Origin: an uncultured Anaeromassilibacillus sp.
GTDB taxonomy: Bacteria > Bacillota > Clostridia > Oscillospirales > Acutalibacteraceae
Assembly: GCA_930987725.1 (NCBI GenBank)
Contig: CAKNKY010000003.1
Span: forward strand, 1 to 64,000
DNA length: 64,000 nucleotides
Direction: 5' to 3'
Positions 1-64,000 of the stretch are shown here, piece after piece; positions within the stretch are counted from its first letter, which is position 1, and the number at the start of each line of letters is the position of its first letter. Made by a program: the position numbers and the translations under genes. Under the pieces are notes generated by a model. The model was not told the origin of the DNA and ran no database searches. It saw only the letters and a list, made by a program, of their open reading frames with translations.

Positions 1-46
1 CGGCTCTTTGTCAAGCTTTTTTTCCGTCTCTCTCGACGGCTTTGCT

Positions 47-75
47 ATCATACCATACCGCACACCCGTTGTCAA
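47..75 (-). promoter_or_regulatory. Sigma-A-type promoter reading off the left edge of the window
   Basis: Minus strand TTGACA (complement of 70-75), 17-nt spacer, TATGAT (complement of 47-52). Confidence 0.6.
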
Positions 76-257
76 CTCTTTTTTTCATTTTTTTTGGAAT
101 TTTCTTCTTTTGCCCCGATTTACCCCTATTCAAGGGTAAGGAGCTCGAAAAATTCGTTGCCTGCAAACGAAAACTGCTATATAATAAATGGAAATCAAAA
201 ACGAAGCGAAAAAGCGAGGCTGCCTGCGCAGCTTAAAAAGGAAACGGAGGCTTTTCC

Positions 258-1199
258 ATGCCGATTTGCATTCCGGCCGAACTGCCGGCTTATAAGGTGC
301 TGGAATCGGAGAACATTTTTGTGATGACACACCAGCGCGCCGTCGCCCAGGATATCCGGCCGCTGAAGATCGTGATTGTCAACCTGATGCCCACCAAGAT
401 AGAAACGGAAAACCAGCTGCTGCGTCTGTTGGGGAACACGCCGCTGCAGGTCAATATTACGCTGATGCAGATGGCCAGCCATGTGAGCCGCCATGTCTCT
501 CCCACACACCTGCAGGCCTTTTACAAAACATTCGATGAGGTAAAGGACGAGCGCTTTGACGGCATGATCATCACGGGCGCTCCGGTGGAAAACATGCCGT
601 TTGAAGAGGTGGATTACTGGCCGGAACTCTGTGAAGTGATGGACTGGAGCCTTTCCCACGTGTATTCCACCATGCACATCTGCTGGGGCGCGCAGGCCGG
701 TCTTTACCATCACTTCGGCATTCCGAAATACAGGCTGCCGCAGAAGCTTTCCGGCATTTTCCGCCACACGCTGCTTGCCCCCACGCATCCGCTTGTGCGC
801 GGCTTTGACGACGAGTTCTTCGCGCCGCACAGCCGCAACACGGAGGTGCGCCTGGAGGACATCAAGCGCCACGGAGAACTTGAAATTCTTTCCGCCTCCG
901 AGGAAGCGGGCGTGCACCTGATTGCGCGGCGCGACGGCCGCCAGTTCTTTGTGACAGGCCATCTGGAGTATGACCGCGAGACGATCGCCAACGAATATTT
1001 CCGGGATCTCAAAAAGGGCCTGAACCCCGAAATCCCCAAAAACTATTTCCCGAACGACGACGTGACACAGCGCCCGCTGTTTAACTGGCGCAGCCACGGC
1101 CATCTGCTCTTCTCAAACTGGCTGAACTATTATGTGTATCAAATGACGCCTTATGATTTGGAAGAGCTGCCCACGCTGGAAAAGAGAAGCGAACCGTAA
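258..1199 (+). CDS. metA: Homoserine O-acyltransferase, MetA family (probably acetyl-CoA-specific)
   Basis: Full-length 313 aa [26 protein letters not shown] start, HICWGAQAG catalytic Cys motif, TGAPVE motif. Confidence 0.95.
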
Positions 1200-1210
1200 A
1201 GACAGACAGA

Positions 1211-1256
1211 AAACGCCCCGGCGGAACCGACTGCGTTCCGCCGGGGCGTTTATTTT
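1211..1256 (+). terminator. Rho-independent terminator downstream of metA
   Basis: AAACGCCCCGGCGGAAC-cgactgc-GTTCCGCCGGGGCGTTT perfect stem followed by TATTTT. Confidence 0.85.
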
Positions 1257-1332
1257 CCCGATCCCGCTTGGAAAGGCGGGCCGTTTCTGCGCCGGCCATG
1301 CTGCGCCTCTGCGAAGCGGGAAAGACACTCTA

Positions 1333-1665
1333 TTACTGTTCGGCCGTATCTGCCAGATCAATGCTGCCGGACACGCTGCCGTTGACGACGTAGTAAGCCT
1401 TCTTCTCCTCGGGCTTCACATAGAGCTCAATCTCTTTCACGGCCTCCGTGTTCTCGGCTGCATAAGCGGCCTTTGCCTGCTCCATCAGATCGGCAACAGC
1501 CCAATCGCTGCCGCTGAACTGCACATGCACGCACTCCTTCGGCGCGGCAGGCTTGCGGGGGGCCGGCTTCTTCGGCGCCGGCTTGGCAGCCGCGGCAGTC
1601 TCCACAACGGGCTCCGCGACGCTCTCCTTCACGGGCTTTTCAGCAGTCTTCTTCATTCTTGACAT
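1333..1665 (-). CDS. DUF6465-like small protein with Ala/Pro/Lys-rich N-terminus
   Basis: ORF 1333..1704; the likely start is internal MSRMKKTAEK; C-terminal YVKPEEKKAYYVVNGSVSGSIDL. Confidence 0.6.
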   Translation of the reverse strand: MSRMKKTAEKPVKESVAEPVVETAAAAKPAPKKPAPRKPAAPKECVHVQFSGSDWAVADLMEQAKAAYAAENTEAVKEIELYVKPEEKKAYYVVNGSVSGSIDLADTAEQ

Positions 1666-1895
1666 AATCGTCCCTCCTACTAGAAGTTGGACAGGCATGC
1701 GCATCCCCTCACAGGCGGCGCGCAGAAAACCGCCCGGTCACGCATCTGTCATTTTCGCGCGGTGATTCTATATCAAAGCCTTTCGGCTGCGATTCTATTG
1801 TACTCCGTTTATGGCCCAACTGCAAGGATTTTATGGGATTTCCAGCGTTTTTCCCGCTGTCTTCTCCCGCTCTGAATCTATCCCGCCCAGTTTTC

Positions 1896-2555
1896 TCAGG
1901 AGCTATCCATCAATTTTTGGCGAAGCTGACGCAGAATTGTCTTTTCTCTTCTGCAAACCTGTACCTGCGTCATGCCCAATTGCCGCGCCGTTTCGGCCTG
2001 GGTGGCATGTTTTCCGTATCGCAGGGCGAGAATTTTTCGGTCGCGCAGCTCGAGTGTTTCCACCGCCTGATGCAGGGAAAGGCGATCGAGGGCTGCTTCC
2101 TCCTCCCCCTCCACGGCTACGTCGGCCTGACCTCCCCCTTCCTCCTCACCTGCCGTGAGCGACAGGGCGGGCCGGGCGGCATCAAGCGCCTGGGCAGCCT
2201 GCTCCGGCTCCACGCCGAGCAGTGCGGCCAGCTCCGCCACGGTGGGGGATCGCCCTTCCCGGCTGCAGAACGATTCCTGCTCCCGCGTGGCGCGCAGGGC
2301 AAGCTCCCGCAGACTTCGGCTCATGGACACGCTCCCGCCGCGGCGGAAGAGCTGCTTCATCTCCCCCAGAATGAGAGGGACGGCATAGGTGGAAAAGCGA
2401 AGGCCGCGCGATTCGTCGAACCGCTCCGCCGCCTGCAGCAGCCCCACACAGCCTGCCTGAAAGAGATCGTCATATTCCACGCCTCTTCCGCGGAACCGCT
2501 GCGCGCAGCTATGTACAAGCGCCAGGTTGGAGCGGACCCGTTCCTCAACCTCCAT
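1896..2555 (-). CDS. sigF: Forespore RNA polymerase sigma factor SigF (SpoIIAC)
   Basis: Start at MEVEERVRSNLALVHSCAQRF; sigma-70 region 2 (YDDLFQAGCVGLLQAAERFD) and region 4; directly downstream of spoIIAB. Confidence 0.9.
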   Translation of the reverse strand: MEVEERVRSNLALVHSCAQRFRGRGVEYDDLFQAGCVGLLQAAERFDESRGLRFSTYAVPLILGEMKQLFRRGGSVSMSRSLRELALRATREQESFCSREGRSPTVAELAALLGVEPEQAAQALDAARPALSLTAGEEEGGGQADVAVEGEEEAALDRLSLHQAVETLELRDRKILALRYGKHATQAETARQLGMTQVQVCRREKTILRQLRQKLMDSS

Positions 2556-2997
2556 GTGTGATGCGGCGGGAAAGCCGCTTTTCCATCGTGACGGTCGTCC
2601 CCTTCCCGGGGCGGGAGGAAACGCGGAGCTTGTCCATGCAGCTTTCCATGACGGCAAAGCCGAGGCCGGCCCGCTCCGCCCCGCCGGTGGTGTAGAGCGG
2701 TTCCATGGCGAGCGGCACGTCCGGGATGCCGCAGCCGCGATCCCGCACGGTGACGCTGACGCGCCGGTCTTCGTAAAAACGAAGGATGAGCGTGACCTGC
2801 CCGATGGTGTCGCGGTATCCGTGCACAATGCAGTTGGTGACGGCTTCGGAGACTGCTGTGCGCACATCGTTGAGTTCCTCGAGCGTGGGGTCGAGCTGCG
2901 CCAGAAACGCGGCGGCGGCCGCGCGGGCAAACGACTCGTTCGCCGAGCAGCTGGGAAACACGGTTTTCATTTCGTTGACTGGTTTTTCTGTTTTCAT
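2545..2997 (-). CDS. spoIIAB: Anti-sigma F factor SpoIIAB
   Basis: 150 aa GHKL ATPase; TAVSEAVTNCIVHGY N-box, AGLGFAVMESCMD; operon context. Confidence 0.92.
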   Translation of the reverse strand: MKTEKPVNEMKTVFPSCSANESFARAAAAAFLAQLDPTLEELNDVRTAVSEAVTNCIVHGYRDTIGQVTLILRFYEDRRVSVTVRDRGCGIPDVPLAMEPLYTTGGAERAGLGFAVMESCMDKLRVSSRPGKGTTVTMEKRLSRRITHGG

Positions 2998-3320
2998 GAT
3001 CTGTCCTCCTCCGGGCTCACAACGGTGCAGAGTTCACGGATGCCGGCCAGCGAAACGAGCCGTTCCAGCTGGGGCGGCAGATTGGCCACGCAGACCTCGC
3101 CGCCCCAGCCGCTCACCAGCCGGTAACGGCCCAGGATCAGACCCACGCCGGAGCTGTCCATAAACGTCACGTTTGAAAAATCAAGCGTAAGCGTATGCGG
3201 TTTCACGCGCGAAGCGGCCGCATCGATCTCCTCTCTTGCTTCCCTGGCAGCGTGGTGATCGATCTCTCCTTCCAGAAAGGCAATCAGCTCGCCCTGCCTC
3301 ATTTGCAGACGTACACCCAT
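2994..3320 (-). CDS. spoIIAA: Anti-sigma F factor antagonist SpoIIAA (STAS domain)
   Basis: 108 aa; DFSNVTFMDSSGVGLILGRY phosphorylation-site motif; 4-nt overlap with spoIIAB. Confidence 0.93.
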   Translation of the reverse strand: MGVRLQMRQGELIAFLEGEIDHHAAREAREEIDAAASRVKPHTLTLDFSNVTFMDSSGVGLILGRYRLVSGWGGEVCVANLPPQLERLVSLAGIRELCTVVSPEEDRS

Positions 3321-3407
3321 CTCTTCTGCCTCCTTGCGGTATGTGGTTCCGGCGGGAAACGCCGGATACTGTCAGATTTCCCCGAACGGGCGGCGTTTAT
3401 GCACAGA

Positions 3408-3462
3408 AAAAATCCCCTGTCCCGATCGAGCCGTTTCCTCTCTCTCAGGATAGGGGATTTTG
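3408..3462 (-). terminator. Terminator downstream of folC
   Basis: Inverted repeat AAAATCCCCT..AGGGGATTTTTT read on the minus strand. Confidence 0.65.
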
Positions 3463-3499
3463 CCTGCGCATTTGCGCGAAGTATGGGAGCCTGTCCGTT

Positions 3500-4783
3500 T
3501 TACTGTTTCAGGTGCTGCAGGAGGGGACGCGCCTCGCCCGCCAGATAGAGCGAGCCGCACACGAGCACGCCGCGCTCTGCGCCCTCCCGGAGGGCGAGAT
3601 GCAGGGCCTCCTCCACGGAAGCGGCGGGCTGCGCGGGAATGCGGAGCCGCTCCCACACGGCGGCCAGATCGGACGCGCTCATGGCGCGGGGGGAATTCGG
3701 GGCTACGGTGTACACCTTTTCCATCACGCCGTCCAGCTTGCGCACGGCCTCGCGCACATTTTTATCGGCCATCATGCCGCACACGCCGATCATGCGCTTT
3801 TTCGAAACATATTTTTTGATGGCCTTCGCCAGGGCGCCGGTGCCTTCGGGATTGTGCGCGCCGTCCAGAATCACGACGGGATGTTCGGCCATCACTTCCA
3901 TCCGTGCCGGGAAGGTGACAGCGGCAAAGCCCTTCTGCAGCGCCTCGTCGGAAATCTCCCAGCCGAGCGCGCGCAATTCCTTCACGCAGGCCAGCGCGAC
4001 GGCAGCGTTGCGGATCTGGTGATCGCCGAGCAGCGGCAGCGTGAGCGGCAAGCTTGTCTCCGTGAGCAGCCTTGTCCCCTTCAGGGAAGCGTCCACAAAC
4101 GTGAGATCTTTGAGTGGCGCCGTCACAAGACGGCAGCCCTCCACCTCCGCCGAGGTGCGGATCACATTGTATGCAGCACGAGGCAGATCGGGATAACAGA
4201 CGCAGACACTTCCCCTCTTGAGGATGCCCGCCTTCGCAAACGCAATCTGCTCGATGGTGTCGCCCAGCACGGCGGTGTGCTCGAGTGAGAGCGACGTAAT
4301 CACGGTGACATCCGGCGCGGCGATCACATTTGTCGCATCGAAGCGGCCGCCGAGTCCCGTTTCCAGCACCACGATGCCGCAGCCGCGCTCCGCAAACCAG
4401 AGAAAAGCCATGGCGGTGATCAGTTCAAATTCCGTGAGCGGGAAACCGGCGGCGCGGCAGGCCTCCGCTTCCGTGAGCACACGCTCCGCCAGGGAAACGA
4501 AATTCCCGTGCGGAATGGGCTCGCCATCCACGGTGATGCGCTCGGCAAAATCCGTGAGGTGCGGCGACGTGTAAAGACCGGTGCGATACCCGGCCTGCCG
4601 CAGCACGGAGGCCAGCAGGGCACAGGTGGAGCCCTTGCCGTTCGTGCCCGCCACATGCACGAACCGCAGCGATTCCTGCGGATTGCCCAGCCGGTTCATG
4701 AGCTCGCGCATGCGCTCCAGCCCCGGTTTTCCGGGAAAGGAAGGGGTGGCGTCCAGCCGGGCGGTTGCTTCTTCATAGGTCAA
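3500..4783 (-). CDS. folC: Bifunctional folylpolyglutamate/dihydrofolate synthase
   Basis: 427 aa; HVAGTNGKGSTCALLASVLRQAGYRTGLYTSPHL, ILDGAHNPEG motifs. Confidence 0.95.
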   Translation of the reverse strand: MTYEEATARLDATPSFPGKPGLERMRELMNRLGNPQESLRFVHVAGTNGKGSTCALLASVLRQAGYRTGLYTSPHLTDFAERITVDGEPIPHGNFVSLAERVLTEAEACRAAGFPLTEFELITAMAFLWFAERGCGIVVLETGLGGRFDATNVIAAPDVTVITSLSLEHTAVLGDTIEQIAFAKAGILKRGSVCVCYPDLPRAAYNVIRTSAEVEGCRLVTAPLKDLTFVDASLKGTRLLTETSLPLTLPLLGDHQIRNAAVALACVKELRALGWEISDEALQKGFAAVTFPARMEVMAEHPVVILDGAHNPEGTGALAKAIKKYVSKKRMIGVCGMMADKNVREAVRKLDGVMEKVYTVAPNSPRAMSASDLAAVWERLRIPAQPAASVEEALHLALREGAERGVLVCGSLYLAGEARPLLQHLKQ

Positions 4784-4798
4784 AAGACAGTTCCTCCT

Positions 4799-5134
4799 TC
4801 AATAGCGGTAAGGGGAAAGGGCATCCTGCACGACAGATTCAAAACTCTGCGAAGCGCCCCAGTCGAAGCGGAACAGCCCTTCCCCGCCGCCGCCGCTCAC
4901 CAGGTGCACGCGCGTGCGGCCCTGCAGATTGTCAACCGTCACGGTGAGCGTCAGCCGGTTGCCGGCCCGCCAGTAATGCTTTTCATAGACGGAAACGAGG
5001 CAGACTGCGCCGTCCCTCGCCTCCAGGGCATAGCGATCGATGGCTTCGCCCGTGATGCTGCCCTCCGTGACAGCCCGGTAAATGAGGTCATCCGCCTCCC
5101 GGGGCGAAAGGGATACCTCCATCATGCGTGACAT
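4799..5134 (-). CDS. DUF6054-like protein
   Basis: 111 aa ORF; weak recognition, supported mainly by ORF integrity and context. Confidence 0.5.
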   Translation of the reverse strand: MSRMMEVSLSPREADDLIYRAVTEGSITGEAIDRYALEARDGAVCLVSVYEKHYWRAGNRLTLTVTVDNLQGRTRVHLVSGGGGEGLFRFDWGASQSFESVVQDALSPYRY

Positions 5135-5235
5135 GGTTCAACCTCCTCCCGCCGCGCCGCCTTACCCGGCTGCGCAGCAAGCTTTTGCTGAAAGTATAAC
5201 ACAAACAAACAAGATTGTATAGGAAGAAGCACCAA

Positions 5236-5250
5236 CGTTGTGTTATAATA
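5236..5250 (+). promoter_or_regulatory. Extended -10 promoter element, distal copy
   Basis: CGTTGTGTTATAATA; TGTTATAAT extended -10. Confidence 0.5.
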
Positions 5251-5252
5251 AC

Positions 5253-5360
5253 CTCACGGGCTAAGCGGAAATCAAAGATTTCCGAGCCCTGAGAGAACAT
5301 TGAAACACAGGCCAAAAACGGTGAACATTTTTGGCTTAAGGTTTCGGGCCTTCCGGCCCG
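5253..5360 (+). ncRNA. Candidate structured leader or small RNA upstream of rnhA
   Basis: Three consecutive hairpins (5253-5293, 5311-5335, 5345-5360) between two identical extended -10 elements. Confidence 0.3.
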
Positions 5361-5361
5361 T

Positions 5362-5376
5362 TGTTGTGTTATAATA
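5362..5376 (+). promoter_or_regulatory. Extended -10 promoter element, proximal copy
   Basis: TGTTGTGTTATAATA, a near-copy of the element at 5236. Confidence 0.5.
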
Positions 5377-5469
5377 GAGCAAGCCGGCCCTTTGAGCGCC
5401 GGACAGACAGGACAACAGGCACGCCTTTCCCAAAACAGGCGCGCTTTCGATACAGGAGGAGGCAACCAG

Positions 5470-5913
5470 ATGAAAGCAGTGGAACTGTTCACCGACGGCG
5501 CATGTTCCGGCAACCCCGGCCCCGGCGGGTGGGGGGCGATCCTGCGCTACCACGGCCATGAGCGCGAGCTCTCCGGCGGGGATGCGCACACGACGAACAA
5601 CCGGATGGAGCTTTCCGCCGTGATCGCCGGGCTGGAACAGCTCAAGGAACCGTGCTCCGTGACGCTCACGAGCGATTCGAAATATGTGTGCGACGCCATC
5701 ACAAAGGGATGGGCGCGCAGCTGGAAAAAGAACGGCTGGCGCAAGAGCGATAAGTCCCCCGCCCTGAACGCGGATCTGTGGGACAAGCTGCTTGCCCTGC
5801 TTGACACGCACGAGATCACCGTCGTGTGGGTCAAGGGCCACACCGGACACCCGGAAAATGAGCGCTGCGACAAGCTGGCCACCGCCGAGGCAGCCCGCCA
5901 CGCCCAGCCGTAA
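5470..5913 (+). CDS. rnhA: Ribonuclease HI
   Basis: [54 protein letters not shown]. Confidence 0.97.
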
Positions 5914-5935
5914 CCAGACACAGGGAGGAAATTTC

Positions 5936-7150
5936 ATGGCGGAACACCGATTCCTTTATGCAGACAATGCGGCCACCACGCCTCTTTCGCCCGCCGCACT
6001 GCGGGCGATGGAGCCTTTCCTGACGGCGCAGTATGGCAACCCCTCTTCGCTCTATCGTCTGGGGCAGGAGGCCAGGCGTGCCGTAGAGCAGGCACGGCGG
6101 GATCTTGCTGCCTGCCTGCACGCCGAGCCGGAGGAGATCCTCTTCACCTCCGGCGGCACGGAAAGCGACAACTGGGCGCTGCGCGCCGCGGCGCATCGGA
6201 TGGCCGCGCAGGGAAAGCGCCGCCTCATTACCTCGTCGTTTGAACACCCTGCCGTGCTCCACACCTGCCGAGCGCTGGAGCAGGAGGGCTTTTCCGTAAC
6301 ATGGCTGCCCGTGCACGGCGACGGCCTCGTGCGCCCCGAAGAAGTGGAATCTGCCCTGCGGGAAGACACGGCGCTCGTCTCCATCATGGCGGCAAACAAC
6401 GAGATCGGCACGGTGCAGCCCGTGGAGGAGATCGGCCGCCTGTGCCGCGCGCACGGTGTGCTGTTCCACACCGACGCCGTGCAGGCTGCCGGGAATCTGC
6501 CGATCGACGTGAAACGCTGGCAGTGCGATCTGCTCTCCGTCTCCGCACACAAGTTTCACGGCCCGAAGGGCATGGGGCTTCTCTGGCGGCGGAAGGGCCT
6601 CGAGCTGCCGGCTCTGCTCACCGGCGGCGAGCAGGAGCGCGGCCTGCGGCCGGGCACGGAAAACACGGCGGGAATTGTGGGCATGGCCGCCGCGCTGCAG
6701 GACGCCTGTGCTTCCCTCCCGGCGCGCACAGCACGCCTTTGCGCCCTGCGCGACCGGCTGGCGGAACAAGCGCTCCGGCTGCCGTTCAGCCGCCTCAACG
6801 GCAGCCGGGACCACCGCCTGCCTGGCACCGTGAACCTAAGCTTTGCCGGGACGGACGGCGAACAGCTTCTCCTGCTGCTCGATCTGCAGGGGATCGCCGT
6901 GTCCACGGGTTCGGCGTGCGAATCCGGCTCGCACAAAGCAAGCCACGTGCTGCTGGCGCTCGGCCTGCCGGAGGAGCTGGCTCGCGGCTCTCTGCGCTTC
7001 TCGCTGGGGGAGGATCTCACCGAGACGGACATAGACTACATGGCGGAAAAGCTGGCAGGCGCTGTGCAGAAAATCCGGCTGATGAACCCGCTGTGGGAGC
7101 GGATCGAGAGCGGACGCATCCGATACAGCGTACCGGACGAAACCTTTTGA
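5936..7150 (+). CDS. Cysteine desulfurase (NifS/IscS family)
   Basis: FLYADNAATTPLSPAA, SVSAHKFHGPKGMGLLW PLP lysine, STGSACESGSHKASHV. Confidence 0.95.
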   Translation: MAEHRFLYADNAATTPLSPAALRAMEPFLTAQYGNPSSLYRLGQEARRAVEQARRDLAACLHAEPEEILFTSGGTESDNWALRAAAHRMAAQGKRRLITSSFEHPAVLHTCRALEQEGFSVTWLPVHGDGLVRPEEVESALREDTALVSIMAANNEIGTVQPVEEIGRLCRAHGVLFHTDAVQAAGNLPIDVKRWQCDLLSVSAHKFHGPKGMGLLWRRKGLELPALLTGGEQERGLRPGTENTAGIVGMAAALQDACASLPARTARLCALRDRLAEQALRLPFSRLNGSRDHRLPGTVNLSFAGTDGEQLLLLLDLQGIAVSTGSACESGSHKASHVLLALGLPEELARGSLRFSLGEDLTETDIDYMAEKLAGAVQKIRLMNPLWERIESGRIRYSVPDETF

Positions 7151-7152
7151 TC

Positions 7153-7195
7153 AAAGCGAACCCCCGGCGGGCAGAATCCGCCGGGGATTCGCTTT
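7153..7195. terminator. Bidirectional terminator between convergent genes
   Basis: AAAGCGAACCCCCGGCGG-gcagaat-CCGCCGGGGATTCGCTTT. Confidence 0.8.
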
Positions 7196-7208
7196 CGGTT
7201 GACCGCGC

Positions 7209-8585
7209 TCAGGCGATCCTTGTGGAAAGCCGCTGCTCCGCCAGGTGCTTGCGCAGCGCGCGGAACACGATGACGGCGAACAGAATGGAGCTGATGCTCC
7301 AGGTGATGGGATAAGCCCAGTACACGACGTGGATGTTGTGGATAAAGCGGAGTGTAACAGTGATGTAGAAGATGCGGAACACACACCAAACCGCCAGCAT
7401 GATCGTCATGGGGATCACGGGCCGGCCCAGGCCGCGCAAAATGCCGGCACAGCAATGGGAAAACGCGAGCAGGCAGTAAAACAGCGCCACCGTGCGCGCG
7501 TTGTTCACACCGAACGACACCACGTCCGGCTCATTGTTGAAAGCGGCAATCACGACCGGGGCAAAGATGAAAATCAGCACGCCAATGCACTCGGCCAAAA
7601 TGGGGCTGCACAGCAGGCCGAACCGTACGCCTGCTTTTACGCGTTCCGTTTTGCCCGCGCCGAGGTTCTGGCTCACGAAGGTGGAGAGCGCCAGGGCAAA
7701 GCACGTGACGGGCAGGAAGGCAAAGCCCTCGGTGCGGCTGTAAGCGGCGCAGCCCGCCATGGCCACGGAACCGAATGAGTTGATGTTCGACTGCACAATC
7801 ACGTTTGCGAGGGAAATCACGGAATTCTGCACGCCGGACGGCACGCCCAGGCCGATCACGCGGCGCAGCATCTCCCGGTCAAAGCGGACGCGGCGCCAGC
7901 GCACACGGTAACCGGCATTTACGCACATGAGCTTGCGGAAAGCCAGCACGGCGCTGAGGATCTGGCTGATCACCGTGGCCGCGGCGGCGCCGCCCACTCC
8001 CCAGGGAAAAACAGCGACAAAGAGGAGATCAAGCATGACATTCAGGACGGAAGCCGCGATAAGGAACTTCATGGGGCTGCGGCTGTCCCCCACGGACTGC
8101 AGGATACCCGCCCCCACATTGTAGAGCACGGAGGCAAGAGATCCCGCAAAATAAATGCGGAAATAGAGGACGGAGTTCGGCATCACGTCCTCGGGCGTGC
8201 CCATGAGGCGCAGAATCTGCGGTGAAAAGAGAATGCCGATCGCGGTGAGCGCCGTGCCGGCACACAGGCCGAGCGCCACCGTGGTGTGAACAGCACGCTC
8301 CATGCTTTCCTCATCCCCCGCGCCGAAAAAGCGCGCGACAAGGACGCCCGCACCGAGCGATACGCCGTTGACAAACCCGACCAGAAGCATGATGAGGCTG
8401 GACGAGGATCCCACGGCGGCGAGCGCCTCCGCGCCGACAAAGTTGCCCACGATGAGCGAGTCCACCGCGTTGTAGAGCTGCTGAAAGAGGTTGCTGAAAA
8501 AGATGGGAATGGCGAACAGAAGCATTTTCCGCGGGACGCTTCCCACCGTGAGAAGATTCTGATTGTTTTTCAAATTCCGGCTCAC
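7209..8585 (-). CDS. MATE family efflux transporter
   Basis: 458 aa multi-TM; PRKMLLFAIPIFFSNLFQQLYNAVDSLIVGNFVG. Confidence 0.93.
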   Translation of the reverse strand: MSRNLKNNQNLLTVGSVPRKMLLFAIPIFFSNLFQQLYNAVDSLIVGNFVGAEALAAVGSSSSLIMLLVGFVNGVSLGAGVLVARFFGAGDEESMERAVHTTVALGLCAGTALTAIGILFSPQILRLMGTPEDVMPNSVLYFRIYFAGSLASVLYNVGAGILQSVGDSRSPMKFLIAASVLNVMLDLLFVAVFPWGVGGAAAATVISQILSAVLAFRKLMCVNAGYRVRWRRVRFDREMLRRVIGLGVPSGVQNSVISLANVIVQSNINSFGSVAMAGCAAYSRTEGFAFLPVTCFALALSTFVSQNLGAGKTERVKAGVRFGLLCSPILAECIGVLIFIFAPVVIAAFNNEPDVVSFGVNNARTVALFYCLLAFSHCCAGILRGLGRPVIPMTIMLAVWCVFRIFYITVTLRFIHNIHVVYWAYPITWSISSILFAVIVFRALRKHLAEQRLSTRIA

Positions 8586-8618
8586 CGGCCCTTTCCTTTC
8601 ATTTTTTGAGCGGATGCG

Positions 8619-9956
8619 TCAATCGGACGGCTGGCCGTAGAGATCCTGCAGCAGCGCAAGGCCCGTCTGCGTGCGGAACACGCGGTGACGCGCCGTCTCC
8701 ACCGCCTCCGGCCCGAGGCCGTTTTCCCCGATATTCACAAGCGCGTCCGCTTCCACAAGCGCCTGGAAATCTGGGCCGTCCACTGCGGAGAGCGTGTGGT
8801 GATGGCCCACCAGAAACGCAATCCGCTCGATGGCGTCCGCCCCATAACCCAGGCGCGAGAGCAGGCGCCGCGCGGGAGCCGGGCCCTCCTTCTCCTGATA
8901 GGGGCCGGCGGACGAGCCGTACCGCTCGAGCGCCGGGCGGATGCCGATGTCATGCACGAGCGCTGCCGCACACGTCACGCGCTCCAGGCGCGGCGAAAAA
9001 CCCTCCCCCCGCGCAATGAGGGCGGCATAGCCCGTCACTTTGATCAGGTGATGGATGCGCTCCGCACAGCCGCGCTCATAGTCCGCCATAGAGAGCGCGA
9101 GCGATGCCTCGTCCGCCGGCAGGAGATCCGGCGCGAGCACAAACTGCTCCACGGCGGCCCCCACGCCTCCCTCCTCGTTCGAGAGAGGCGTTTCATAGGC
9201 AGCGCGCCGCTTCACCTCCTTGAGGCCGCTGCACATGGCCACGGAGACACCGGCCTGTTCCATAAGCTCATAATCGTTGTCGCCGTCGCCGATCGCCATC
9301 GTTTCCACAAGAGGGATATTCAGCGTTTCACAGAGATGCGCAAGGCCTTCCCCCTTGTTCACACCCTTCGCGTTGAGCTCCATGTAGCCGGGCACAGAAG
9401 AAGACACAGCCAGGAGATCCTGCGCGCACAGCTCGCGCAGGATCTCCTCCTTCTCCCCCGGCCCCATGCCGGAGATCGTGAACTTTTCCACGGCACGCCC
9501 CTGCAAAGCGTCCGCCAGCGAGGAAACAAGATGCACCTGCGGCCGGAACATGGCCCAGAACCCGCCTGCCTGCGCCATGCGATCCAGCTCGGACCGATCC
9601 TTTTCCGCCATCCAGGAAAGGCCGTCCGCATACACCTCCACTGAAACGCCGGAGTGACAGCCAAGCACAGAGAGCAGCTTTTCCACAAGGGGGGCGTCAA
9701 TCGGGCAGGACCAGATGGTTTCCCCTGTTTTCAGATCCAGGATGGAGGCCCCGTTCGACGCAATGGCATAGCGGGCGGCCGGAAGCTGGCCGGCCACCGG
9801 ACCGAGCGCCGCCCTGGTGCGCCCGCTGGCCAGCGCCACAAAAACGCCTTTCTTTTCCGCTGCTGCCAGAGCGGCGGAAGAGCGCGGCGAGACGGTGAGA
9901 TGATCGTTTTCCAGCAGTGTGCCGTCGAGATCGACGGCGATCAAGCGAATGTCCAT
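8619..9956 (-). CDS. Cof-type HAD-IIB phosphatase fused to C-terminal HD-domain phosphohydrolase
   Basis: Start MDIRLIAVDLDGTLLENDHL; AIGDGDNDYELMEQAG; C-terminal AALVHDIGIRPALERYG..LVGHHHTLS..LVEADALVNIGE. Confidence 0.9.
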   Translation of the reverse strand: MDIRLIAVDLDGTLLENDHLTVSPRSSAALAAAEKKGVFVALASGRTRAALGPVAGQLPAARYAIASNGASILDLKTGETIWSCPIDAPLVEKLLSVLGCHSGVSVEVYADGLSWMAEKDRSELDRMAQAGGFWAMFRPQVHLVSSLADALQGRAVEKFTISGMGPGEKEEILRELCAQDLLAVSSSVPGYMELNAKGVNKGEGLAHLCETLNIPLVETMAIGDGDNDYELMEQAGVSVAMCSGLKEVKRRAAYETPLSNEEGGVGAAVEQFVLAPDLLPADEASLALSMADYERGCAERIHHLIKVTGYAALIARGEGFSPRLERVTCAAALVHDIGIRPALERYGSSAGPYQEKEGPAPARRLLSRLGYGADAIERIAFLVGHHHTLSAVDGPDFQALVEADALVNIGENGLGPEAVETARHRVFRTQTGLALLQDLYGQPSD

Positions 9957-10032
9957 AAAGCCCTCCTTCAGGCACTTTCGCCTTTTCAGCAAAAAAGCGG
10001 CCTGCCAGCCGGCGGCCGCCGTTTTCAGTTTT

Positions 10033-10575
10033 TCAGGTGAGATCGCCGCACAGAACCGAGCCGGCCCCGCCTGAGAGTGCATTTTTCCGGGTGCGCAGAA
10101 GACGCTTGCGCAGCGTTTGCAGACGGAAGCGGTTATACCGCTGGATTGCGGCAAACGGGAGATTGCCCAGCAGCGTGAGGAATGCCGCCAAAAGGCCGAA
10201 ACCAATGGGATTCACCACGAGGAGTAAAACGGCGCACAGCGCGCCGGAAAGATGCATCCATTCTCCGCGGCACGTCTCCATGATGAAGCGGTCGAGATAT
10301 TCGAGAGAAAGATCCTCCATATTTTCAAGATGCTCTTTGGAAAAGCCGCCTTTGCTCACAAACTGCGGGATGTGGTCCTTCCACACGTTGATGCGCAGCG
10401 TATCCTTATACCAGCGGCCGCCTCTTTCCCAATTGCGCGCGCGGAAACGCGGCCTGTTTTCATCAAAGTACGAAACCGGAAGCTTCACACAGGCAATAAA
10501 CACCGTGACATGCCACACGCCGACAATCAGCAGATCCCACACGAGAATTTGAATTCCCGAAAGTCCCCTCAGCAA
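10033..10575 (-). CDS. Membrane protein resembling glycosyl-4,4'-diaponeurosporenoate acyltransferase (CrtO-like)
   Basis: 205 aa ORF to 10650; AAGGAGG RBS 8 nt before an in-frame TTG at 10575 suggests the true start; RxRxWERGGRWYKDTLRINVWKDHIPQ motif. Confidence 0.65.
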   Translation of the reverse strand: MLRGLSGIQILVWDLLIVGVWHVTVFIACVKLPVSYFDENRPRFRARNWERGGRWYKDTLRINVWKDHIPQFVSKGGFSKEHLENMEDLSLEYLDRFIMETCRGEWMHLSGALCAVLLLVVNPIGFGLLAAFLTLLGNLPFAAIQRYNRFRLQTLRKRLLRTRKNALSGGAGSVLCGDLT

Positions 10576-10757
10576 AACAAGATTCCTCCTTTTCTCCGCA
10601 AAATCTGCATAAAAAACAAGTTTTATTTTATAGGACTGGATTATTTTCACCGGTTATGCTAAGATCAAAGCCGGAAATTTTTCTCTGTGCAGCAAGGCAG
10701 AGAGAAAAATTCAACCTTAATGCTATTATAGTATAAATGGGAGGAGCGCGCAAGAGA

Positions 10758-11768
10758 ATGAAAGCTTTATTTTTGGGAGGAACGGGCACCATCAGTTCCG
10801 CCTGCGTACGGCTGGCGCTGGAACAGGGCTGGGAGATCACCCTGCTGAACCGCGGCAACCGCCCTGCGCCGGAGGGTGTGGAGCAGATCCGCGCGGACGC
10901 GAAGAACATGGACGAGGTCAAAGCCGCGCTGGGCGACAGGACGTTTGACGTCGTGGCAGAGTTCATCGGCTTCCAGCCGCTGGACGTGCAGCGCGACATC
11001 GAGCTGTTCCGCGGCAAATGCGGCCAGTATATCTACATCAGCTCGGCTTCCGCGTATCAGAAGCCGGTGGCCAATCTGCCCATCACCGAGAGCACGCCGC
11101 TGTGCAACCCCTACTGGCAGTACTCTCGCGACAAGATCGCGTGCGAGGAGATCCTCATGAAGGCTTACCGCTCCTTCGGCTTCCCTGTGACCATCGTGCG
11201 GCCGAGCCACACGTACTGCGAGCGGGCCATCCCGATGGGCGTGGACGGCAGCAGGGGAAGCTGGCAGATCATCCGCCGCATGCAGCAGGGCAAGCCTATC
11301 ATTGTGCAGGGCGACGGCACCTCGCTGTGGACGTTCACCTTCAACACCGATCTGGCCAAGGGCTTCTGCGGCCTCATGGGCAACCCCCATGCGCTCGGCC
11401 AGGCCGTGCACATCACGAGCGACGAGAGCGTGACGTGGAACCAGGCGTATGAGAGCATCGGCCGCGCCCTGGGCGTGAAGCCGAACCTCGTGCACATCGC
11501 CACCGATTACCTTGTGGCCTGCGATCCTTCCCTGCTCGGGTCCCTCATGGGAGACAAGTCCCACTCCGTCGTGTTTGACAATTCGAAGATCAAGCAGCTG
11601 GTGCCGGGCTTCTGCGCCACCATCCGCTACGATCAGGGCGTTGACATCTGCCTGAAATACATCGCGCAGCACCCGGAGCTCCAGGTGGAGGATCCGGAGT
11701 TTGACGCCTGGTGCGACCGCGTGATCGCCGGTTATTTCTCCGGCCTGAAGAACATGGAGAAGCAGTGA
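10758..11768 (+). CDS. NAD-dependent epimerase/dehydratase (SDR family)
   Basis: MKALFLGGTGTISSACVRLALEQGWEITLLNRG Rossmann start. Confidence 0.9.
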   Translation: MKALFLGGTGTISSACVRLALEQGWEITLLNRGNRPAPEGVEQIRADAKNMDEVKAALGDRTFDVVAEFIGFQPLDVQRDIELFRGKCGQYIYISSASAYQKPVANLPITESTPLCNPYWQYSRDKIACEEILMKAYRSFGFPVTIVRPSHTYCERAIPMGVDGSRGSWQIIRRMQQGKPIIVQGDGTSLWTFTFNTDLAKGFCGLMGNPHALGQAVHITSDESVTWNQAYESIGRALGVKPNLVHIATDYLVACDPSLLGSLMGDKSHSVVFDNSKIKQLVPGFCATIRYDQGVDICLKYIAQHPELQVEDPEFDAWCDRVIAGYFSGLKNMEKQ

Positions 11769-11781
11769 CGGAGGACAGGCT

Positions 11782-12696
11782 ATGAATCTGGAAACGCTTT
11801 TTGATCGCTTTGCCCGCACCGTGGAGGAACGCGGGCTGCACGTGGAAGGCATTGCCGCGGCGGACGAAAAGAAACTTCTGCTGGAACGCCGCTTCACCCC
11901 GGATCGCCCGCGCAATATCTATTCGCACACGAAGAGTTACATGGTGACGGCGGCCGGGATGGCCATGGCGGACGGTCTCCTTTCGCTGGACGACCGGCTG
12001 GCCGACTGTTTCCCGGAAAAGCTGCCGCCCCGCCCGCAGGAAGCGATCTTTTCCATCACACTGCGCCATCTGCTCACCATGTCGAGCGGTTTCGGCCGCG
12101 CCCTGCTGATGGGGCCGGATCGCCGCGCCGGCACGGGCCTGCCCGATTACATGGCATACATGCTGGCCCAGCCCGTTGCGGAAACGCCCGGCACGCGGTT
12201 CTGCTATTCCACGGCGGACAGCATCCTGGCCGCGCGCATGATTGAAAAGGCCGTGGGCTGCCGGCTTTCGGCGTATCTCTATGACCGGCTGTTTTCCAAG
12301 TTGGGGCAGGGCTTCCCCATTTGGGAATGCGACGCCGAGGGCCACCCCTGCGGCGGCGGGCTCTACCTTTCCCTCACAGAAATGCTCAAGCTTGGCCAGC
12401 TTTACCTTTCGGGCGGCGTGTGGCAGGGCGAGCGGCTGCTGGAGGAGAGCTGGGTGCGCGAAGCGACGCGAAAGCAGATCGAAACGGACAATCCCGCCGA
12501 TTTCTGGAACTGCGGCTACGGCTACCAGTTCTGGATGTCCCCCTACCCCGGCGCCTACCGCGCCGACGGCGCGTTCGGCCAGGTGACAACCGTGCTGCCG
12601 GAAAAGGGCCTTGTCGTGGCGGTGCAGTGCCCGGAGGAGGGCGACTTCGAGCAGGTAAAGCGGGCGCTCCATGAGGAGATCCTGACGCAGCTCTGA
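11782..12696 (+). CDS. Serine hydrolase, class C beta-lactamase-like
   Basis: YSHTKSYMVTAAGMAMADGLLSLDD, SxxK-type motif. Confidence 0.85.
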   Translation: MNLETLFDRFARTVEERGLHVEGIAAADEKKLLLERRFTPDRPRNIYSHTKSYMVTAAGMAMADGLLSLDDRLADCFPEKLPPRPQEAIFSITLRHLLTMSSGFGRALLMGPDRRAGTGLPDYMAYMLAQPVAETPGTRFCYSTADSILAARMIEKAVGCRLSAYLYDRLFSKLGQGFPIWECDAEGHPCGGGLYLSLTEMLKLGQLYLSGGVWQGERLLEESWVREATRKQIETDNPADFWNCGYGYQFWMSPYPGAYRADGAFGQVTTVLPEKGLVVAVQCPEEGDFEQVKRALHEEILTQL

Positions 12697-12737
12697 GTGC
12701 TTTCCGATTTGCCTTCGAAAAAAGAACAGACGATAGC

Positions 12738-12777
12738 AGAACCCCCGGAGACGCCGTGCGGCGCTTCCGGGGGTTCT
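12738..12777. terminator. Terminator between the serine hydrolase and RNase P RNA
   Basis: AGAACCCCCGGAG..TTCCGGGGGTTCT long stem. Confidence 0.75.
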
Positions 12778-13130
12778 GTTGTGACCAGCCCTGTAAGCCG
12801 AGTTCTGTCTAGAACGACCATCTATCTTGACCGTGCGTTGCCGCTCCGGTTCATGCCACCTCCACGGGACGCGCCGGGCCGGCACATGGTGTCCCTCCGC
12901 GGTGTTGCTCCGAATAGGGTTTGCAGGGCCGCGCGGTCTCCCGCGCGCCGGTGAGCTCTTACCTCGCCTTTCCACCCTTACCGCCCGAAGGCGGCGGTAT
13001 CTCTCTGTTGCACTTTCCCTGGGGTCGCCCCCGGCGGCCGTTAGCCGTTATTCCTGCCCTGTGGAGCTCGGACTTTCCTCAGGCGGGCCCTTTCGGGCTC
13101 CGCCCGCGGCCGTTCAGGCTGCTCACGTTG
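12778..13130 (-). ncRNA. rnpB: RNase P RNA, bacterial class A-like
   Basis: Minus strand carries GAGGAAAGTCCGAGCTCC near 5', ATAACGGCTAACGGCC, GGTAAGGGTGGAAAGGCGAGGTAAGAGCTCACCG, and 3' ACAGAACTCGGCTTACAG. Confidence 0.95.
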
Positions 13131-13158
13131 TTTATTGTAACGGAAACAAAGCGCCTTG

Positions 13159-14628
13159 TCAAATGGTATGCTCTTCGAGCAGTCTCGTTTTGACCTTCCA
13201 CAACTCGGGGGAGAGATCGACGTAATACTGGTGCGGGTTTTCAAAGCGCTTCACTTCGTCCCACAGCGTGTCCACCTGCGCGGCGCAGTAATCGCGCAGC
13301 TCATTGAGGCTGCGCTCCTTCGCCAGGCAGCGGCCGCCCTCGAAAATCTTTTCGCGCAGCCGCACGGCGCGGAAGTTCGTGAGCGTCTTGCGCTTCCAGA
13401 CGTGGTCCGGGTCAAAAATCTCGTAGGGACGCGTATCGTCGATGACCTCCTCATGCAGCGTCATCACGTCGGCGAGCGCCTTTCCCGTCTCACGGTCATA
13501 CAGCCGCCACACCTCCTTGAAGCAGGGGGTGGTGATCTTCGCCACATTCTCGCTCACCTTGATCTTCGGCGTCACGGAGCCGTCCGCATTCTCCACGCCG
13601 CAGAGCTTGTAGACGCCGCCGAACACCGGCTCCGGTGCGGCGGTGATCATCCGCTCGCCCACGCCGAAGCTGTCCACGCACGCACCCTGGGCCAGCATAT
13701 CGCGTATAATATACTCATCAAGGGAATTGGACGCCGTGATCTTGCAATCCGGGAAACCGGCCTCGTCGAGCATCTTCCTGGCCTTGCGGGAAAGATATGT
13801 GATGTCGCCGCTGTCGATGCGGATGCCGGCCGGGCGGAAGCCGCGCGGCACGACCACGTCGTTGAACACCTTGATGGCGTTGGGAATGCCGGACTTGAGC
13901 ACATTGTAGGTGTCGACCAGCAGCGTGCAGGCATTGGGATATTGCTCCGCATAGGCGCGGAACGCGTCGTACTCGCTGTCGAACAGCTGGATCCAGGAAT
14001 GCGCCATCGTGCCGAGGGCGGGAATTTGATAATCCCTGTCACAGATGGTGCAGGCGGTGCCGCAGCATCCGCCGATATAAGCCGCGCGCGCACCATAGAT
14101 GGCGCCGTCCGGGCCCTGGGCACGGCGGGAACCGAATTCCATGACGGCGCGTCCCTGCGCGGCGCGCACAATACGGTTCGCCTTCGTGGCGATCAGGCTC
14201 TGGTGGTTGATCGTGAGCAGCAGCATCGTTTCCACAAGCTGCGCCTGGATAACAGGCCCGCGCACCGTGACAATCGCCTCGCCCGGGAAAATGGGCGTGC
14301 CCTCCGGCACGGCCCAGACATCGCAGGTGAAACGGAAATGGGCCAGGTAATCGAGGAAATCCTCCCGGAATGAGCCGGTGGAGCGCAGATAGCGGATGTC
14401 CTCCTCCGTGAACGTGAGGGCCTTGAGATAATCGACCAGCTGCTGCACGCCCGCCATGATGCCAAAGCCGCCGTTGTTCGGCACATGGCGGAAGAACATG
14501 TCGAAATAGGCGATGGTATCCCGGTAACCGTTGGCAAAATACCCGTTGCCCATGGTCAGCTCATAAAAGTCCGTGAGCATCGAAAGGTTTTTGCCCATCA
14601 CAGTGAGATCTTTCGTTTGTTCGGTCAT
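13159..14628 (-). CDS. pncB: Nicotinate phosphoribosyltransferase
   Basis: LTDFYELTMGNGYFANG, EFGSRRAQGPDGAIYGARAAYIGG, GIRIDSGDITYLSRKARKMLD. Confidence 0.95.
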   Translation of the reverse strand: MTEQTKDLTVMGKNLSMLTDFYELTMGNGYFANGYRDTIAYFDMFFRHVPNNGGFGIMAGVQQLVDYLKALTFTEEDIRYLRSTGSFREDFLDYLAHFRFTCDVWAVPEGTPIFPGEAIVTVRGPVIQAQLVETMLLLTINHQSLIATKANRIVRAAQGRAVMEFGSRRAQGPDGAIYGARAAYIGGCCGTACTICDRDYQIPALGTMAHSWIQLFDSEYDAFRAYAEQYPNACTLLVDTYNVLKSGIPNAIKVFNDVVVPRGFRPAGIRIDSGDITYLSRKARKMLDEAGFPDCKITASNSLDEYIIRDMLAQGACVDSFGVGERMITAAPEPVFGGVYKLCGVENADGSVTPKIKVSENVAKITTPCFKEVWRLYDRETGKALADVMTLHEEVIDDTRPYEIFDPDHVWKRKTLTNFRAVRLREKIFEGGRCLAKERSLNELRDYCAAQVDTLWDEVKRFENPHQYYVDLSPELWKVKTRLLEEHTI

Positions 14629-14967
14629 AATCACGCATCTCCAAACCATAATGTGGAGCTCCGGCCGCCCCGCACAGCCGGGCCCAGGGGTTTATTATTT
14701 GCTTTATTATATCAAATTCCCAGGCACAGCACAATTCTTTTTTCCGGTTCCGCCCCTTTCCGGGCTTCCGGCAGGAACGGCAAAACATTGCGGCAGGATT
14801 TCTCTGCCACATGCCTTGAGTTTTTCCAAAAAAAACAGTATAATGAGGAAAAACCCTCAGCAATCTGACCGGAACAGCTGTTTTGGGAGCAACGAACCGC
14901 CAGGCTCCGCGAAGCGGGGCGTTTTCGCATACAAGGTACGAGAACAATTCTGGGGAGTGATGCAGTT

Positions 14968-15216
14968 TTGAGACTACGCAAACAGGCTTTGGGCAACCGG
15001 AACCTCATCGGCGCCCGCGTGGAACAGGCGCGCAAGGGGCTGGGCATGAAGCAGAAAGAGCTGCTCGCCCAGCTGCAGGTGAACGGCGTCGACATGAACG
15101 CTTCGGCTCTCTCCAAACTGGAGGGGCAGATGCGCAGCGTGAACGATTTTGAGATTGTGGCGCTGGCCAATATTTTGAACGTCTCGGTGGACTGGCTGTT
15201 GGGACGGGAAAACTGA
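14968..15216 (+). CDS. XRE-family helix-turn-helix regulator
   Basis: 82 aa; ARKGLGMKQKELLAQLQVNG..SALSKLEGQMRSVNDFEIVALANILNVSVDWLLG. Confidence 0.88.
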   Translation: MRLRKQALGNRNLIGARVEQARKGLGMKQKELLAQLQVNGVDMNASALSKLEGQMRSVNDFEIVALANILNVSVDWLLGREN

Positions 15217-15231
15217 ACAGGCAAAACGGGG

Positions 15232-15272
15232 AAGGCGGGCACGCGTCCATAGGGCGTGTGTCCGCCTTTTTT
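15232..15272 (+). terminator. Terminator downstream of the XRE regulator
   Basis: AAGGCGGGCACGCG..CGTGTGTCCGCCTTTTTT. Confidence 0.75.
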
Positions 15273-15356
15273 GGCCTGCGGCGCATGAAAACAGGGCATG
15301 GTGGTCATTCTAAACCTGATAAACGCGAGCCAAGCAACAGGAAAGGATGACGGAAC

Positions 15357-16670
15357 ATGGCATTTCTCGAGATTGAACAGGTTACGGGGCGCATGATTCT
15401 CGATTCGCGCGGCACCCCCACGGTGGAAGCCGAGGTGCGGCTGCGGGGCGGCGCAGTGGGCCGGGGCGCGGCGCCGAGCGGCGCTTCCACGGGCACGTTC
15501 GAGGCACGCGAACTGCGCGACGGGGACGATTCCCGCTTCGGCGGCAAAGGCGTGAGCAACGCCGTGCGCAACATCAACACCGCCATCCGCCGCGCGCTGC
15601 GCATGCGGGACGCCTCGGATCAGACAGGCATCGATCTGGCGCTGGCGGAAGCGGACGGCACGCCGAACAAATCGCGTCTGGGCGCCAACGCCGTGCTCGC
15701 GGTGTCGATTGCCTCCGCACGGGCGGCAGCACACGCGCTCGGGCTTCCGCTCTACCGCTTCCTGGGCGGGACAGCGGCGCGCTGCCTGCCCGTGCCGATG
15801 ATGAATGTGCTCAACGGCGGCGCGCACGCCGCCAATACCATTGATGTGCAGGAATTCATGATCCTGCCCCTGGGCGCCCCGAATTTCCAGGAAGCGGTGC
15901 GCTGGTGCGCCGAGGTCTACGCCGCCCTGCGAACCAACCTGCACCGCGGCGGCCTTTCCACCGCCTTGGGCGACGAGGGCGGCTTTGCGCCGGATCTGCC
16001 GAACAGCGAGGCGGCCATCCGCTGCCTCCTGGAGGCGATCGAATCGGCCGGTTTCCGCCCCGGCGCCGATTTCATGCTTGCCCTGGACGCCGCCGCAAAC
16101 GAATGGACCACCGGCGCGGCCGGCGAATATACGCTGCCGAAAGCAGGGCTCCGGCTGCACACCCGCGATCTCATTGAACACTGGAAAACACTGTGCGCAC
16201 AGTACCCCATCGCCTCGCTGGAGGACCCGCTGGGCGAGGAGGACTGGGAAGGGTGGCAGGTCCTGACGCAGGAGCTCGGCGGCCGCGTGCAGCTTGTGGG
16301 CGACGATCTTTTCGTGACAAACGCGGAGCGGCTGCAGCGCGGCCTGCAGCAGGGCTGCGCCAATTCCATCCTCATCAAACCCAACCAGGCCGGCACGCTC
16401 ACCGAGGCCATGGAGGCCGCCCGCCTTGCCCGGCGCGCCGGGTATACGGCCATCGCCTCCCACCGTTCGGGCGAAACGGAGGACTGCGTGGTGGCGGACC
16501 TGGCCATCGCCCTGAACGCCGGGCTTATCAAAACGGGCGCGCCCTGCCGCGGCGAGCGCACAGCCAAATACAACCGCCTGCTGCGCGCCGCCGGGGAACT
16601 GGGCCGCGGCGCCGTCTATCCCGGGTATTCCGCCCTGCCCTTCCGGCGCACCGTCCCCTCGCTGCACTGA
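15357..16670 (+). CDS. eno: Enolase (phosphopyruvate hydratase)
   Basis: [69 protein letters not shown]. Confidence 0.93.
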
Positions 16671-16674
16671 GTTT

Positions 16675-16724
16675 TGCCCCTGCCCGGCAGACCGGAACGG
16701 TTCTGCTTGACAGGGGCCTTTTGT
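16675..16724 (+). terminator. Eno terminator overlapping the padR promoter
   Basis: GCCCCTG..CAGGGGC stem with inner CAGACCG/CGGTTCTG helix, then CTTTTG. Confidence 0.55.
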
Positions 16725-16735
16725 TCCCTTATAAT
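16707..16735 (+). promoter_or_regulatory. Consensus sigma-A promoter of the padR operon
   Basis: TTGACA (16707-16712), 17-nt spacer, TATAAT (16730-16735). Confidence 0.85.
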
Positions 16736-16764
16736 ATCGTTAGATGATATTATAAAACGATATT
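16733..16764. promoter_or_regulatory. Inverted-repeat operator, probably for PadR
   Basis: AATATCGTT (16733-16741) N14 AACGATATT (16756-16764), overlapping the -10. Confidence 0.7.
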
Positions 16765-16787
16765 GCACTGGGAAAGGGGTGTGCGCC

Positions 16788-17165
16788 ATGCCGAAAAAAT
16801 CGCTGGAAAGCCTGACGGAATCCATGTTCTACGTGCTCATGGCCTTCTGCCGCGGGCCGATGTGCGGGATCGACGCCGCCGCGTTCATTGCGGAAAAGAC
16901 GGGCGGTTCCCTGGCGGTGGGCCCCGCAACGCTTTACACCATTCTGGGCAAGTTCGAAAAGGAAGGGTATCTGAAGGAGATTGCGACGGACGGCCGCAAG
17001 CGCACATATGCCATCACCGAAAAGGGACTGGCGGCCTATGACTGCGAGGTTGCGCGGCTGCGGCGCTGCGTGGCGGACGCGGAGAGCGAAGGGAGGCATC
17101 CCCATGAAGCACAGGAAACGGCAGAGCACCCGCGCCTGGCGGTTCCCGCCCTGTCCGGCATATGA
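16788..17165 (+). CDS. PadR-family transcriptional regulator
   Basis: MPKKSLESLTESMFYVLMAFCRGPMCGIDAAAFI..VGPATLYTILGKFEKEGYL. Confidence 0.92.
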   Translation: MPKKSLESLTESMFYVLMAFCRGPMCGIDAAAFIAEKTGGSLAVGPATLYTILGKFEKEGYLKEIATDGRKRTYAITEKGLAAYDCEVARLRRCVADAESEGRHPHEAQETAEHPRLAVPALSGI

Positions 17166-18315
17166 CGTCGAGGCCACGGAGAGCTGGCTGCAAAGCATGG
17201 CCGCGCAGGGGCTGCACCTGAGTGAGGACGGCTTCTTCGCCGGTTTTGCCTGCTTTGACCGCGGCAAACCGAAACAGACACGGTACCGGCTGGAGGCCGC
17301 GCCGGGCGCTGCCGGAGAGGGGCCGGATGAACAGGCGCGGGAACTCACCGAGGCCGCCGGGTGGCGGTTCACGGCGCGGCGCGGCGATTTTCTCATCTAC
17401 GCGAGCGACGAGCCGGGCGGCGTGGAGCTGCACACCGACCCGCGCGTGCAGGCCCTCTCGCTGAACCTGATCCGCAAGCGGGCGCGCAGAAGTGTTTTCT
17501 CCCTGATTCCGTGGCTCCTCCTCTGCTTCTTCTTTTCCCAGCGGATGCTGCTCACGGCATGGGTGCAGATCGGCACGCCCCTCTCGCTGCTGGGGGCTGT
17601 CCTCGTGCTCTGGGCGATCGGCAGCACGGCGGCTTCCGCCCTCTCGCTGCGGCGGCTGTGGAAAAAGCTGCGCAGCGGCCAGGCGCCGGATCACCGCAAG
17701 GACTGGCGGCGGAAGGCGCGGCGATACCGACTCTCGTTTGCCGCTTATCTTGTGCTTGCGGCCGTGTACTTCATCAGCCTGCTGCGGCTCTGGTCGCTGG
17801 CAAGCGAGGGGGCTTTCGAAACGCCGCTCGCCGCCTACGCTGACCCCATCCCCTTCGCCACGATGGAGGATCTGGTCCCCGGCTCCGTCTATGTGCCGGA
17901 AAGCCAGAGCGTTCTGGCAGACACGGTGGAGGAACACCGGGATCCCCTCGCCCCGATCCAGCTGCGTCTCACACAGCACGGCACGCTGCGGCTCGACGGC
18001 AAAACGGTGCTCAGCGGCGGCTGGAACGCCGAATATTATGAGACGGCTGCCCCGTGGATGGCCCGCCAGATTGCGCGGGAATACATCGCAAACGACCGCC
18101 GCCGCAACCGGAACCATTTCAGCGAGATTGTGCTGCCGGAACCGGTGGACGCGGATTTTGTCTCGGTGTACAGCGCCGTGTTCCCCACCGCCGTTGTGGT
18201 GCAGGGGAACCGTGTGGCGCATGTCACCTTTTACCAGTTAAACCGGGATGAGAGCAGGGACATCCCGGTGGAGACATGGGTTTCCCTTCTGGCGGAGAGC
18301 CTGCGGGAGCCATAA
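17104..18315 (+). CDS. DUF2812 domain-containing membrane protein
   Basis: WRFPPCPAYDVEATESWLQSMAAQGLHLSEDGFFAGFACFDRGKPKQTRYRLE; two TM segments; overlaps the padR end. Confidence 0.85.
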   Translation: MKHRKRQSTRAWRFPPCPAYDVEATESWLQSMAAQGLHLSEDGFFAGFACFDRGKPKQTRYRLEAAPGAAGEGPDEQARELTEAAGWRFTARRGDFLIYASDEPGGVELHTDPRVQALSLNLIRKRARRSVFSLIPWLLLCFFFSQRMLLTAWVQIGTPLSLLGAVLVLWAIGSTAASALSLRRLWKKLRSGQAPDHRKDWRRKARRYRLSFAAYLVLAAVYFISLLRLWSLASEGAFETPLAAYADPIPFATMEDLVPGSVYVPESQSVLADTVEEHRDPLAPIQLRLTQHGTLRLDGKTVLSGGWNAEYYETAAPWMARQIAREYIANDRRRNRNHFSEIVLPEPVDADFVSVYSAVFPTAVVVQGNRVAHVTFYQLNRDESRDIPVETWVSLLAESLREP

Positions 18316-18355
18316 AAAACGGCGGGGAAGGCCGGACGCCTTCCCCGCCGTTTTG
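18315..18355 (+). terminator. Terminator downstream of DUF2812 gene
   Basis: AAAACGGCGGGGAAGGC-cggac-GCCTTCCCCGCCGTTTT. Confidence 0.85.
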
Positions 18356-18412
18356 CGGGATTAAAAAAATATCTGTCACCCTGCACTGCGCCCGCAAGAA
18401 CGGGCGGTGCGG

Positions 18413-19375
18413 TTACGCCGTGAAGCTCGCGCGCAGCCGCTCGATGGACTCGGCCACGTCGATCGTGTCCTGCCACGTCATGAAGGGGCTTTCCTTCTTC
18501 CCCTCCCGCAGGAGACGGCAGAGCTCGCGCACCTCATAGACAAAACCATTTGTCTCCTCATCCGTGCAGCGGTCAACCTCGTTGCCGTCGGCATCGTAGC
18601 AGCGGGCGTCGCGGCAGCCCCAGAATTCGCGGAGCAGGATCTTGCCCTTTTCCCCGTAGATCCAGAAGTCGCCGTTTGAGCGCACCTGCATGCCGAAGCC
18701 GATGGAAGCGACGAGGCCGGAGGGGAACAGCAGGCTGCCTGTGCCGACTTCATCCACGCCGAGCGCCCCGGTCTTCAGCACGCCGCAGACCTTTGCCGGC
18801 CTTTCCCCGGCAAAATACTGTATCGTACTCAGGCAATAGCAGCCCACGTCCATGAGGGAACCGCCGTCCAGCTCGGGGTGATAGCGCGGATCGCGGCGCG
18901 TGGCTTCCCCGGCAAAGGTAAAGGCGAGATCCGCCAGCAGCGGCTTGCCGATGCGCCCCTCGTCCAGCCAGCGCTTCGCCTGCTGCACAGGCGGCAGCCA
19001 GCGCGTCCACATGGCTTCCATGAACAGCGCGCCGGTCCTCCTGGCTGCCTCCACGCCCTCGGCGGCCTCGGCGCGCGTGGCCGCGAAGGGTTTTTCGCTG
19101 AGCACCGCCTTGCCGTGCTCCATCGCCTGAATTGCATACGGCAGGTGGAGCTTGTTGGGCAGGGCAATGTAGACAGCGTCGATCTCCGGGTCGTTCAGCA
19201 GCTCGTCATATGAGCCATATGCCTTCCGCCCGCCGTTTTCACGGCAGAACGCTTCGGCGCGGCTCAGATCGCGCGCGGCCACGGCGGCGAGCTCAGCCTC
19301 TTCACACGCGCCGACGGCGGCGGCCAGCTTACGGGCGATATTCCCGGCTCCCAGGATTCCAAAACGAACGGTCAT
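18413..19375 (-). CDS. Gfo/Idh/MocA family oxidoreductase
   Basis: MTVRFGILGAGNIARKLAAAV, AVLSEKPFAATRAEA. Confidence 0.93.
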   Translation of the reverse strand: MTVRFGILGAGNIARKLAAAVGACEEAELAAVAARDLSRAEAFCRENGGRKAYGSYDELLNDPEIDAVYIALPNKLHLPYAIQAMEHGKAVLSEKPFAATRAEAAEGVEAARRTGALFMEAMWTRWLPPVQQAKRWLDEGRIGKPLLADLAFTFAGEATRRDPRYHPELDGGSLMDVGCYCLSTIQYFAGERPAKVCGVLKTGALGVDEVGTGSLLFPSGLVASIGFGMQVRSNGDFWIYGEKGKILLREFWGCRDARCYDADGNEVDRCTDEETNGFVYEVRELCRLLREGKKESPFMTWQDTIDVAESIERLRASFTA

Positions 19376-19436
19376 GCAGAAAACTCCTCTCTTTTTCCGG
19401 CGGCGGGCCTTCCCCCGCCGCATCGGCACAATGATT

Positions 19437-20399
19437 TTACAGCTTGACGGTGTTGACCGGCCGGCCAGCCAGGAAAGCGCGCAGGTTTTCCACGGCCGTG
19501 TGCATCAGCCTGGCGCGGGCCTGCGGGGAAGCCCAGGCAATGTGCGGGGTGATCACGCAGTTCGGCGCGGAGAGCAGCGGGTTATCGGCAGCGGGCGGCT
19601 CCGTGGAAAGCACGTCCACACCGGCGGCGCGCAGCTTGCCGCTGCGCAGCGCGCGTGCCACGGCCGCCTCGTCGAGCAGGCCGCCGCGCGACGTGTTGAG
19701 CAGGATCGCGCCATCCTTCATGGAAGCGATCGTCTCATCGTTGATCATCTTCTCGCTCTCCGGCCCGATCGGGCAGTGCAGTGACACGACATCCGAGACG
19801 CGGAGCAGCTCCTCAAGCGGCAGATACTCCGCCTCCCCCTCCTCCTGTTTCCAGGGGTGGCGGCCGTAAGCCACCGTGCGCATGCCGAGGGCGGCGGCAA
19901 CGCGGGCCGTGGCCCTGCCAATGCGGCCGTAGCCGATCACGCCGAACGTCTTGCCTTCCAGTCCCAGCAGCGGCGCTTTCCAGAAGCAGAAATCCTCGCT
20001 GTGCGTCCACTCGCCCGCGTGCACGGCGTCATCGTGCAGGCCGACATGGCAGCAGATTTCCAGCAGCAGAGCGAAGGCCATCTGGGCCACGTCCATCGTG
20101 CAGTAGGCCGGGATGCTTGTGACGGTGATGCCGTGCGCGGCAGCCGCGGCAACATCGATCACATTGTATCCGGTGGAAAGCGCGCCGATGTAGCGGATGG
20201 AGGGGCAGGCCCCTATCGTCTCACCGGAAAGCGGTGTTTTATTGGTGATGACAATCTCCGCATCGCCGATGCGGCGGCGGATCTCCGCCGGATCGTGCGG
20301 CGTGCGGTCGTAGACGGTCAGATCGCCGAGTTCTTCGAACCCGGACCAGCTCAGATCGCCCGGATTTTCGGCGCGGCCGTCCAATATGACAATTTTCAT
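19437..20399 (-). CDS. D-2-hydroxyacid dehydrogenase
   Basis: FGVIGYGRIGRATARVAAALGMRTVAYGRHP, GAILLNTSRGGLLDEAA. Confidence 0.93.
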   Translation of the reverse strand: MKIVILDGRAENPGDLSWSGFEELGDLTVYDRTPHDPAEIRRRIGDAEIVITNKTPLSGETIGACPSIRYIGALSTGYNVIDVAAAAAHGITVTSIPAYCTMDVAQMAFALLLEICCHVGLHDDAVHAGEWTHSEDFCFWKAPLLGLEGKTFGVIGYGRIGRATARVAAALGMRTVAYGRHPWKQEEGEAEYLPLEELLRVSDVVSLHCPIGPESEKMINDETIASMKDGAILLNTSRGGLLDEAAVARALRSGKLRAAGVDVLSTEPPAADNPLLSAPNCVITPHIAWASPQARARLMHTAVENLRAFLAGRPVNTVKL

Positions 20400-20599
20400 G
20401 CAAGCTTTCTCCCTTCCGGCGGGCCGATCCCGCCCTCTCTTTTTTCAGCATACCACAGCGCAGTCCGGACAGCAACCGTTCTATGAAAAAATGCATGCGG
20501 TTGACACCATGGTAAAATTCAGATATGATGAGAAAAAGTGCAAAACAAAGCAGATAACCGCGCCTTCTCAGGTGCGATCGGAAAGGACGGCGCACGCCG

Positions 20600-21448
20600 A
20601 TGGTAAAGAAGGTTTACTCAAAAAACGCGCAGTATCAAAAATTTGAGGTTTTGCAGACAAACCGGAACAAGCGCTATAAATATGGGGAATTTTTTGTGGA
20701 GGGCGTGCGCAACATCAACGAGGCGATCGCGAACAAATGGAAGTTCTCTTCCCTGCTCTACGCCGACGGCGCCAAGCTTTCCCGCTGGGCGCAGGATGTG
20801 CTGGCCCACGTGAAGACGGACTGCAATTTTGCCCTGGCCCCGCACCTGATGCAGGAGCTGAGCCGCAAGGACGACACCTCCGAGCTCCTTGCCGTCGTCA
20901 AAATGCGGGACGATTCCTTTGACTCGGTGCCGCTGTCCGAAAACCCGCTCATTGTCCTCTTTGACCGGCCTTCCAACCGCGGGAACCTCGGCACGCTGAT
21001 CCGATCCTGCGACGCGCTCGGCGCCGACGCGCTCATCGTGACGGGCCACGCCGTCGATCTCTATGACCCGGACGTCATCACCTCCGGCATGGGTTCGTTC
21101 TTCAACGTGCCGGCCGTCCGCTTTTCCGACAACGCGCAGGTGGAAGCGCTCATTGCCGGCATGCGCGCCCGTTACCCGGGATTCCGCGTGGTGGCCACCA
21201 CGGCGCACAAAAAGACGCCGATCTATGAGGAACCGCTCTCCGGCCCCTGTCTCGTGATGATTGGGAATGAAACGGAAGGCCTGTGCAAAAGCTTTTATGA
21301 GCTTTCCGACACAATGGTGTCGATCCCCATGGCCGCTTCCTCCTCCGCCTCTTCGTTTAACGTTTCATGCGCGGCAACGGTGATCCTGTATGAAATCACA
21401 CGCCAGCGCGCCATGCCGGCGTGCAAGTCGCGGCAAACAGACGCATAA
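20600..21448 (+). CDS. TrmH/SpoU-family RNA 2'-O-methyltransferase
   Basis: FDRPSNRGNLGTLIRSCDALGADALIV, LVMIGNETEGL, SASSFNVSCAATVILYE. Confidence 0.92.
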   Translation: MVKKVYSKNAQYQKFEVLQTNRNKRYKYGEFFVEGVRNINEAIANKWKFSSLLYADGAKLSRWAQDVLAHVKTDCNFALAPHLMQELSRKDDTSELLAVVKMRDDSFDSVPLSENPLIVLFDRPSNRGNLGTLIRSCDALGADALIVTGHAVDLYDPDVITSGMGSFFNVPAVRFSDNAQVEALIAGMRARYPGFRVVATTAHKKTPIYEEPLSGPCLVMIGNETEGLCKSFYELSDTMVSIPMAASSSASSFNVSCAATVILYEITRQRAMPACKSRQTDA

Positions 21449-21499
21449 ACCGCAACATATTCCCCAATTCTTCCCGCTTTTCTTCGTTTTGTTCGGCGC

Positions 21500-21548
21500 T
21501 TGACGGTAAACACTCTAAAATGTTATACTAAAAGCGGAATCGTTTTAC
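21500..21548 (+). promoter_or_regulatory. LacI-type regulator promoter plus downstream operator-like site
   Basis: TTGACG (21500-21505) N18 TATACT (21524-21529), followed by CGGAATCGTTTTAC (21535-21548). Confidence 0.65.
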
Positions 21549-21611
21549 GTTAAAGCACCAATTTCCTCGCGTGAAGTTTGCTTTAGTATCGTTTAGAGGG
21601 AGCCTAGGGCC

Positions 21612-22655
21612 ATGGTTACGATCAAAGAAATCGCAAAAGAATGCAATGTATCCGTCACGACAGTATCCAACATCCTCAATGGAAAGCCGAAGGTGAGCGA
21701 AGAAACGCGCGAGCGTGTGATGAAGGTCATCAAGCGCCGCGGCTACCGGCCAAACTATGTGGCACAGAACCTGAGGCGGCAGAAAACGCACACCATCGGC
21801 ATCATTGCCGAAGATATCAACCAGTTTTCCACCCCCGGTATGATCGAAAGCATCATGGCGCGGTGTGAGCGCGAAGGGTACCACAGCATTGTGTGGAACC
21901 TGCGTCTTTATGCGCGCTGGAATGAAAAATGGTATGACAACGAATCGGCTTATCGATCCGCGCTCAACCCCGTGCTGCAGGAGCTGCGCTCCACCAAGGT
22001 GGACGGGATCATCTATGTGGCCGGCCACGCGCGCACCATCCGCTGCACCTCGCAGGACTATGAGGTCCCGGTGGTGATGGCCTATGCTTACCCGGATCTG
22101 CCCTCCATCCCTGCCGTTGTCATCGATGAGGAGCAGAGCGGCTATGATGCCATGCGCTACCTGATTGAAAAAGGACACAGGCGGATCGGCGTCATCGGCG
22201 GCCGAAGCGGAAACATCCACACTCAGAAGCGTCTCGTGGGTGTGCAGCGCGCACTTTATGAGGCCAATATTCCTTACAATCCCGCATGGGTGCGATACGG
22301 CGACTGGTTTATGAGCAGCGGCGAAGTCCAGGCTGACCCGCTTGTGATGTCCGGCGTGACGGCCATCTTCTGCATGTCGGACCGCATGGCGGACGGCATC
22401 TATCGTTATCTCGACAAACGAGGCATGCGCGCCGGTGTGGATCTCTCCGTGATGGGATTCGACAATCAGGATCTGGCAGAGCACCTTTGCCCGCCTCTCA
22501 CCACCATGAAGCTGCCCCTGGCGGAGATCGGCGACAACGCCGCCAGGCTGCTGATGGATTTCCTGAACGAGCGCCAGAGTTTTCCTCCCAAGAAGCACAT
22601 TGAGCTTTCCATCCCCTGTTCGCTGATCGAGCGATGCTCGGTGAAAGCGCTGTAA
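21612..22655 (+). CDS. LacI-family transcriptional regulator
   Basis: VTIKEIAKECNVSVTTVSNILNGKPKVSEETRERVMKVIKRRGYRPNYVAQNLR. Confidence 0.95.
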   Translation: MVTIKEIAKECNVSVTTVSNILNGKPKVSEETRERVMKVIKRRGYRPNYVAQNLRRQKTHTIGIIAEDINQFSTPGMIESIMARCEREGYHSIVWNLRLYARWNEKWYDNESAYRSALNPVLQELRSTKVDGIIYVAGHARTIRCTSQDYEVPVVMAYAYPDLPSIPAVVIDEEQSGYDAMRYLIEKGHRRIGVIGGRSGNIHTQKRLVGVQRALYEANIPYNPAWVRYGDWFMSSGEVQADPLVMSGVTAIFCMSDRMADGIYRYLDKRGMRAGVDLSVMGFDNQDLAEHLCPPLTTMKLPLAEIGDNAARLLMDFLNERQSFPPKKHIELSIPCSLIERCSVKAL

Positions 22656-22685
22656 AACGTTTTTTCTTTTTTCCGTATTTCCTTT

Positions 22686-22715
22686 CTCCGGCCATTTTCT
22701 GGCCGGAGTTTTTTT
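22686..22715 (+). terminator. Terminator downstream of the LacI-family gene
   Basis: CTCCGGCC-attttct-GGCCGGAG-TTTTTTT. Confidence 0.9.
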
Positions 22716-22819
22716 GCGCGTTTTGCCAAGAAAAAAGCCCTTTTGTGCACGAAAGTTATAGAAGATCTCTTCCTCTTTCCTTTAGAAAAAAACACGAAAG
22801 CAGAGAAAAAAAGGCATAC

Positions 22820-22833
22820 GTTAATCGTTTGAC
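22820..22833. promoter_or_regulatory. LacI-family operator-like site
   Basis: GTTAATCGTTTGAC, 12/14 match to the site at 22994 in reverse orientation. Confidence 0.45.
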
Positions 22834-22948
22834 AATTTCAAATTTGTTAAATTATCAATAATGATTTTCTACAGTCATGATTTATTTTATTTATTTTTCA
22901 ATCATCTTATTAATTTTCAATAAAAAGACCCCTTTTCGAAAATAATTA

Positions 22949-22977
22949 TTGACAAAGTATGAATAGCGATCTATAAT
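22949..22977 (+). promoter_or_regulatory. Sigma-A promoter of ABC transporter operon
   Basis: TTGACA (22949-22954) N17 TATAAT (22972-22977). Confidence 0.9.
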
Positions 22978-22993
22978 CAAGTCACAGCGCAAG

Positions 22994-23007
22994 GTAAAAC
23001 GATCAAC
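22994..23007. promoter_or_regulatory. LacI-family operator-like site near +10
   Basis: GTAAAACGATCAAC just downstream of the consensus promoter. Confidence 0.55.
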
Positions 23008-23054
23008 CGGGCGGTGTGCCGCCTCAAACCAAACTATGGAAAGGGAGTTGTGTC

Positions 23055-23996
23055 ATGAAGCCAGCAGCAACGCAAAAAACCTTGCGGAACAAGAAGAAAT
23101 GGGATTCGGTCAAGCTGTTCCTCTATGTTCTTCCCTTCATTTTGCTTGTCCTTGTCTTTTCTTATTATCCGCTTTACGGCTGGGTTTACGCCTTTTTCGA
23201 TTACAAACCGCCGCGTCCGTTCTCGTGGGATGATTTTGTCGGCCTCAAATGGTTTGCCTCCCTCGTGGAATCGGACATCAAGATTCAGCAGATTGGCCAG
23301 GTGCTTCTGAACACCTTCGTCATGAGCGGCATCTCGCTGGGCACTTCCTGGCTGCCGATGCTGTTCGCTGTGTTTATGAACGAGCTGCGCTGCGTGCCGT
23401 TCCGCAAAGTGGTGCAGACGGTTACCACGCTGCCGAACTTCATCAGCTGGGTTCTGGTGTACTCCATCGCGTTCAGTATGTTCAACAGCACCGGCATGAT
23501 GAACACTTTGCTCTCCAACATGGGCGTTATTTCAGAGCCCATTCTCTTTCTCAATCAGTCTGGCCCCGGCGTCTGGCTTACGCAGTGGCTGTGGCTCACG
23601 TGGAAAAACCTCGGCTGGTCGTCGATTATGTACATCGCCGCGATTTCCGGCATTGATGCTGAGTTGTATGAGGCCGCAAGGGTCGACGGCGCAACCCGCA
23701 TGAAGATGATTTGGTACATCACCATTCCTTGCCTGCTGCCCACGTTCTTTGTCCTGTTGATGCTCAACATCGCAAATTTCCTGAACAACGGCATGGAACA
23801 GTATTACGTGTTCCAGAACTCCTTCAACAAGCAGTATATCCAGGTGCTCGACCTTTACGTGTTCAACACGGCCATGGGCGCCGGCAGCTATTCCGTCTCC
23901 GTTGCCATCAGTATGTTGAAGAGTGTCGTCAGCGTAGTGCTTCTGGTAGGCGCGAACACCGTCTCCAAGCTGATCCGCGGCGAGAGCTTTATTTGA
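23055..23996 (+). CDS. Sugar ABC transporter permease (LplB-like)
   Basis: 314 aa; KLFLYVLPFILLVLVFSYYPLYGWVYAF; EAARVDGATRMKMIWYITIP EAA motif. Confidence 0.93.
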   Translation: MKPAATQKTLRNKKKWDSVKLFLYVLPFILLVLVFSYYPLYGWVYAFFDYKPPRPFSWDDFVGLKWFASLVESDIKIQQIGQVLLNTFVMSGISLGTSWLPMLFAVFMNELRCVPFRKVVQTVTTLPNFISWVLVYSIAFSMFNSTGMMNTLLSNMGVISEPILFLNQSGPGVWLTQWLWLTWKNLGWSSIMYIAAISGIDAELYEAARVDGATRMKMIWYITIPCLLPTFFVLLMLNIANFLNNGMEQYYVFQNSFNKQYIQVLDLYVFNTAMGAGSYSVSVAISMLKSVVSVVLLVGANTVSKLIRGESFI

Positions 23997-24015
23997 GAAA
24001 GGCGGTGGATGGAAT

Positions 24016-24954
24016 ATGAAAACCCAAACGGCAGCTGTGAAAGCGCACAAGCACCATGAAGCCCGTTCCGGCGGCGACATTGTGCTGAGCATTGTCTGCT
24101 ACACCATCTTTACCATCTGTGCATTTCTGTGCATCTATCCGTTCTATTACATTTTCATCAACAGTATCAGTTCCAATGAACTGAGCTCGCGTGGCGTCAT
24201 CCTCTTCTATCCGGAAGGCATTCATCTGCAGAACTACCTCAAAGCGTTCCAGATTTCCGGCCTTGGCAATGCGGCGTTCATTTCGCTGGCTCGTACTGTT
24301 CTCGGCACCATCGGCACCGTGTCTGCCTCCGCGTTCCTGGGCTTCATGTTCACGCAGGATAAGATGTGGCACCGCAAGATCTGGTACCGCATGGTTGTTG
24401 CCACCATGTACTTCAACGCCGGCATCATCCCATGGTACCTGACCATGCGCAACCTCGGCCTCACGAACAACTTCTGGGGCTATGTTCTGCCGGCTATCGT
24501 TTCTCCCTTCTTCATCATCCTGACGAAGACCTTCGTGGAATCCGTTCCGAAGGAGCTGCAGGAAGCGGCCGAGATTGACGGCGCAGGCATCATCAAGATT
24601 TTCTTCCGCATCATGCTTCCTGTCATCAAGCCGATCCTGGCGACGGTGGCCATCTTCGCAGCCGTGAACCAGTGGAACGCCTTCCAGGATACGCTGCTCC
24701 TCGTGACGGACAACAAGCTTTATCCCCTGCAGTTCATCCTGTATCAGTATCTGAATCAGGCTTCCTCTCTGGCAATTCAGAACAGCGGCAGTTCCAGCAG
24801 TGGTTCGCTGGCCGGCGTCGGTGTCACCACGCAGACTCCTACCAGTATCCGCATGACCATCACCGTTATCGTTGTCATTCCTGTTATGCTTGTGTACCCC
24901 ATCTTCCAGCGCTATTTCGTCAAGGGCATCATGGTTGGTGCCGTGAAGGGCTGA
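24016..24954 (+). CDS. Carbohydrate ABC transporter permease
   Basis: 312 aa multi-TM; ELQEAAEIDGAGIIKIFFRIMLPVIKP EAA motif. Confidence 0.93.
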   Translation: MKTQTAAVKAHKHHEARSGGDIVLSIVCYTIFTICAFLCIYPFYYIFINSISSNELSSRGVILFYPEGIHLQNYLKAFQISGLGNAAFISLARTVLGTIGTVSASAFLGFMFTQDKMWHRKIWYRMVVATMYFNAGIIPWYLTMRNLGLTNNFWGYVLPAIVSPFFIILTKTFVESVPKELQEAAEIDGAGIIKIFFRIMLPVIKPILATVAIFAAVNQWNAFQDTLLLVTDNKLYPLQFILYQYLNQASSLAIQNSGSSSSGSLAGVGVTTQTPTSIRMTITVIVVIPVMLVYPIFQRYFVKGIMVGAVKG

Positions 24955-25037
24955 TTGTTCCCCGTTCCATCTGTTATATCTAGAAGCATTGGGCTTCTAT
25001 TTATAAAAATTGCGATCTATTGCAAAGGAGGATTTTC

Positions 25038-26825
25038 ATGAAAGCAAAACGCGTTCTGTCGCTGTCTCTGGCAGCGATCATGGTTGCCATGTCCATGCTG
25101 GGCTGCTCCCAGACGGATACGGCTTCCAGCACCGCCGAAGGCGGTGAGACGGCCTCTGCTGCCGGCGATGCCACCTCCGGCGGCGAAGAAGGAGGAAGTG
25201 GCACTCCCGAAGTTTCCCATGACGAAGAAGTTACGTTTGAAATCTACGACGTGGCTGCAAACTTCCAGGGCGAGCAGGTCGGCTGGTTTGGCAAGGTCCT
25301 GAAGGACGAGCTGAATGTCAAGCTGAACATCATTGCCCCGCAGGTTTCCGGCGATGCGAACTCCCTGTATCAGACCCGTACGGCGTCTGGTAACCTCGGC
25401 GATATCGTCATCCTTGACAATGCCGATATGCTTGACTGCGTGGATTCCGGCCTGATCATGAACATTGCCGACGTTGTCTACAGCTTCGGCAACCTGAATG
25501 AGTATCAGGAGCAGATCGATCAGTTCAATCAGGGAATGGGCGTCGGCGACGAGGGCGGCATTTACGCCATCCCCTGCAACATGAACAACAACGGCCCGAC
25601 CGCATTCGTCGGTGAAACCGTTGCGTCCGCTCCTCGTGTGCCGTGGGATTATTACGTCGGTGTCGGCGCCCCGGAAATGAAGACGACGGACGATCTCCTC
25701 AACATGCTGAAAGACATGATGGAGAAGTACCCGACCAACTCCAACGGCGACCCGGCCTATGCCATCTCCATGTGGCCTGACTGGGACGGTGAATCCATTG
25801 CGAACGCCAACCTGATTGCTCAGTGGTATGGCTGCATGCCTTACGGCGCTATTCTGCAGACCACCGAAAACACCATCATTCCTTTGACGGATGATGAGGG
25901 CGGTTACAAGAAGGCTCTGGACTTCCTGTTCAAGGCAAACCAGATGGGCCTTGTTGACCCTGACTCCGCTACGCAGGACTGGACGACCGTCTGCGAGACG
26001 AAGATGAAGCAGAAGAGAGTTTACCTGTTCTGGTACAACTGGCAGAACGGTTTCTGGAACACCCCGTCTCATGGCGAGAGCCGCGAGAATTACATGTATG
26101 TCCCGGTGGAAGAACTCCACTACTATCAGCAGTCTGACTCCTACTACGGCGATGGCCGCGTCTGGGGCGTCGGTTCCTCTGTGGACGACAACAAGAAGCT
26201 GCGCATTGTGGAATTCCTTGACTGGCTCGCCAGCCCCGAGGGTCTGCAGTATCAGCACAGCAGCCTTGAAGGCTTCATCTACACGGTCAATGATGACGGC
26301 ACCTACACCCTGACCCAGGAAGGCCAGGACCGCTTCACCGCCAGCATTGAGGTTCCGGAAGAGTACGGCGGCGGCTACTGGAGCGACGGCAACGACCAGA
26401 TCAACCAGTGGATTGTTGGCTCTGCTGCAAAGAACCCGCTCACCGGCGAGCCTTATGATCCCAGCCTGTGGGCTTCCACCATTGAAATGAACAAGACCGC
26501 CACGACGAACGAGTGGATCGAAATGTTCGGTGCAGAGAACGAAGTGAAATACATGGAGGCTCATGACGAAGTCACCATGCTTCCGAACATCAACATTCCT
26601 CTGCCGAGTGATGACACCGACATCGCCCTCATCCGCAGCCAGTGCGGTGACCTGATTTCCGATACTTCTTGGAAGATGGTATTTGCTGCTGACCAGGCTG
26701 CGTATGATCAGCTGTGGACCGACCTGAAGACTCAGCTCGAAGGCCTCGGCTGGGATCAGCTCGTTGAATACGATACCGAGAAATATCAGCCTGTGGTTGA
26801 CGCAAAGATTGCGGCAATGGAATAA
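25038..26825 (+). CDS. Sugar ABC transporter substrate-binding lipoprotein
   Basis: Signal peptide with lipobox MLGC (MKAKRVLSLSLAAIMVAMSMLGCSQ); extracellular SBP organisation. Confidence 0.93.
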   Translation: MKAKRVLSLSLAAIMVAMSMLGCSQTDTASSTAEGGETASAAGDATSGGEEGGSGTPEVSHDEEVTFEIYDVAANFQGEQVGWFGKVLKDELNVKLNIIAPQVSGDANSLYQTRTASGNLGDIVILDNADMLDCVDSGLIMNIADVVYSFGNLNEYQEQIDQFNQGMGVGDEGGIYAIPCNMNNNGPTAFVGETVASAPRVPWDYYVGVGAPEMKTTDDLLNMLKDMMEKYPTNSNGDPAYAISMWPDWDGESIANANLIAQWYGCMPYGAILQTTENTIIPLTDDEGGYKKALDFLFKANQMGLVDPDSATQDWTTVCETKMKQKRVYLFWYNWQNGFWNTPSHGESRENYMYVPVEELHYYQQSDSYYGDGRVWGVGSSVDDNKKLRIVEFLDWLASPEGLQYQHSSLEGFIYTVNDDGTYTLTQEGQDRFTASIEVPEEYGGGYWSDGNDQINQWIVGSAAKNPLTGEPYDPSLWASTIEMNKTATTNEWIEMFGAENEVKYMEAHDEVTMLPNINIPLPSDDTDIALIRSQCGDLISDTSWKMVFAADQAAYDQLWTDLKTQLEGLGWDQLVEYDTEKYQPVVDAKIAAME

Positions 26826-26870
26826 CGTTCCCATACGGCACGTGTCCAGGCGTCTTTGAACGGACAGATT

Positions 26871-26903
26871 GGGGACCGGCTACGCGCCGGTCCCCTTTCT
26901 CTT
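26871..26903 (+). terminator. Terminator downstream of the SBP gene
   Basis: GGGGACCGGC-tacgc-GCCGGTCCCC-TTTCTCTTT. Confidence 0.8.
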
Positions 26904-27289
26904 TGCAAAACTTTGTATCCTCCTTTCAACTTCTTTTTACTCCTTTCATTCTTCTTTTTTCAATTTATGCTGCATTAGGGCTGCCGTCCCTTTGAACGGC
27001 TGCCTTAAGGCAGCGCCGTGCGGCTCCTGTTGGTGGAGCCGTATGGCGGCGCCTTAAGGCTGATTTTTCCTCTTTCGTCCGTTTCCCGGCCGCAATTGAC
27101 GGCCGGCCCCCTGCCTCTCTTTGGACGAAAAAACGGGAAATCAACTGGAACGCTTCGCTCCCGGCCGGAGGGCCGGGGCGGTTGTGGGAAGGAGCTGCGC
27201 GCCGCCGCTCCGCGGGGAGAAGCCCCGCGGAGAGAGCGGGCGGCGCGGACTCAAACATCTGTTTTTGGGATTGGAGAGTGAAAACAATC

Positions 27290-30277
27290 ATGAGTCTTCA
27301 GAAAGTCTACAGCCCGTATTGCCGCATTGGCGCAGCCGTATCGGCGCAGGCGTTTGAACGCCCGGCCGCATTGCGTGCGCTGGCGGAGCAATACAATTCG
27401 CTGACGTGTGAAAACGACATGAAGCCGGAATGCCTGCTCGACGAGGCGGAAAACTGTGAAAACCCTGACGCACACCTGCTCAGCCCCGCCCTGCGCTTCG
27501 ACGGCATCCTCAACTATTTTGTGTTTGCAAAAGAACACCACATGGGGATGCGCGGCCATACGCTCGCCTGGCACAACCAGACGCCGCGCTGGTTCTTCAC
27601 GGAGCGCTACAGCCGCTCGCCTTCCGCCCCGCTCGCCGGCCGTGAAACCATGCTGGCCCGCCTGGATTCCTATATCCGCCAGGTGATCGGCTTTGCACAG
27701 AAGGAATACCCCGGCATCGTTTATGCCTGGGACGTGGTGAACGAGGCTGTGGACAACGGCAAGATGCGCCCCTCCCTGTGGACGGAAACGGTGGGCGAGG
27801 ATTTCGTGCTGCAGGCATTCCGCATTGCGAGAAAATACGCTTCGCCCGACATGAAGCTCTTTTACAACGATTATGACACGTTCCGCCCCGAAAAGTGCGA
27901 GGCGATTCAGAACCTTATCCTGAAGCCGCTGCTGGCGGAGGGCCTTGTGGACGGCATGGGCATGCAGAGCCACCTGACGATGGGCTCCCGCATGAGCGAT
28001 TATGACAGCGCCCTGCGCAGCTTCGGCGCCCTCGGGCTGGAAATCCACGTGACGGAGCTTGATCTGTTCAATCCCGACGTCTCCCCCGCAGGCGACGAGG
28101 CAGTGGCGCGGCGCTATCAGGAGCTGTTCACCGTGCTGCTGCGCGCCAAGAAGGAAGGCGCCGCCAATCTGACGAGCATCACCTTCTGGAACATGCAGGA
28201 CGAGGAGAGCTGGCTCACCGGCTTCCGCGGCTGCCCGTGCAAGCCGCTCCTCTTCTCCAACGGCTACCGCCCGAAGGCGGCTTACCTTGCCGTGGCCGCC
28301 GTGCCGGGCCGTGTGGAGGGCGACACGGAGGACCGCCTGCCCTACGGCGAGCGCTTTGCCTTCTGGGAGACGGAGCAGCACCCCACGCGCGATTACCACG
28401 TGAACCCCGCTGCCGCAAACGCAAGCGACGACAATGACGGCAGCGCCGACCACCCGCTCTGCACCATTCAGGCGGCGGCCGACCGCGTGCTGCCGGGCGA
28501 GCGCGTGCTGATCCACGGCGGTGTGTACCGCGAATGGGTGCGTCCGCGCCGCGGCGGCGAAGGACCGGAGAAAATGGTGTGCTATGAATCGTTCGGCGAC
28601 GGCGAAGTGATCATAAAAGCCTCCGAGCAGGCGACGGGCTTCGTGCCGAGCGAAAACTGGAACAAGGTGCCGCAGGGGATGCCGCAGTCGCTCGCGCCGG
28701 AAACGGTGCGCATCTGGGAGACAAAGCTTGATCCGGACAAATTCCGCGGCTATAACCCGTTCTGCGCCGTCAACATCCTGCACGACCGCCTGTTCATTGA
28801 ATACAACAAGACGGACATGACCACCTACCTGAACCGGCGCGGCATGGTATTCTGCGACGGCAAACCGCTCACGCAGGTGGCGCTTTATAACCAGATGACA
28901 AAGACGCCCGGCTCCTACTGGGTGGAAGCGAACGGCCAAACGGTGCATTTCCGCCTGGCAGACGACGGCGATCCGAAGGATCACCTGATCGAGCTCACCT
29001 GCCGCGAGCAGTGCTTTGCGCCGGAAACGCCCTTCCTCTCCTACATCAAGGTGAAGGGCATCACGTGCGCGCACGCCTCCATGGGCGGCCCGGTACCGCA
29101 GCGCGGCGCGCTCTCCGCGTTCCGCGGCCACCACTGGGTGATTGAAAACTGCAAAATTGACTGGGCCAACACGGTGGGGGTTGACATCGGCAATGAATGC
29201 TGGCATCATAGAGTGGACGAGGGCCAGATCATCGGCCACAGCGTGGTGCGCGGCTGCGAAATTCATGACGCGGGCGTGTGCGGCATTGCCGGCCTGTTTG
29301 CCACCAATCTGCTCATTGAGGATAACCTCATCACCGGCACCGGCTGGCAGAAGATGGAGCTTTCCTGGGAAGCGGGCGGCATCAAGGTGCACAACAGCGT
29401 GAACAGCCTGATTCGCCGCAACGTGTTCACGAAGACCTTCCGCGCCGACCACCTGTGGATGGACGTGGGCAACGAGAACAACCGCATCACGCGCAACCTG
29501 TTCCTCGATGGCATCGAGCAGCGCGAGGCAATCTTCATCGAGTGCTCCCGCGACGGCGTGAACCTGATCGATAATAATATTTTCTGGAACGTGGAGGGCC
29601 GCTTCAACCCGGCCGACGTTCCGGTGGAGCCGGGTTCCACCGGCTGGTACAAGATGGAGGAGCACGGCGTGGTGAACGGCTACGCCGTGTACGGAGAAGG
29701 CACCGACCGCCTGCATGTGGAGCACAACCTGATCGGCCGCTGCCGCAGCGCCGGCTACTTCGTGAAGCCTGTGGCTTTCCGCATTTCCCGCACGGGGCGC
29801 GGCGGCACGGGACGTGAGGCGCGCATCCGCAACAACCTCTTCTATGACTGCGGCGAGGCTGCGATCAAGTTCCCGACGCGCGACAACGACGCCCAGGGCA
29901 ATCTCTATGTGAAGATGCCCGGCGGCTATCTGCGCGTGCTCTATCCCGCCCCCGAGGTCTGCCTGAATCTGGACGCCTGGCAGGAGTTCTTCGGCTTTGA
30001 CCGCGAGGGCCAGGAAGCGCTCTTCGACATTGCCGTCGACACGGAAGCGCTCACGCTTTGCGTGAAGCCCGCGCAGGGCGAAGCGTGCGAGGCCCACGGC
30101 CCCGACCACGGCTATTGCGAGACGGACATTGCGCGCATTGCCGCCGTTCCCGCCTCCTTTGAGACGGCGGACGATTTTTACGGCACCGCCCCCTGCCGCC
30201 GCAGGCTGCCCGGCCCCTTCGCCGATCTGACGCCCGGCCGCGTCTATTCCATCGATCCGCGCAAGCCGCGCGCCTGA
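27290..30277 (+). CDS. GH10 endo-1,4-beta-xylanase fused to a C-terminal GH120-like parallel beta-helix domain
   Basis: N-terminal WDVVNEAVDNG acid/base and EIHVTELDLF nucleophile motifs; C-terminal DYHVNP..PLCTIQAAADRVLPGERVLIHGGVYREWVRP and LWMDVGNENNRITRNLF..IFIECS. Confidence 0.88.
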   Translation: MSLQKVYSPYCRIGAAVSAQAFERPAALRALAEQYNSLTCENDMKPECLLDEAENCENPDAHLLSPALRFDGILNYFVFAKEHHMGMRGHTLAWHNQTPRWFFTERYSRSPSAPLAGRETMLARLDSYIRQVIGFAQKEYPGIVYAWDVVNEAVDNGKMRPSLWTETVGEDFVLQAFRIARKYASPDMKLFYNDYDTFRPEKCEAIQNLILKPLLAEGLVDGMGMQSHLTMGSRMSDYDSALRSFGALGLEIHVTELDLFNPDVSPAGDEAVARRYQELFTVLLRAKKEGAANLTSITFWNMQDEESWLTGFRGCPCKPLLFSNGYRPKAAYLAVAAVPGRVEGDTEDRLPYGERFAFWETEQHPTRDYHVNPAAANASDDNDGSADHPLCTIQAAADRVLPGERVLIHGGVYREWVRPRRGGEGPEKMVCYESFGDGEVIIKASEQATGFVPSENWNKVPQGMPQSLAPETVRIWETKLDPDKFRGYNPFCAVNILHDRLFIEYNKTDMTTYLNRRGMVFCDGKPLTQVALYNQMTKTPGSYWVEANGQTVHFRLADDGDPKDHLIELTCREQCFAPETPFLSYIKVKGITCAHASMGGPVPQRGALSAFRGHHWVIENCKIDWANTVGVDIGNECWHHRVDEGQIIGHSVVRGCEIHDAGVCGIAGLFATNLLIEDNLITGTGWQKMELSWEAGGIKVHNSVNSLIRRNVFTKTFRADHLWMDVGNENNRITRNLFLDGIEQREAIFIECSRDGVNLIDNNIFWNVEGRFNPADVPVEPGSTGWYKMEEHGVVNGYAVYGEGTDRLHVEHNLIGRCRSAGYFVKPVAFRISRTGRGGTGREARIRNNLFYDCGEAAIKFPTRDNDAQGNLYVKMPGGYLRVLYPAPEVCLNLDAWQEFFGFDREGQEALFDIAVDTEALTLCVKPAQGEACEAHGPDHGYCETDIARIAAVPASFETADDFYGTAPCRRRLPGPFADLTPGRVYSIDPRKPRA

Positions 30278-30319
30278 ACCCAAACGAAACACACCATCAC
30301 CTCAAGGAGGAATCGCACC

Positions 30320-32128
30320 ATGGAAGGAATTCTCAAAAGACAAACCGCCGCCCTTCTTGTTTATACGCGTGAACCGAAGCCGGGGACCATCCCCTGCGGG
30401 CTGGCCTATGCCGTTCATCTCGCCGTGTGCAGAGACGGGCGCACCTATGAACCCCTGAACCAGAATTACGGCGTCCTGTTTGCACCGGCTGACATCACGC
30501 CGGACAATACGCTCGACACGAAGAGCCTGAAAACCCCCTGTGTGTTCCCCCTCGCGGAAGGGGGCTGGGGCATCGCGGCCATCCGCACGCAGGAAATGGG
30601 GGAACCGGACTCCGCCTGCCGCGTGCTGGTGTGGAAAACGAAAGACTTTATGACATTCACGGCGCTTGCGCCCTTCGCACTGGGGACCGGACCGGTGCAG
30701 GCGCTGCGCGTGTGCCGCAGGGGAAGCGGCTATGTATTTGCCTGGCAGACTGCTTCCGGCAGCTATGAAACGCTGTTTTCTTCCCTGCCCGGCACCGCGA
30801 TCGAGACAAAATCCGCCGCCTGGAACGCGGAGGAAAAGGAGGAAGCCGTGGACGGCCTGCCGGAGGGCGCCGCACCCGGGAACAGCACCGCAATCGACGC
30901 TTCCCTGGCGGACAAGCTGGCGCTTTACTGGGGAGAGCTCTCCCACTGCGCCACACGCGTGCCTGCCTCCGTTTCTGCCGGCTGTGCGGAGGATGTGAAG
31001 GCCGTTGCCGCCACCGCCGTCTACACGGACGGTTCCACCGCCCCGCAGAAGGTGGACTGGGATCTTTCCGGTATAGATTTCACGAAGCCGGGCGAGTACA
31101 CCGTGCGCGGCACGCTGCACGGCAACCAGTATCCCTTCCCGCTCACACATGGAACGGGCGACCCCGTGATTGTTCCGTGGGAGGGCAAGTATTACCTGCT
31201 GTTCACAAACGACACGCTCAACGACGTCGGCTTTTACGTGTGCGAGGCGGACACCCCTGAGGAACTCTTCCGCCCCGGCATCGAGCAGCACCTGATCCTG
31301 CCCTATGATGAGGAAAAGGGCCATGTGCAGACGTTCTGGGCGCCGGAATTCCACATAGTGGGGGGCGAACCCTACATCTTCTTTGCCATCAGCGGCAAGG
31401 TCTGGGGGCCGCAGTGCCATGTGATGCACCTGCGCCGCGGCGGGAGCTTCATTGACCCGGCAAGCTGGGAGGAGCCGAAGCGCCTTGTGCGCGCGGACGG
31501 CGCCCCGCTGGCAGAAAAGGGCATCACGCTTGACATGACGGTGATCCAGGCGGGCGGCCGCGCCTATGTGGCCTGGTCGTACCGCAACGGCATCAACTCG
31601 CCGCTCGACACCGGTTCCATGATCTACATTGCCGCACTCAATGAAGAAAAGCCCTGGATGCTGGCAAGCGAGCCGCGCCTGCTCACCCGCCCCATCCTGA
31701 GCTGGGAGAACATGCAGGGCACGATCAACAACGAAGGGCCGCATCCGTTTGTCACGGAAGACTGCGTCTATCTGAGCTACAGCGGCGGCGCGGCGAACGG
31801 CTACACCTACGTGGTGGGTATGCTGACGGCCGACCCGCACGACGATCTCTCCGATCCGGCCAACTGGCACAAGAGCCTCACGCCGGTGCTGCACTACCAG
31901 TCGGTGGCCGGGGAATACGGCCCCGGGCACAACTCCTTCTTCCGCGACGATCTCGGCAACCTGTGGATTGCTTTCCACGGCGAGGTCAGTTATGAAAGCC
32001 ATGAGCGCTGCGCCGGCATTCGCCGCGTTCACTTTGACACAGACGGAAGACCGCGCTTCAACCTTTCCCCGGAACGCGACGTCAACCCCGCCCTGCGCGA
32101 GGTCTCGCTGCGCGTGACGGTGAAATGA
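30320..32128 (+). CDS. Glycoside hydrolase family 43 protein with N-terminal domain and Ig-like linker
   Basis: TGDPVIVPWEGKYYLLFTND, HVQTFWAPEFHIVGGEPYIFF; Ig-like ATAVYTDGSTAPQKVDWDLSGIDFTKPGEYTVRGTL. Confidence 0.82.
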   Translation: MEGILKRQTAALLVYTREPKPGTIPCGLAYAVHLAVCRDGRTYEPLNQNYGVLFAPADITPDNTLDTKSLKTPCVFPLAEGGWGIAAIRTQEMGEPDSACRVLVWKTKDFMTFTALAPFALGTGPVQALRVCRRGSGYVFAWQTASGSYETLFSSLPGTAIETKSAAWNAEEKEEAVDGLPEGAAPGNSTAIDASLADKLALYWGELSHCATRVPASVSAGCAEDVKAVAATAVYTDGSTAPQKVDWDLSGIDFTKPGEYTVRGTLHGNQYPFPLTHGTGDPVIVPWEGKYYLLFTNDTLNDVGFYVCEADTPEELFRPGIEQHLILPYDEEKGHVQTFWAPEFHIVGGEPYIFFAISGKVWGPQCHVMHLRRGGSFIDPASWEEPKRLVRADGAPLAEKGITLDMTVIQAGGRAYVAWSYRNGINSPLDTGSMIYIAALNEEKPWMLASEPRLLTRPILSWENMQGTINNEGPHPFVTEDCVYLSYSGGAANGYTYVVGMLTADPHDDLSDPANWHKSLTPVLHYQSVAGEYGPGHNSFFRDDLGNLWIAFHGEVSYESHERCAGIRRVHFDTDGRPRFNLSPERDVNPALREVSLRVTVK

Positions 32129-32283
32129 ATGCATGAGGGCGGGGCCCGCACGGGCCTGCCGACCAACCGGCCGGGGGGAAGCGGCGCGCGCTTCCCTGCA
32201 CGGCCGTTTGGCATTTTGAAAGGCAGTGCCGTTTCGGCGGCTTTCCTCTCAATTTTATGGAACTGTAAAAGGAGGAGTTTTCC

Positions 32284-33789
32284 ATGCTGAGAACAACAAA
32301 GACTGAAAATGGATCCGTGCGCGGCATGCCGGCAGGCAACCCGCGCATCACGGTTTACCGCGGCATTCCGTTTGCCGCCCCGCCGGTGGGCAAGCTGCGC
32401 TGGTGCGCACCGCAGCCGGCGGCAAATTGGGCCGGCGTGCGCGACTGCCTGGAGTTTGCGCCCATTTCCATGCAGGGCACACCCGGCGAAAACCCGGACG
32501 AGCTCTATGCCAGGGAGTGGCATGTGGATCCGCAGATCCCTATGGACGAGGATTGCCTTTACCTGAACATCTGGACGCCCGCCGTCACGGGGGACGAGAA
32601 ACTGCCGGTGTTCGTGTGGTATTTTGGCGGCGGCTTCCAGTGCGGCTACACGGCGGAGATGGAATTTGACGGCGAGCGCCTGGCGCGCCGCGGCATGGTG
32701 GTTGTCACCGTGAACTACCGCGTGAACGTGTTCGGCTTCTTCGCCCATCCCGAGCTGACGGCGGAAGCGCCCGACGCACCCGCCAACTTCGGCCTGCTCG
32801 ACCAGCAGGCGGGCCTGTTCTGGGTGAAGCGCAACATTGCGGCCTTCGGCGGCGATCCGGATCACATCACCATCGGCGGCCAGTCCGCCGGCGGCGCCAG
32901 CGTGATGGCGCAGCTCAACAACCCGGCAAGCGCAGCCTGCTTCCAGAACGCGATTGTGCAGAGCGGCATTTTCTACCGCCCGTATGAGAAGGACGCGTTC
33001 TCTCCCCTCACGCTGGCGGAAACGGAACAGAAGGGCGTGGAGTTCTTCCGCTTCCTGGGCGTTTCCTCGCTGGAGGAGGCGCGCCGTGTGCCGGCCCGCG
33101 ATGTGCTCAAGGCATACCACGCATTCGGCCACAACTGGAACATTGCCATCGACGGCAAATTCCAGACGTGCAGCAGCTGGGATGCCGCGCTGCGCGGCGC
33201 CCTGCCGGACAAACCGCTGCTCATGGGCGAGACGAACAACGAATTCTTCACTTCCCCGAACGCGGAGAGCCTGGAAGAGCTGAAAGCCATGGCGGGCCGC
33301 TGCTTCGGCGACAAGGCAGCCGAGTTCCTGGCGCTCACCGGAGCGGACGAGGGGCTTGAGACGGCCGAAAAGAATGGCACGGTGGCCTCCATTGAGCTGG
33401 CCATGCGCATTCTGTGCCGCCGCCGCGCGGAAGCCGGGCAGAAGAATGCCACGTATGTCTATGAATTCGGGCCGGAGATCCCCGGTGACGGCCACGGCGC
33501 GTTCCATTCGAGCGATATCTGGTTCTTCTTTGAGACGCTGGGCAAGTGCTGGCGTCCCTTCACCGGCAAGCACTACGATCTGTCCCGCCAGATGTGCAAC
33601 TATTGGGCCAACTTCATCAAGACGGGCAACCCGAACGGCCGCGACGCCGACGGCACCCAGCAGGAGGAATGGCCGGCCTGGAAGGAAAGTGATCCGCACC
33701 GCATGACGTTCTATGACGTGCCGAAAACGGAAGCCTGCCCCGCCTCCCCTGTGATGGGCTTCCTCACCGACGCCGCCCCGAAGGCGTAA
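32284..33789 (+). CDS. Type B carboxylesterase
   Basis: VYRGIPFAAPPVGKLRWCAPQP, EDCLYLNIWTP, ITIGGQSAGGASV. Confidence 0.93.
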   Translation: MLRTTKTENGSVRGMPAGNPRITVYRGIPFAAPPVGKLRWCAPQPAANWAGVRDCLEFAPISMQGTPGENPDELYAREWHVDPQIPMDEDCLYLNIWTPAVTGDEKLPVFVWYFGGGFQCGYTAEMEFDGERLARRGMVVVTVNYRVNVFGFFAHPELTAEAPDAPANFGLLDQQAGLFWVKRNIAAFGGDPDHITIGGQSAGGASVMAQLNNPASAACFQNAIVQSGIFYRPYEKDAFSPLTLAETEQKGVEFFRFLGVSSLEEARRVPARDVLKAYHAFGHNWNIAIDGKFQTCSSWDAALRGALPDKPLLMGETNNEFFTSPNAESLEELKAMAGRCFGDKAAEFLALTGADEGLETAEKNGTVASIELAMRILCRRRAEAGQKNATYVYEFGPEIPGDGHGAFHSSDIWFFFETLGKCWRPFTGKHYDLSRQMCNYWANFIKTGNPNGRDADGTQQEEWPAWKESDPHRMTFYDVPKTEACPASPVMGFLTDAAPKA

Positions 33790-33815
33790 CGTGGTGCTGA
33801 GAGAGGAGAACGGAC

Positions 33816-34622
33816 ATGGCTGACTTTCACGCACGGTATTTTTCCCAGGCGCTGACCCGCAGCGTATCGTTCTATGTCTATCTGCCGCTTGACGCCGATC
33901 GGAATGCAAATCCGGAGCAGTTTGCCCGCCCGCCCAAGACGGTGCTGCTCCTGCACGGCTACACGGGGGATGCCGCCTCGTGGAAGCTTGACACGCCAAT
34001 CTACAGCCTTGCGGCAAAATACAATCTGGCCCTGATCATGCCGGACGGGGAAAACAGCTTTTACCTCGACGGAGAGGCCACCGGCCGGCAGTACGGCACA
34101 TTTGTGGGGAAGGAGCTGCCCGATTTTGCCCACCGCGCGTTCGGTCTTTCGGGCAATCGGGAGGACAATTTCGTGGTGGGCATCTCCATGGGCGGCTTCG
34201 GCGCCGTCCACACCGGTCTTGCTTACCCGGACGCTTTTGCGAAGATCGCGGCCTTTTCCCCCGCTCTTATCGAGCGCCGGGTGGCTGCCATGCGGCCGGA
34301 GACGGCGCCCGACGGCGTTGCGAACTACGAGTACTACAGCCTCATGTTCGGCCAACCGGAAGCGCTCGCCGAAAGCCGCAACAGCCCCGAAACGCTTGTG
34401 AAGGAACTGATGCAGGCTGGCAAACCGCTGCCGGGCCTCTTCCTGACAATCGGCACGGAGGACTTCCTCTATGAGCCGAATCAGGAATTCCGCCGTTTCC
34501 TCACGGAACAGAACGTGCCGTTCCACTATGAGGAAGGGCCGGGGACACACAGCGGCGAATTCTGGAACGCCAGACTGGAACCGGCGATCCGCTGGATGCT
34601 GGATCTGCCGGAGCAGGGCTGA
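33816..34622 (+). CDS. Alpha/beta hydrolase, esterase D / CE1-like (putative acetylxylan or feruloyl esterase)
   Basis: TVLLLHGYTGDAASWK, FVVGISMGGFGAVHTGLAYPDAF. Confidence 0.85.
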   Translation: MADFHARYFSQALTRSVSFYVYLPLDADRNANPEQFARPPKTVLLLHGYTGDAASWKLDTPIYSLAAKYNLALIMPDGENSFYLDGEATGRQYGTFVGKELPDFAHRAFGLSGNREDNFVVGISMGGFGAVHTGLAYPDAFAKIAAFSPALIERRVAAMRPETAPDGVANYEYYSLMFGQPEALAESRNSPETLVKELMQAGKPLPGLFLTIGTEDFLYEPNQEFRRFLTEQNVPFHYEEGPGTHSGEFWNARLEPAIRWMLDLPEQG

Positions 34623-34660
34623 ACGGCGCACCGCCCCCACATACGGAAGGAGGACTTTTG

Positions 34661-35809
34661 ATGCAGGGTGCATTTTACACCGGAACATACCGCAACCTCT
34701 TTGCGGAATGCGGCTATTCGCAGGAAGAGATCGATCGCCGCGTGGAGGATGCGTTCCAAACCATCTTCTTCGGCCCGGAGGAGGATCGCTTCTATCACGA
34801 ATCGGGCAGCGACATGGGCTACCTGGAGGACACGGGCAACTATGACGCCCGCACGGAGGGCATGTCCTACGGCATGATGATGTGCGTACAGATGGACCGG
34901 AAGGATCTGTTTGACCGGATCTGGAAATGGGCCAAAACGTACATGTATCAGACGAGCGGGCCGGAGGCCGGCTATTTTGCCTGGAGCTGCGCGCCGGACG
35001 GCAAAAAGAACGCCGAGGGCGCCGCACCGGACGGCGAGGAATACTTCGCCATGGCCCTGTTCTTCGCCTCCCACCGCTGGGGCGACGGAGAGGGAATCTT
35101 CAACTACTCCGCCGAAGCGCGGCAGATCCTGCACGACTGCGTGCACAAGGGCGAACAGCCCGGCACGGGCAGCGCCATGTGGGACCCGGAAAACCATCTG
35201 ATCCGCTTTGTGGCGGGCTGTGATTTTTCGGACCCCTCCTATCACCTGCCGCATTTCTATGATCTGTTCAGCCTCTGGGCCAACGAGGAGGACCGCCCCT
35301 TCTGGAAGCGGGCGGCGCGGGCCAGCCGCGAATACCTGCATCTGGCCTGCCACGGCGAAACGGGCCTGAGCGCGGAATACGCCGCGTTTGACGGCACGCC
35401 GCAGAAGACGCCGCCGCACCTTTACGGCGGACGGCACGACTGGTTCTACAGCGACGCCTACCGCACGGCGGCAAACATCGGCCTGGACTGGGCCTGGTTT
35501 GCGGCGGACGAATGGCAGCGCGGCAACGCGGCGCGCATCCAGCGCTTCTTCAGCGAAGAGCAGGGCGGCCGCACGGACGGCGTGTTTCTCATTGACGGCA
35601 CGCCCGTCGAGGGCATGACGGCCCTGCATCCTGTCGGGCTGCTGGCCACGCTGGCGGAGACGTCCCTCGCCTCGGACGGCACGCACGTGCAGGAGTGGGT
35701 GCGCCGCTTCTGGGAAACGCCGCTGCGCAAGGGCGGCCGCCGTTATTATGACAACTGCCTCTATTTCTTCGCGCTTCTGGCGCTCAGCGGCAAATACCGA
35801 ATCTGGTAA
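34661..35809 (+). CDS. Glycoside hydrolase family 8, reducing-end xylose-releasing exo-oligoxylanase-like
   Basis: DTGNYDARTEGMSYGMMMCVQMDRKDLFDRIWKWAKTYM, GEEYFAMALFFASHRWGD. Confidence 0.9.
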   Translation: MQGAFYTGTYRNLFAECGYSQEEIDRRVEDAFQTIFFGPEEDRFYHESGSDMGYLEDTGNYDARTEGMSYGMMMCVQMDRKDLFDRIWKWAKTYMYQTSGPEAGYFAWSCAPDGKKNAEGAAPDGEEYFAMALFFASHRWGDGEGIFNYSAEARQILHDCVHKGEQPGTGSAMWDPENHLIRFVAGCDFSDPSYHLPHFYDLFSLWANEEDRPFWKRAARASREYLHLACHGETGLSAEYAAFDGTPQKTPPHLYGGRHDWFYSDAYRTAANIGLDWAWFAADEWQRGNAARIQRFFSEEQGGRTDGVFLIDGTPVEGMTALHPVGLLATLAETSLASDGTHVQEWVRRFWETPLRKGGRRYYDNCLYFFALLALSGKYRIW

Positions 35810-35827
35810 AAAGGAAGGAAAACAGCT

Positions 35828-37333
35828 ATGATGGAAAAACAATACCGGCTTGACCCGGCGTGCAGCCAGTCGTTCCACAACCGGACCGACTTCTGCATCG
35901 GCACGGGCCGCATGGGCCTGGCGCTGCACCAGGAATACATGGATGAGCTTCGCCTGACGCAGAAGGAGATCGGCTTCCGGCACATTCGCGGCCACGGCCT
36001 GTTCTGCGATGACATGGCAATCTACCACACCTATCAGGACGCAAACGGCGAAACGCACGCGGAGTACAATTTCACATACCTCGACCGCGTGATGGACGGC
36101 TACCGCTCCGTGGGGCTCAGCCCCTTCCTGGAGCTCGGCTTCATGCCGGAAAAGATGGCCTCCGGCGACCAGACGGTGTTTTACTGGAAGGGCAACGTCA
36201 CGCCGCCCCGCTCCTATGAGGACTGGAAGGCCATGGTGCAGGCGCTGCTCCGCCACCTGCTGGATCGCTACGGCGCAGACGTGCTGACGTGGCCCATTGA
36301 GGTGTGGAACGAGCCGAACCTGCCCGGCTTCTGGAAGGGGGCCGACATGCCGGAGTATTTCCGCCTGTTTGAGGAAACGTTCCGCGCCATCAAGGAGGTG
36401 GACGGCCGCTTCACCGTGGGCGGCCCGGCCATCTGCGGCGTGGACGACGAGCGCTGGCTCACCGAATTCCTGAAATTCTGCCGTGAAAAGAAGATTCCCC
36501 TCGACTTTGTGACGCGCCATTTCTACACCTTCGACACGCCTGAGGAAAGCGGACATTACAGCTATGCTACGCTGCGCCGCCCGGAGGAAAGCCTGAAAGA
36601 GCTGGAGGTTTCGCGCGGCATCATCGACAGCTTCGAGGAATACCGCGGGATTCCGATGCACATCACGGAATTCAACACCTCCTACCGGCCGGACAGCCCC
36701 ATCCACGACACGACGCGCAATGCGGCTTATGTGGCGCGGCTGCTGGCGAGCCTGGGCGACTGGAACGATTCCTATTCCTACTGGACGTTCGGCGACGTGT
36801 TCGAAGAGAACGGCGTGCCCTTCACACCGTTCCACGGCGGCTTCGGCCTCGTGGCGGAGGGCTGCATCCCCAAGCCGACCTTCTGGACCTTCGCGTTCTT
36901 CAAGAAGCTGCAGGGCGGCTGCGCGCTGCGTTCGGAGGACGCCGTTGCGGTGCGCCGTGCCGACGGCAGCTATGCCGGCGTGGCCTGGAATCTGACGATG
37001 GACGAGGCGGACGGGCCGAAGACGCTCTCCTTCACCCTGCCGGAAGCCGGCGGCGACTGGTGCCTGCTGACCAAAACGGTGGACGAAGCCCACGCCAACC
37101 CGCTCAAGGTGTGGCATGACCTGGGCGAACCGTCCTGCCTGACGGAGGAGCAGAAGGGACTGCTCCGCAGCGCCGCTTCCCCCTTCGTGCAGACGCGCCG
37201 CCTTTCCGGCGGTGAGGCGCTCACCTTCTCGCTGGAGCTGGCGGAAAACGCGCTCGTCTATTTCGAGCTGACGCCCGTTTCCGGCGAAAGCGACCGCGGG
37301 TATTCCTACGAGCGCGCCACGGCGAAACAATAA
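35828..37333 (+). CDS. Glycoside hydrolase family 39 beta-xylosidase
   Basis: IGFRHIRGHGLFCDDMAIY, WPIEVWNEPNLPGFWKGA, MHITEFNTSY. Confidence 0.92.
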   Translation: MMEKQYRLDPACSQSFHNRTDFCIGTGRMGLALHQEYMDELRLTQKEIGFRHIRGHGLFCDDMAIYHTYQDANGETHAEYNFTYLDRVMDGYRSVGLSPFLELGFMPEKMASGDQTVFYWKGNVTPPRSYEDWKAMVQALLRHLLDRYGADVLTWPIEVWNEPNLPGFWKGADMPEYFRLFEETFRAIKEVDGRFTVGGPAICGVDDERWLTEFLKFCREKKIPLDFVTRHFYTFDTPEESGHYSYATLRRPEESLKELEVSRGIIDSFEEYRGIPMHITEFNTSYRPDSPIHDTTRNAAYVARLLASLGDWNDSYSYWTFGDVFEENGVPFTPFHGGFGLVAEGCIPKPTFWTFAFFKKLQGGCALRSEDAVAVRRADGSYAGVAWNLTMDEADGPKTLSFTLPEAGGDWCLLTKTVDEAHANPLKVWHDLGEPSCLTEEQKGLLRSAASPFVQTRRLSGGEALTFSLELAENALVYFELTPVSGESDRGYSYERATAKQ

Positions 37334-37396
37334 TTCCATGACCATGTGAGCGGGCAGCGGCCTGCTCCCCACTTTTTCAACAAGAGGTGCAACGCA

Positions 37397-39514
37397 ATGA
37401 TGAAACGTGAAACCGCACGAAAGCTGGCCAGGGAGCTGGTGGCGCAGATGACGGTGGAGGAGAAGGCTTCGCAGCTTCTGTTCCAGGCTCCCGCCATCCC
37501 GCGGCTGGGCATCCCGGCCTACAACTGGTGGAATGAGGGCCTGCACGGCGTCGCCCGCGCCGGCACGGCCACCATGTTCCCCCAGGCCATCGGCATGGCC
37601 GCCATGTTCGACGCGCCCATGATGCAGGAGATTGGCTCCGTGATTGCAGACGAGGCGCGCTCCAAGTACAACATGCAGTCCGCCCTGGGCGACCGCGATA
37701 TCTACAAGGGCCTGACGCTCTGGTCCCCGAATGTGAACATCTTCCGCGACCCGCGCTGGGGCCGCGGCCACGAGACGTACGGCGAGGATCCGTTCCTCTC
37801 CTCCCGTCTCGGCGTCTCGTTCATCAAGGGGCTGCAGGGGGACGGCGAATACCTGAAAACGGCTGCCTGCGCCAAGCACTTTGCCGTGCACTCCGGCCCG
37901 GAGGGCAAGCGCCACGAATTTGACGCGCACGCCACGCCGAAGGACATGTGGGAGACGTATCTGCCCGCATTCGAGGCCTGCGTGAAGGAAGGCAACGTGG
38001 AGGCCGTCATGGGCGCGTACAACCGCACGAACGGCGAGCCCTGCTGCGGCAGCAAAACGCTGCTCAAGGACATCCTGCGCGATACCTGGGGCTTTGAGGG
38101 CCATGTGGTCTCCGACTGCTGGGCCATCTGCGACTTCCACACAACCCACAAAGTGACCTCGACGCCGGAGGAATCCGCGGCGCTGGCTCTGCAGAACGGC
38201 TGCGACGTCAACTGCGGCTCCATGTACGGCCACCTGCTCGAGGCGCTGCAGCAGGGGCTGATCACGGAGGATCAGCTCACCACGGCGGCGGAACGGCTGT
38301 TCACCACGCGCTACCTGCTCGGCATGTTCGACGAGAAGTGCGAATACAACAAGATCCCCTATGAGGACACCGATTCCCCGGAGCACAACGCGCTGGCGCT
38401 CGAAGCGGCGCGCCGCTCCCTTGTGCTGCTCAAGAACGACGGCCTGCTGCCGCTCAACCGCGAAGCGCTGCACAAGGTGGCCGTAATCGGCCCGAACGCA
38501 GACAGCCGCGCCTCGCTGAACGGCAACTACCACGGCACCCCCTCCCGCAGCGTGACGGTGCTGGAGGGCCTGCGCCAGGAGCTGGGCGACGGCGTGCGCC
38601 TCTTCTACAGCGAAGGCAGCCACCTGTTCAAGGACCGCGTGGAGGGCCTGGCCCTGCCGGGCGACCGCCTGGCGGAGGCGAAGGCCGTCGCCTCCCTGAG
38701 CGACGTGACGGTGCTCTGCCTCGGCCTCGACGAGACCATGGAAGGCGAGCAGGGCGACACCTCGAACCTGAGCGCTTCCGGCGACAAGCTCGGCCTCGAC
38801 CTGCCGCCGGCTCAGCAGGAGCTGCTGGAGGCGGTTGTCTCCACCGGCAAGCCGGTCATCCTCGTGATGCTGGCCGGCAGCGCGCTCAATCTGAGCTACG
38901 CGCAGGAACACTGCGCCGCCATCGTGCAGGCCTGGTATCCCGGCGCCTGGGGCGGCCAGGCTGTGGCGGAGCTGCTGCTGGGCAAGTACAGCCCCTCCGG
39001 CCGCCTGCCCGTGACCTTCTATGCGCCGTCGAATCCGCTGCCGGACTTCGAAGACTACAGCATGAAGGACCGCACGTACCGCTATCTGCATGAGGAGCCG
39101 CTCTATCCCTTCGGCTACGGCCTTTCCTACACGGCGTTCTCCTATGAGAAGCTGGATGCGCCCGAGTCGATTGCCGCAGGCAGCGACATGCAGGTGACGG
39201 TAAAGGTGCGCAACACCGGTTCCCGCGCCGGCGCCGAAGTGGTGCAGCTCTACCTCTCCGGCCGTCCGGGCGAAAACCAGCCCATCCGCAGCCTGTGCGG
39301 CTTTGCCCGCGTGGAGCTGGACCCCGGCGAGGAGAAGGATGTCACGCTGCAGATTCCGTCTTCCGCCATGCTTACCGTGGCGGAAGACGGCTCCCGCGCC
39401 GTGCTGCCTGGGCATTACTGCCTGACGGCCGGCGGTTCCCAGCCGGACAGCCGCAGCCTGGAGCTCACCGGCAGGGAAACGCTCTGCTGTTTCTTTGACG
39501 TGAAGGAGGCGTAA
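37397..39514 (+). CDS. Glycoside hydrolase family 3 (beta-xylosidase/beta-glucosidase)
   Basis: NWWNEGLHGVARAG, GRGHETYGEDPFLSSRLG, GHVVSDCWAICDF; C-terminal FnIII-like domain. Confidence 0.94.
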   Translation: MMKRETARKLARELVAQMTVEEKASQLLFQAPAIPRLGIPAYNWWNEGLHGVARAGTATMFPQAIGMAAMFDAPMMQEIGSVIADEARSKYNMQSALGDRDIYKGLTLWSPNVNIFRDPRWGRGHETYGEDPFLSSRLGVSFIKGLQGDGEYLKTAACAKHFAVHSGPEGKRHEFDAHATPKDMWETYLPAFEACVKEGNVEAVMGAYNRTNGEPCCGSKTLLKDILRDTWGFEGHVVSDCWAICDFHTTHKVTSTPEESAALALQNGCDVNCGSMYGHLLEALQQGLITEDQLTTAAERLFTTRYLLGMFDEKCEYNKIPYEDTDSPEHNALALEAARRSLVLLKNDGLLPLNREALHKVAVIGPNADSRASLNGNYHGTPSRSVTVLEGLRQELGDGVRLFYSEGSHLFKDRVEGLALPGDRLAEAKAVASLSDVTVLCLGLDETMEGEQGDTSNLSASGDKLGLDLPPAQQELLEAVVSTGKPVILVMLAGSALNLSYAQEHCAAIVQAWYPGAWGGQAVAELLLGKYSPSGRLPVTFYAPSNPLPDFEDYSMKDRTYRYLHEEPLYPFGYGLSYTAFSYEKLDAPESIAAGSDMQVTVKVRNTGSRAGAEVVQLYLSGRPGENQPIRSLCGFARVELDPGEEKDVTLQIPSSAMLTVAEDGSRAVLPGHYCLTAGGSQPDSRSLELTGRETLCCFFDVKEA

Positions 39515-39577
39515 GCCCTCCTCCGCACCGGCCGCGCATGTAAGCTTTTTACCAATTACAGAAATGAGGATACAAAC

Positions 39578-41053
39578 ATGGCAAATCTTTTCGTCAACAC
39601 AGCCCGAAAGGGAGCTGTGATCAACCGCAACATCTACGGCCACTTTTCGGAGCACCTGGGCCGCTGCATTTACAACGGCTTCTTCGTGGGAGAAAACAGC
39701 TCCATTCCGAACGTGAACGGGATGCGCACCGACATTGTGGAGGCGCTGCGGAATATCCGCATTCCCGTGCTGCGCTGGCCGGGCGGCTGCTTTGCAGATG
39801 AATACCACTGGAAAGACGGCATCGGCCCGAAGGAGACGCGCAAACGCATGGTCAACACGAACTGGGGCGGCGTCGTGGAGGACAACTCCTTCGGCACGCA
39901 CGAGTTCATGGAGCTGTGCCGCCAGCTGGGCTGCGAGCCGTATATCACCGGCAACGTGGGCAGCGGCACCGTGCAGGAGATGAGCGAGTGGGTCGAGTAC
40001 ATGACGTTCGACGGCGTCTCCCCCATGGCGGAGCTGCGCCGCAAGAACGGCCGCGAGGAGCCCTGGAAGCTCACCTACTTCGGCGTGGGCAATGAAAACT
40101 GGGGCTGCGGCGGCAACATGCGCCCGGAATTTTATGCGGATCAGTTCCGCCGCTATGCGACGTATGTCCGCAACTATGGCGACAACAAGATTTACAAGAT
40201 TGCGTGCGGCCCGAATGTGGAGGACTATGAGTGGACCGACAAATTCATGGCCCTGGCCGGGCAGTACTGCAACGCGATCAGCCTGCACTATTACACGCGC
40301 ATTGACGCGCACGACTGGTCGAAGAAAGGCTCTGCCACCGGTTTCCCGGAGAAAGAGTACTGGTCCACCATCGTGAGCGCGCTCTGGATGGAGGAGCTCA
40401 TCTCGAACCATCTGGAAATCATGCGCCGCCACGATCCGGAACGCCATGTGGATCTGGTGGTGGATGAGTGGGGTACGTGGTTTGACGTCGAGCCCGGCAC
40501 GAACCCCGGCTTCCTCTATCAGCAGAACTCCATGCGCGACGCCGTCACCGCGGCCATCACGCTCAACATCTTCAACCGCCACGCGGACAGCGTGACCATG
40601 GCGAACATTGCGCAGACGATCAACGTGCTGCAGGCCATGGTGCTCACCGACGGCGAAAAGATGCTGCTCACCCCGACGTACCACGTGTTCGATCTCTACA
40701 AGGATCATCAGGACGCCAACCTGCTGGAAAGCTACACGGAAACGCGTGAGGTCGGCGACGAGGAAAGCCGCGTGCCGAACCTGCACGAGTCCGCTTCGGT
40801 TGACAGCGAAGGCCGCATCCACATCACCGTAGCCAACACCTCGCTCTCCGGCGGGGAACCGCTCGCCGTGCATGTGCCCGGCCGCGAGGGTGCGAAGGCG
40901 TCCGCCCGCACGCTTGCCGGCGTGATGGATGCGCACAACACCTTTGAGCAGCCCGACGCCGTGAAGCCCGTTCCGCTCGATGTGCAGTGGAAGGACGGCT
41001 CCCTGTGCCTCACCCTGCCGGCCTGCAGCGTGACGGCCATCACCATCGAATAA
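39578..41053 (+). CDS. Glycoside hydrolase family 51 alpha-L-arabinofuranosidase
   Basis: [49 protein letters not shown]. Confidence 0.96.
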
Positions 41054-41083
41054 TATACAGGGCGCCGGTTTTTCCGGCGACGC

Positions 41084-41116
41084 GGAGGAGGCTCCCTTTT
41101 GGGGGCCTCCTTTTTT
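41084..41116 (+). terminator. Terminator for the plus-strand GH operon
   Basis: GGAGGCTCCC-tttt-GGGGGCCTCC-TTTTTT. Confidence 0.85.
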
Positions 41117-41141
41117 GAGCCGTTTTCCGAAAAAAATGTGG

Positions 41142-41173
41142 AAAAAAGGCCGGATCCTGCTCCGGATCCGGCC
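41142..41173 (-). terminator. Terminator for the GH29 gene
   Basis: AAAAAAGGCCGGATCC..GGATCCGGCC read on the minus strand. Confidence 0.85.
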
Positions 41174-41189
41174 TTTCATGGAGGGAAAA

Positions 41190-42659
41190 TCAGGCGTTTT
41201 CGAGTTCGATTGCCAGGCAGTTGACCATGTCCGTGGGCATCTTGTCCGGCAGCTTGACGGTGAGCGTGCCGAAGTTCTGCGCGAACGGCACATTGCCTTC
41301 GCCCAGCAGGCGCACGGAACGGACTTTCTCGCTCGGCAGGAGGCTCTTGACAACGGCGGTGCGGTTCTCGGGCGCGCGCATCTGGAAGGCGTAAACCGTG
41401 TTGCCCTTGCAGGTGAAGCGGTAATCCGAGGAGGTCCAGGCGGCCTCCGTCTCGGTAAAGCCCTCGATCACGGTGCGGGTATCGCCCTCGCTGGAAATCC
41501 GCCACGGGCGCGTGCCGTAGACGCCTTCGCTGCAAACGGCAAACCAGCCGGCCAGCGATTCCAGGATCCACACGGCCTCGTCGTCGATGGAGCCGTCCGG
41601 ACGCTGGAGCACGTTGAGCAGCATGGTGCCGTTCTTCGAGATGATGTCGACGAGCATCTCCACGATGTGGGAAGGACGCTTGAAGGTCTGACGCACGTCG
41701 TAGAACCAGTTGCCGATGCAGGTGTCCGTCTGCCAGGGCTGGGGCAGGATGTCGGGCAGCTGGCTCTTCTCGATGTCGAGCACGCCGATGCGGTAAACCT
41801 CCGGGCGGCGATCCTTCTGGTTGTACACAGCGCGGTTTTCGCCGTACTTTGCAATGGACGTATTGTAGAGATGGGACACGGCCTCCAGGCCGAAGGAATA
41901 GTCAGCATCGCCGGGGGTGCCTACGCCCAGCTCGGCAAACGGCAGGCCGCCGTCGGAGTAGAGCAGATCCGGCTGATATTTATCGATGAGTTCCTTCATG
42001 ACGGCCAGCCAGTATTCGCGGAACTTCCGGTTCTTCGTATACCACTTGTGCAGATCCATGGTTCCTTCGTTGTCGATGTGCTCCGAAGCGTTGTCGTGAT
42101 AAAAATCACGGTAGGCCGGATCGTTTCCGTCATACGGCACACCGGCATAGGGGCCATAGCTGTCGTGGTTCTTGTTCACATACCACCAGGAGAACGACGC
42201 GCCGAGGTGCTCCGTGAGGCCGAAGGGCAGACCGTGCTTGTCCGCCGCCTTCTTCCACAGGCCGCAGATATCCTTGTGCGGGCCCACCTGAACGGAATTG
42301 AAGCGGTTCAGCGCGGAATCGTAGTTGAAGAAATGGTCGTGGTGCATCGCCTGGCCGACAAAGTAGCGCGCACCGGCCTTGACATAGAGATCCATGAGGG
42401 CTTCCGGATCAAACTTTTCGGCCTTCCACAGCGCGCAGAGATCCTTGTAGCCAAACTTGGACGGATGGCCGTAGTGGCGCAGATGATAGAGGTACTGCGG
42501 CGTGCCCTGGATGTACATGTTGCGGGCGTACCAGTCGCCGTACATGGGGACAGACTGCGGGCCCCAGTGGGACCAGATGCCGAATTTTGCGTCGCGGAAC
42601 CAGTCCGGGCACTGGTACTGACGCAGGGAATCAAAGCTTGCCTGAAATTTTTCCGCCAT
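41190..42659 (-). CDS. Glycoside hydrolase family 29 alpha-L-fucosidase
   Basis: WFRDAKFGIWSHWGPQSVPMYGDWYARNMY, DLLYSDGGLPF. Confidence 0.93.
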   Translation of the reverse strand: MAEKFQASFDSLRQYQCPDWFRDAKFGIWSHWGPQSVPMYGDWYARNMYIQGTPQYLYHLRHYGHPSKFGYKDLCALWKAEKFDPEALMDLYVKAGARYFVGQAMHHDHFFNYDSALNRFNSVQVGPHKDICGLWKKAADKHGLPFGLTEHLGASFSWWYVNKNHDSYGPYAGVPYDGNDPAYRDFYHDNASEHIDNEGTMDLHKWYTKNRKFREYWLAVMKELIDKYQPDLLYSDGGLPFAELGVGTPGDADYSFGLEAVSHLYNTSIAKYGENRAVYNQKDRRPEVYRIGVLDIEKSQLPDILPQPWQTDTCIGNWFYDVRQTFKRPSHIVEMLVDIISKNGTMLLNVLQRPDGSIDDEAVWILESLAGWFAVCSEGVYGTRPWRISSEGDTRTVIEGFTETEAAWTSSDYRFTCKGNTVYAFQMRAPENRTAVVKSLLPSEKVRSVRLLGEGNVPFAQNFGTLTVKLPDKMPTDMVNCLAIELENA

Positions 42660-42725
42660 TTTCCGTTACACTCCTTTTGTTTCGGGGAAGTCATGGGAAC
42701 GGGCTGCCCGCTCCGTTTTCACAAA

Positions 42726-42739
42726 GCAAAACGTTTCAC
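42726..42739. promoter_or_regulatory. LacI/CcpA-like operator site upstream of GH29
   Basis: GCAAAACGTTTCAC imperfect palindrome. Confidence 0.5.
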
Positions 42740-42863
42740 TTTTTCTCTGAAAAAAAGCGGCACGCCTTCCACCGCGCACATCCTCCTTACTTTGTGAAAA
42801 TGAACCTGCCCCCTCCCTTGTCCACACCAATGCGGGCAGCCGGCACTTTTTCACACAGCACAG

Positions 42864-42877
42864 GCTAAACGTTTTAC
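42864..42877. promoter_or_regulatory. LacI/CcpA-like operator site in the GH29-GH36 divergent region
   Basis: GCTAAACGTTTTAC imperfect palindrome. Confidence 0.5.
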
Positions 42878-42955
42878 TTTTCTGCCGTGATCATATCACA
42901 ACAGGCAGGCGATGTCAACGGAAAAATGAACGGAACTTCGATTTTTCGAGCAATC

Positions 42956-42984
42956 TTGACAAGGACGTTTTCCTATGCTATTTT
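42956..42984 (+). promoter_or_regulatory. Candidate sigma-A promoter for GH36
   Basis: TTGACA (42956-42961) N17 TATTTT (42979-42984). Confidence 0.55.
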
Positions 42985-43044
42985 TTAGAAAACAGACAGG
43001 CACAATGAAACAAAATAATATAAAGAAAAAGGAGAGGATTCCTG

Positions 43045-45111
43045 ATGGCAACCCTGATGAGCCGTTTCCCGCTGGGCGACATGGTCGCCCTTTACCTGAC
43101 GGACGAGGAAAAGCATGTCGGCTTTCTTCTGGTTCCGGCGGAAACGGAACCTGAGATTGTGAAAAAGGACTGCGCCGTGGACAGCCTCGTGCAGGTGCAC
43201 GTGCGCGGCGATCTCGTCCCCCCCGCTTACGGCAACGGCCACACAATGTGCGCTTCCGCCTCCACCAGGCGGATGCATTTTCTTTCCCAGGAGCAGGAAG
43301 GCGACCGGATTGTGACCACCCTTTCCGACGGCGAGGGACGTGTGGCACGCCACACGGTCACCTGGCATGAGGGCCTGAAGGCGGTGCGCGTCTCCACCAC
43401 GTTTGTGAATGAAACTGCCGCCCCCCTGACGCTGGAATATCTCTCCAGTGTGAACATGGGCGGCCTGACGCCGTTTGAGGATGGCGACGCGCCGGGCTGC
43501 CTGACGGTGCACCGCGCGCGTTCCGCCTGGAGCGCAGAAGGCCGCTTCGTGTGCGAGAGCGTGGAATCGCTCGGGCTGGAGCCCTCGTGGTCCACGCACG
43601 GCTTCCGCGTGGAGCGCTTCGGCCAGGTCGGCTCTATGCCGGTGCGCCATTACCACCCCTTCGCCGCCGTGGAGGACAAAAAACGCGGCGTCGTGTGGGC
43701 CATGCAGCTTGCGTGCCCCGCTTCCTGGGAGATGGAGCTGCGCCGCAAGGACAGCGGCCTTTCCATGACGGCCGCTCAGGCGGGCTATGAATTCGGCCAC
43801 TGGTGGAAGACGCTGCAGCCCGGCGAATCCTTCACCGGACCGGAAGCGCTGTTCACGGCCGGCCGCGGGGCGGCGGATCAGGTATTCCAGCGGCTGCTGA
43901 CCATCCACATGGAGGATTTTGTGGACAAGGATCGCCTGCCTCCCGTGATGTTCAATGAATACTGCACCACCTGGGGCGTTCCCTCCTATGAAAACCTGAG
44001 CCGGATTGTAGACTGCATCCGCGACAAGGGCATGGAGTATCTCGTGATCGACTGCGGCTGGTACGGAAGCCGGGAAGTGCCGTGGGGCCTGTGCAACGGC
44101 GACTGGATTCCGAACGAAGAGCAGCTTTTCCCCGGCGGCCTGCAGCGCACCGTGGATCTCATCCGAGACGCGGGCATGAAACCCGGCATCTGGTTTGAAC
44201 CGGAAACGTGCGGCCCGCGCTCCCAGATTTCCCAGCACAAAACAGAATGGCTTCTCAAACGCAATGGCGCCCTCATCGACGAGGGAACCCGCCGCTTCCT
44301 CAATATGCAGGACCCGGAGGTCAAGGCATATCTGCATGAGCGCGTGGCGGACTTCCTGAACCGCTATGGCTTCGCCTACATCAAGATCGACTACAATGAG
44401 ACGATCGGCCTGGGCTGCGACGGCTGGGAAAGCCCCGGCGAGGGCCTGCAGCAGAACATGCAGGGCACGCTGGACTTCTTCCGCATGCTGCGCCGCGAGG
44501 TGCCGGGCCTGTGCATTGAGTGCTGCTCCTCCGGCGGCAACCGCCTCGAGCCTTCGTTCCTGCGGCTGAGCAACATGGCTTCCTTCTCCGACGCGCACGA
44601 ATGCGTGGAGATCCCGATCATCGCGGCAAACCTGCAGAAGCTCATGCTTCCGGCGCAGTCGCAGATCTGGGCCGTGCTGCGCGCAGGTGATTCGCTGCGC
44701 CGCATCAACTATTCCATGGTCAACGGGTTCCTCGGTGTGCTGTGCCTTTCCGGCGACGTGTATGACCTGAGCGACGCGCAGTGGAAGCTGGCGGAGGAAG
44801 GCATTTCCTTCTATAAGGAGATCCGGCCGATCGTGCAGCGCGGCGTTTCGTACTTCTACGGCGAGCGCAGCGAGAGCATGCGCCATCCCGAAGGATGGCA
44901 GGCCGTGTGCCGCCGCGGCGAGAACGGCGAAACGCTCGTGACGGTGCACACCTTCGGCGGTGAGCTGCCGGAGCGCGTCACACTGCCGGTGGAGGCTTCG
45001 GAGATCCGCCGTGTGCTTTGCACCGAGGGCAACGAGGTCACACTGGAGAACGGGAAGCTCACCGTGGATCTGCACGCCAACTTTGAGGCAGTCGCCGTCC
45101 ATCTGGCCTGA
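43045..45111 (+). CDS. Glycoside hydrolase family 36 alpha-galactosidase
   Basis: YLVIDCGWYGSREV, GMKPGIWFEPETCG, YIKIDYNETIGLGCDG, CCSSGGNRLE. Confidence 0.93.
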   Translation: MATLMSRFPLGDMVALYLTDEEKHVGFLLVPAETEPEIVKKDCAVDSLVQVHVRGDLVPPAYGNGHTMCASASTRRMHFLSQEQEGDRIVTTLSDGEGRVARHTVTWHEGLKAVRVSTTFVNETAAPLTLEYLSSVNMGGLTPFEDGDAPGCLTVHRARSAWSAEGRFVCESVESLGLEPSWSTHGFRVERFGQVGSMPVRHYHPFAAVEDKKRGVVWAMQLACPASWEMELRRKDSGLSMTAAQAGYEFGHWWKTLQPGESFTGPEALFTAGRGAADQVFQRLLTIHMEDFVDKDRLPPVMFNEYCTTWGVPSYENLSRIVDCIRDKGMEYLVIDCGWYGSREVPWGLCNGDWIPNEEQLFPGGLQRTVDLIRDAGMKPGIWFEPETCGPRSQISQHKTEWLLKRNGALIDEGTRRFLNMQDPEVKAYLHERVADFLNRYGFAYIKIDYNETIGLGCDGWESPGEGLQQNMQGTLDFFRMLRREVPGLCIECCSSGGNRLEPSFLRLSNMASFSDAHECVEIPIIAANLQKLMLPAQSQIWAVLRAGDSLRRINYSMVNGFLGVLCLSGDVYDLSDAQWKLAEEGISFYKEIRPIVQRGVSYFYGERSESMRHPEGWQAVCRRGENGETLVTVHTFGGELPERVTLPVEASEIRRVLCTEGNEVTLENGKLTVDLHANFEAVAVHLA

Positions 45112-45234
45112 CGGCCCGGCGCTCTTTCGCCTCACCCTTTCTCGTTTGGAAACGCAGGGGGACGGTTTGCCTTTTTCCGGCAAGCCGTCCCTTTTCAGAA
45201 TGGCCGCCTGGCGGTCGGGACAGGAGGAACCGGA

Positions 45235-47649
45235 TTGAAACGACAGGAACTTGCCGCAGGGTGGAAACTCCTGTGGCACGGCAGGGAGATCGAAACGCAG
45301 ATTCCCTGCTCGCTTTACGGCGATCTCACGCGCTGCGGCGAGATCGCGGACCCCTATTATCGGGACAACGAGACGGAAGCGTTTGCGCTTTCACGCGAGG
45401 ACTGCACCTATGCCCTCACTTTTTCGGCAGACGGCGATCTGCTCTCCTGCGCGCGCCTGCTGCTCCGCTTTGAGATGATCGACACGCTGGCGGACGTCTG
45501 GCTCAACGGGACGTGCGTCGGCTCCGCCTGCAACATGCACCGGGTGTGGGAATTCCCGGTGAAGGGCGTGCTGCGCGAGGGGACAAACCGCCTGGAGGTG
45601 CGGCTGCACGCGCCGCTGCCCTTCCTGGAGCAGCAGGTGGCGGAAAACGGCTCCATTCCCTGCAACGGCGACACCGTGGACGGCTTTCCCTATCTGCGCA
45701 AGTCGAGCTGCATGTTCGGCTGGGACTGGGGGCCCCGCCTGCCGGACATGGGCCTGACGCGGCCCGTGTCGCTTCTGGGCATCGACACCGCCCGCCTCAC
45801 GGATGTGCTTGTGCGCCAGCGCCATGAGGACGGGCGTGTGTTTCTCTCGTTCCGCCTGCACACGGAAGGCACTGCGGACGGCTGGCGCGTGACGGTGACC
45901 GGCCCGGACGGCGGTTCGCAGAGCTGGGAAGCCCCCGCCGGCGAGGTGGAAATCGAGCAGCCGCAGCTGTGGTGGCCGCGCGGCTACGGCGCGCAGCCGC
46001 TCTACACGGTGCGTGTGGAACTGTTCTGCGCAGGCGAACCGGCGGATGTGTGGGAGAGGCGCATCGGCCTGCGCACCATGCGCGTGCACCGCGCGCGCGA
46101 CAAGTGGGGAGAAAGCTTCGCCCACGAGGTCAACGGCGTGTGCGTGTTCGCCATGGGCGCAGACTACATCCCGGAGGACTGCCTGCTCGGCCGCGTCACA
46201 CCGTCACGGACGCGTCATCTGCTGGAGCAGGCCGCGCTGGCCAATTTCAACACGGTGCGCGTGTGGGGCGGCGGCTACTACCCGGACGACGCCTTCTACG
46301 ATGCCTGCGACGAGCTGGGCCTGCTGGTATGGCAGGATCTCATGTTTGCCTGTGCCACCTACCGCCTGACGGAATCGTTTGAAGCAAACATCACGCGCGA
46401 GATCGAGGAAAATGCGCGGCGCATCCGTCACCACGCCTGCCTGGCGCTCTGGTGCGGGAACAACGAGATGGAAAGTTTCCTCTATGACGGTTACGGCGAA
46501 ACGCCGCAGCTCAAGGGCGATTACACGCGCATGTACAGCTATGTGATCCCCAAAATTCTGCGCCGCGAGGATCCGGACACCTTCTACTGGCCTTCCAGCC
46601 CGTCCTCCGGCGGCGACTTTGACCTGCCGCAGGACGAAACACGCGGCGACGCGCACTACTGGGAGGTTTGGCATGGCTTCCGGCCCTTCCCGGAATACCG
46701 CAGCCACCTGTTCCGCTATGCTTCCGAATTCGGCTTTGAATCGATGCCCGCGATGAAGACGATCGAATCGTTCACCGAGCCGGAGGATCGCAATCCCTTC
46801 TCCTACGTGATGCAGCGCCACCAGAAATGCAGCGGCGGCTACGCCAAGATGATGACATATCTCACGGAATATTTCCGCTATCCGACAAGCCTGCCGCTGT
46901 TTGTCTACGCCTCGCAGCTCATGCAGGCGCAGGCCATGCGCTACGCGGTGGAGCACTGGCGGCGCTTCCGCGGCCGCTGCATGGGAGCCATCGTGTGGCA
47001 GCTCAACGACTGCTGGCCCGTCGCCTCCTGGTCCTCCATCGACTATTTCGGCCGCTGGAAAGCGCTGCACTATTTTGAAAAACGTTTCTTCGCGCCGGTG
47101 CTGCTCTCCTGCTGCGAGGAGGGCATGCTCACGCAGGGCTGGAACGTCAACGCGCGCGGCCCCGCTCCGAAAAAAAGCATCCGGCTGAATGTTTCCAATG
47201 AAACGCGCAAAGAAAAGCACCTCACGGTGCGCTGGAGCCTGCGCGACAGCCGCTCCCGCGTGCTGGAAACGCACAGCGAGGACGTGACGGCCGCGCCTCT
47301 CTCCGCCGTGTGGCTGGAAAAGCAGGAGCTGCCGCAGGCGGACCTGCGCCGCCACCACGTGTGGTTTGAGCTTCTGGAAAACGGCGAGATCCTCTCACAG
47401 GGCAGCGCCCTCTTCTGCACGCCGCAGATCTATGAATACGAGGACCCGGCGCTCTCCGTGCGCGTGGAGGGGGATGAACTCGTGGTGACGGCCGCCGCCT
47501 ATGCCTCCTGTGTGGAGCTGCTCAACGAACAGGAGGACTGGGTGCTCTCCGACAACTACTTCGACATGGAGGCCGGCGAAAAGCGCGTGCGCGTGCTTTC
47601 CGGCAAAATCGACCGCGTGCGGGTGCGCAGCGTGTACGACATCGGCTGA
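45235..47649 (+). CDS. Glycoside hydrolase family 2 beta-mannosidase (TTG start)
   Basis: CMFGWDWGPRLPDMGLTRPV, LWCGNNEMESFLYDGY acid/base, RYASEFGFESMP nucleophile; AGGAGG upstream of TTG. Confidence 0.92.
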   Translation: MKRQELAAGWKLLWHGREIETQIPCSLYGDLTRCGEIADPYYRDNETEAFALSREDCTYALTFSADGDLLSCARLLLRFEMIDTLADVWLNGTCVGSACNMHRVWEFPVKGVLREGTNRLEVRLHAPLPFLEQQVAENGSIPCNGDTVDGFPYLRKSSCMFGWDWGPRLPDMGLTRPVSLLGIDTARLTDVLVRQRHEDGRVFLSFRLHTEGTADGWRVTVTGPDGGSQSWEAPAGEVEIEQPQLWWPRGYGAQPLYTVRVELFCAGEPADVWERRIGLRTMRVHRARDKWGESFAHEVNGVCVFAMGADYIPEDCLLGRVTPSRTRHLLEQAALANFNTVRVWGGGYYPDDAFYDACDELGLLVWQDLMFACATYRLTESFEANITREIEENARRIRHHACLALWCGNNEMESFLYDGYGETPQLKGDYTRMYSYVIPKILRREDPDTFYWPSSPSSGGDFDLPQDETRGDAHYWEVWHGFRPFPEYRSHLFRYASEFGFESMPAMKTIESFTEPEDRNPFSYVMQRHQKCSGGYAKMMTYLTEYFRYPTSLPLFVYASQLMQAQAMRYAVEHWRRFRGRCMGAIVWQLNDCWPVASWSSIDYFGRWKALHYFEKRFFAPVLLSCCEEGMLTQGWNVNARGPAPKKSIRLNVSNETRKEKHLTVRWSLRDSRSRVLETHSEDVTAAPLSAVWLEKQELPQADLRRHHVWFELLENGEILSQGSALFCTPQIYEYEDPALSVRVEGDELVVTAAAYASCVELLNEQEDWVLSDNYFDMEAGEKRVRVLSGKIDRVRVRSVYDIG

Positions 47650-47740
47650 AAGTCTGTTTGCGCTTTCCGGCCCGATGATCTATAATGAAGGATGACAGAA
47701 TCCGCAGCTGCAGCCCTTATTTCGCAAAGGAGGGAGTCTC

Positions 47741-49039
47741 ATGCCGCGCAGATCCCATTCCAACAGCTCCGGTGTGGGCCGCTTCATCGGCCACGCCGTG
47801 CTGATCACGCTGCTGGCCGTCGTCTGCCTTGTGGGAGGCTGGGTGCTGGGGACCCTGAAGCCGCTTCCCTTCCTGCCAGGGGTAACGGTGAGCACGGCGC
47901 CCTCGCAGGCGGAGCAGCCCGCGCCTTTCTCCTCCGCACCGGAGGAGCCCTCGTCTGTCCCCGTGTCCTCTCAGGCTTCCTCTGCGCCGGCGGGGCAGGA
48001 GGGGATGCCGGACGACAACGGCCTTTTTTCCGCCTACTATGACTATGCGTATGCGAAAATGGAAACGATGAGTGTAGCCGATCTCGTGGGCCAGGTTTTT
48101 ATCTTCCGCTGCCCTGTGAACGGGGCTGTCAAGCTGATCGACGACTGCCAGCCCGCCGGCTACTGCCTGATGGCCGATTTCTTTGAACCGAAGACGGCGG
48201 ATCAGGTGCGCTCCACACTCGCCTCCTACAACAATTCCAGCCGCACGAACATGTTTTTCTGCTGCGACGAGGAGGGCGGCACCGTGGTGCGGATCAGCCG
48301 CTACAGCCAGTTTGCCGATCAGCCCTTCCGCTCCCCGCGCGACGTGTTCGCCGAGGGCGGCTTCGACGCGATCGAGAGCGACACGAAGGAAAAGGCAAGC
48401 CTGCTCAAGAGCCTCGGTCTGAACATGAACCTCGCCCCCGTGGCGGATGTCTCCACCAACCCGCAGGATTTCATCTATGACCGGGCGTTCGGGCAGGACG
48501 CAGCCGGGACGGCGGAGTTTGTGCGCCTTTCGGTGGAAACATACCGCGCATCCGGCATCGCCTGCACGCTCAAGCACTTTCCCGGCTACGGGAACAACGC
48601 GGACACGCACACGGGCCTTGCCTATGACAACAGGCCGATGGAAACATTTGACAGCTCCGATTTCGTGCCCTTCCGCGCCGGCATCGAGGCAAAAGCGCCG
48701 TTCGTGCTCGTCTCCCACAATGTGGTGTCCTGCATGGACCCGGACGCACCAGCCTCCCTCTCCCCCGCCGTTCATGAGATTCTGCGGGAGGAGCTCGGCT
48801 TCACCGGCCTGATCCTCACCGATGATCTCGTGATGGACGCCGTCACCGATTTCACCGGCGGCAAGAGCGCGGCCGTGCAGGCCTTCCTGGCCGGAAACGA
48901 TCTGCTGCTTTCCTCCGACTGCCGGAACGATTACCAGGCGCTCTATGACGCCGTGGAGAGCGGCGAGGTGCCCATGGCCACGCTGAAGGAAGCCGTTGTG
49001 CGTGTGCTGGCGGCAAAATATGCATTGGGGATTGTGTAA
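47741..49039 (+). CDS. GH3 beta-N-acetylhexosaminidase (NagZ-like), membrane-anchored
   Basis: N-terminal TM HAVLITLLAVVCLVGGWVLG; CTLKHFPGYGNNADTHTGL, GLILTDDLVMDAVTDF. Confidence 0.9.
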   Translation: MPRRSHSNSSGVGRFIGHAVLITLLAVVCLVGGWVLGTLKPLPFLPGVTVSTAPSQAEQPAPFSSAPEEPSSVPVSSQASSAPAGQEGMPDDNGLFSAYYDYAYAKMETMSVADLVGQVFIFRCPVNGAVKLIDDCQPAGYCLMADFFEPKTADQVRSTLASYNNSSRTNMFFCCDEEGGTVVRISRYSQFADQPFRSPRDVFAEGGFDAIESDTKEKASLLKSLGLNMNLAPVADVSTNPQDFIYDRAFGQDAAGTAEFVRLSVETYRASGIACTLKHFPGYGNNADTHTGLAYDNRPMETFDSSDFVPFRAGIEAKAPFVLVSHNVVSCMDPDAPASLSPAVHEILREELGFTGLILTDDLVMDAVTDFTGGKSAAVQAFLAGNDLLLSSDCRNDYQALYDAVESGEVPMATLKEAVVRVLAAKYALGIV

Positions 49040-49067
49040 AGCTTTTTTCCTTGAAGGAGGTTCCAAA

Positions 49068-49490
49068 ATGGATCTGGCAAACCTGACGCTGACCCGGCGC
49101 GAAAAGCAGATGCTCATCGAGCTGAGCCAAGCAGCGCGCTACCCGATCGTGCGCTTTGAGCTGCACAGCAGCGAGGAGGAGGAACTGCTCTCCGTGGCGC
49201 TGGACGCTGTGCGCATCACCGAAACAGACGATTCGATGGATCTCGTGAAGGAGCGCGGCGCGGCCCTGCGCCGCCTGGCTGATCTCGGCCTTGTCGTGCT
49301 CGATTACGATGTCTCCGTGTGGGGGCAAGGAGATTACGATGTGTATTATCGAAGCGAATTATACGAATTGTTCTGCCACACCGCGATGGAAGCGGCACAA
49401 AAGCCCGGCTTTCTGTTCAACCTCGCCGTGCTGCGGAAGGGCCGCGCCCACCTGACGAGGACAGGAGTGGACGCGCTCCACCTGTGCTGA
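49068..49490 (+). CDS. Hypothetical protein, winged-helix-like
   Basis: 140 aa ORF with AAGGAGG RBS; no confident family. Confidence 0.55.
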   Translation: MDLANLTLTRREKQMLIELSQAARYPIVRFELHSSEEEELLSVALDAVRITETDDSMDLVKERGAALRRLADLGLVVLDYDVSVWGQGDYDVYYRSELYELFCHTAMEAAQKPGFLFNLAVLRKGRAHLTRTGVDALHLC

Positions 49491-49517
49491 GAACCGACGA
49501 CGCCCGGAAGGCGGCGC

Positions 49518-49541
49518 AAAAAAGGCCGCCTGACGGCGGCC
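49518..49541 (-). terminator. Terminator of XRE regulator gene
   Basis: AAAAAAGGCCGCC-tgac-GGCGGCC read on the minus strand. Confidence 0.75.
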
Positions 49542-49558
49542 TCTGCGCGGAATGTGCG

Positions 49559-50269
49559 TTACTTTTCCTTTTTGGCATGGGAAACACCCATGCGGCTTTC
49601 CGTGTTGCGGATCAGATTGAAGAGGGAGCTGGCGAACAGCGGATATTTTTCCGCAAGCTGTTCCGGGGAAAGGGCAGGGGGGTCCTCCTTGCCGAGGCCC
49701 TCGAGCTCCCCGGCATTCTCACCAGCCATCAGGCAGGCGGCATTTGCCTCCGCAATATTCTGCGCGGCGTCCGCCATGCCCTTGCCGAGCCGTTCCGGCA
49801 CGGCGAAGAGGCCCTGCGGATTCTTCGGATTGGCGGAATAGAGGATGCGGAACGATTTATAGACAGCGGCGTTCAGCGCGCCGGAAATCTCATTTGTCAC
49901 AGCCTTGTTGCCGCAGGTCTGGAGCAGATCATAGATGATATTGAGTGAATTGGCGATCAGCTTCTTGTTCAGCGTGGGCAGCAGGCTGCCGCGGAACCGG
50001 TTTTCCTTGCCGGCAGCATCCGGCTCCGGGATATCTTCCATATTGAGGATGGCACCGCTGCGGTCCGGCGTACGGCCCAGCAGATAATCGCAGGAAACGC
50101 CGTAAAAATCGGCGGCGCGCACGACAAAATCGAGCCCGCATTCGCGGATGCCCTTTTCATAGTGCGACAGCAGCGCCTGCGAGATGTGCAGCGCCTCCGC
50201 CGCTTTTTTCTGACTGAGGCCGCGCTCTTTGCGAAGCAGTGTGATGATGCGCGGAAAATGGCTGTTCAT
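49559..50269 (-). CDS. XRE-family regulator with long C-terminal domain
   Basis: MNSHFPRIITLLRKERGLSQKKAAEALHISQALLSHYEKGIRECGLDFVVRAADFYGVSCDYLLGRTPDR. Confidence 0.9.
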   Translation of the reverse strand: MNSHFPRIITLLRKERGLSQKKAAEALHISQALLSHYEKGIRECGLDFVVRAADFYGVSCDYLLGRTPDRSGAILNMEDIPEPDAAGKENRFRGSLLPTLNKKLIANSLNIIYDLLQTCGNKAVTNEISGALNAAVYKSFRILYSANPKNPQGLFAVPERLGKGMADAAQNIAEANAACLMAGENAGELEGLGKEDPPALSPEQLAEKYPLFASSLFNLIRNTESRMGVSHAKKEK

Positions 50270-50361
50270 ACAGTTCCTCCTCCCGCCCTCCGGCTCCCTC
50301 GTCCGCCGGTTGGGCTGCCCGGGCTCGAACCGGGTCGAAAAAACGGAATAACACAAAGTAA

Positions 50362-50390
50362 AGTATAAACCATAGTGTACGATTTGTAAA
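50362..50390 (-). promoter_or_regulatory. Sigma-A promoter of XRE gene
   Basis: Minus strand TTTACA N17 TATACT. Confidence 0.65.
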
Positions 50391-50540
50391 CCGCTAAATA
50401 CAGTAGATTTTTATGATTTGGGAACCCCACATTTTGGGCGCTGCCGCAGGAACGGCGCCGGGCCGGCCGCCCGTGCACGGAAGCCCGCAAGCAGCGCACC
50501 ACAGAAAACCGGCAGAACCGGAGGAAGGAAGTCAGAACTG

Positions 50541-51266
50541 ATGCAGTCCTATCTCATTCATCTCATCCGCCACGGCGTCACGGAGGGAAACCTGCGCGGC
50601 CAATACATCGGCTCCACGGACGTGCCTCTCGCGGAGGAAGGCAAAAAGCGATTGCTGGACCTGCGCGCCAAAGGCGGCTATCCCACGGCAAAAGCATACT
50701 TCTCCAGCCCGCTGCTTCGCTGCCGCCAGACGCTGGACGTGCTCTATCCCGGCGTGCAGCCCATTGTGCTGGACGGCCTGCGCGAGTGTGATTTCGGCGA
50801 ATGGGAGGGAAAAACGGCGGAACAGCTGGCAAAGGAAGATCCCCATTTCGCAGAGTGGATGGAAAGCGGCGCGCAGGCCACCCCTCCCGGCGGGGAATCG
50901 GGCGCGGTATTCATGCACCGCGTGTGCGAATCGTTTGAAAAGTTGGTGGAGGGGCTGATGCGCAGCGGCACCACGAGCGCCGTCGTTGTGACGCACGGCG
51001 GCGTGATGATGACGATCCTTTCCGCCTACGGTCTGCCCCGTGCCAATTTTTACGACTGGATCACGGAAAACGGCTGCGGCTATTCGCTGCGCATCACGCC
51101 CGGGCTCTGGATGCGGTCGATGGTTGCGGAAGTTTACGCCACCATTCCGGCGGGCGTAAACCCGCAGGAGGGGGACGGCAAATTTGTCATCAATCTGGCG
51201 CGCGAGGCCGCTGAGCGCGCCTATGGGAAAAAAACAGAAGCGGAAGAACAGAAAGAAGGCCATTGA
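50541..51266 (+). CDS. Histidine phosphatase family protein
   Basis: LIHLIRHGVTEGNLRGQYIGSTDVPLAEEG, LRECDFGEWEGKT, VVVTHGGVM. Confidence 0.92.
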   Translation: MQSYLIHLIRHGVTEGNLRGQYIGSTDVPLAEEGKKRLLDLRAKGGYPTAKAYFSSPLLRCRQTLDVLYPGVQPIVLDGLRECDFGEWEGKTAEQLAKEDPHFAEWMESGAQATPPGGESGAVFMHRVCESFEKLVEGLMRSGTTSAVVVTHGGVMMTILSAYGLPRANFYDWITENGCGYSLRITPGLWMRSMVAEVYATIPAGVNPQEGDGKFVINLAREAAERAYGKKTEAEEQKEGH

Positions 51267-51267
51267 G

Positions 51268-51837
51268 ATGAAAACGGAGGAAGCGTTTTTGCAGCAGGTC
51301 CGCGAGGAGGCGGAACGCGCCGTCACGGAGCTGCTGGACATTGCCAAACTCGAGGAGGGCGATCTCTTCGTGGTGGGCTGCTCGTCGAGCGAAGTGGCAG
51401 GCAGCCGGATCGGGACGGATTCCCACCCGGATATTGCCGGGGCCATCCTCTCCGGGATTGCACCCGTCCTGGACCGGCACGGCGTTTACCTGGCGGCCCA
51501 GTGCTGCGAGCACCTGAACCGCGCGCTGATTGTGGAGGACGCGGCCCGGCGCGCCTACCGGCTGGAGCGCGTGAACGTCGTGCCGCAGCCGAAAGCGGGC
51601 GGTTCCTTTGCCACGGCGGCGTGGCAGGCGATGGAATCCCCCTGCGCTGTAGAGGAGGTGCGCGCCCGCGCCGGCATCGACATCGGCGGCACGCTGATCG
51701 GCATGCATCTCGCGCCGGTTGCCGTGCCCGTGCGGCTCAGCCTTTCGAAGATCGGCGAGGCCATCCTGCTCTGTGCCCGCACGCGCCCGAAATTTGTGGG
51801 CGGCGAGCGCGCCCATTACCAGGAAGATCTGCTGTAA
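51268..51837 (+). CDS. TIGR01440/YwlG-family protein (DUF436)
   Basis: GDLFVVGCSSSEVAGSRIGTDSHPDIAGAI, AAQCCEHLNRALIVE, AGIDIGGTLIGMHL. Confidence 0.92.
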   Translation: MKTEEAFLQQVREEAERAVTELLDIAKLEEGDLFVVGCSSSEVAGSRIGTDSHPDIAGAILSGIAPVLDRHGVYLAAQCCEHLNRALIVEDAARRAYRLERVNVVPQPKAGGSFATAAWQAMESPCAVEEVRARAGIDIGGTLIGMHLAPVAVPVRLSLSKIGEAILLCARTRPKFVGGERAHYQEDLL

Positions 51838-51841
51838 CCGG

Positions 51842-51883
51842 AAAAAGCCATGCCCTGCGGCTTCTCGCAGGGTATGGCTTTTA
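51842..51883 (+). terminator. Terminator downstream of the DUF436 gene
   Basis: AAAAGCCATGCCCTGCG-gcttct-CGCAGGGTATGGCTTTT. Confidence 0.85.
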
Positions 51884-51973
51884 TATTGAAATTTTCCGCC
51901 CGGGATGTTATAATAAAGGAACCGGTTTGGGGCCCGCTCGGCCCAACCGGCAGCCGCCAGAGGCACAAAACCG

Positions 51974-52060
51974 GCCGGCGTGGCGGAATTGGCAGACGCA
52001 CGGGACTTAAAATCCCGCAGTAGAAATACTGTACCGGTTCGATCCCGGTCGCCGGCACCA
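51974..52060 (+). tRNA. tRNA-Leu (anticodon UAA), CCA encoded
   Basis: GCCGGCG acceptor, GACTTAAAATCC anticodon loop, long variable arm, GGTTCGATCCC T-arm, CGCCGGCACCA 3' end. Confidence 0.97.
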
Positions 52061-52224
52061 GGCTGGACCTGGACGCACATCGCGTCCTGTGCCCGGCCTT
52101 TTTCTTTTGCCTCGCCGCTTGCGCCAGAAAGCCGTCATTGCCGTCATCCGCCCCGCTTGTGGAAATTCTCCTCCCCCTCGTCTTTCCGGTGCGCGTCAAG
52201 CGGGGCGCTGCACCGCACCGCGGT

Positions 52225-52454
52225 TACGGCCCGGTTCACAGCCTCATCATTGAGCCGCGTGCGGCCAGACAATGCCGAACATGCCAAAGACGGCATTGAG
52301 CAGGATTGCAGATGAGGCCGATCAGCCGGCTGGCCACCGCCGGGAGAATCATCCGCCGCAGTGCAGCCGGAGCAGGAAGCTTTTCAAAGACATCCTGCTG
52401 CTGAACTTTTTCTTCTGTGTGCACGGGTATCACCTGAGCTTTCTGAACGGACAC
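52225..52454 (-). pseudogene. Probable MATE transporter relic with internal deletion
   Basis: GTG-started VQQQDVFEKLPAPAALRRMILPAVASRLIGLICN (MATE N-terminus-like), then ILLNAVFGMFGIVW (MATE C-terminus-like) in another frame, then stop. Confidence 0.5.
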
Positions 52455-52620
52455 ATGGGTTTCGTGGTTTTCCCAAATATCATAACACAGTTTTTCGGGT
52501 TCTCCACCCTTTTGCGGAATGAGAGGCAGCCACCGGTTGAAAACACGGCAAAAAAATTTTGCTTCCCTTTGAAAAAAATGATAAGCTTAAGGGAAGAAAA
52601 CACGGGAAAGGGTGTGCGGC

Positions 52621-53151
52621 ATGAACCACGCGGAAATGGAACTTCTTTACCGGGCGCTGTGCTGGGAAGAGGGGCACAGCAGACGCACGCAACACATTTT
52701 GAAGGTGTATGCGCTGGCAAAGCTGCTGGGAGAACGGGAAGGCTTGTCTGAAACGGAGCGCGAAACGCTGCAGGCGGCTGCCATCCTGCACGACATCGCC
52801 ATCCGGTTCTGCAAGGAACGGTACGACGGCGACGCCTGCCAGGCAAATCAGAAACGGGAAGCGCCTCGCCTCGTGCGCCTCTTTCTCTCCGAAGCCGGCT
52901 GCGATCCCACCTTTGCACCGGCTGTGATCGAGCTTGTTGTGCACCACCACGAGTACGAAGGGCCGCGCAGCCGGCTTTTGCAGCTGCTGATGGAGGCGGA
53001 TCTCCTCGTCAATTGCTTCGAAACAACGCCGGACGGCGCGGAACTGGAGAAAATCCGTGCCATCTTCCGCACGGCAACCGGCAAAACGCTGTTTGATCTC
53101 GCCTTTCCAGCGCAGCAGGGCGGTTTTCCTGCAGAGAAAGCCGGAAAATAG
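52621..53151 (+). CDS. HD-domain phosphohydrolase
   Basis: AAAILHDIAIRFCKERYDGD..VIELVVHHHEYEG..LLMEADLLVNCFE. Confidence 0.9.
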   Translation: MNHAEMELLYRALCWEEGHSRRTQHILKVYALAKLLGEREGLSETERETLQAAAILHDIAIRFCKERYDGDACQANQKREAPRLVRLFLSEAGCDPTFAPAVIELVVHHHEYEGPRSRLLQLLMEADLLVNCFETTPDGAELEKIRAIFRTATGKTLFDLAFPAQQGGFPAEKAGK

Positions 53152-53276
53152 CCGGCAGCCACGGCCGGTTTCCGAAGCAGGCAAGGCGCTTGTTCCGGCG
53201 GAGAGATGAAAAAGCGGAAAAGATGAGAACGGAGAAAGGGCGCGGCGGGCACCGCGCATAGGAAAGGAGCAGCCGA

Positions 53277-55754
53277 ATGATCGATCACATTGAGATCCGC
53301 GGGGCGCGGGTCCATAACCTGAAAAATATTGACGTGGACATTCCATTGGGCGGGATTGTGGGCATCGCGGGCGTTTCCGGCTCCGGAAAGTCCTCGCTGG
53401 CGCTCGGCGTGCTCTATGCGGAAGGCTCCCGGCGATATCTGGAATCACTCTCCACCTACACGCGCCGGCGCATGACGCAGGCAGCCCGCGCGCAGGTGGA
53501 CGAGATTCTCTATGTGCCGGCGGCGCTCGCCCTGCACCAGCGCCCCGGCGTGCCGGGCGTCCGCAGCACCTTCGGCACCGGCACGGAGCTGCTCAACAGC
53601 CTGCGTCTGCTGTTTTCCCGGCTGGCCAGCCACCGCTGCCCGAACGGCCACTATCTGCCGCCCACGCTTGCCGTGGCGGCAGGCCAGGAGCTGACCTGCC
53701 CCGCATGCGGCGCCCGCTTCCATGCGCCGAGCGCGGAGGAACTGGCCTTCAACAGCCAGGGGGCATGCCGCACATGCGGCGGCACCGGCCTTGTGCGCAC
53801 AGTGGATCGCTCCACGCTCGTGCCGGACGAATCGCTCACCATCGACGAGGGCGCCGTGGCTCCCTGGAACTCGCTTATGTGGTCGCTGATGACAGACGTC
53901 TGCCGCGAAATGGGCGTGCGCACAGACGTGCCCTTCCGCGATCTCACAGAGCGTGAACGGGATATCGTGTTCAACGGGCCTGCTGTGAAGAAACACATTT
54001 TCTATAAGCCGAAGCACTCCAACCAGGCCGGGGAACTCGATTTCACCTATTACAATGCCGTCTACACGGTGGAAAACGCACTGGCAAAGGTGAAGGACGA
54101 AAAAGGCATGAAGCGTGTGGAAAAATTCCTGAAAGAGGATGTCTGCCCTTCGTGCGGAGGCTCTCGCCTCTCCGAAGCGGCACGCGCGCCGCTGGTGCGC
54201 GGCATTTCCCTGGCGGAAGCCTGCCGCATGACGCTTTCCGCCCTGTGCGCCTGGGTGGAGGGCGTGCCGGATTCGCTGCCGGAGGAGATGCGTCCTATGG
54301 CCCGGAGCATCTGCGATTCGTTTTTCACCGCTTCGCGCCGCCTTCTGGATCTGGGGCTCGGATATCTTTCGCTCGACCGCGCCTCCTCCACCCTCTCCAC
54401 GGGCGAGCGGCAGCGCATGCAGCTGGCGCGTGCCGTGCGCAACCGCACCACGGGTGTGCTCTATGTGCTCGACGAGCCCTCCATCGGCCTGCACCCCTCC
54501 AACCTGGCCGGGCTGGCAGGCGTGATGCGCGATCTCGTGGCGGACGGGAACTCCGTTGTACTCGTCGATCACGACACGCAGCTTCTGGCCGAAGCCGACT
54601 GGATCATCGAGATGGGCCCGCAGGCAGGGGCAGGAGGCGGGCGCGTGATTGCCGAGGGCACAATCCCGCAGATCCTTCAAAACCCTGCTTCCCAGATTGG
54701 GCCTTTCCTGGCGGGCGGCAGTACGGAGCGGCCATGGGAACAGCCGGAAAGGGAAGCGCTCTTCCGCCTGGGCCGCATCCGCCTCTCCACCGGGCCGATC
54801 CACACCGTGAAGCCGCTCGAGGTGGAGATTCCGAAGGGGCGGCTCACCGTGGTGACAGGTGTTTCCGGCTCCGGCAAGACGACGCTCGTGCTCGAAAGCC
54901 TTGTGCCGGCGCTGGACGCGCTCACGCACGGCACGGCGCTGCCTGCCCACGTGCGGAGCGCTCAGGCCGAGGGCATCCGGCAGGTGAAGCTCATTGACGC
55001 TACGCCGATCGGCGTGAACGTGCGCTCCACCGTGGCGACGTACGCCAACGTGCACGACGAGCTGCGCAAGATCTTTGCCCGCACGGAGGACGCAAAGCGG
55101 CTTGGCCTGAAAGCAGGCGACTTTTCCTACAACACCGGCAGCCTGCGCTGCCCCGTGTGCGACGGGGCCGGCGTGATCAGCCTGGACGTGCAGTTCCTGC
55201 CCGACGTGGAGATCCCCTGCACGCAATGCCGCGGTTCGCGGTACGGCAAGCAGGCCGGCGAAGTGCGCATCCGCACGGCGGAGGGCGGGTATTACTCCCT
55301 GCCGGATCTGATGGCCATGGACATTTCCACGGCGCTGCTCGCCTGCTCCGGCATGAAGCTTGTGTCCCAGCGGCTGCAGGTGCTGCGGGAGCTGGGGCTC
55401 GGCTATCTCACGCTGGGAGAGGAAACGCCCGGCCTTTCCGGCGGCGAGGCACAGCGGCTCAAGCTCGCAAGCGAGATGGGCCGCGCGCAGGCAGACTCCG
55501 TTTTCGTGTTTGACGAGCCCACCATCGGCCTGCACCCGCTGGACGTGCGCACGCTTCTCTCCGTGTTCCGCGCCCTCATGGACAACGGCGCCACCGTTGT
55601 CGTCATCGAGCACGATCTCGATGTGATCCGCAGCGCCGACTATCTCATCGACATGGGCCCCGGCGGCGGAGAGGATGGCGGCCGCGTTGTGGCGGCAGGC
55701 ACACAGGAGGATCTTCGCCGCTGCCCGCAGAGCGCCACCGGGCGCTTCCTGTGA
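53277..55754 (+). CDS. UvrA-like ABC ATPase (paralog lacking a normal UvrB-binding insert)
   Basis: GVSGSGKSSLALGVLYAEGSRRYLESLSTYTRR, two ABC signatures (LSTGERQRMQLARA, LSGGEAQRLKLA), zinc-binding CPxC motifs; 825 aa. Confidence 0.92.
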   Translation: MIDHIEIRGARVHNLKNIDVDIPLGGIVGIAGVSGSGKSSLALGVLYAEGSRRYLESLSTYTRRRMTQAARAQVDEILYVPAALALHQRPGVPGVRSTFGTGTELLNSLRLLFSRLASHRCPNGHYLPPTLAVAAGQELTCPACGARFHAPSAEELAFNSQGACRTCGGTGLVRTVDRSTLVPDESLTIDEGAVAPWNSLMWSLMTDVCREMGVRTDVPFRDLTERERDIVFNGPAVKKHIFYKPKHSNQAGELDFTYYNAVYTVENALAKVKDEKGMKRVEKFLKEDVCPSCGGSRLSEAARAPLVRGISLAEACRMTLSALCAWVEGVPDSLPEEMRPMARSICDSFFTASRRLLDLGLGYLSLDRASSTLSTGERQRMQLARAVRNRTTGVLYVLDEPSIGLHPSNLAGLAGVMRDLVADGNSVVLVDHDTQLLAEADWIIEMGPQAGAGGGRVIAEGTIPQILQNPASQIGPFLAGGSTERPWEQPEREALFRLGRIRLSTGPIHTVKPLEVEIPKGRLTVVTGVSGSGKTTLVLESLVPALDALTHGTALPAHVRSAQAEGIRQVKLIDATPIGVNVRSTVATYANVHDELRKIFARTEDAKRLGLKAGDFSYNTGSLRCPVCDGAGVISLDVQFLPDVEIPCTQCRGSRYGKQAGEVRIRTAEGGYYSLPDLMAMDISTALLACSGMKLVSQRLQVLRELGLGYLTLGEETPGLSGGEAQRLKLASEMGRAQADSVFVFDEPTIGLHPLDVRTLLSVFRALMDNGATVVVIEHDLDVIRSADYLIDMGPGGGEDGGRVVAAGTQEDLRRCPQSATGRFL

Positions 55755-55997
55755 GACTTTAAATCGTTGTTTTTCTGTGTTCCATCCAAAAAAGAATTGA
55801 TCTTCAAAGATATTTCTGGTAAAATATAGACAGTTATCGTGGCTGTACCAAATACAGGCAGGCCCGAGAACGATTGTCCACAATAGACCGCCCGCTGCAA
55901 ATATCAGGGAATGCCACCCGGACAACAGCCCCGGCTGCTGCCCGGATGTGTGTAAGTGCGCCACTTGTTTGGCTGTGAAGAGGAGGAGAAACCGGAC

Positions 55998-56999
55998 ATG
56001 TATTGTGCTGCTGAAACGGAAAAGGATCGGAAAGACATTGTCCGGGATCTGACAAGCTACATGCTGCACAAATATTACGGGGAAAACGATGTGGAGGCGG
56101 TTGTGGCGCTGTTTGCCGACCCGTTTACCTGGATCGGCACAGGAGAGCACGAGCACGCAGCGGGAGCTGCAAATGTAACCTATATTTTCCGGCAATTTGC
56201 CGGATTTGTGCCGAAATGCACGCTCTCCGAGGAGGAATATGAGGTGAGCCGCCTTTCGAAGGACGCCTATCTCTGTGCGGGGCGCGTGTGGATTTCCACC
56301 GATCCTTCCACGGAGGTGTATTTGCGCATGCACCAGCGCATCACGACGGCATTCCTCTTTTCCGGCGATGAGGTGCACTGCTGTCACATTCACATCTCCA
56401 ATCCTTATACGGAAATGACGGCGGACGACATCGGCTTCCCTTCGCAGATGGCCCGGCAATCGCGGGAATATCTGCAGGCACAGATCGACGAGCAGAAGAG
56501 GCTGCTCGCAGAGCAGGCAGAAAAACTGATCCGCCTGAGCTTTTCCGACGCTTTGACAGGCCTTGCCAACCGCACAAAATTCAATCTGGATGTAAACAAG
56601 CTTGCGGAAGAGCCGAACGAGCCCCTTGGCATAGCTTATTTTGATCTGAACAGCCTGAAGGAGACGAACGATCGCTGCGGCCACGCGGGCGGAGACGAGC
56701 TGCTGGTGCGCGCTGCCGGCCATATTTCACGCGTCTTTCCGGGCTGCTGCTACCGCATCGGCGGAGACGAATTTGTCGTGATTGACCGCGCGGCGGAGGA
56801 ACAAACCTTCCGCACGATGGCGGAACATCTGCGTGCCACAATGGAGGCGGACGACGTGAGCTGCTCCGTGGGCGTCTCCTGGCAGCCTGCGGAGCACGTG
56901 AATTTCCGCGAACAGTTTTTTGAGGCGGACAAGCAGATGTATGTCCAGAAGGAACTTTATTACAGAAGCCGTGAGATTGCGCGCAGGAAAAAGCGGTGA
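55998..56999 (+). CDS. Diguanylate cyclase with N-terminal NTF2/SnoaL-like domain
   Basis: N-terminal DIVRDLTSYMLHKYYGENDVEAVVALFADPFTWIGTGEHE; FSDALTGLANRTKF, RIGGDEFVVID. Confidence 0.88.
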   Translation: MYCAAETEKDRKDIVRDLTSYMLHKYYGENDVEAVVALFADPFTWIGTGEHEHAAGAANVTYIFRQFAGFVPKCTLSEEEYEVSRLSKDAYLCAGRVWISTDPSTEVYLRMHQRITTAFLFSGDEVHCCHIHISNPYTEMTADDIGFPSQMARQSREYLQAQIDEQKRLLAEQAEKLIRLSFSDALTGLANRTKFNLDVNKLAEEPNEPLGIAYFDLNSLKETNDRCGHAGGDELLVRAAGHISRVFPGCCYRIGGDEFVVIDRAAEEQTFRTMAEHLRATMEADDVSCSVGVSWQPAEHVNFREQFFEADKQMYVQKELYYRSREIARRKKR

Positions 57000-57040
57000 G
57001 GCCTTTTCGGACTCTCACCGCTTTTCCCTGTTATTTTTCT

Positions 57041-57388
57041 TTATCCGATGGCGTCCAGAACCGCCCGGTAGCTCTCCTCCAGAGCGGGGAAACCGGCCTT
57101 TGCCTGCTGCAGATCGCCGGCGCGCAGGCTGTCCACAAGCTCGCTGCTTCGGGCAAACACAACGCGCAGGGAGAGGTTTCCCGCCACGCCCTTGAGCGCA
57201 TGGGCGGCCTCATAAGCCCGGGCTGTGTCCCCCTCCTCCAGCGCCTGGCGCAGCAGGCCGAAGTTCGGGTCCTGCCCGAAGCGCAGCAAAAACTTCATCA
57301 TGAGTTCTTCTTTGCCCATGAAGCGCCGCACAGCATCCTCCACATCGATGCCGGCCGCTTTCAGGGCTTCTCTTTTTGCATCGTCCAT
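57041..57388 (-). CDS. Hpt-domain phosphotransfer protein
   Basis: 115 aa; AYEAAHALKGVAGNLSL phosphoacceptor His motif. Confidence 0.92.
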   Translation of the reverse strand: MDDAKREALKAAGIDVEDAVRRFMGKEELMMKFLLRFGQDPNFGLLRQALEEGDTARAYEAAHALKGVAGNLSLRVVFARSSELVDSLRAGDLQQAKAGFPALEESYRAVLDAIG

Positions 57389-58473
57389 AACAGTTCCTCC
57401 TCTTTTTTTGATTGGCGGAACAGCGCGGCCAGCGCCGGCTCCTCCTGCTCAAAGCAGCGCAGCAGCACGGGGTTGAACACACCGCACTGGCCGCCCTTGA
57501 TCATCTCCATGGCCACGGCGGCCGGATATGGTTCCTTATAGCAGCGCTTGCTCACCAGCGCATCATACACATCCGCCAGGGCGACAACCTGCGTCCAGGG
57601 GGGCGTTTCGTCCCCCTTCAGGCCGTGCGGATATCCGCGGCCATCCCAGCGCTCGTGGTGGTGAAGCGCAATGTCGTAGGCATAGCGGAACGCCAGGTGA
57701 TCCCGCATCTGGGGAATGTGTGTCAGCAGCTCCGCGCCGCGCAGAGTGTGCGTCTTCATGAGTTCAAATTCCTCCGCCGTGAGGCGGCCCGGCTTGTTGA
57801 GCACGGCATCCGGAATGGCGATCTTCCCCACATCATGTGTGATGGCCCCCACGCTGACGAGATCGATCTCCTCTGCGGAAAGGCCTTTTCCCATTTCCGT
57901 GTGCAGCAGGATATGGCGCGTCATGCCGCGGATGCGGCGCACATGGGAACCGGATTCATCGCTGCGGAATTCAATGGCGGCGGCCAGCGCCTCCACCATG
58001 CCCATGCTCATATCAGCCAGCTCCCGCGTCTGGCGCAGGAGCTGATCCTTCTGCCGCTCCACCTCGGCGCTGAGCCTGCGCCGCGCACGGAACAGCTCCA
58101 TCACGGAATTAACGCGCCGGTGCACCACATAGGGCACAACCGGCTTTGCAATCACATCCATTACGCCCATCGCATAGGCTTCCCGCATCGTGTCATCGGC
58201 GGCGTCCGCCGTGATCAGGAAAACGGGGAGTTTCGCCGTCAGCCCGGCCTCGCTCATCTGTTTCAGCATCTCAATGCCGTTGAGCCGCGGCATTATGACG
58301 TCAAGCAGAACAGCGCTCACATGCGGATGCATCGCGAGCGCTTCCAATCCCTGCACGCCGTCCTCCGCCTCCAAAACCTCATATTCCTCACAGAAAATGG
58401 TGCTCAGGATGACGCGGTTCATCTCCTCGTCATCCACAATCAGGATACTTTCCCTTTTGGTTTCCGCCGGCAT
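57361..58473 (-). CDS. Response regulator with HD-GYP phosphodiesterase output
   Basis: REC ILIVDDEEMNRVIL, AVLLDVIMPRLNG; HD-GYP AITHDVGKIAIPD, HHHERWDGRGYPHGLKGDETP, ALADVYDALVSKRCYKEPY. Confidence 0.95.
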   Translation of the reverse strand: MPAETKRESILIVDDEEMNRVILSTIFCEEYEVLEAEDGVQGLEALAMHPHVSAVLLDVIMPRLNGIEMLKQMSEAGLTAKLPVFLITADAADDTMREAYAMGVMDVIAKPVVPYVVHRRVNSVMELFRARRRLSAEVERQKDQLLRQTRELADMSMGMVEALAAAIEFRSDESGSHVRRIRGMTRHILLHTEMGKGLSAEEIDLVSVGAITHDVGKIAIPDAVLNKPGRLTAEEFELMKTHTLRGAELLTHIPQMRDHLAFRYAYDIALHHHERWDGRGYPHGLKGDETPPWTQVVALADVYDALVSKRCYKEPYPAAVAMEMIKGGQCGVFNPVLLRCFEQEEPALAALFRQSKKEEELLWTMQKEKP

Positions 58474-61016
58474 CAGTTTTCTCCTCCCTGTTGCCCGCCG
58501 CGCTTCTGCCACTTCTGCATCACACGCGAAAGCTGGGCAAAATCAAGCGGTTTGGGCACATGATCGTTCATTCCGGCCCTGCGCGTCCTTTCGACATCCT
58601 CTGCAAACGCGTTCGCGGTGACGGCAATGATGAGAATGGAAGCCGCGTCCGCCCGGTGCAGGGCGCGGATAGCCGAAGCTGCGCTGCAGCCGTCGAGTTC
58701 CGGCATCTGCATATCCATAAGGATCACGTCGTATTCATAGGGAGCTGATTCCGCAAAAAGCCGCACCGCCTCCGCGCCGTTGACGGCAGCCGTCACCTGC
58801 GCTCCCAGCCCGACAAGCAGCTCGCAGGCAATCTCCCTGTTCATCTCGTTGTCCTCCGCAAGAAGGATACGGCAGCCGTTCCAGTCATAGGCTTCTTCCT
58901 CCTGCTGTCCGGGCTCCTTCCGCTTTTCTTCGGGCTGTGCCGCAGCGAACGGCACGGTCACAGTGAAGCAGCTCCCCTTTCCAAGCTCGCTTTCCACCGA
59001 AACCTCGCCGCTCAACTGGCGCACCAGCGTTTTCACAATCGTCATGCCCAGGCCTGTGCCCATCGTGGCGCGGGTGGAAAAGGCGATTTCGCGGGAATAC
59101 GGCTCGAACAGTTTATCCAGAAATTCCTTCGACATGCCGATGCCGGTGTCCTCCACCTGGAAGCGATATTTGCTGTGCTGGGAATAGCGGAGCTCTTCCA
59201 CCTCAAATCGGATCTCATCGCCGCGCTCTGTGTATTTCACGGCGTTGGAGAGTAGGTTGTTCAGCACCTGCGTGAGCTTCTTTTCGTCCCCCAGCACGCG
59301 GCTCTGCTCCAACCGGATCTGCACCGTGAAGCGTTTGCCCTGCGCCTGCGCCTGATCCCGGAAGATACCGGCGGCAGAACGCGCCAGTTCGCCGACGTCA
59401 AACGGCTTCTGCTCCAGATACTCCTTTCCTGCCTCGGAGCGAGAAAATTCCAGAATATCGTTGATGAGGGAAAGAAGCTGGCTGCCGGCATATTTGATTT
59501 TATCGAGATACTCCCACACTCTTCCGCCGCCGGCGCCACGCTCCCGTTCCGCCAGGCTGCAAAAGCCCAGAATGGCGTTGAGCGGCGTGCGCATATCATG
59601 CGACATGCGGCTGAAAAATTCCGATTTCGCCTTGGTGCCCTCCACCGCCGCGTCCAGCGCCTCCTGCAGAATCTCATTGTGCTGCAATTCGCGCCGCTTT
59701 TCCTCATCCACATCACGGAAACAGAGGATCACCTCGTCCGGTGCGAGAGAGGCATCATAGAGTGTGCGGATGTTCACCCAACGATATCCCTGCGGAAAGC
59801 GGCGCTCGAAATCGCCGCCGAAATCGGCCAGCTCCTGCCTGACACGCCTGCGTATGCTGTCGATGGAAAAATCATGTTCAAACACACGAAATGTATTCGA
59901 CCGCACAAGGCTGCGGATGCGGTCGAGCAGCAGAGCGTAGGGGCCGCGCTCCGGCAGAACGCCGCGCAAATCTCCACTCATCTTGAAGGCTTCATAGGTG
60001 CCGTCGCGGAAATTGACGCGGTAAATGGCGTAAAAGGAATCCCCCAGCATCAGGGCTGTGTCCCCCGCCCGCTTGGCGCGCCTGCTCTTCATCATATTCC
60101 GTACCGTGAGGATGGCAATGACGGCAAACAGCACGATGAACACAACGGCAAGCACATTCACAACCGCACTGCTTTCGCCGAACAGCAGGGCATGCAGCGG
60201 AATAGTGATGCACACTGTCCATCCGTTCTCCATGCGCTTGTAGTACAGCCCACGCGGTACATCGTCCAGATCCGTGAAGGAGGCGTCGTAAGCGAAGAGG
60301 GAACCATCCTCTATGCCGCTGAGCAGAAAATCCGCATATTTCTGCATGGTTTCACCGTCAACCTGCAGCGCCGTGGCGGCATACACAATGTTTCCGTTCT
60401 GATCGCAGAGAAAATAAGAGTACCCCTCCGGCATGGCGTGGCGCATGTTGTGCAGTTCCGGGGAATCGATGTAAACATCCATGGCAAAGACATCCCCGGG
60501 GCTGGAGAGTTCCTGCGAGATTGTCACGACACGGCGCCCCGTGATGACATCCGTGTAGGCGTCGCTCATCACCGCTTCCCCCGCTCCTTCCAGAGCGAGC
60601 TGATACCACGACTGTGCCGCATAGTCATAAGTTTCGTCGCCAACCCAGGGCGTGGCCCCGATGATTTTGCCGTCTATAACGGCATAGGGATCAACAAGTC
60701 CTTCCCCGATGATGGACGAGAAGTGATCAAAGTATTCCTTCATCCAAGCCTGCACATCCCCCTCCTGCCCGGAGGAGGCCAGGCCGTCGATGTAGCGGCC
60801 GGCAAGCTCCGCATTCTTTTGAAGGGAATCGAGCATGAGCCTCTCCTCGGTGGCATAGCTGTCCGCCAGCGCCATGCCGAGATTCTGCGCGTTGCGGAGC
60901 AGTTTGTCCCGCACCAGAGCCACGCTGAAGGCAAGAAGCACCGCCACAAACAGCAGCATGAAAATATTCAGCGTAACCATGAGGATCGGGCCTCTGCTTT
61001 TCTTTCTTTTCTTCAT
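58473..61016 (-). CDS. Cache-type transmembrane hybrid sensor histidine kinase with C-terminal REC
   Basis: Two TM segments, SRMSHDMRTPLNAILGF H-box, LSNAVKYTERG N-box, GTGLGMTIVKTL, REC DVILMDMQMPELDG. Confidence 0.95.
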   Translation of the reverse strand: MKKRKKSRGPILMVTLNIFMLLFVAVLLAFSVALVRDKLLRNAQNLGMALADSYATEERLMLDSLQKNAELAGRYIDGLASSGQEGDVQAWMKEYFDHFSSIIGEGLVDPYAVIDGKIIGATPWVGDETYDYAAQSWYQLALEGAGEAVMSDAYTDVITGRRVVTISQELSSPGDVFAMDVYIDSPELHNMRHAMPEGYSYFLCDQNGNIVYAATALQVDGETMQKYADFLLSGIEDGSLFAYDASFTDLDDVPRGLYYKRMENGWTVCITIPLHALLFGESSAVVNVLAVVFIVLFAVIAILTVRNMMKSRRAKRAGDTALMLGDSFYAIYRVNFRDGTYEAFKMSGDLRGVLPERGPYALLLDRIRSLVRSNTFRVFEHDFSIDSIRRRVRQELADFGGDFERRFPQGYRWVNIRTLYDASLAPDEVILCFRDVDEEKRRELQHNEILQEALDAAVEGTKAKSEFFSRMSHDMRTPLNAILGFCSLAERERGAGGGRVWEYLDKIKYAGSQLLSLINDILEFSRSEAGKEYLEQKPFDVGELARSAAGIFRDQAQAQGKRFTVQIRLEQSRVLGDEKKLTQVLNNLLSNAVKYTERGDEIRFEVEELRYSQHSKYRFQVEDTGIGMSKEFLDKLFEPYSREIAFSTRATMGTGLGMTIVKTLVRQLSGEVSVESELGKGSCFTVTVPFAAAQPEEKRKEPGQQEEEAYDWNGCRILLAEDNEMNREIACELLVGLGAQVTAAVNGAEAVRLFAESAPYEYDVILMDMQMPELDGCSAASAIRALHRADAASILIIAVTANAFAEDVERTRRAGMNDHVPKPLDFAQLSRVMQKWQKRGGQQGGEN

Positions 61017-61055
61017 TCGATTTTCCCCTTTTGCCCTGCGGCCGGGCAGGCCGGC

Positions 61056-62231
61056 CTATCCTTCCTTCTTCTGTGTTTCCGCGCTGTAAAAGGCGCGCTT
61101 GTTTTCATACATGCGGCGATCCATTTCCCACAGGAAGGAATCGACGCTTTTGCCTGTGAGCTGCGCCACGCCGATGGAAAGAGACACATGGTATGGCCGT
61201 TCCATTTCCCGGCTGAGCTGCTCCATGCCCTCCTCAATCCGGCGGCACAGGGCCTCCGTCTCTTCCTCCTGTGCATCCTCCAGCAGGATAACAAATTCAT
61301 CCCCGCCGTAACGTGCAGCCATCGCATGGCGGCCGGCTGCGCGCTGCAGCAGGCTGCCCACCTCCCGCAGCACCAGATCGCCTTCCAGATGTCCGTAATG
61401 ATCGTTGATGAGCTTAAAATGGTTCACGTCCATCATGAGGCCTGTCACCTGCTTCGTCTTGCGGCGCTCCGGCAGCGCGCCGAGATAGCGGATGAGATAG
61501 GCGCGGCTGTAAAGATTGGTGAGCGGGTCGAGGAAAAAGCGCTCGTTCTGCAGATTGATGTGCAGCGACGTGAGGCCGAGAGCCGTGGAAACCCATAGGA
61601 ATGCCAGCCCGTAAAAGAGATACTGCAGAATGCTGCCCGCAAGGATGGGCAGCAGAAACAGCACAACCGGCATGAACAGATATTTTTGCACCTGCCTGCG
61701 ATACCACAGCACCAGGGCGGCCCCGTGAATCAGATAGAGATATCCCACCAGATAAACCACAGCCACAACCGGCGTGCGGAAATAGACATTTTCCTGCGTG
61801 AGGCCGAAGAACACATCTGTTCCCAGATTCACGAGGCAGAGCACGACGACAACAGCGGCCGGGATGGCCGCCAGCGGATAATAGCGCCGCAGCCGTTCGC
61901 GATCCTCAAACAGCTTATAGTCCACATACAGCACCCAAAAGAACGTGAACAGGACACACAGCGCGAACAGCATGGCGTTCGAAACGCGCAGCAGCGCCGC
62001 CGCACCCGGAAACTGCCTGCCGTCGAGCAGAAAGGAAACCGTTTCCGCCACACAGAGCACACTGCAGATCCGGCACATCAGGCAAAAAAGCTTTTCATCG
62101 ATCGTGGCGGATTCCAGTCTTTGGTGCCGGTTAAACTGGATGATCAGCATCAGGCAAAAGCCGATGCCGTTGGCAATCAAAACAGCGGGCAGGTTGATCC
62201 CATCCCCTGCGCTGGCAAAACCACCGGGCAT
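61056..62231 (-). CDS. Membrane diguanylate cyclase (multi-TM N-terminus + GGDEF)
   Basis: Multiple TM helices; DPLTNLYSRAYLIRYL, LMMDVNHFKLINDHYGHLEGD, RYGGDEFVILLED. Confidence 0.93.
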   Translation of the reverse strand: MPGGFASAGDGINLPAVLIANGIGFCLMLIIQFNRHQRLESATIDEKLFCLMCRICSVLCVAETVSFLLDGRQFPGAAALLRVSNAMLFALCVLFTFFWVLYVDYKLFEDRERLRRYYPLAAIPAAVVVVLCLVNLGTDVFFGLTQENVYFRTPVVAVVYLVGYLYLIHGAALVLWYRRQVQKYLFMPVVLFLLPILAGSILQYLFYGLAFLWVSTALGLTSLHINLQNERFFLDPLTNLYSRAYLIRYLGALPERRKTKQVTGLMMDVNHFKLINDHYGHLEGDLVLREVGSLLQRAAGRHAMAARYGGDEFVILLEDAQEEETEALCRRIEEGMEQLSREMERPYHVSLSIGVAQLTGKSVDSFLWEMDRRMYENKRAFYSAETQKKEG

Positions 62232-62343
62232 TTGCCTCCCCCCTTTCACAGACTACCGGAAACGGTGACCCCCGCTTTCTCTTTCCTAAATGATATGGGA
62301 TCCGGCGCCAATGTGCAAGGGGACCTCATCTTTCCGTAAAAAA

Positions 62344-62359
62344 GTGACGAAAGCGTGAC
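62344..62359 (+). promoter_or_regulatory. Direct-repeat site, candidate OmpR-family binding site
   Basis: GTGAC-gaaagc-GTGAC, 11-bp period, upstream of TATAAT at 62392-62397. Confidence 0.4.
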
Positions 62360-62469
62360 CTCTTTTCCACCCGTTTCCGGCGTTCCCATGCTATAATACA
62401 GGAAACGCTTCCGGAATAGTGACAAAGGCCGGACGGCCGTCACGCGCCGGGCGGGAAGGGAGAAAGAAA

Positions 62470-63279
62470 ATGTACCGTGTGTTGCTGGTGGACGACGATC
62501 CGCATCTGCAGGCCGCCAACCGGGCTTATCTGGAGCGGGAAGGCTATGAAATTCTGTGTGCATTCAACGGGGAGGAAGCGCTGCGCCTGGCCTCCACCGC
62601 GAGGCTGAACGCCATCGTGCTGGATGTGGACATGCCGGGGCCGGACGGCGTCACGGTGTGCCGCCGCCTGCGCGAGGTGAGCAGCGTGCCGATCCTGTTC
62701 CTCTCTGCCTATGCGGAAACGGACGACCGCATCCGCGGCCTTTTGGCGGGCGGAGACGATTTCATCGCAAAGCCGTATTCCCTCATGGAGCTGGAGCTGC
62801 GCCTGCGGCTCCATATCCGGCGGGCGGAAAATCAGGCCGGCAGCAAGGATATGCTGCGCTTCGGGACGCTCACGATCGATCCGGCTCTGCGCGAGGTGCG
62901 CAATGAGGGGAAAGCCATCCCCTTCACGGCGCTGGAATTTGATCTGCTTGCCTTTCTCGCTCAGCACCCCGGCCAGGTGTTTTCCTATGAACAGCTTTAC
63001 GACCGTGTGTGGAGGGAACCGATGAACTGCGGCCTGCACAACATCCAGGTCTGCATGGCGCGCGTGCGGCAGAAGCTGGATCGGCTCTGTCCCGGCCAAT
63101 GCTTCATCGAAACGGTGCGCCGCAAGGGCTATCTCTTCCGTGCAGAGCGAACAGCCGCCACGGCCGCGCCCACACCGGCACAGACGGCCACCCCGGCCAG
63201 CGCGAGCGCTCCCTGCCCCGCCGGGGAAAGCTGCTCCGGGCTTTCCGGCGCGGAAACAGCCGGCCCGGAGGACGCCTGA
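62470..63279 (+). CDS. OmpR-family response regulator
   Basis: REC YRVLLVDDDPHLQAAN, VLDVDMPGPDG; winged helix FTALEFDLLAFLAQHPGQVFSYEQLYDRVW, VRRKGYLF. Confidence 0.95.
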   Translation: MYRVLLVDDDPHLQAANRAYLEREGYEILCAFNGEEALRLASTARLNAIVLDVDMPGPDGVTVCRRLREVSSVPILFLSAYAETDDRIRGLLAGGDDFIAKPYSLMELELRLRLHIRRAENQAGSKDMLRFGTLTIDPALREVRNEGKAIPFTALEFDLLAFLAQHPGQVFSYEQLYDRVWREPMNCGLHNIQVCMARVRQKLDRLCPGQCFIETVRRKGYLFRAERTAATAAPTPAQTATPASASAPCPAGESCSGLSGAETAGPEDA

Positions 63280-64000
63280 TCTGCCGGCGCATTGGCTGCG
63301 GGCGCCTCTGCAGCCGTTTGGGGAGACGACTCACTTGGTGAGGAGGCACTTTCCGGTGCAAGAAGCGCACCGGTTTCCCCTTCCTCCGGCACCCGGGAAA
63401 CGGTTTCATCAAACAGCTGTGCCGGTTCCGGCGGATACGCCGCAACGGCGGGCTCCTGCTCCCGGGCAGGAGCAGGAGAGACAGAAGGTTCTGCATCCGG
63501 GGAGGCAGGCGGCGCGGGAGCGGAGGACACGCCCGGCGGCTCCTGCGGCTCCGGAGTCCCGCTCCCGGCGGCTTCGCCGTTTTCCGGCTGTGTGGTGGTT
63601 TCCCCCGTTTCTCCGGGATCTGCCGGGCCGACCGGCTCCGCCTGCGGAATCGGTTCGCGGTGATCCGGCACGGGCGTCACGGCGCCGCCGCGGCTGCCGC
63701 CCTGATCCTCGCTCTCCTGCACCGGCAGAAGGAAGGCTTCCGAGCGGAGCACTGTCTCGTCGCCCGCACAGGCCGCAACACGGTAAAGGCGCGGTTCCCT
63801 GTCCTCCGCCTGGAACGCACAGCCCATATCCTCGCCATAGGGCACGAGGAAAAAGTTTTCCTGCGGAAAGCGCGTCCAGGTCTTGCCGCCGTCCTCCGAA
63901 ACTTCCCCCCACACGCGTGCATCCTGCGGCAGGCCGCGCACCGCGAGAAGAGCCAAGCCAGCCTGATCCCCTCTGAAAACTGCGTCTGTCACAGCGAGGG
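63129..64000 (-). CDS. Pro/Glu/Ser-rich surface-type protein with C-terminal TM anchor (partial, runs off the right edge)
   Basis: Open frame to the window edge; SEDGGKTWTRFPQENFFLVPYGED domain, PE-rich linker, C-terminal GALALAGVAVCAGVGAAVAAVRSARKR. Confidence 0.75.
   Translation of the reverse strand, partial: LAVTDAVFRGDQAGLALLAVRGLPQDARVWGEVSEDGGKTWTRFPQENFFLVPYGEDMGCAFQAEDREPRLYRVAACAGDETVLRSEAFLLPVQESEDQGGSRGGAVTPVPDHREPIPQAEPVGPADPGETGETTTQPENGEAAGSGTPEPQEPPGVSSAPAPPASPDAEPSVSPAPAREQEPAVAAYPPEPAQLFDETVSRVPEEGETGALLAPESASSPSESSPQTAAEAPAANAPADQASSGPAVSAPESPEQLSPAGQGALALAGVAVCAGVGAAVAAVRSARKR

Follow-up and report, generated by a model that had tools for sequence, protein, structure and literature searches.

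The genome of an uncultured Anaeromassilibacillus sp. was found to encode a protein of 995 amino acids in which a GH10 domain is followed by a GH120-type right-handed β-helix domain. With a probability of about 0.78, this protein is a cytoplasmic endo- (GH10) plus exo-acting (GH120-type) enzyme for imported xylo-oligosaccharides, encoded within an importer-fed operon, both activities being predicted ones. Each part is known, and the architecture and the clade of the C-terminal domain are new variations on known types. Related gut Clostridia share this domain arrangement, usually with a sugar importer encoded next to it. The following features were assigned in the analyzed stretch of 64,000 nucleotides, hereafter the window.

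27290..30277, + strand: GH10-GH120-type fusion gene (intact open reading frame; same architecture in 13 further loci)
27293..28300, + strand: GH10 catalytic domain, residues 2-337 (PF00331 at 1.6e-80, motif positions)
28382..30274, + strand: GH120-type right-handed β-helix domain, residues 365-995, with D725, E751, and E694 (3VST matches, conserved residues, AlphaFold/Foldseek)

The fusion gene and its product

The open reading frame starts with an ATG at 27290 and runs to 30277 on the forward strand without an internal stop codon. Inspection of the sequence revealed GGAGAG 11 nt upstream of this ATG. An alternative, longer frame would begin with an in-frame TTG at 27182; the ATG is preferred because of the upstream GGAGAG and because it coincides with the beginning of the GH10 domain. 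A TTG-extended N-terminus carrying a signal peptide was unsupported. No signal peptide was seen in the fusion protein, the GH10 domain of which already begins at residue 2, and its N-terminal hydropathy peak was 0.95 as compared to 2.56 for the neighboring solute-binding lipoprotein. By its N-terminus the fusion protein appears to be a cytoplasmic enzyme. An earlier note had described a single 995-amino-acid protein combining GH10 with a GH120-like β-helix and lacking a visible signal peptide; the intact frame, the matches to both domains, and the low hydropathy all agree with this description.

A full-length structural model reached a pTM of 0.85. The interdomain stretch 338-365 was modeled with a pLDDT of about 90, hinting that the two domains may be held in a fixed arrangement.

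The GH10 half

The Pfam model PF00331 matched with E = 1.6e-80 over model positions 1-310 of 311, nearly its whole length. The motif WDVVNEA starts at residue 147 and places the acid/base at E152, and VTELD starts at 254 and places the nucleophile at E256; both glutamates were aligned with those of PDB entry 8bbi. This bears out the claim of a complete GH10 with both catalytic motifs. The nearest solved relatives of this half are GH10 xylanases, and comparison of the full-length model with the xylanases IXT6, TsXylA, and XynB gave target-normalised TM scores of 0.86-0.89. A match to NCBIfam NF041944 (xylanase/feruloyl esterase) was rejected, as it was confined to the GH10 part and scored 134 bits against a cut-off of 1200. 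We infer that the GH10 half is a retaining endo-β-1,4-xylanase.

The C-terminal domain

Behind the GH10 domain, Pfam yielded only a generic β-helix match. A phmmer search of residues 365-995 against the whole PDB returned the β-xylosidase XylC (3VST) at E = 7.8e-23 as the sole match at E ≤ 1. A profile built from the clade of the window domain only, with canonical GH120 sequences left out, retrieved XylC at 9.4e-41, and the next match followed at 0.0098. In the reverse direction, a profile of 11 canonical GH120 sequences served as a stand-in for the dbCAN/CAZy GH120 model; run against 44 sequences, it recovered the domain of the fusion protein with E = 2.8e-44. Sequence identity to XylC is about 25%, except for the last ~220 residues of the protein, which show no sequence match to XylC.

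The AlphaFold model of the C-terminal domain had a pLDDT of 81.7 and a pTM of 0.87. Foldseek ranked 3VST first with E = 3.3e-25, a TM score of 0.69 in both directions, and an rmsd of 5.0 over 753 columns; the runner-up structure followed at 2.9e-11, 14 orders weaker. BT_1002, GH136 lacto-N-biosidases, and polysaccharide lyases were considered as best match, but they scored 2.9e-11 or weaker in Foldseek and these β-helix families were without a comparable sequence match.

The motifs VYREW at residue 412, HLWMD at 721 (D725), and IFIE at 748 (E751) were located in the domain. Counting residues in the printed alignment, Asp382, Glu405, and Glu353 of XylC correspond to D725, E751, and E694, respectively. 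Across 55 aligned sequences, D725 and E694 do not vary, and E751 is present in all 54 sequences reaching that site. According to a study on gut xylosidases, Asp382 is the GH120 nucleophile and Glu405 the acid/base, and alanine at the equivalent positions abolished activity in three GH120 enzymes (PMC8954004). The GH120-like character proposed in the earlier note was thus recovered by phmmer, profile, and predicted fold, and the Asp and Glu to which the note pointed correspond to the residues shown to be catalytic by this mutagenesis. The C-terminal half is predicted to have β-xylosidase activity.

A divergent sister clade of GH120

In a phylogenetic tree, the clade of the window domain was placed as sister to the canonical sequences including XylC, not nested among them, with support of 100 and on a very long branch. 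We therefore use the label "GH120-type, divergent sister clade" rather than canonical GH120; the long branch also means that a shift in specificity is possible. Identity between the window domain and XylC-like proteins amounts to about 25%. Scores against XylC were about 355-465 bits for canonical stand-alone proteins as compared to about 75-125 bits for most full-length clade members. Position 693 is Trp in the window clade and Ala or His in canonical sequences; the characterized xylosidase BaXylB likewise carries Trp at the position of His352 (PMC6887791).

The genus and family to which the window belongs also contain canonical GH120 genes of the stand-alone type. Fragments of one or two such genes were observed in the genome of the organism itself (C35:7-687 and C41:18770-19030; L002, L003), and the one on C35 extends to where its contig stops. 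A canonical GH120 xylosidase is probably encoded separately in this organism as well.

Distribution and history of the fusion

A scan of the genome collection identified 35 loci with relatives of the C-terminal domain, a few of them truncated by contig ends. In 13 of these, a GH10 precedes the domain on the same chain, as in the window; the majority of the others encode stand-alone proteins of ~650 amino acids, usually without a GH10 gene nearby. Carriers of the fusion belong to Caccousia, Anaeromassilibacillus, Eisenbergiella, and other Lachnospiraceae, and include assemblies of Anaeromassilibacillus sp. An200, Eisenbergiella porci, and E. tayi as well as the complete Lachnospiraceae CE91-St56 genome. 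Three of four congeners checked carry the fusion. Among the matches listed for 391 evenly sampled genomes of the class, it was present only in the window's own genome; among 399 genomes of the phylum, the open frames of the strong clade members are not long enough to encode a fusion.

The GH10 domains found in fusions group into a single clade with a support of 100. Furthermore, GH10 and GH120 identities among the fused proteins covary (Spearman 0.83, 78 pairs). The fusion is old, maintained, and restricted in range. A single origin may still be accommodated on the GH120 tree, where branching is poorly resolved and simple counting arrives at three changes.

At one locus (L038:6095-9848), GH10 and GH120-type genes are separate with slightly overlapping open frames; the GH10 encoded there shows no particular affinity to the clade of GH10 domains from fusions.

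Operon and genome content

Downstream of genes for a regulator and an ABC importer, a tightly spaced series of enzyme genes begins with the fusion gene and continues with those encoding GH43, two esterases, GH8, GH39, GH3, and GH51 enzymes.

21612..22655, + strand: LacI-family regulator (PF00356; same position in related loci)
23016..23996, + strand: ABC permease 1 (PF00528); the listed start is a GTG, but translation may start at a later ATG in the same frame
24016..24954, + strand: ABC permease 2 (PF00528)
25020..26825, + strand: solute-binding lipoprotein with MLGC lipobox (PF01547, N-terminus, weak similarity to ABC substrate-binding proteins in the PDB); the real start is probably an internal ATG
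26871..26895, + strand: terminator-like hairpin separating the genes of the importer from the enzyme operon
30320..32128, + strand: GH43 enzyme without signal peptide (PF04616)
32284..33789, + strand: carboxylesterase-family protein (PF00135 at 1.3e-89)
33816..34622, + strand: esterase-D-type esterase (PF00756)
34658..35809, + strand: GH8, by similarity a reducing-end xylose-releasing exo-oligoxylanase (Rex; PDB 5yxt at 2.7e-160)
35828..37333, + strand: GH39 enzyme (PF01229 at 2.8e-115)
37346..39514, + strand: GH3 enzyme (PF00933 and PF01915)
39578..41053, + strand: GH51-type α-L-arabinofuranosidase (PF06964 at 2.8e-50)

No signal-peptide-like N-terminus was seen among the products of the enzyme run from the fusion protein through GH51. 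The order LacI, permease, permease, solute-binding protein, and GH120-type domain is kept in many loci, fused and unfused, and a carboxylesterase gene often comes next. Family searches of the genome, which is 98% complete, with GH10, GH11, and GH30 as the xylanase families covered, revealed GH10 only in the fusion gene, and GH11, GH30, and GH67 were not found; polymeric xylan is therefore probably cut by other species.

Several additional elements were observed in the window. A perfect 12/12 sigma-70-like promoter (TTGACA-17-TATAAT) lies at 22949-22977 ahead of the importer genes. The gap of 464 bases before the fusion gene (26826-27289) is rich in inverted repeats including GCTGCCTTAAGGCAGC; a search for a LacI operator common to the promoter regions of importer and fusion gene found no shared 11-mer. 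An open frame of 560 amino acids at 41115-42797, right after a terminator-like sequence, has no Pfam match and is probably not a gene. Past the operon, GH36-type (Melibiase) and GH2-type genes at 43045-47649 suggest a second glycan-use cluster.

Proposed function and alternative explanations

We propose that the LacI-linked ABC importer would supply xylo-oligosaccharides to the cytoplasm, where the GH10 domain (retaining, E152/E256) would cleave inside these possibly decorated molecules. The GH120-type β-helix (retaining, with D725 as nucleophile and E751 as acid/base) would take xylose off the non-reducing ends of the fragments, and the GH8 Rex would trim reducing ends. GH51, GH43, and the two esterases would strip side groups, and GH39 and GH3 would finish short oligomers. 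The substrate of the fusion enzyme is likely imported xylo-oligosaccharide rather than polymeric xylan. Action on imported oligosaccharides had already been suggested in the earlier note, and it agrees with the lack of a signal peptide, with the ABC importer encoded next to the enzyme, and with a genome in which no further GH10 and no GH11 or GH30 were found. As to the exact substrates, the gain from two sites on one chain, and any hand-over between these sites, we rely on inference.

A point against a xylosidase role of the C-terminal domain is that the operon already has candidate xylosidases in GH43, GH39, and GH3. The domain might retain the GH120 catalytic pair and have another specificity, for decorated xylo-oligosaccharides, β-1,3-linked xylose, or another pentoside, and would then represent a new subfamily or family. 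The deep, fully supported split from canonical GH120, the coexistence of canonical stand-alone genes in the same genus, these further β-xylosidase families, and the clade-specific Trp693 speak for such a shift; conservation of the D/E pair together with E694, the Trp shared with the xylosidase BaXylB (PMC6887791), and the xylan-specific genomic setting speak against it, and we consider it rather unlikely. Similarly doubtful is the proposal that the domain founds a distinct β-helix glycosidase family or subfamily beside GH120, tuned to the products of intracellular GH10, in which a rigid pair passes fragments from the endo- to the exo-site.

In principle, a fusion partner can be catalytically relaxed, so that one half could be catalytically weak, serving mainly as a binding or structural module of a single-activity protein. 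Both catalytic sets are intact, the GH120-type set is also conserved, and among the fused proteins the divergence of one half tracks that of the other, which makes this explanation very improbable. Finally, an origin of the fusion by misassembly, by a frameshift error, or by a local accident can practically be dismissed because 14 loci, the window and 13 others, carry the same architecture, among them named-strain assemblies and one complete genome. Accordingly, we retain the combined endo- and exo-enzyme for imported xylo-oligosaccharides as the preferred explanation.

Relation to known enzymes and significance

XylC from Thermoanaerobacterium saccharolyticum (3VST/3VSU/3VSV) shares with the window domain the right-handed β-helix, the residues equivalent to D725/E751 and E694, and the VYREWV motif. 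However, it is a stand-alone enzyme, whereas the window domain, only ~25% identical and divergent in its C-terminal third, lies behind a GH10. The intracellular GH10 xylanases IXT6 (1N82), TsXylA (3W24), XynB (3EMC), and Xyn10A2 of Paenibacillus JDR-2 likewise lack a signal peptide and act with ABC importers on imported oligosaccharides, as proposed here, but they are single-domain proteins, whereas the window protein adds a β-helix xylosidase-type domain. In Paenibacillus JDR-2, the separate intracellular Xyn10A2 is paired with importers and xylosidases (PMC4765114). For T. saccharolyticum, the intracellular GH10 TsXylA and the xylosidase XylC are both among the solved structures; the window joins both types in one chain.

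Characterized GH120 members are few: two were listed in a 2019 review (PMC6887791), and a 2022 study describes three more xylosidases (PMC8954004). Compared by description only, Bp-XylX-1, Bp-XylX-2, and Lr-XylC share the proposed catalytic pair and the use of xylo-oligosaccharides by gut Firmicutes; they differ in being XylC-type two-domain proteins, with no GH10 mentioned in the accessible text (PMC8954004). CbXyn10C/Cel48B and other bifunctional GH10 enzymes also have two catalytic domains on one chain, with a partner of a different family as far as the accessible text describes them (PMC6892212). In the literature outside subscription journals and database-only listings, we found no description of a GH10-GH120 fusion or of GH120 fused to an endo-xylanase, two papers matching only by the words 'GH10 and GH120'; as the search was blind to these two sources, the architecture may well be in CAZy, unstudied.

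The conserved, predicted cytoplasmic endo/exo fusion, in a genome where the xylanase families searched gave no other member, suggests that these gut bacteria scavenge xylo-oligosaccharides released by other species. Furthermore, it allows one to ask whether an endo- and an exo-enzyme work better within a cell when linked, and it is a natural template for xylo-oligosaccharide conversion by one protein.
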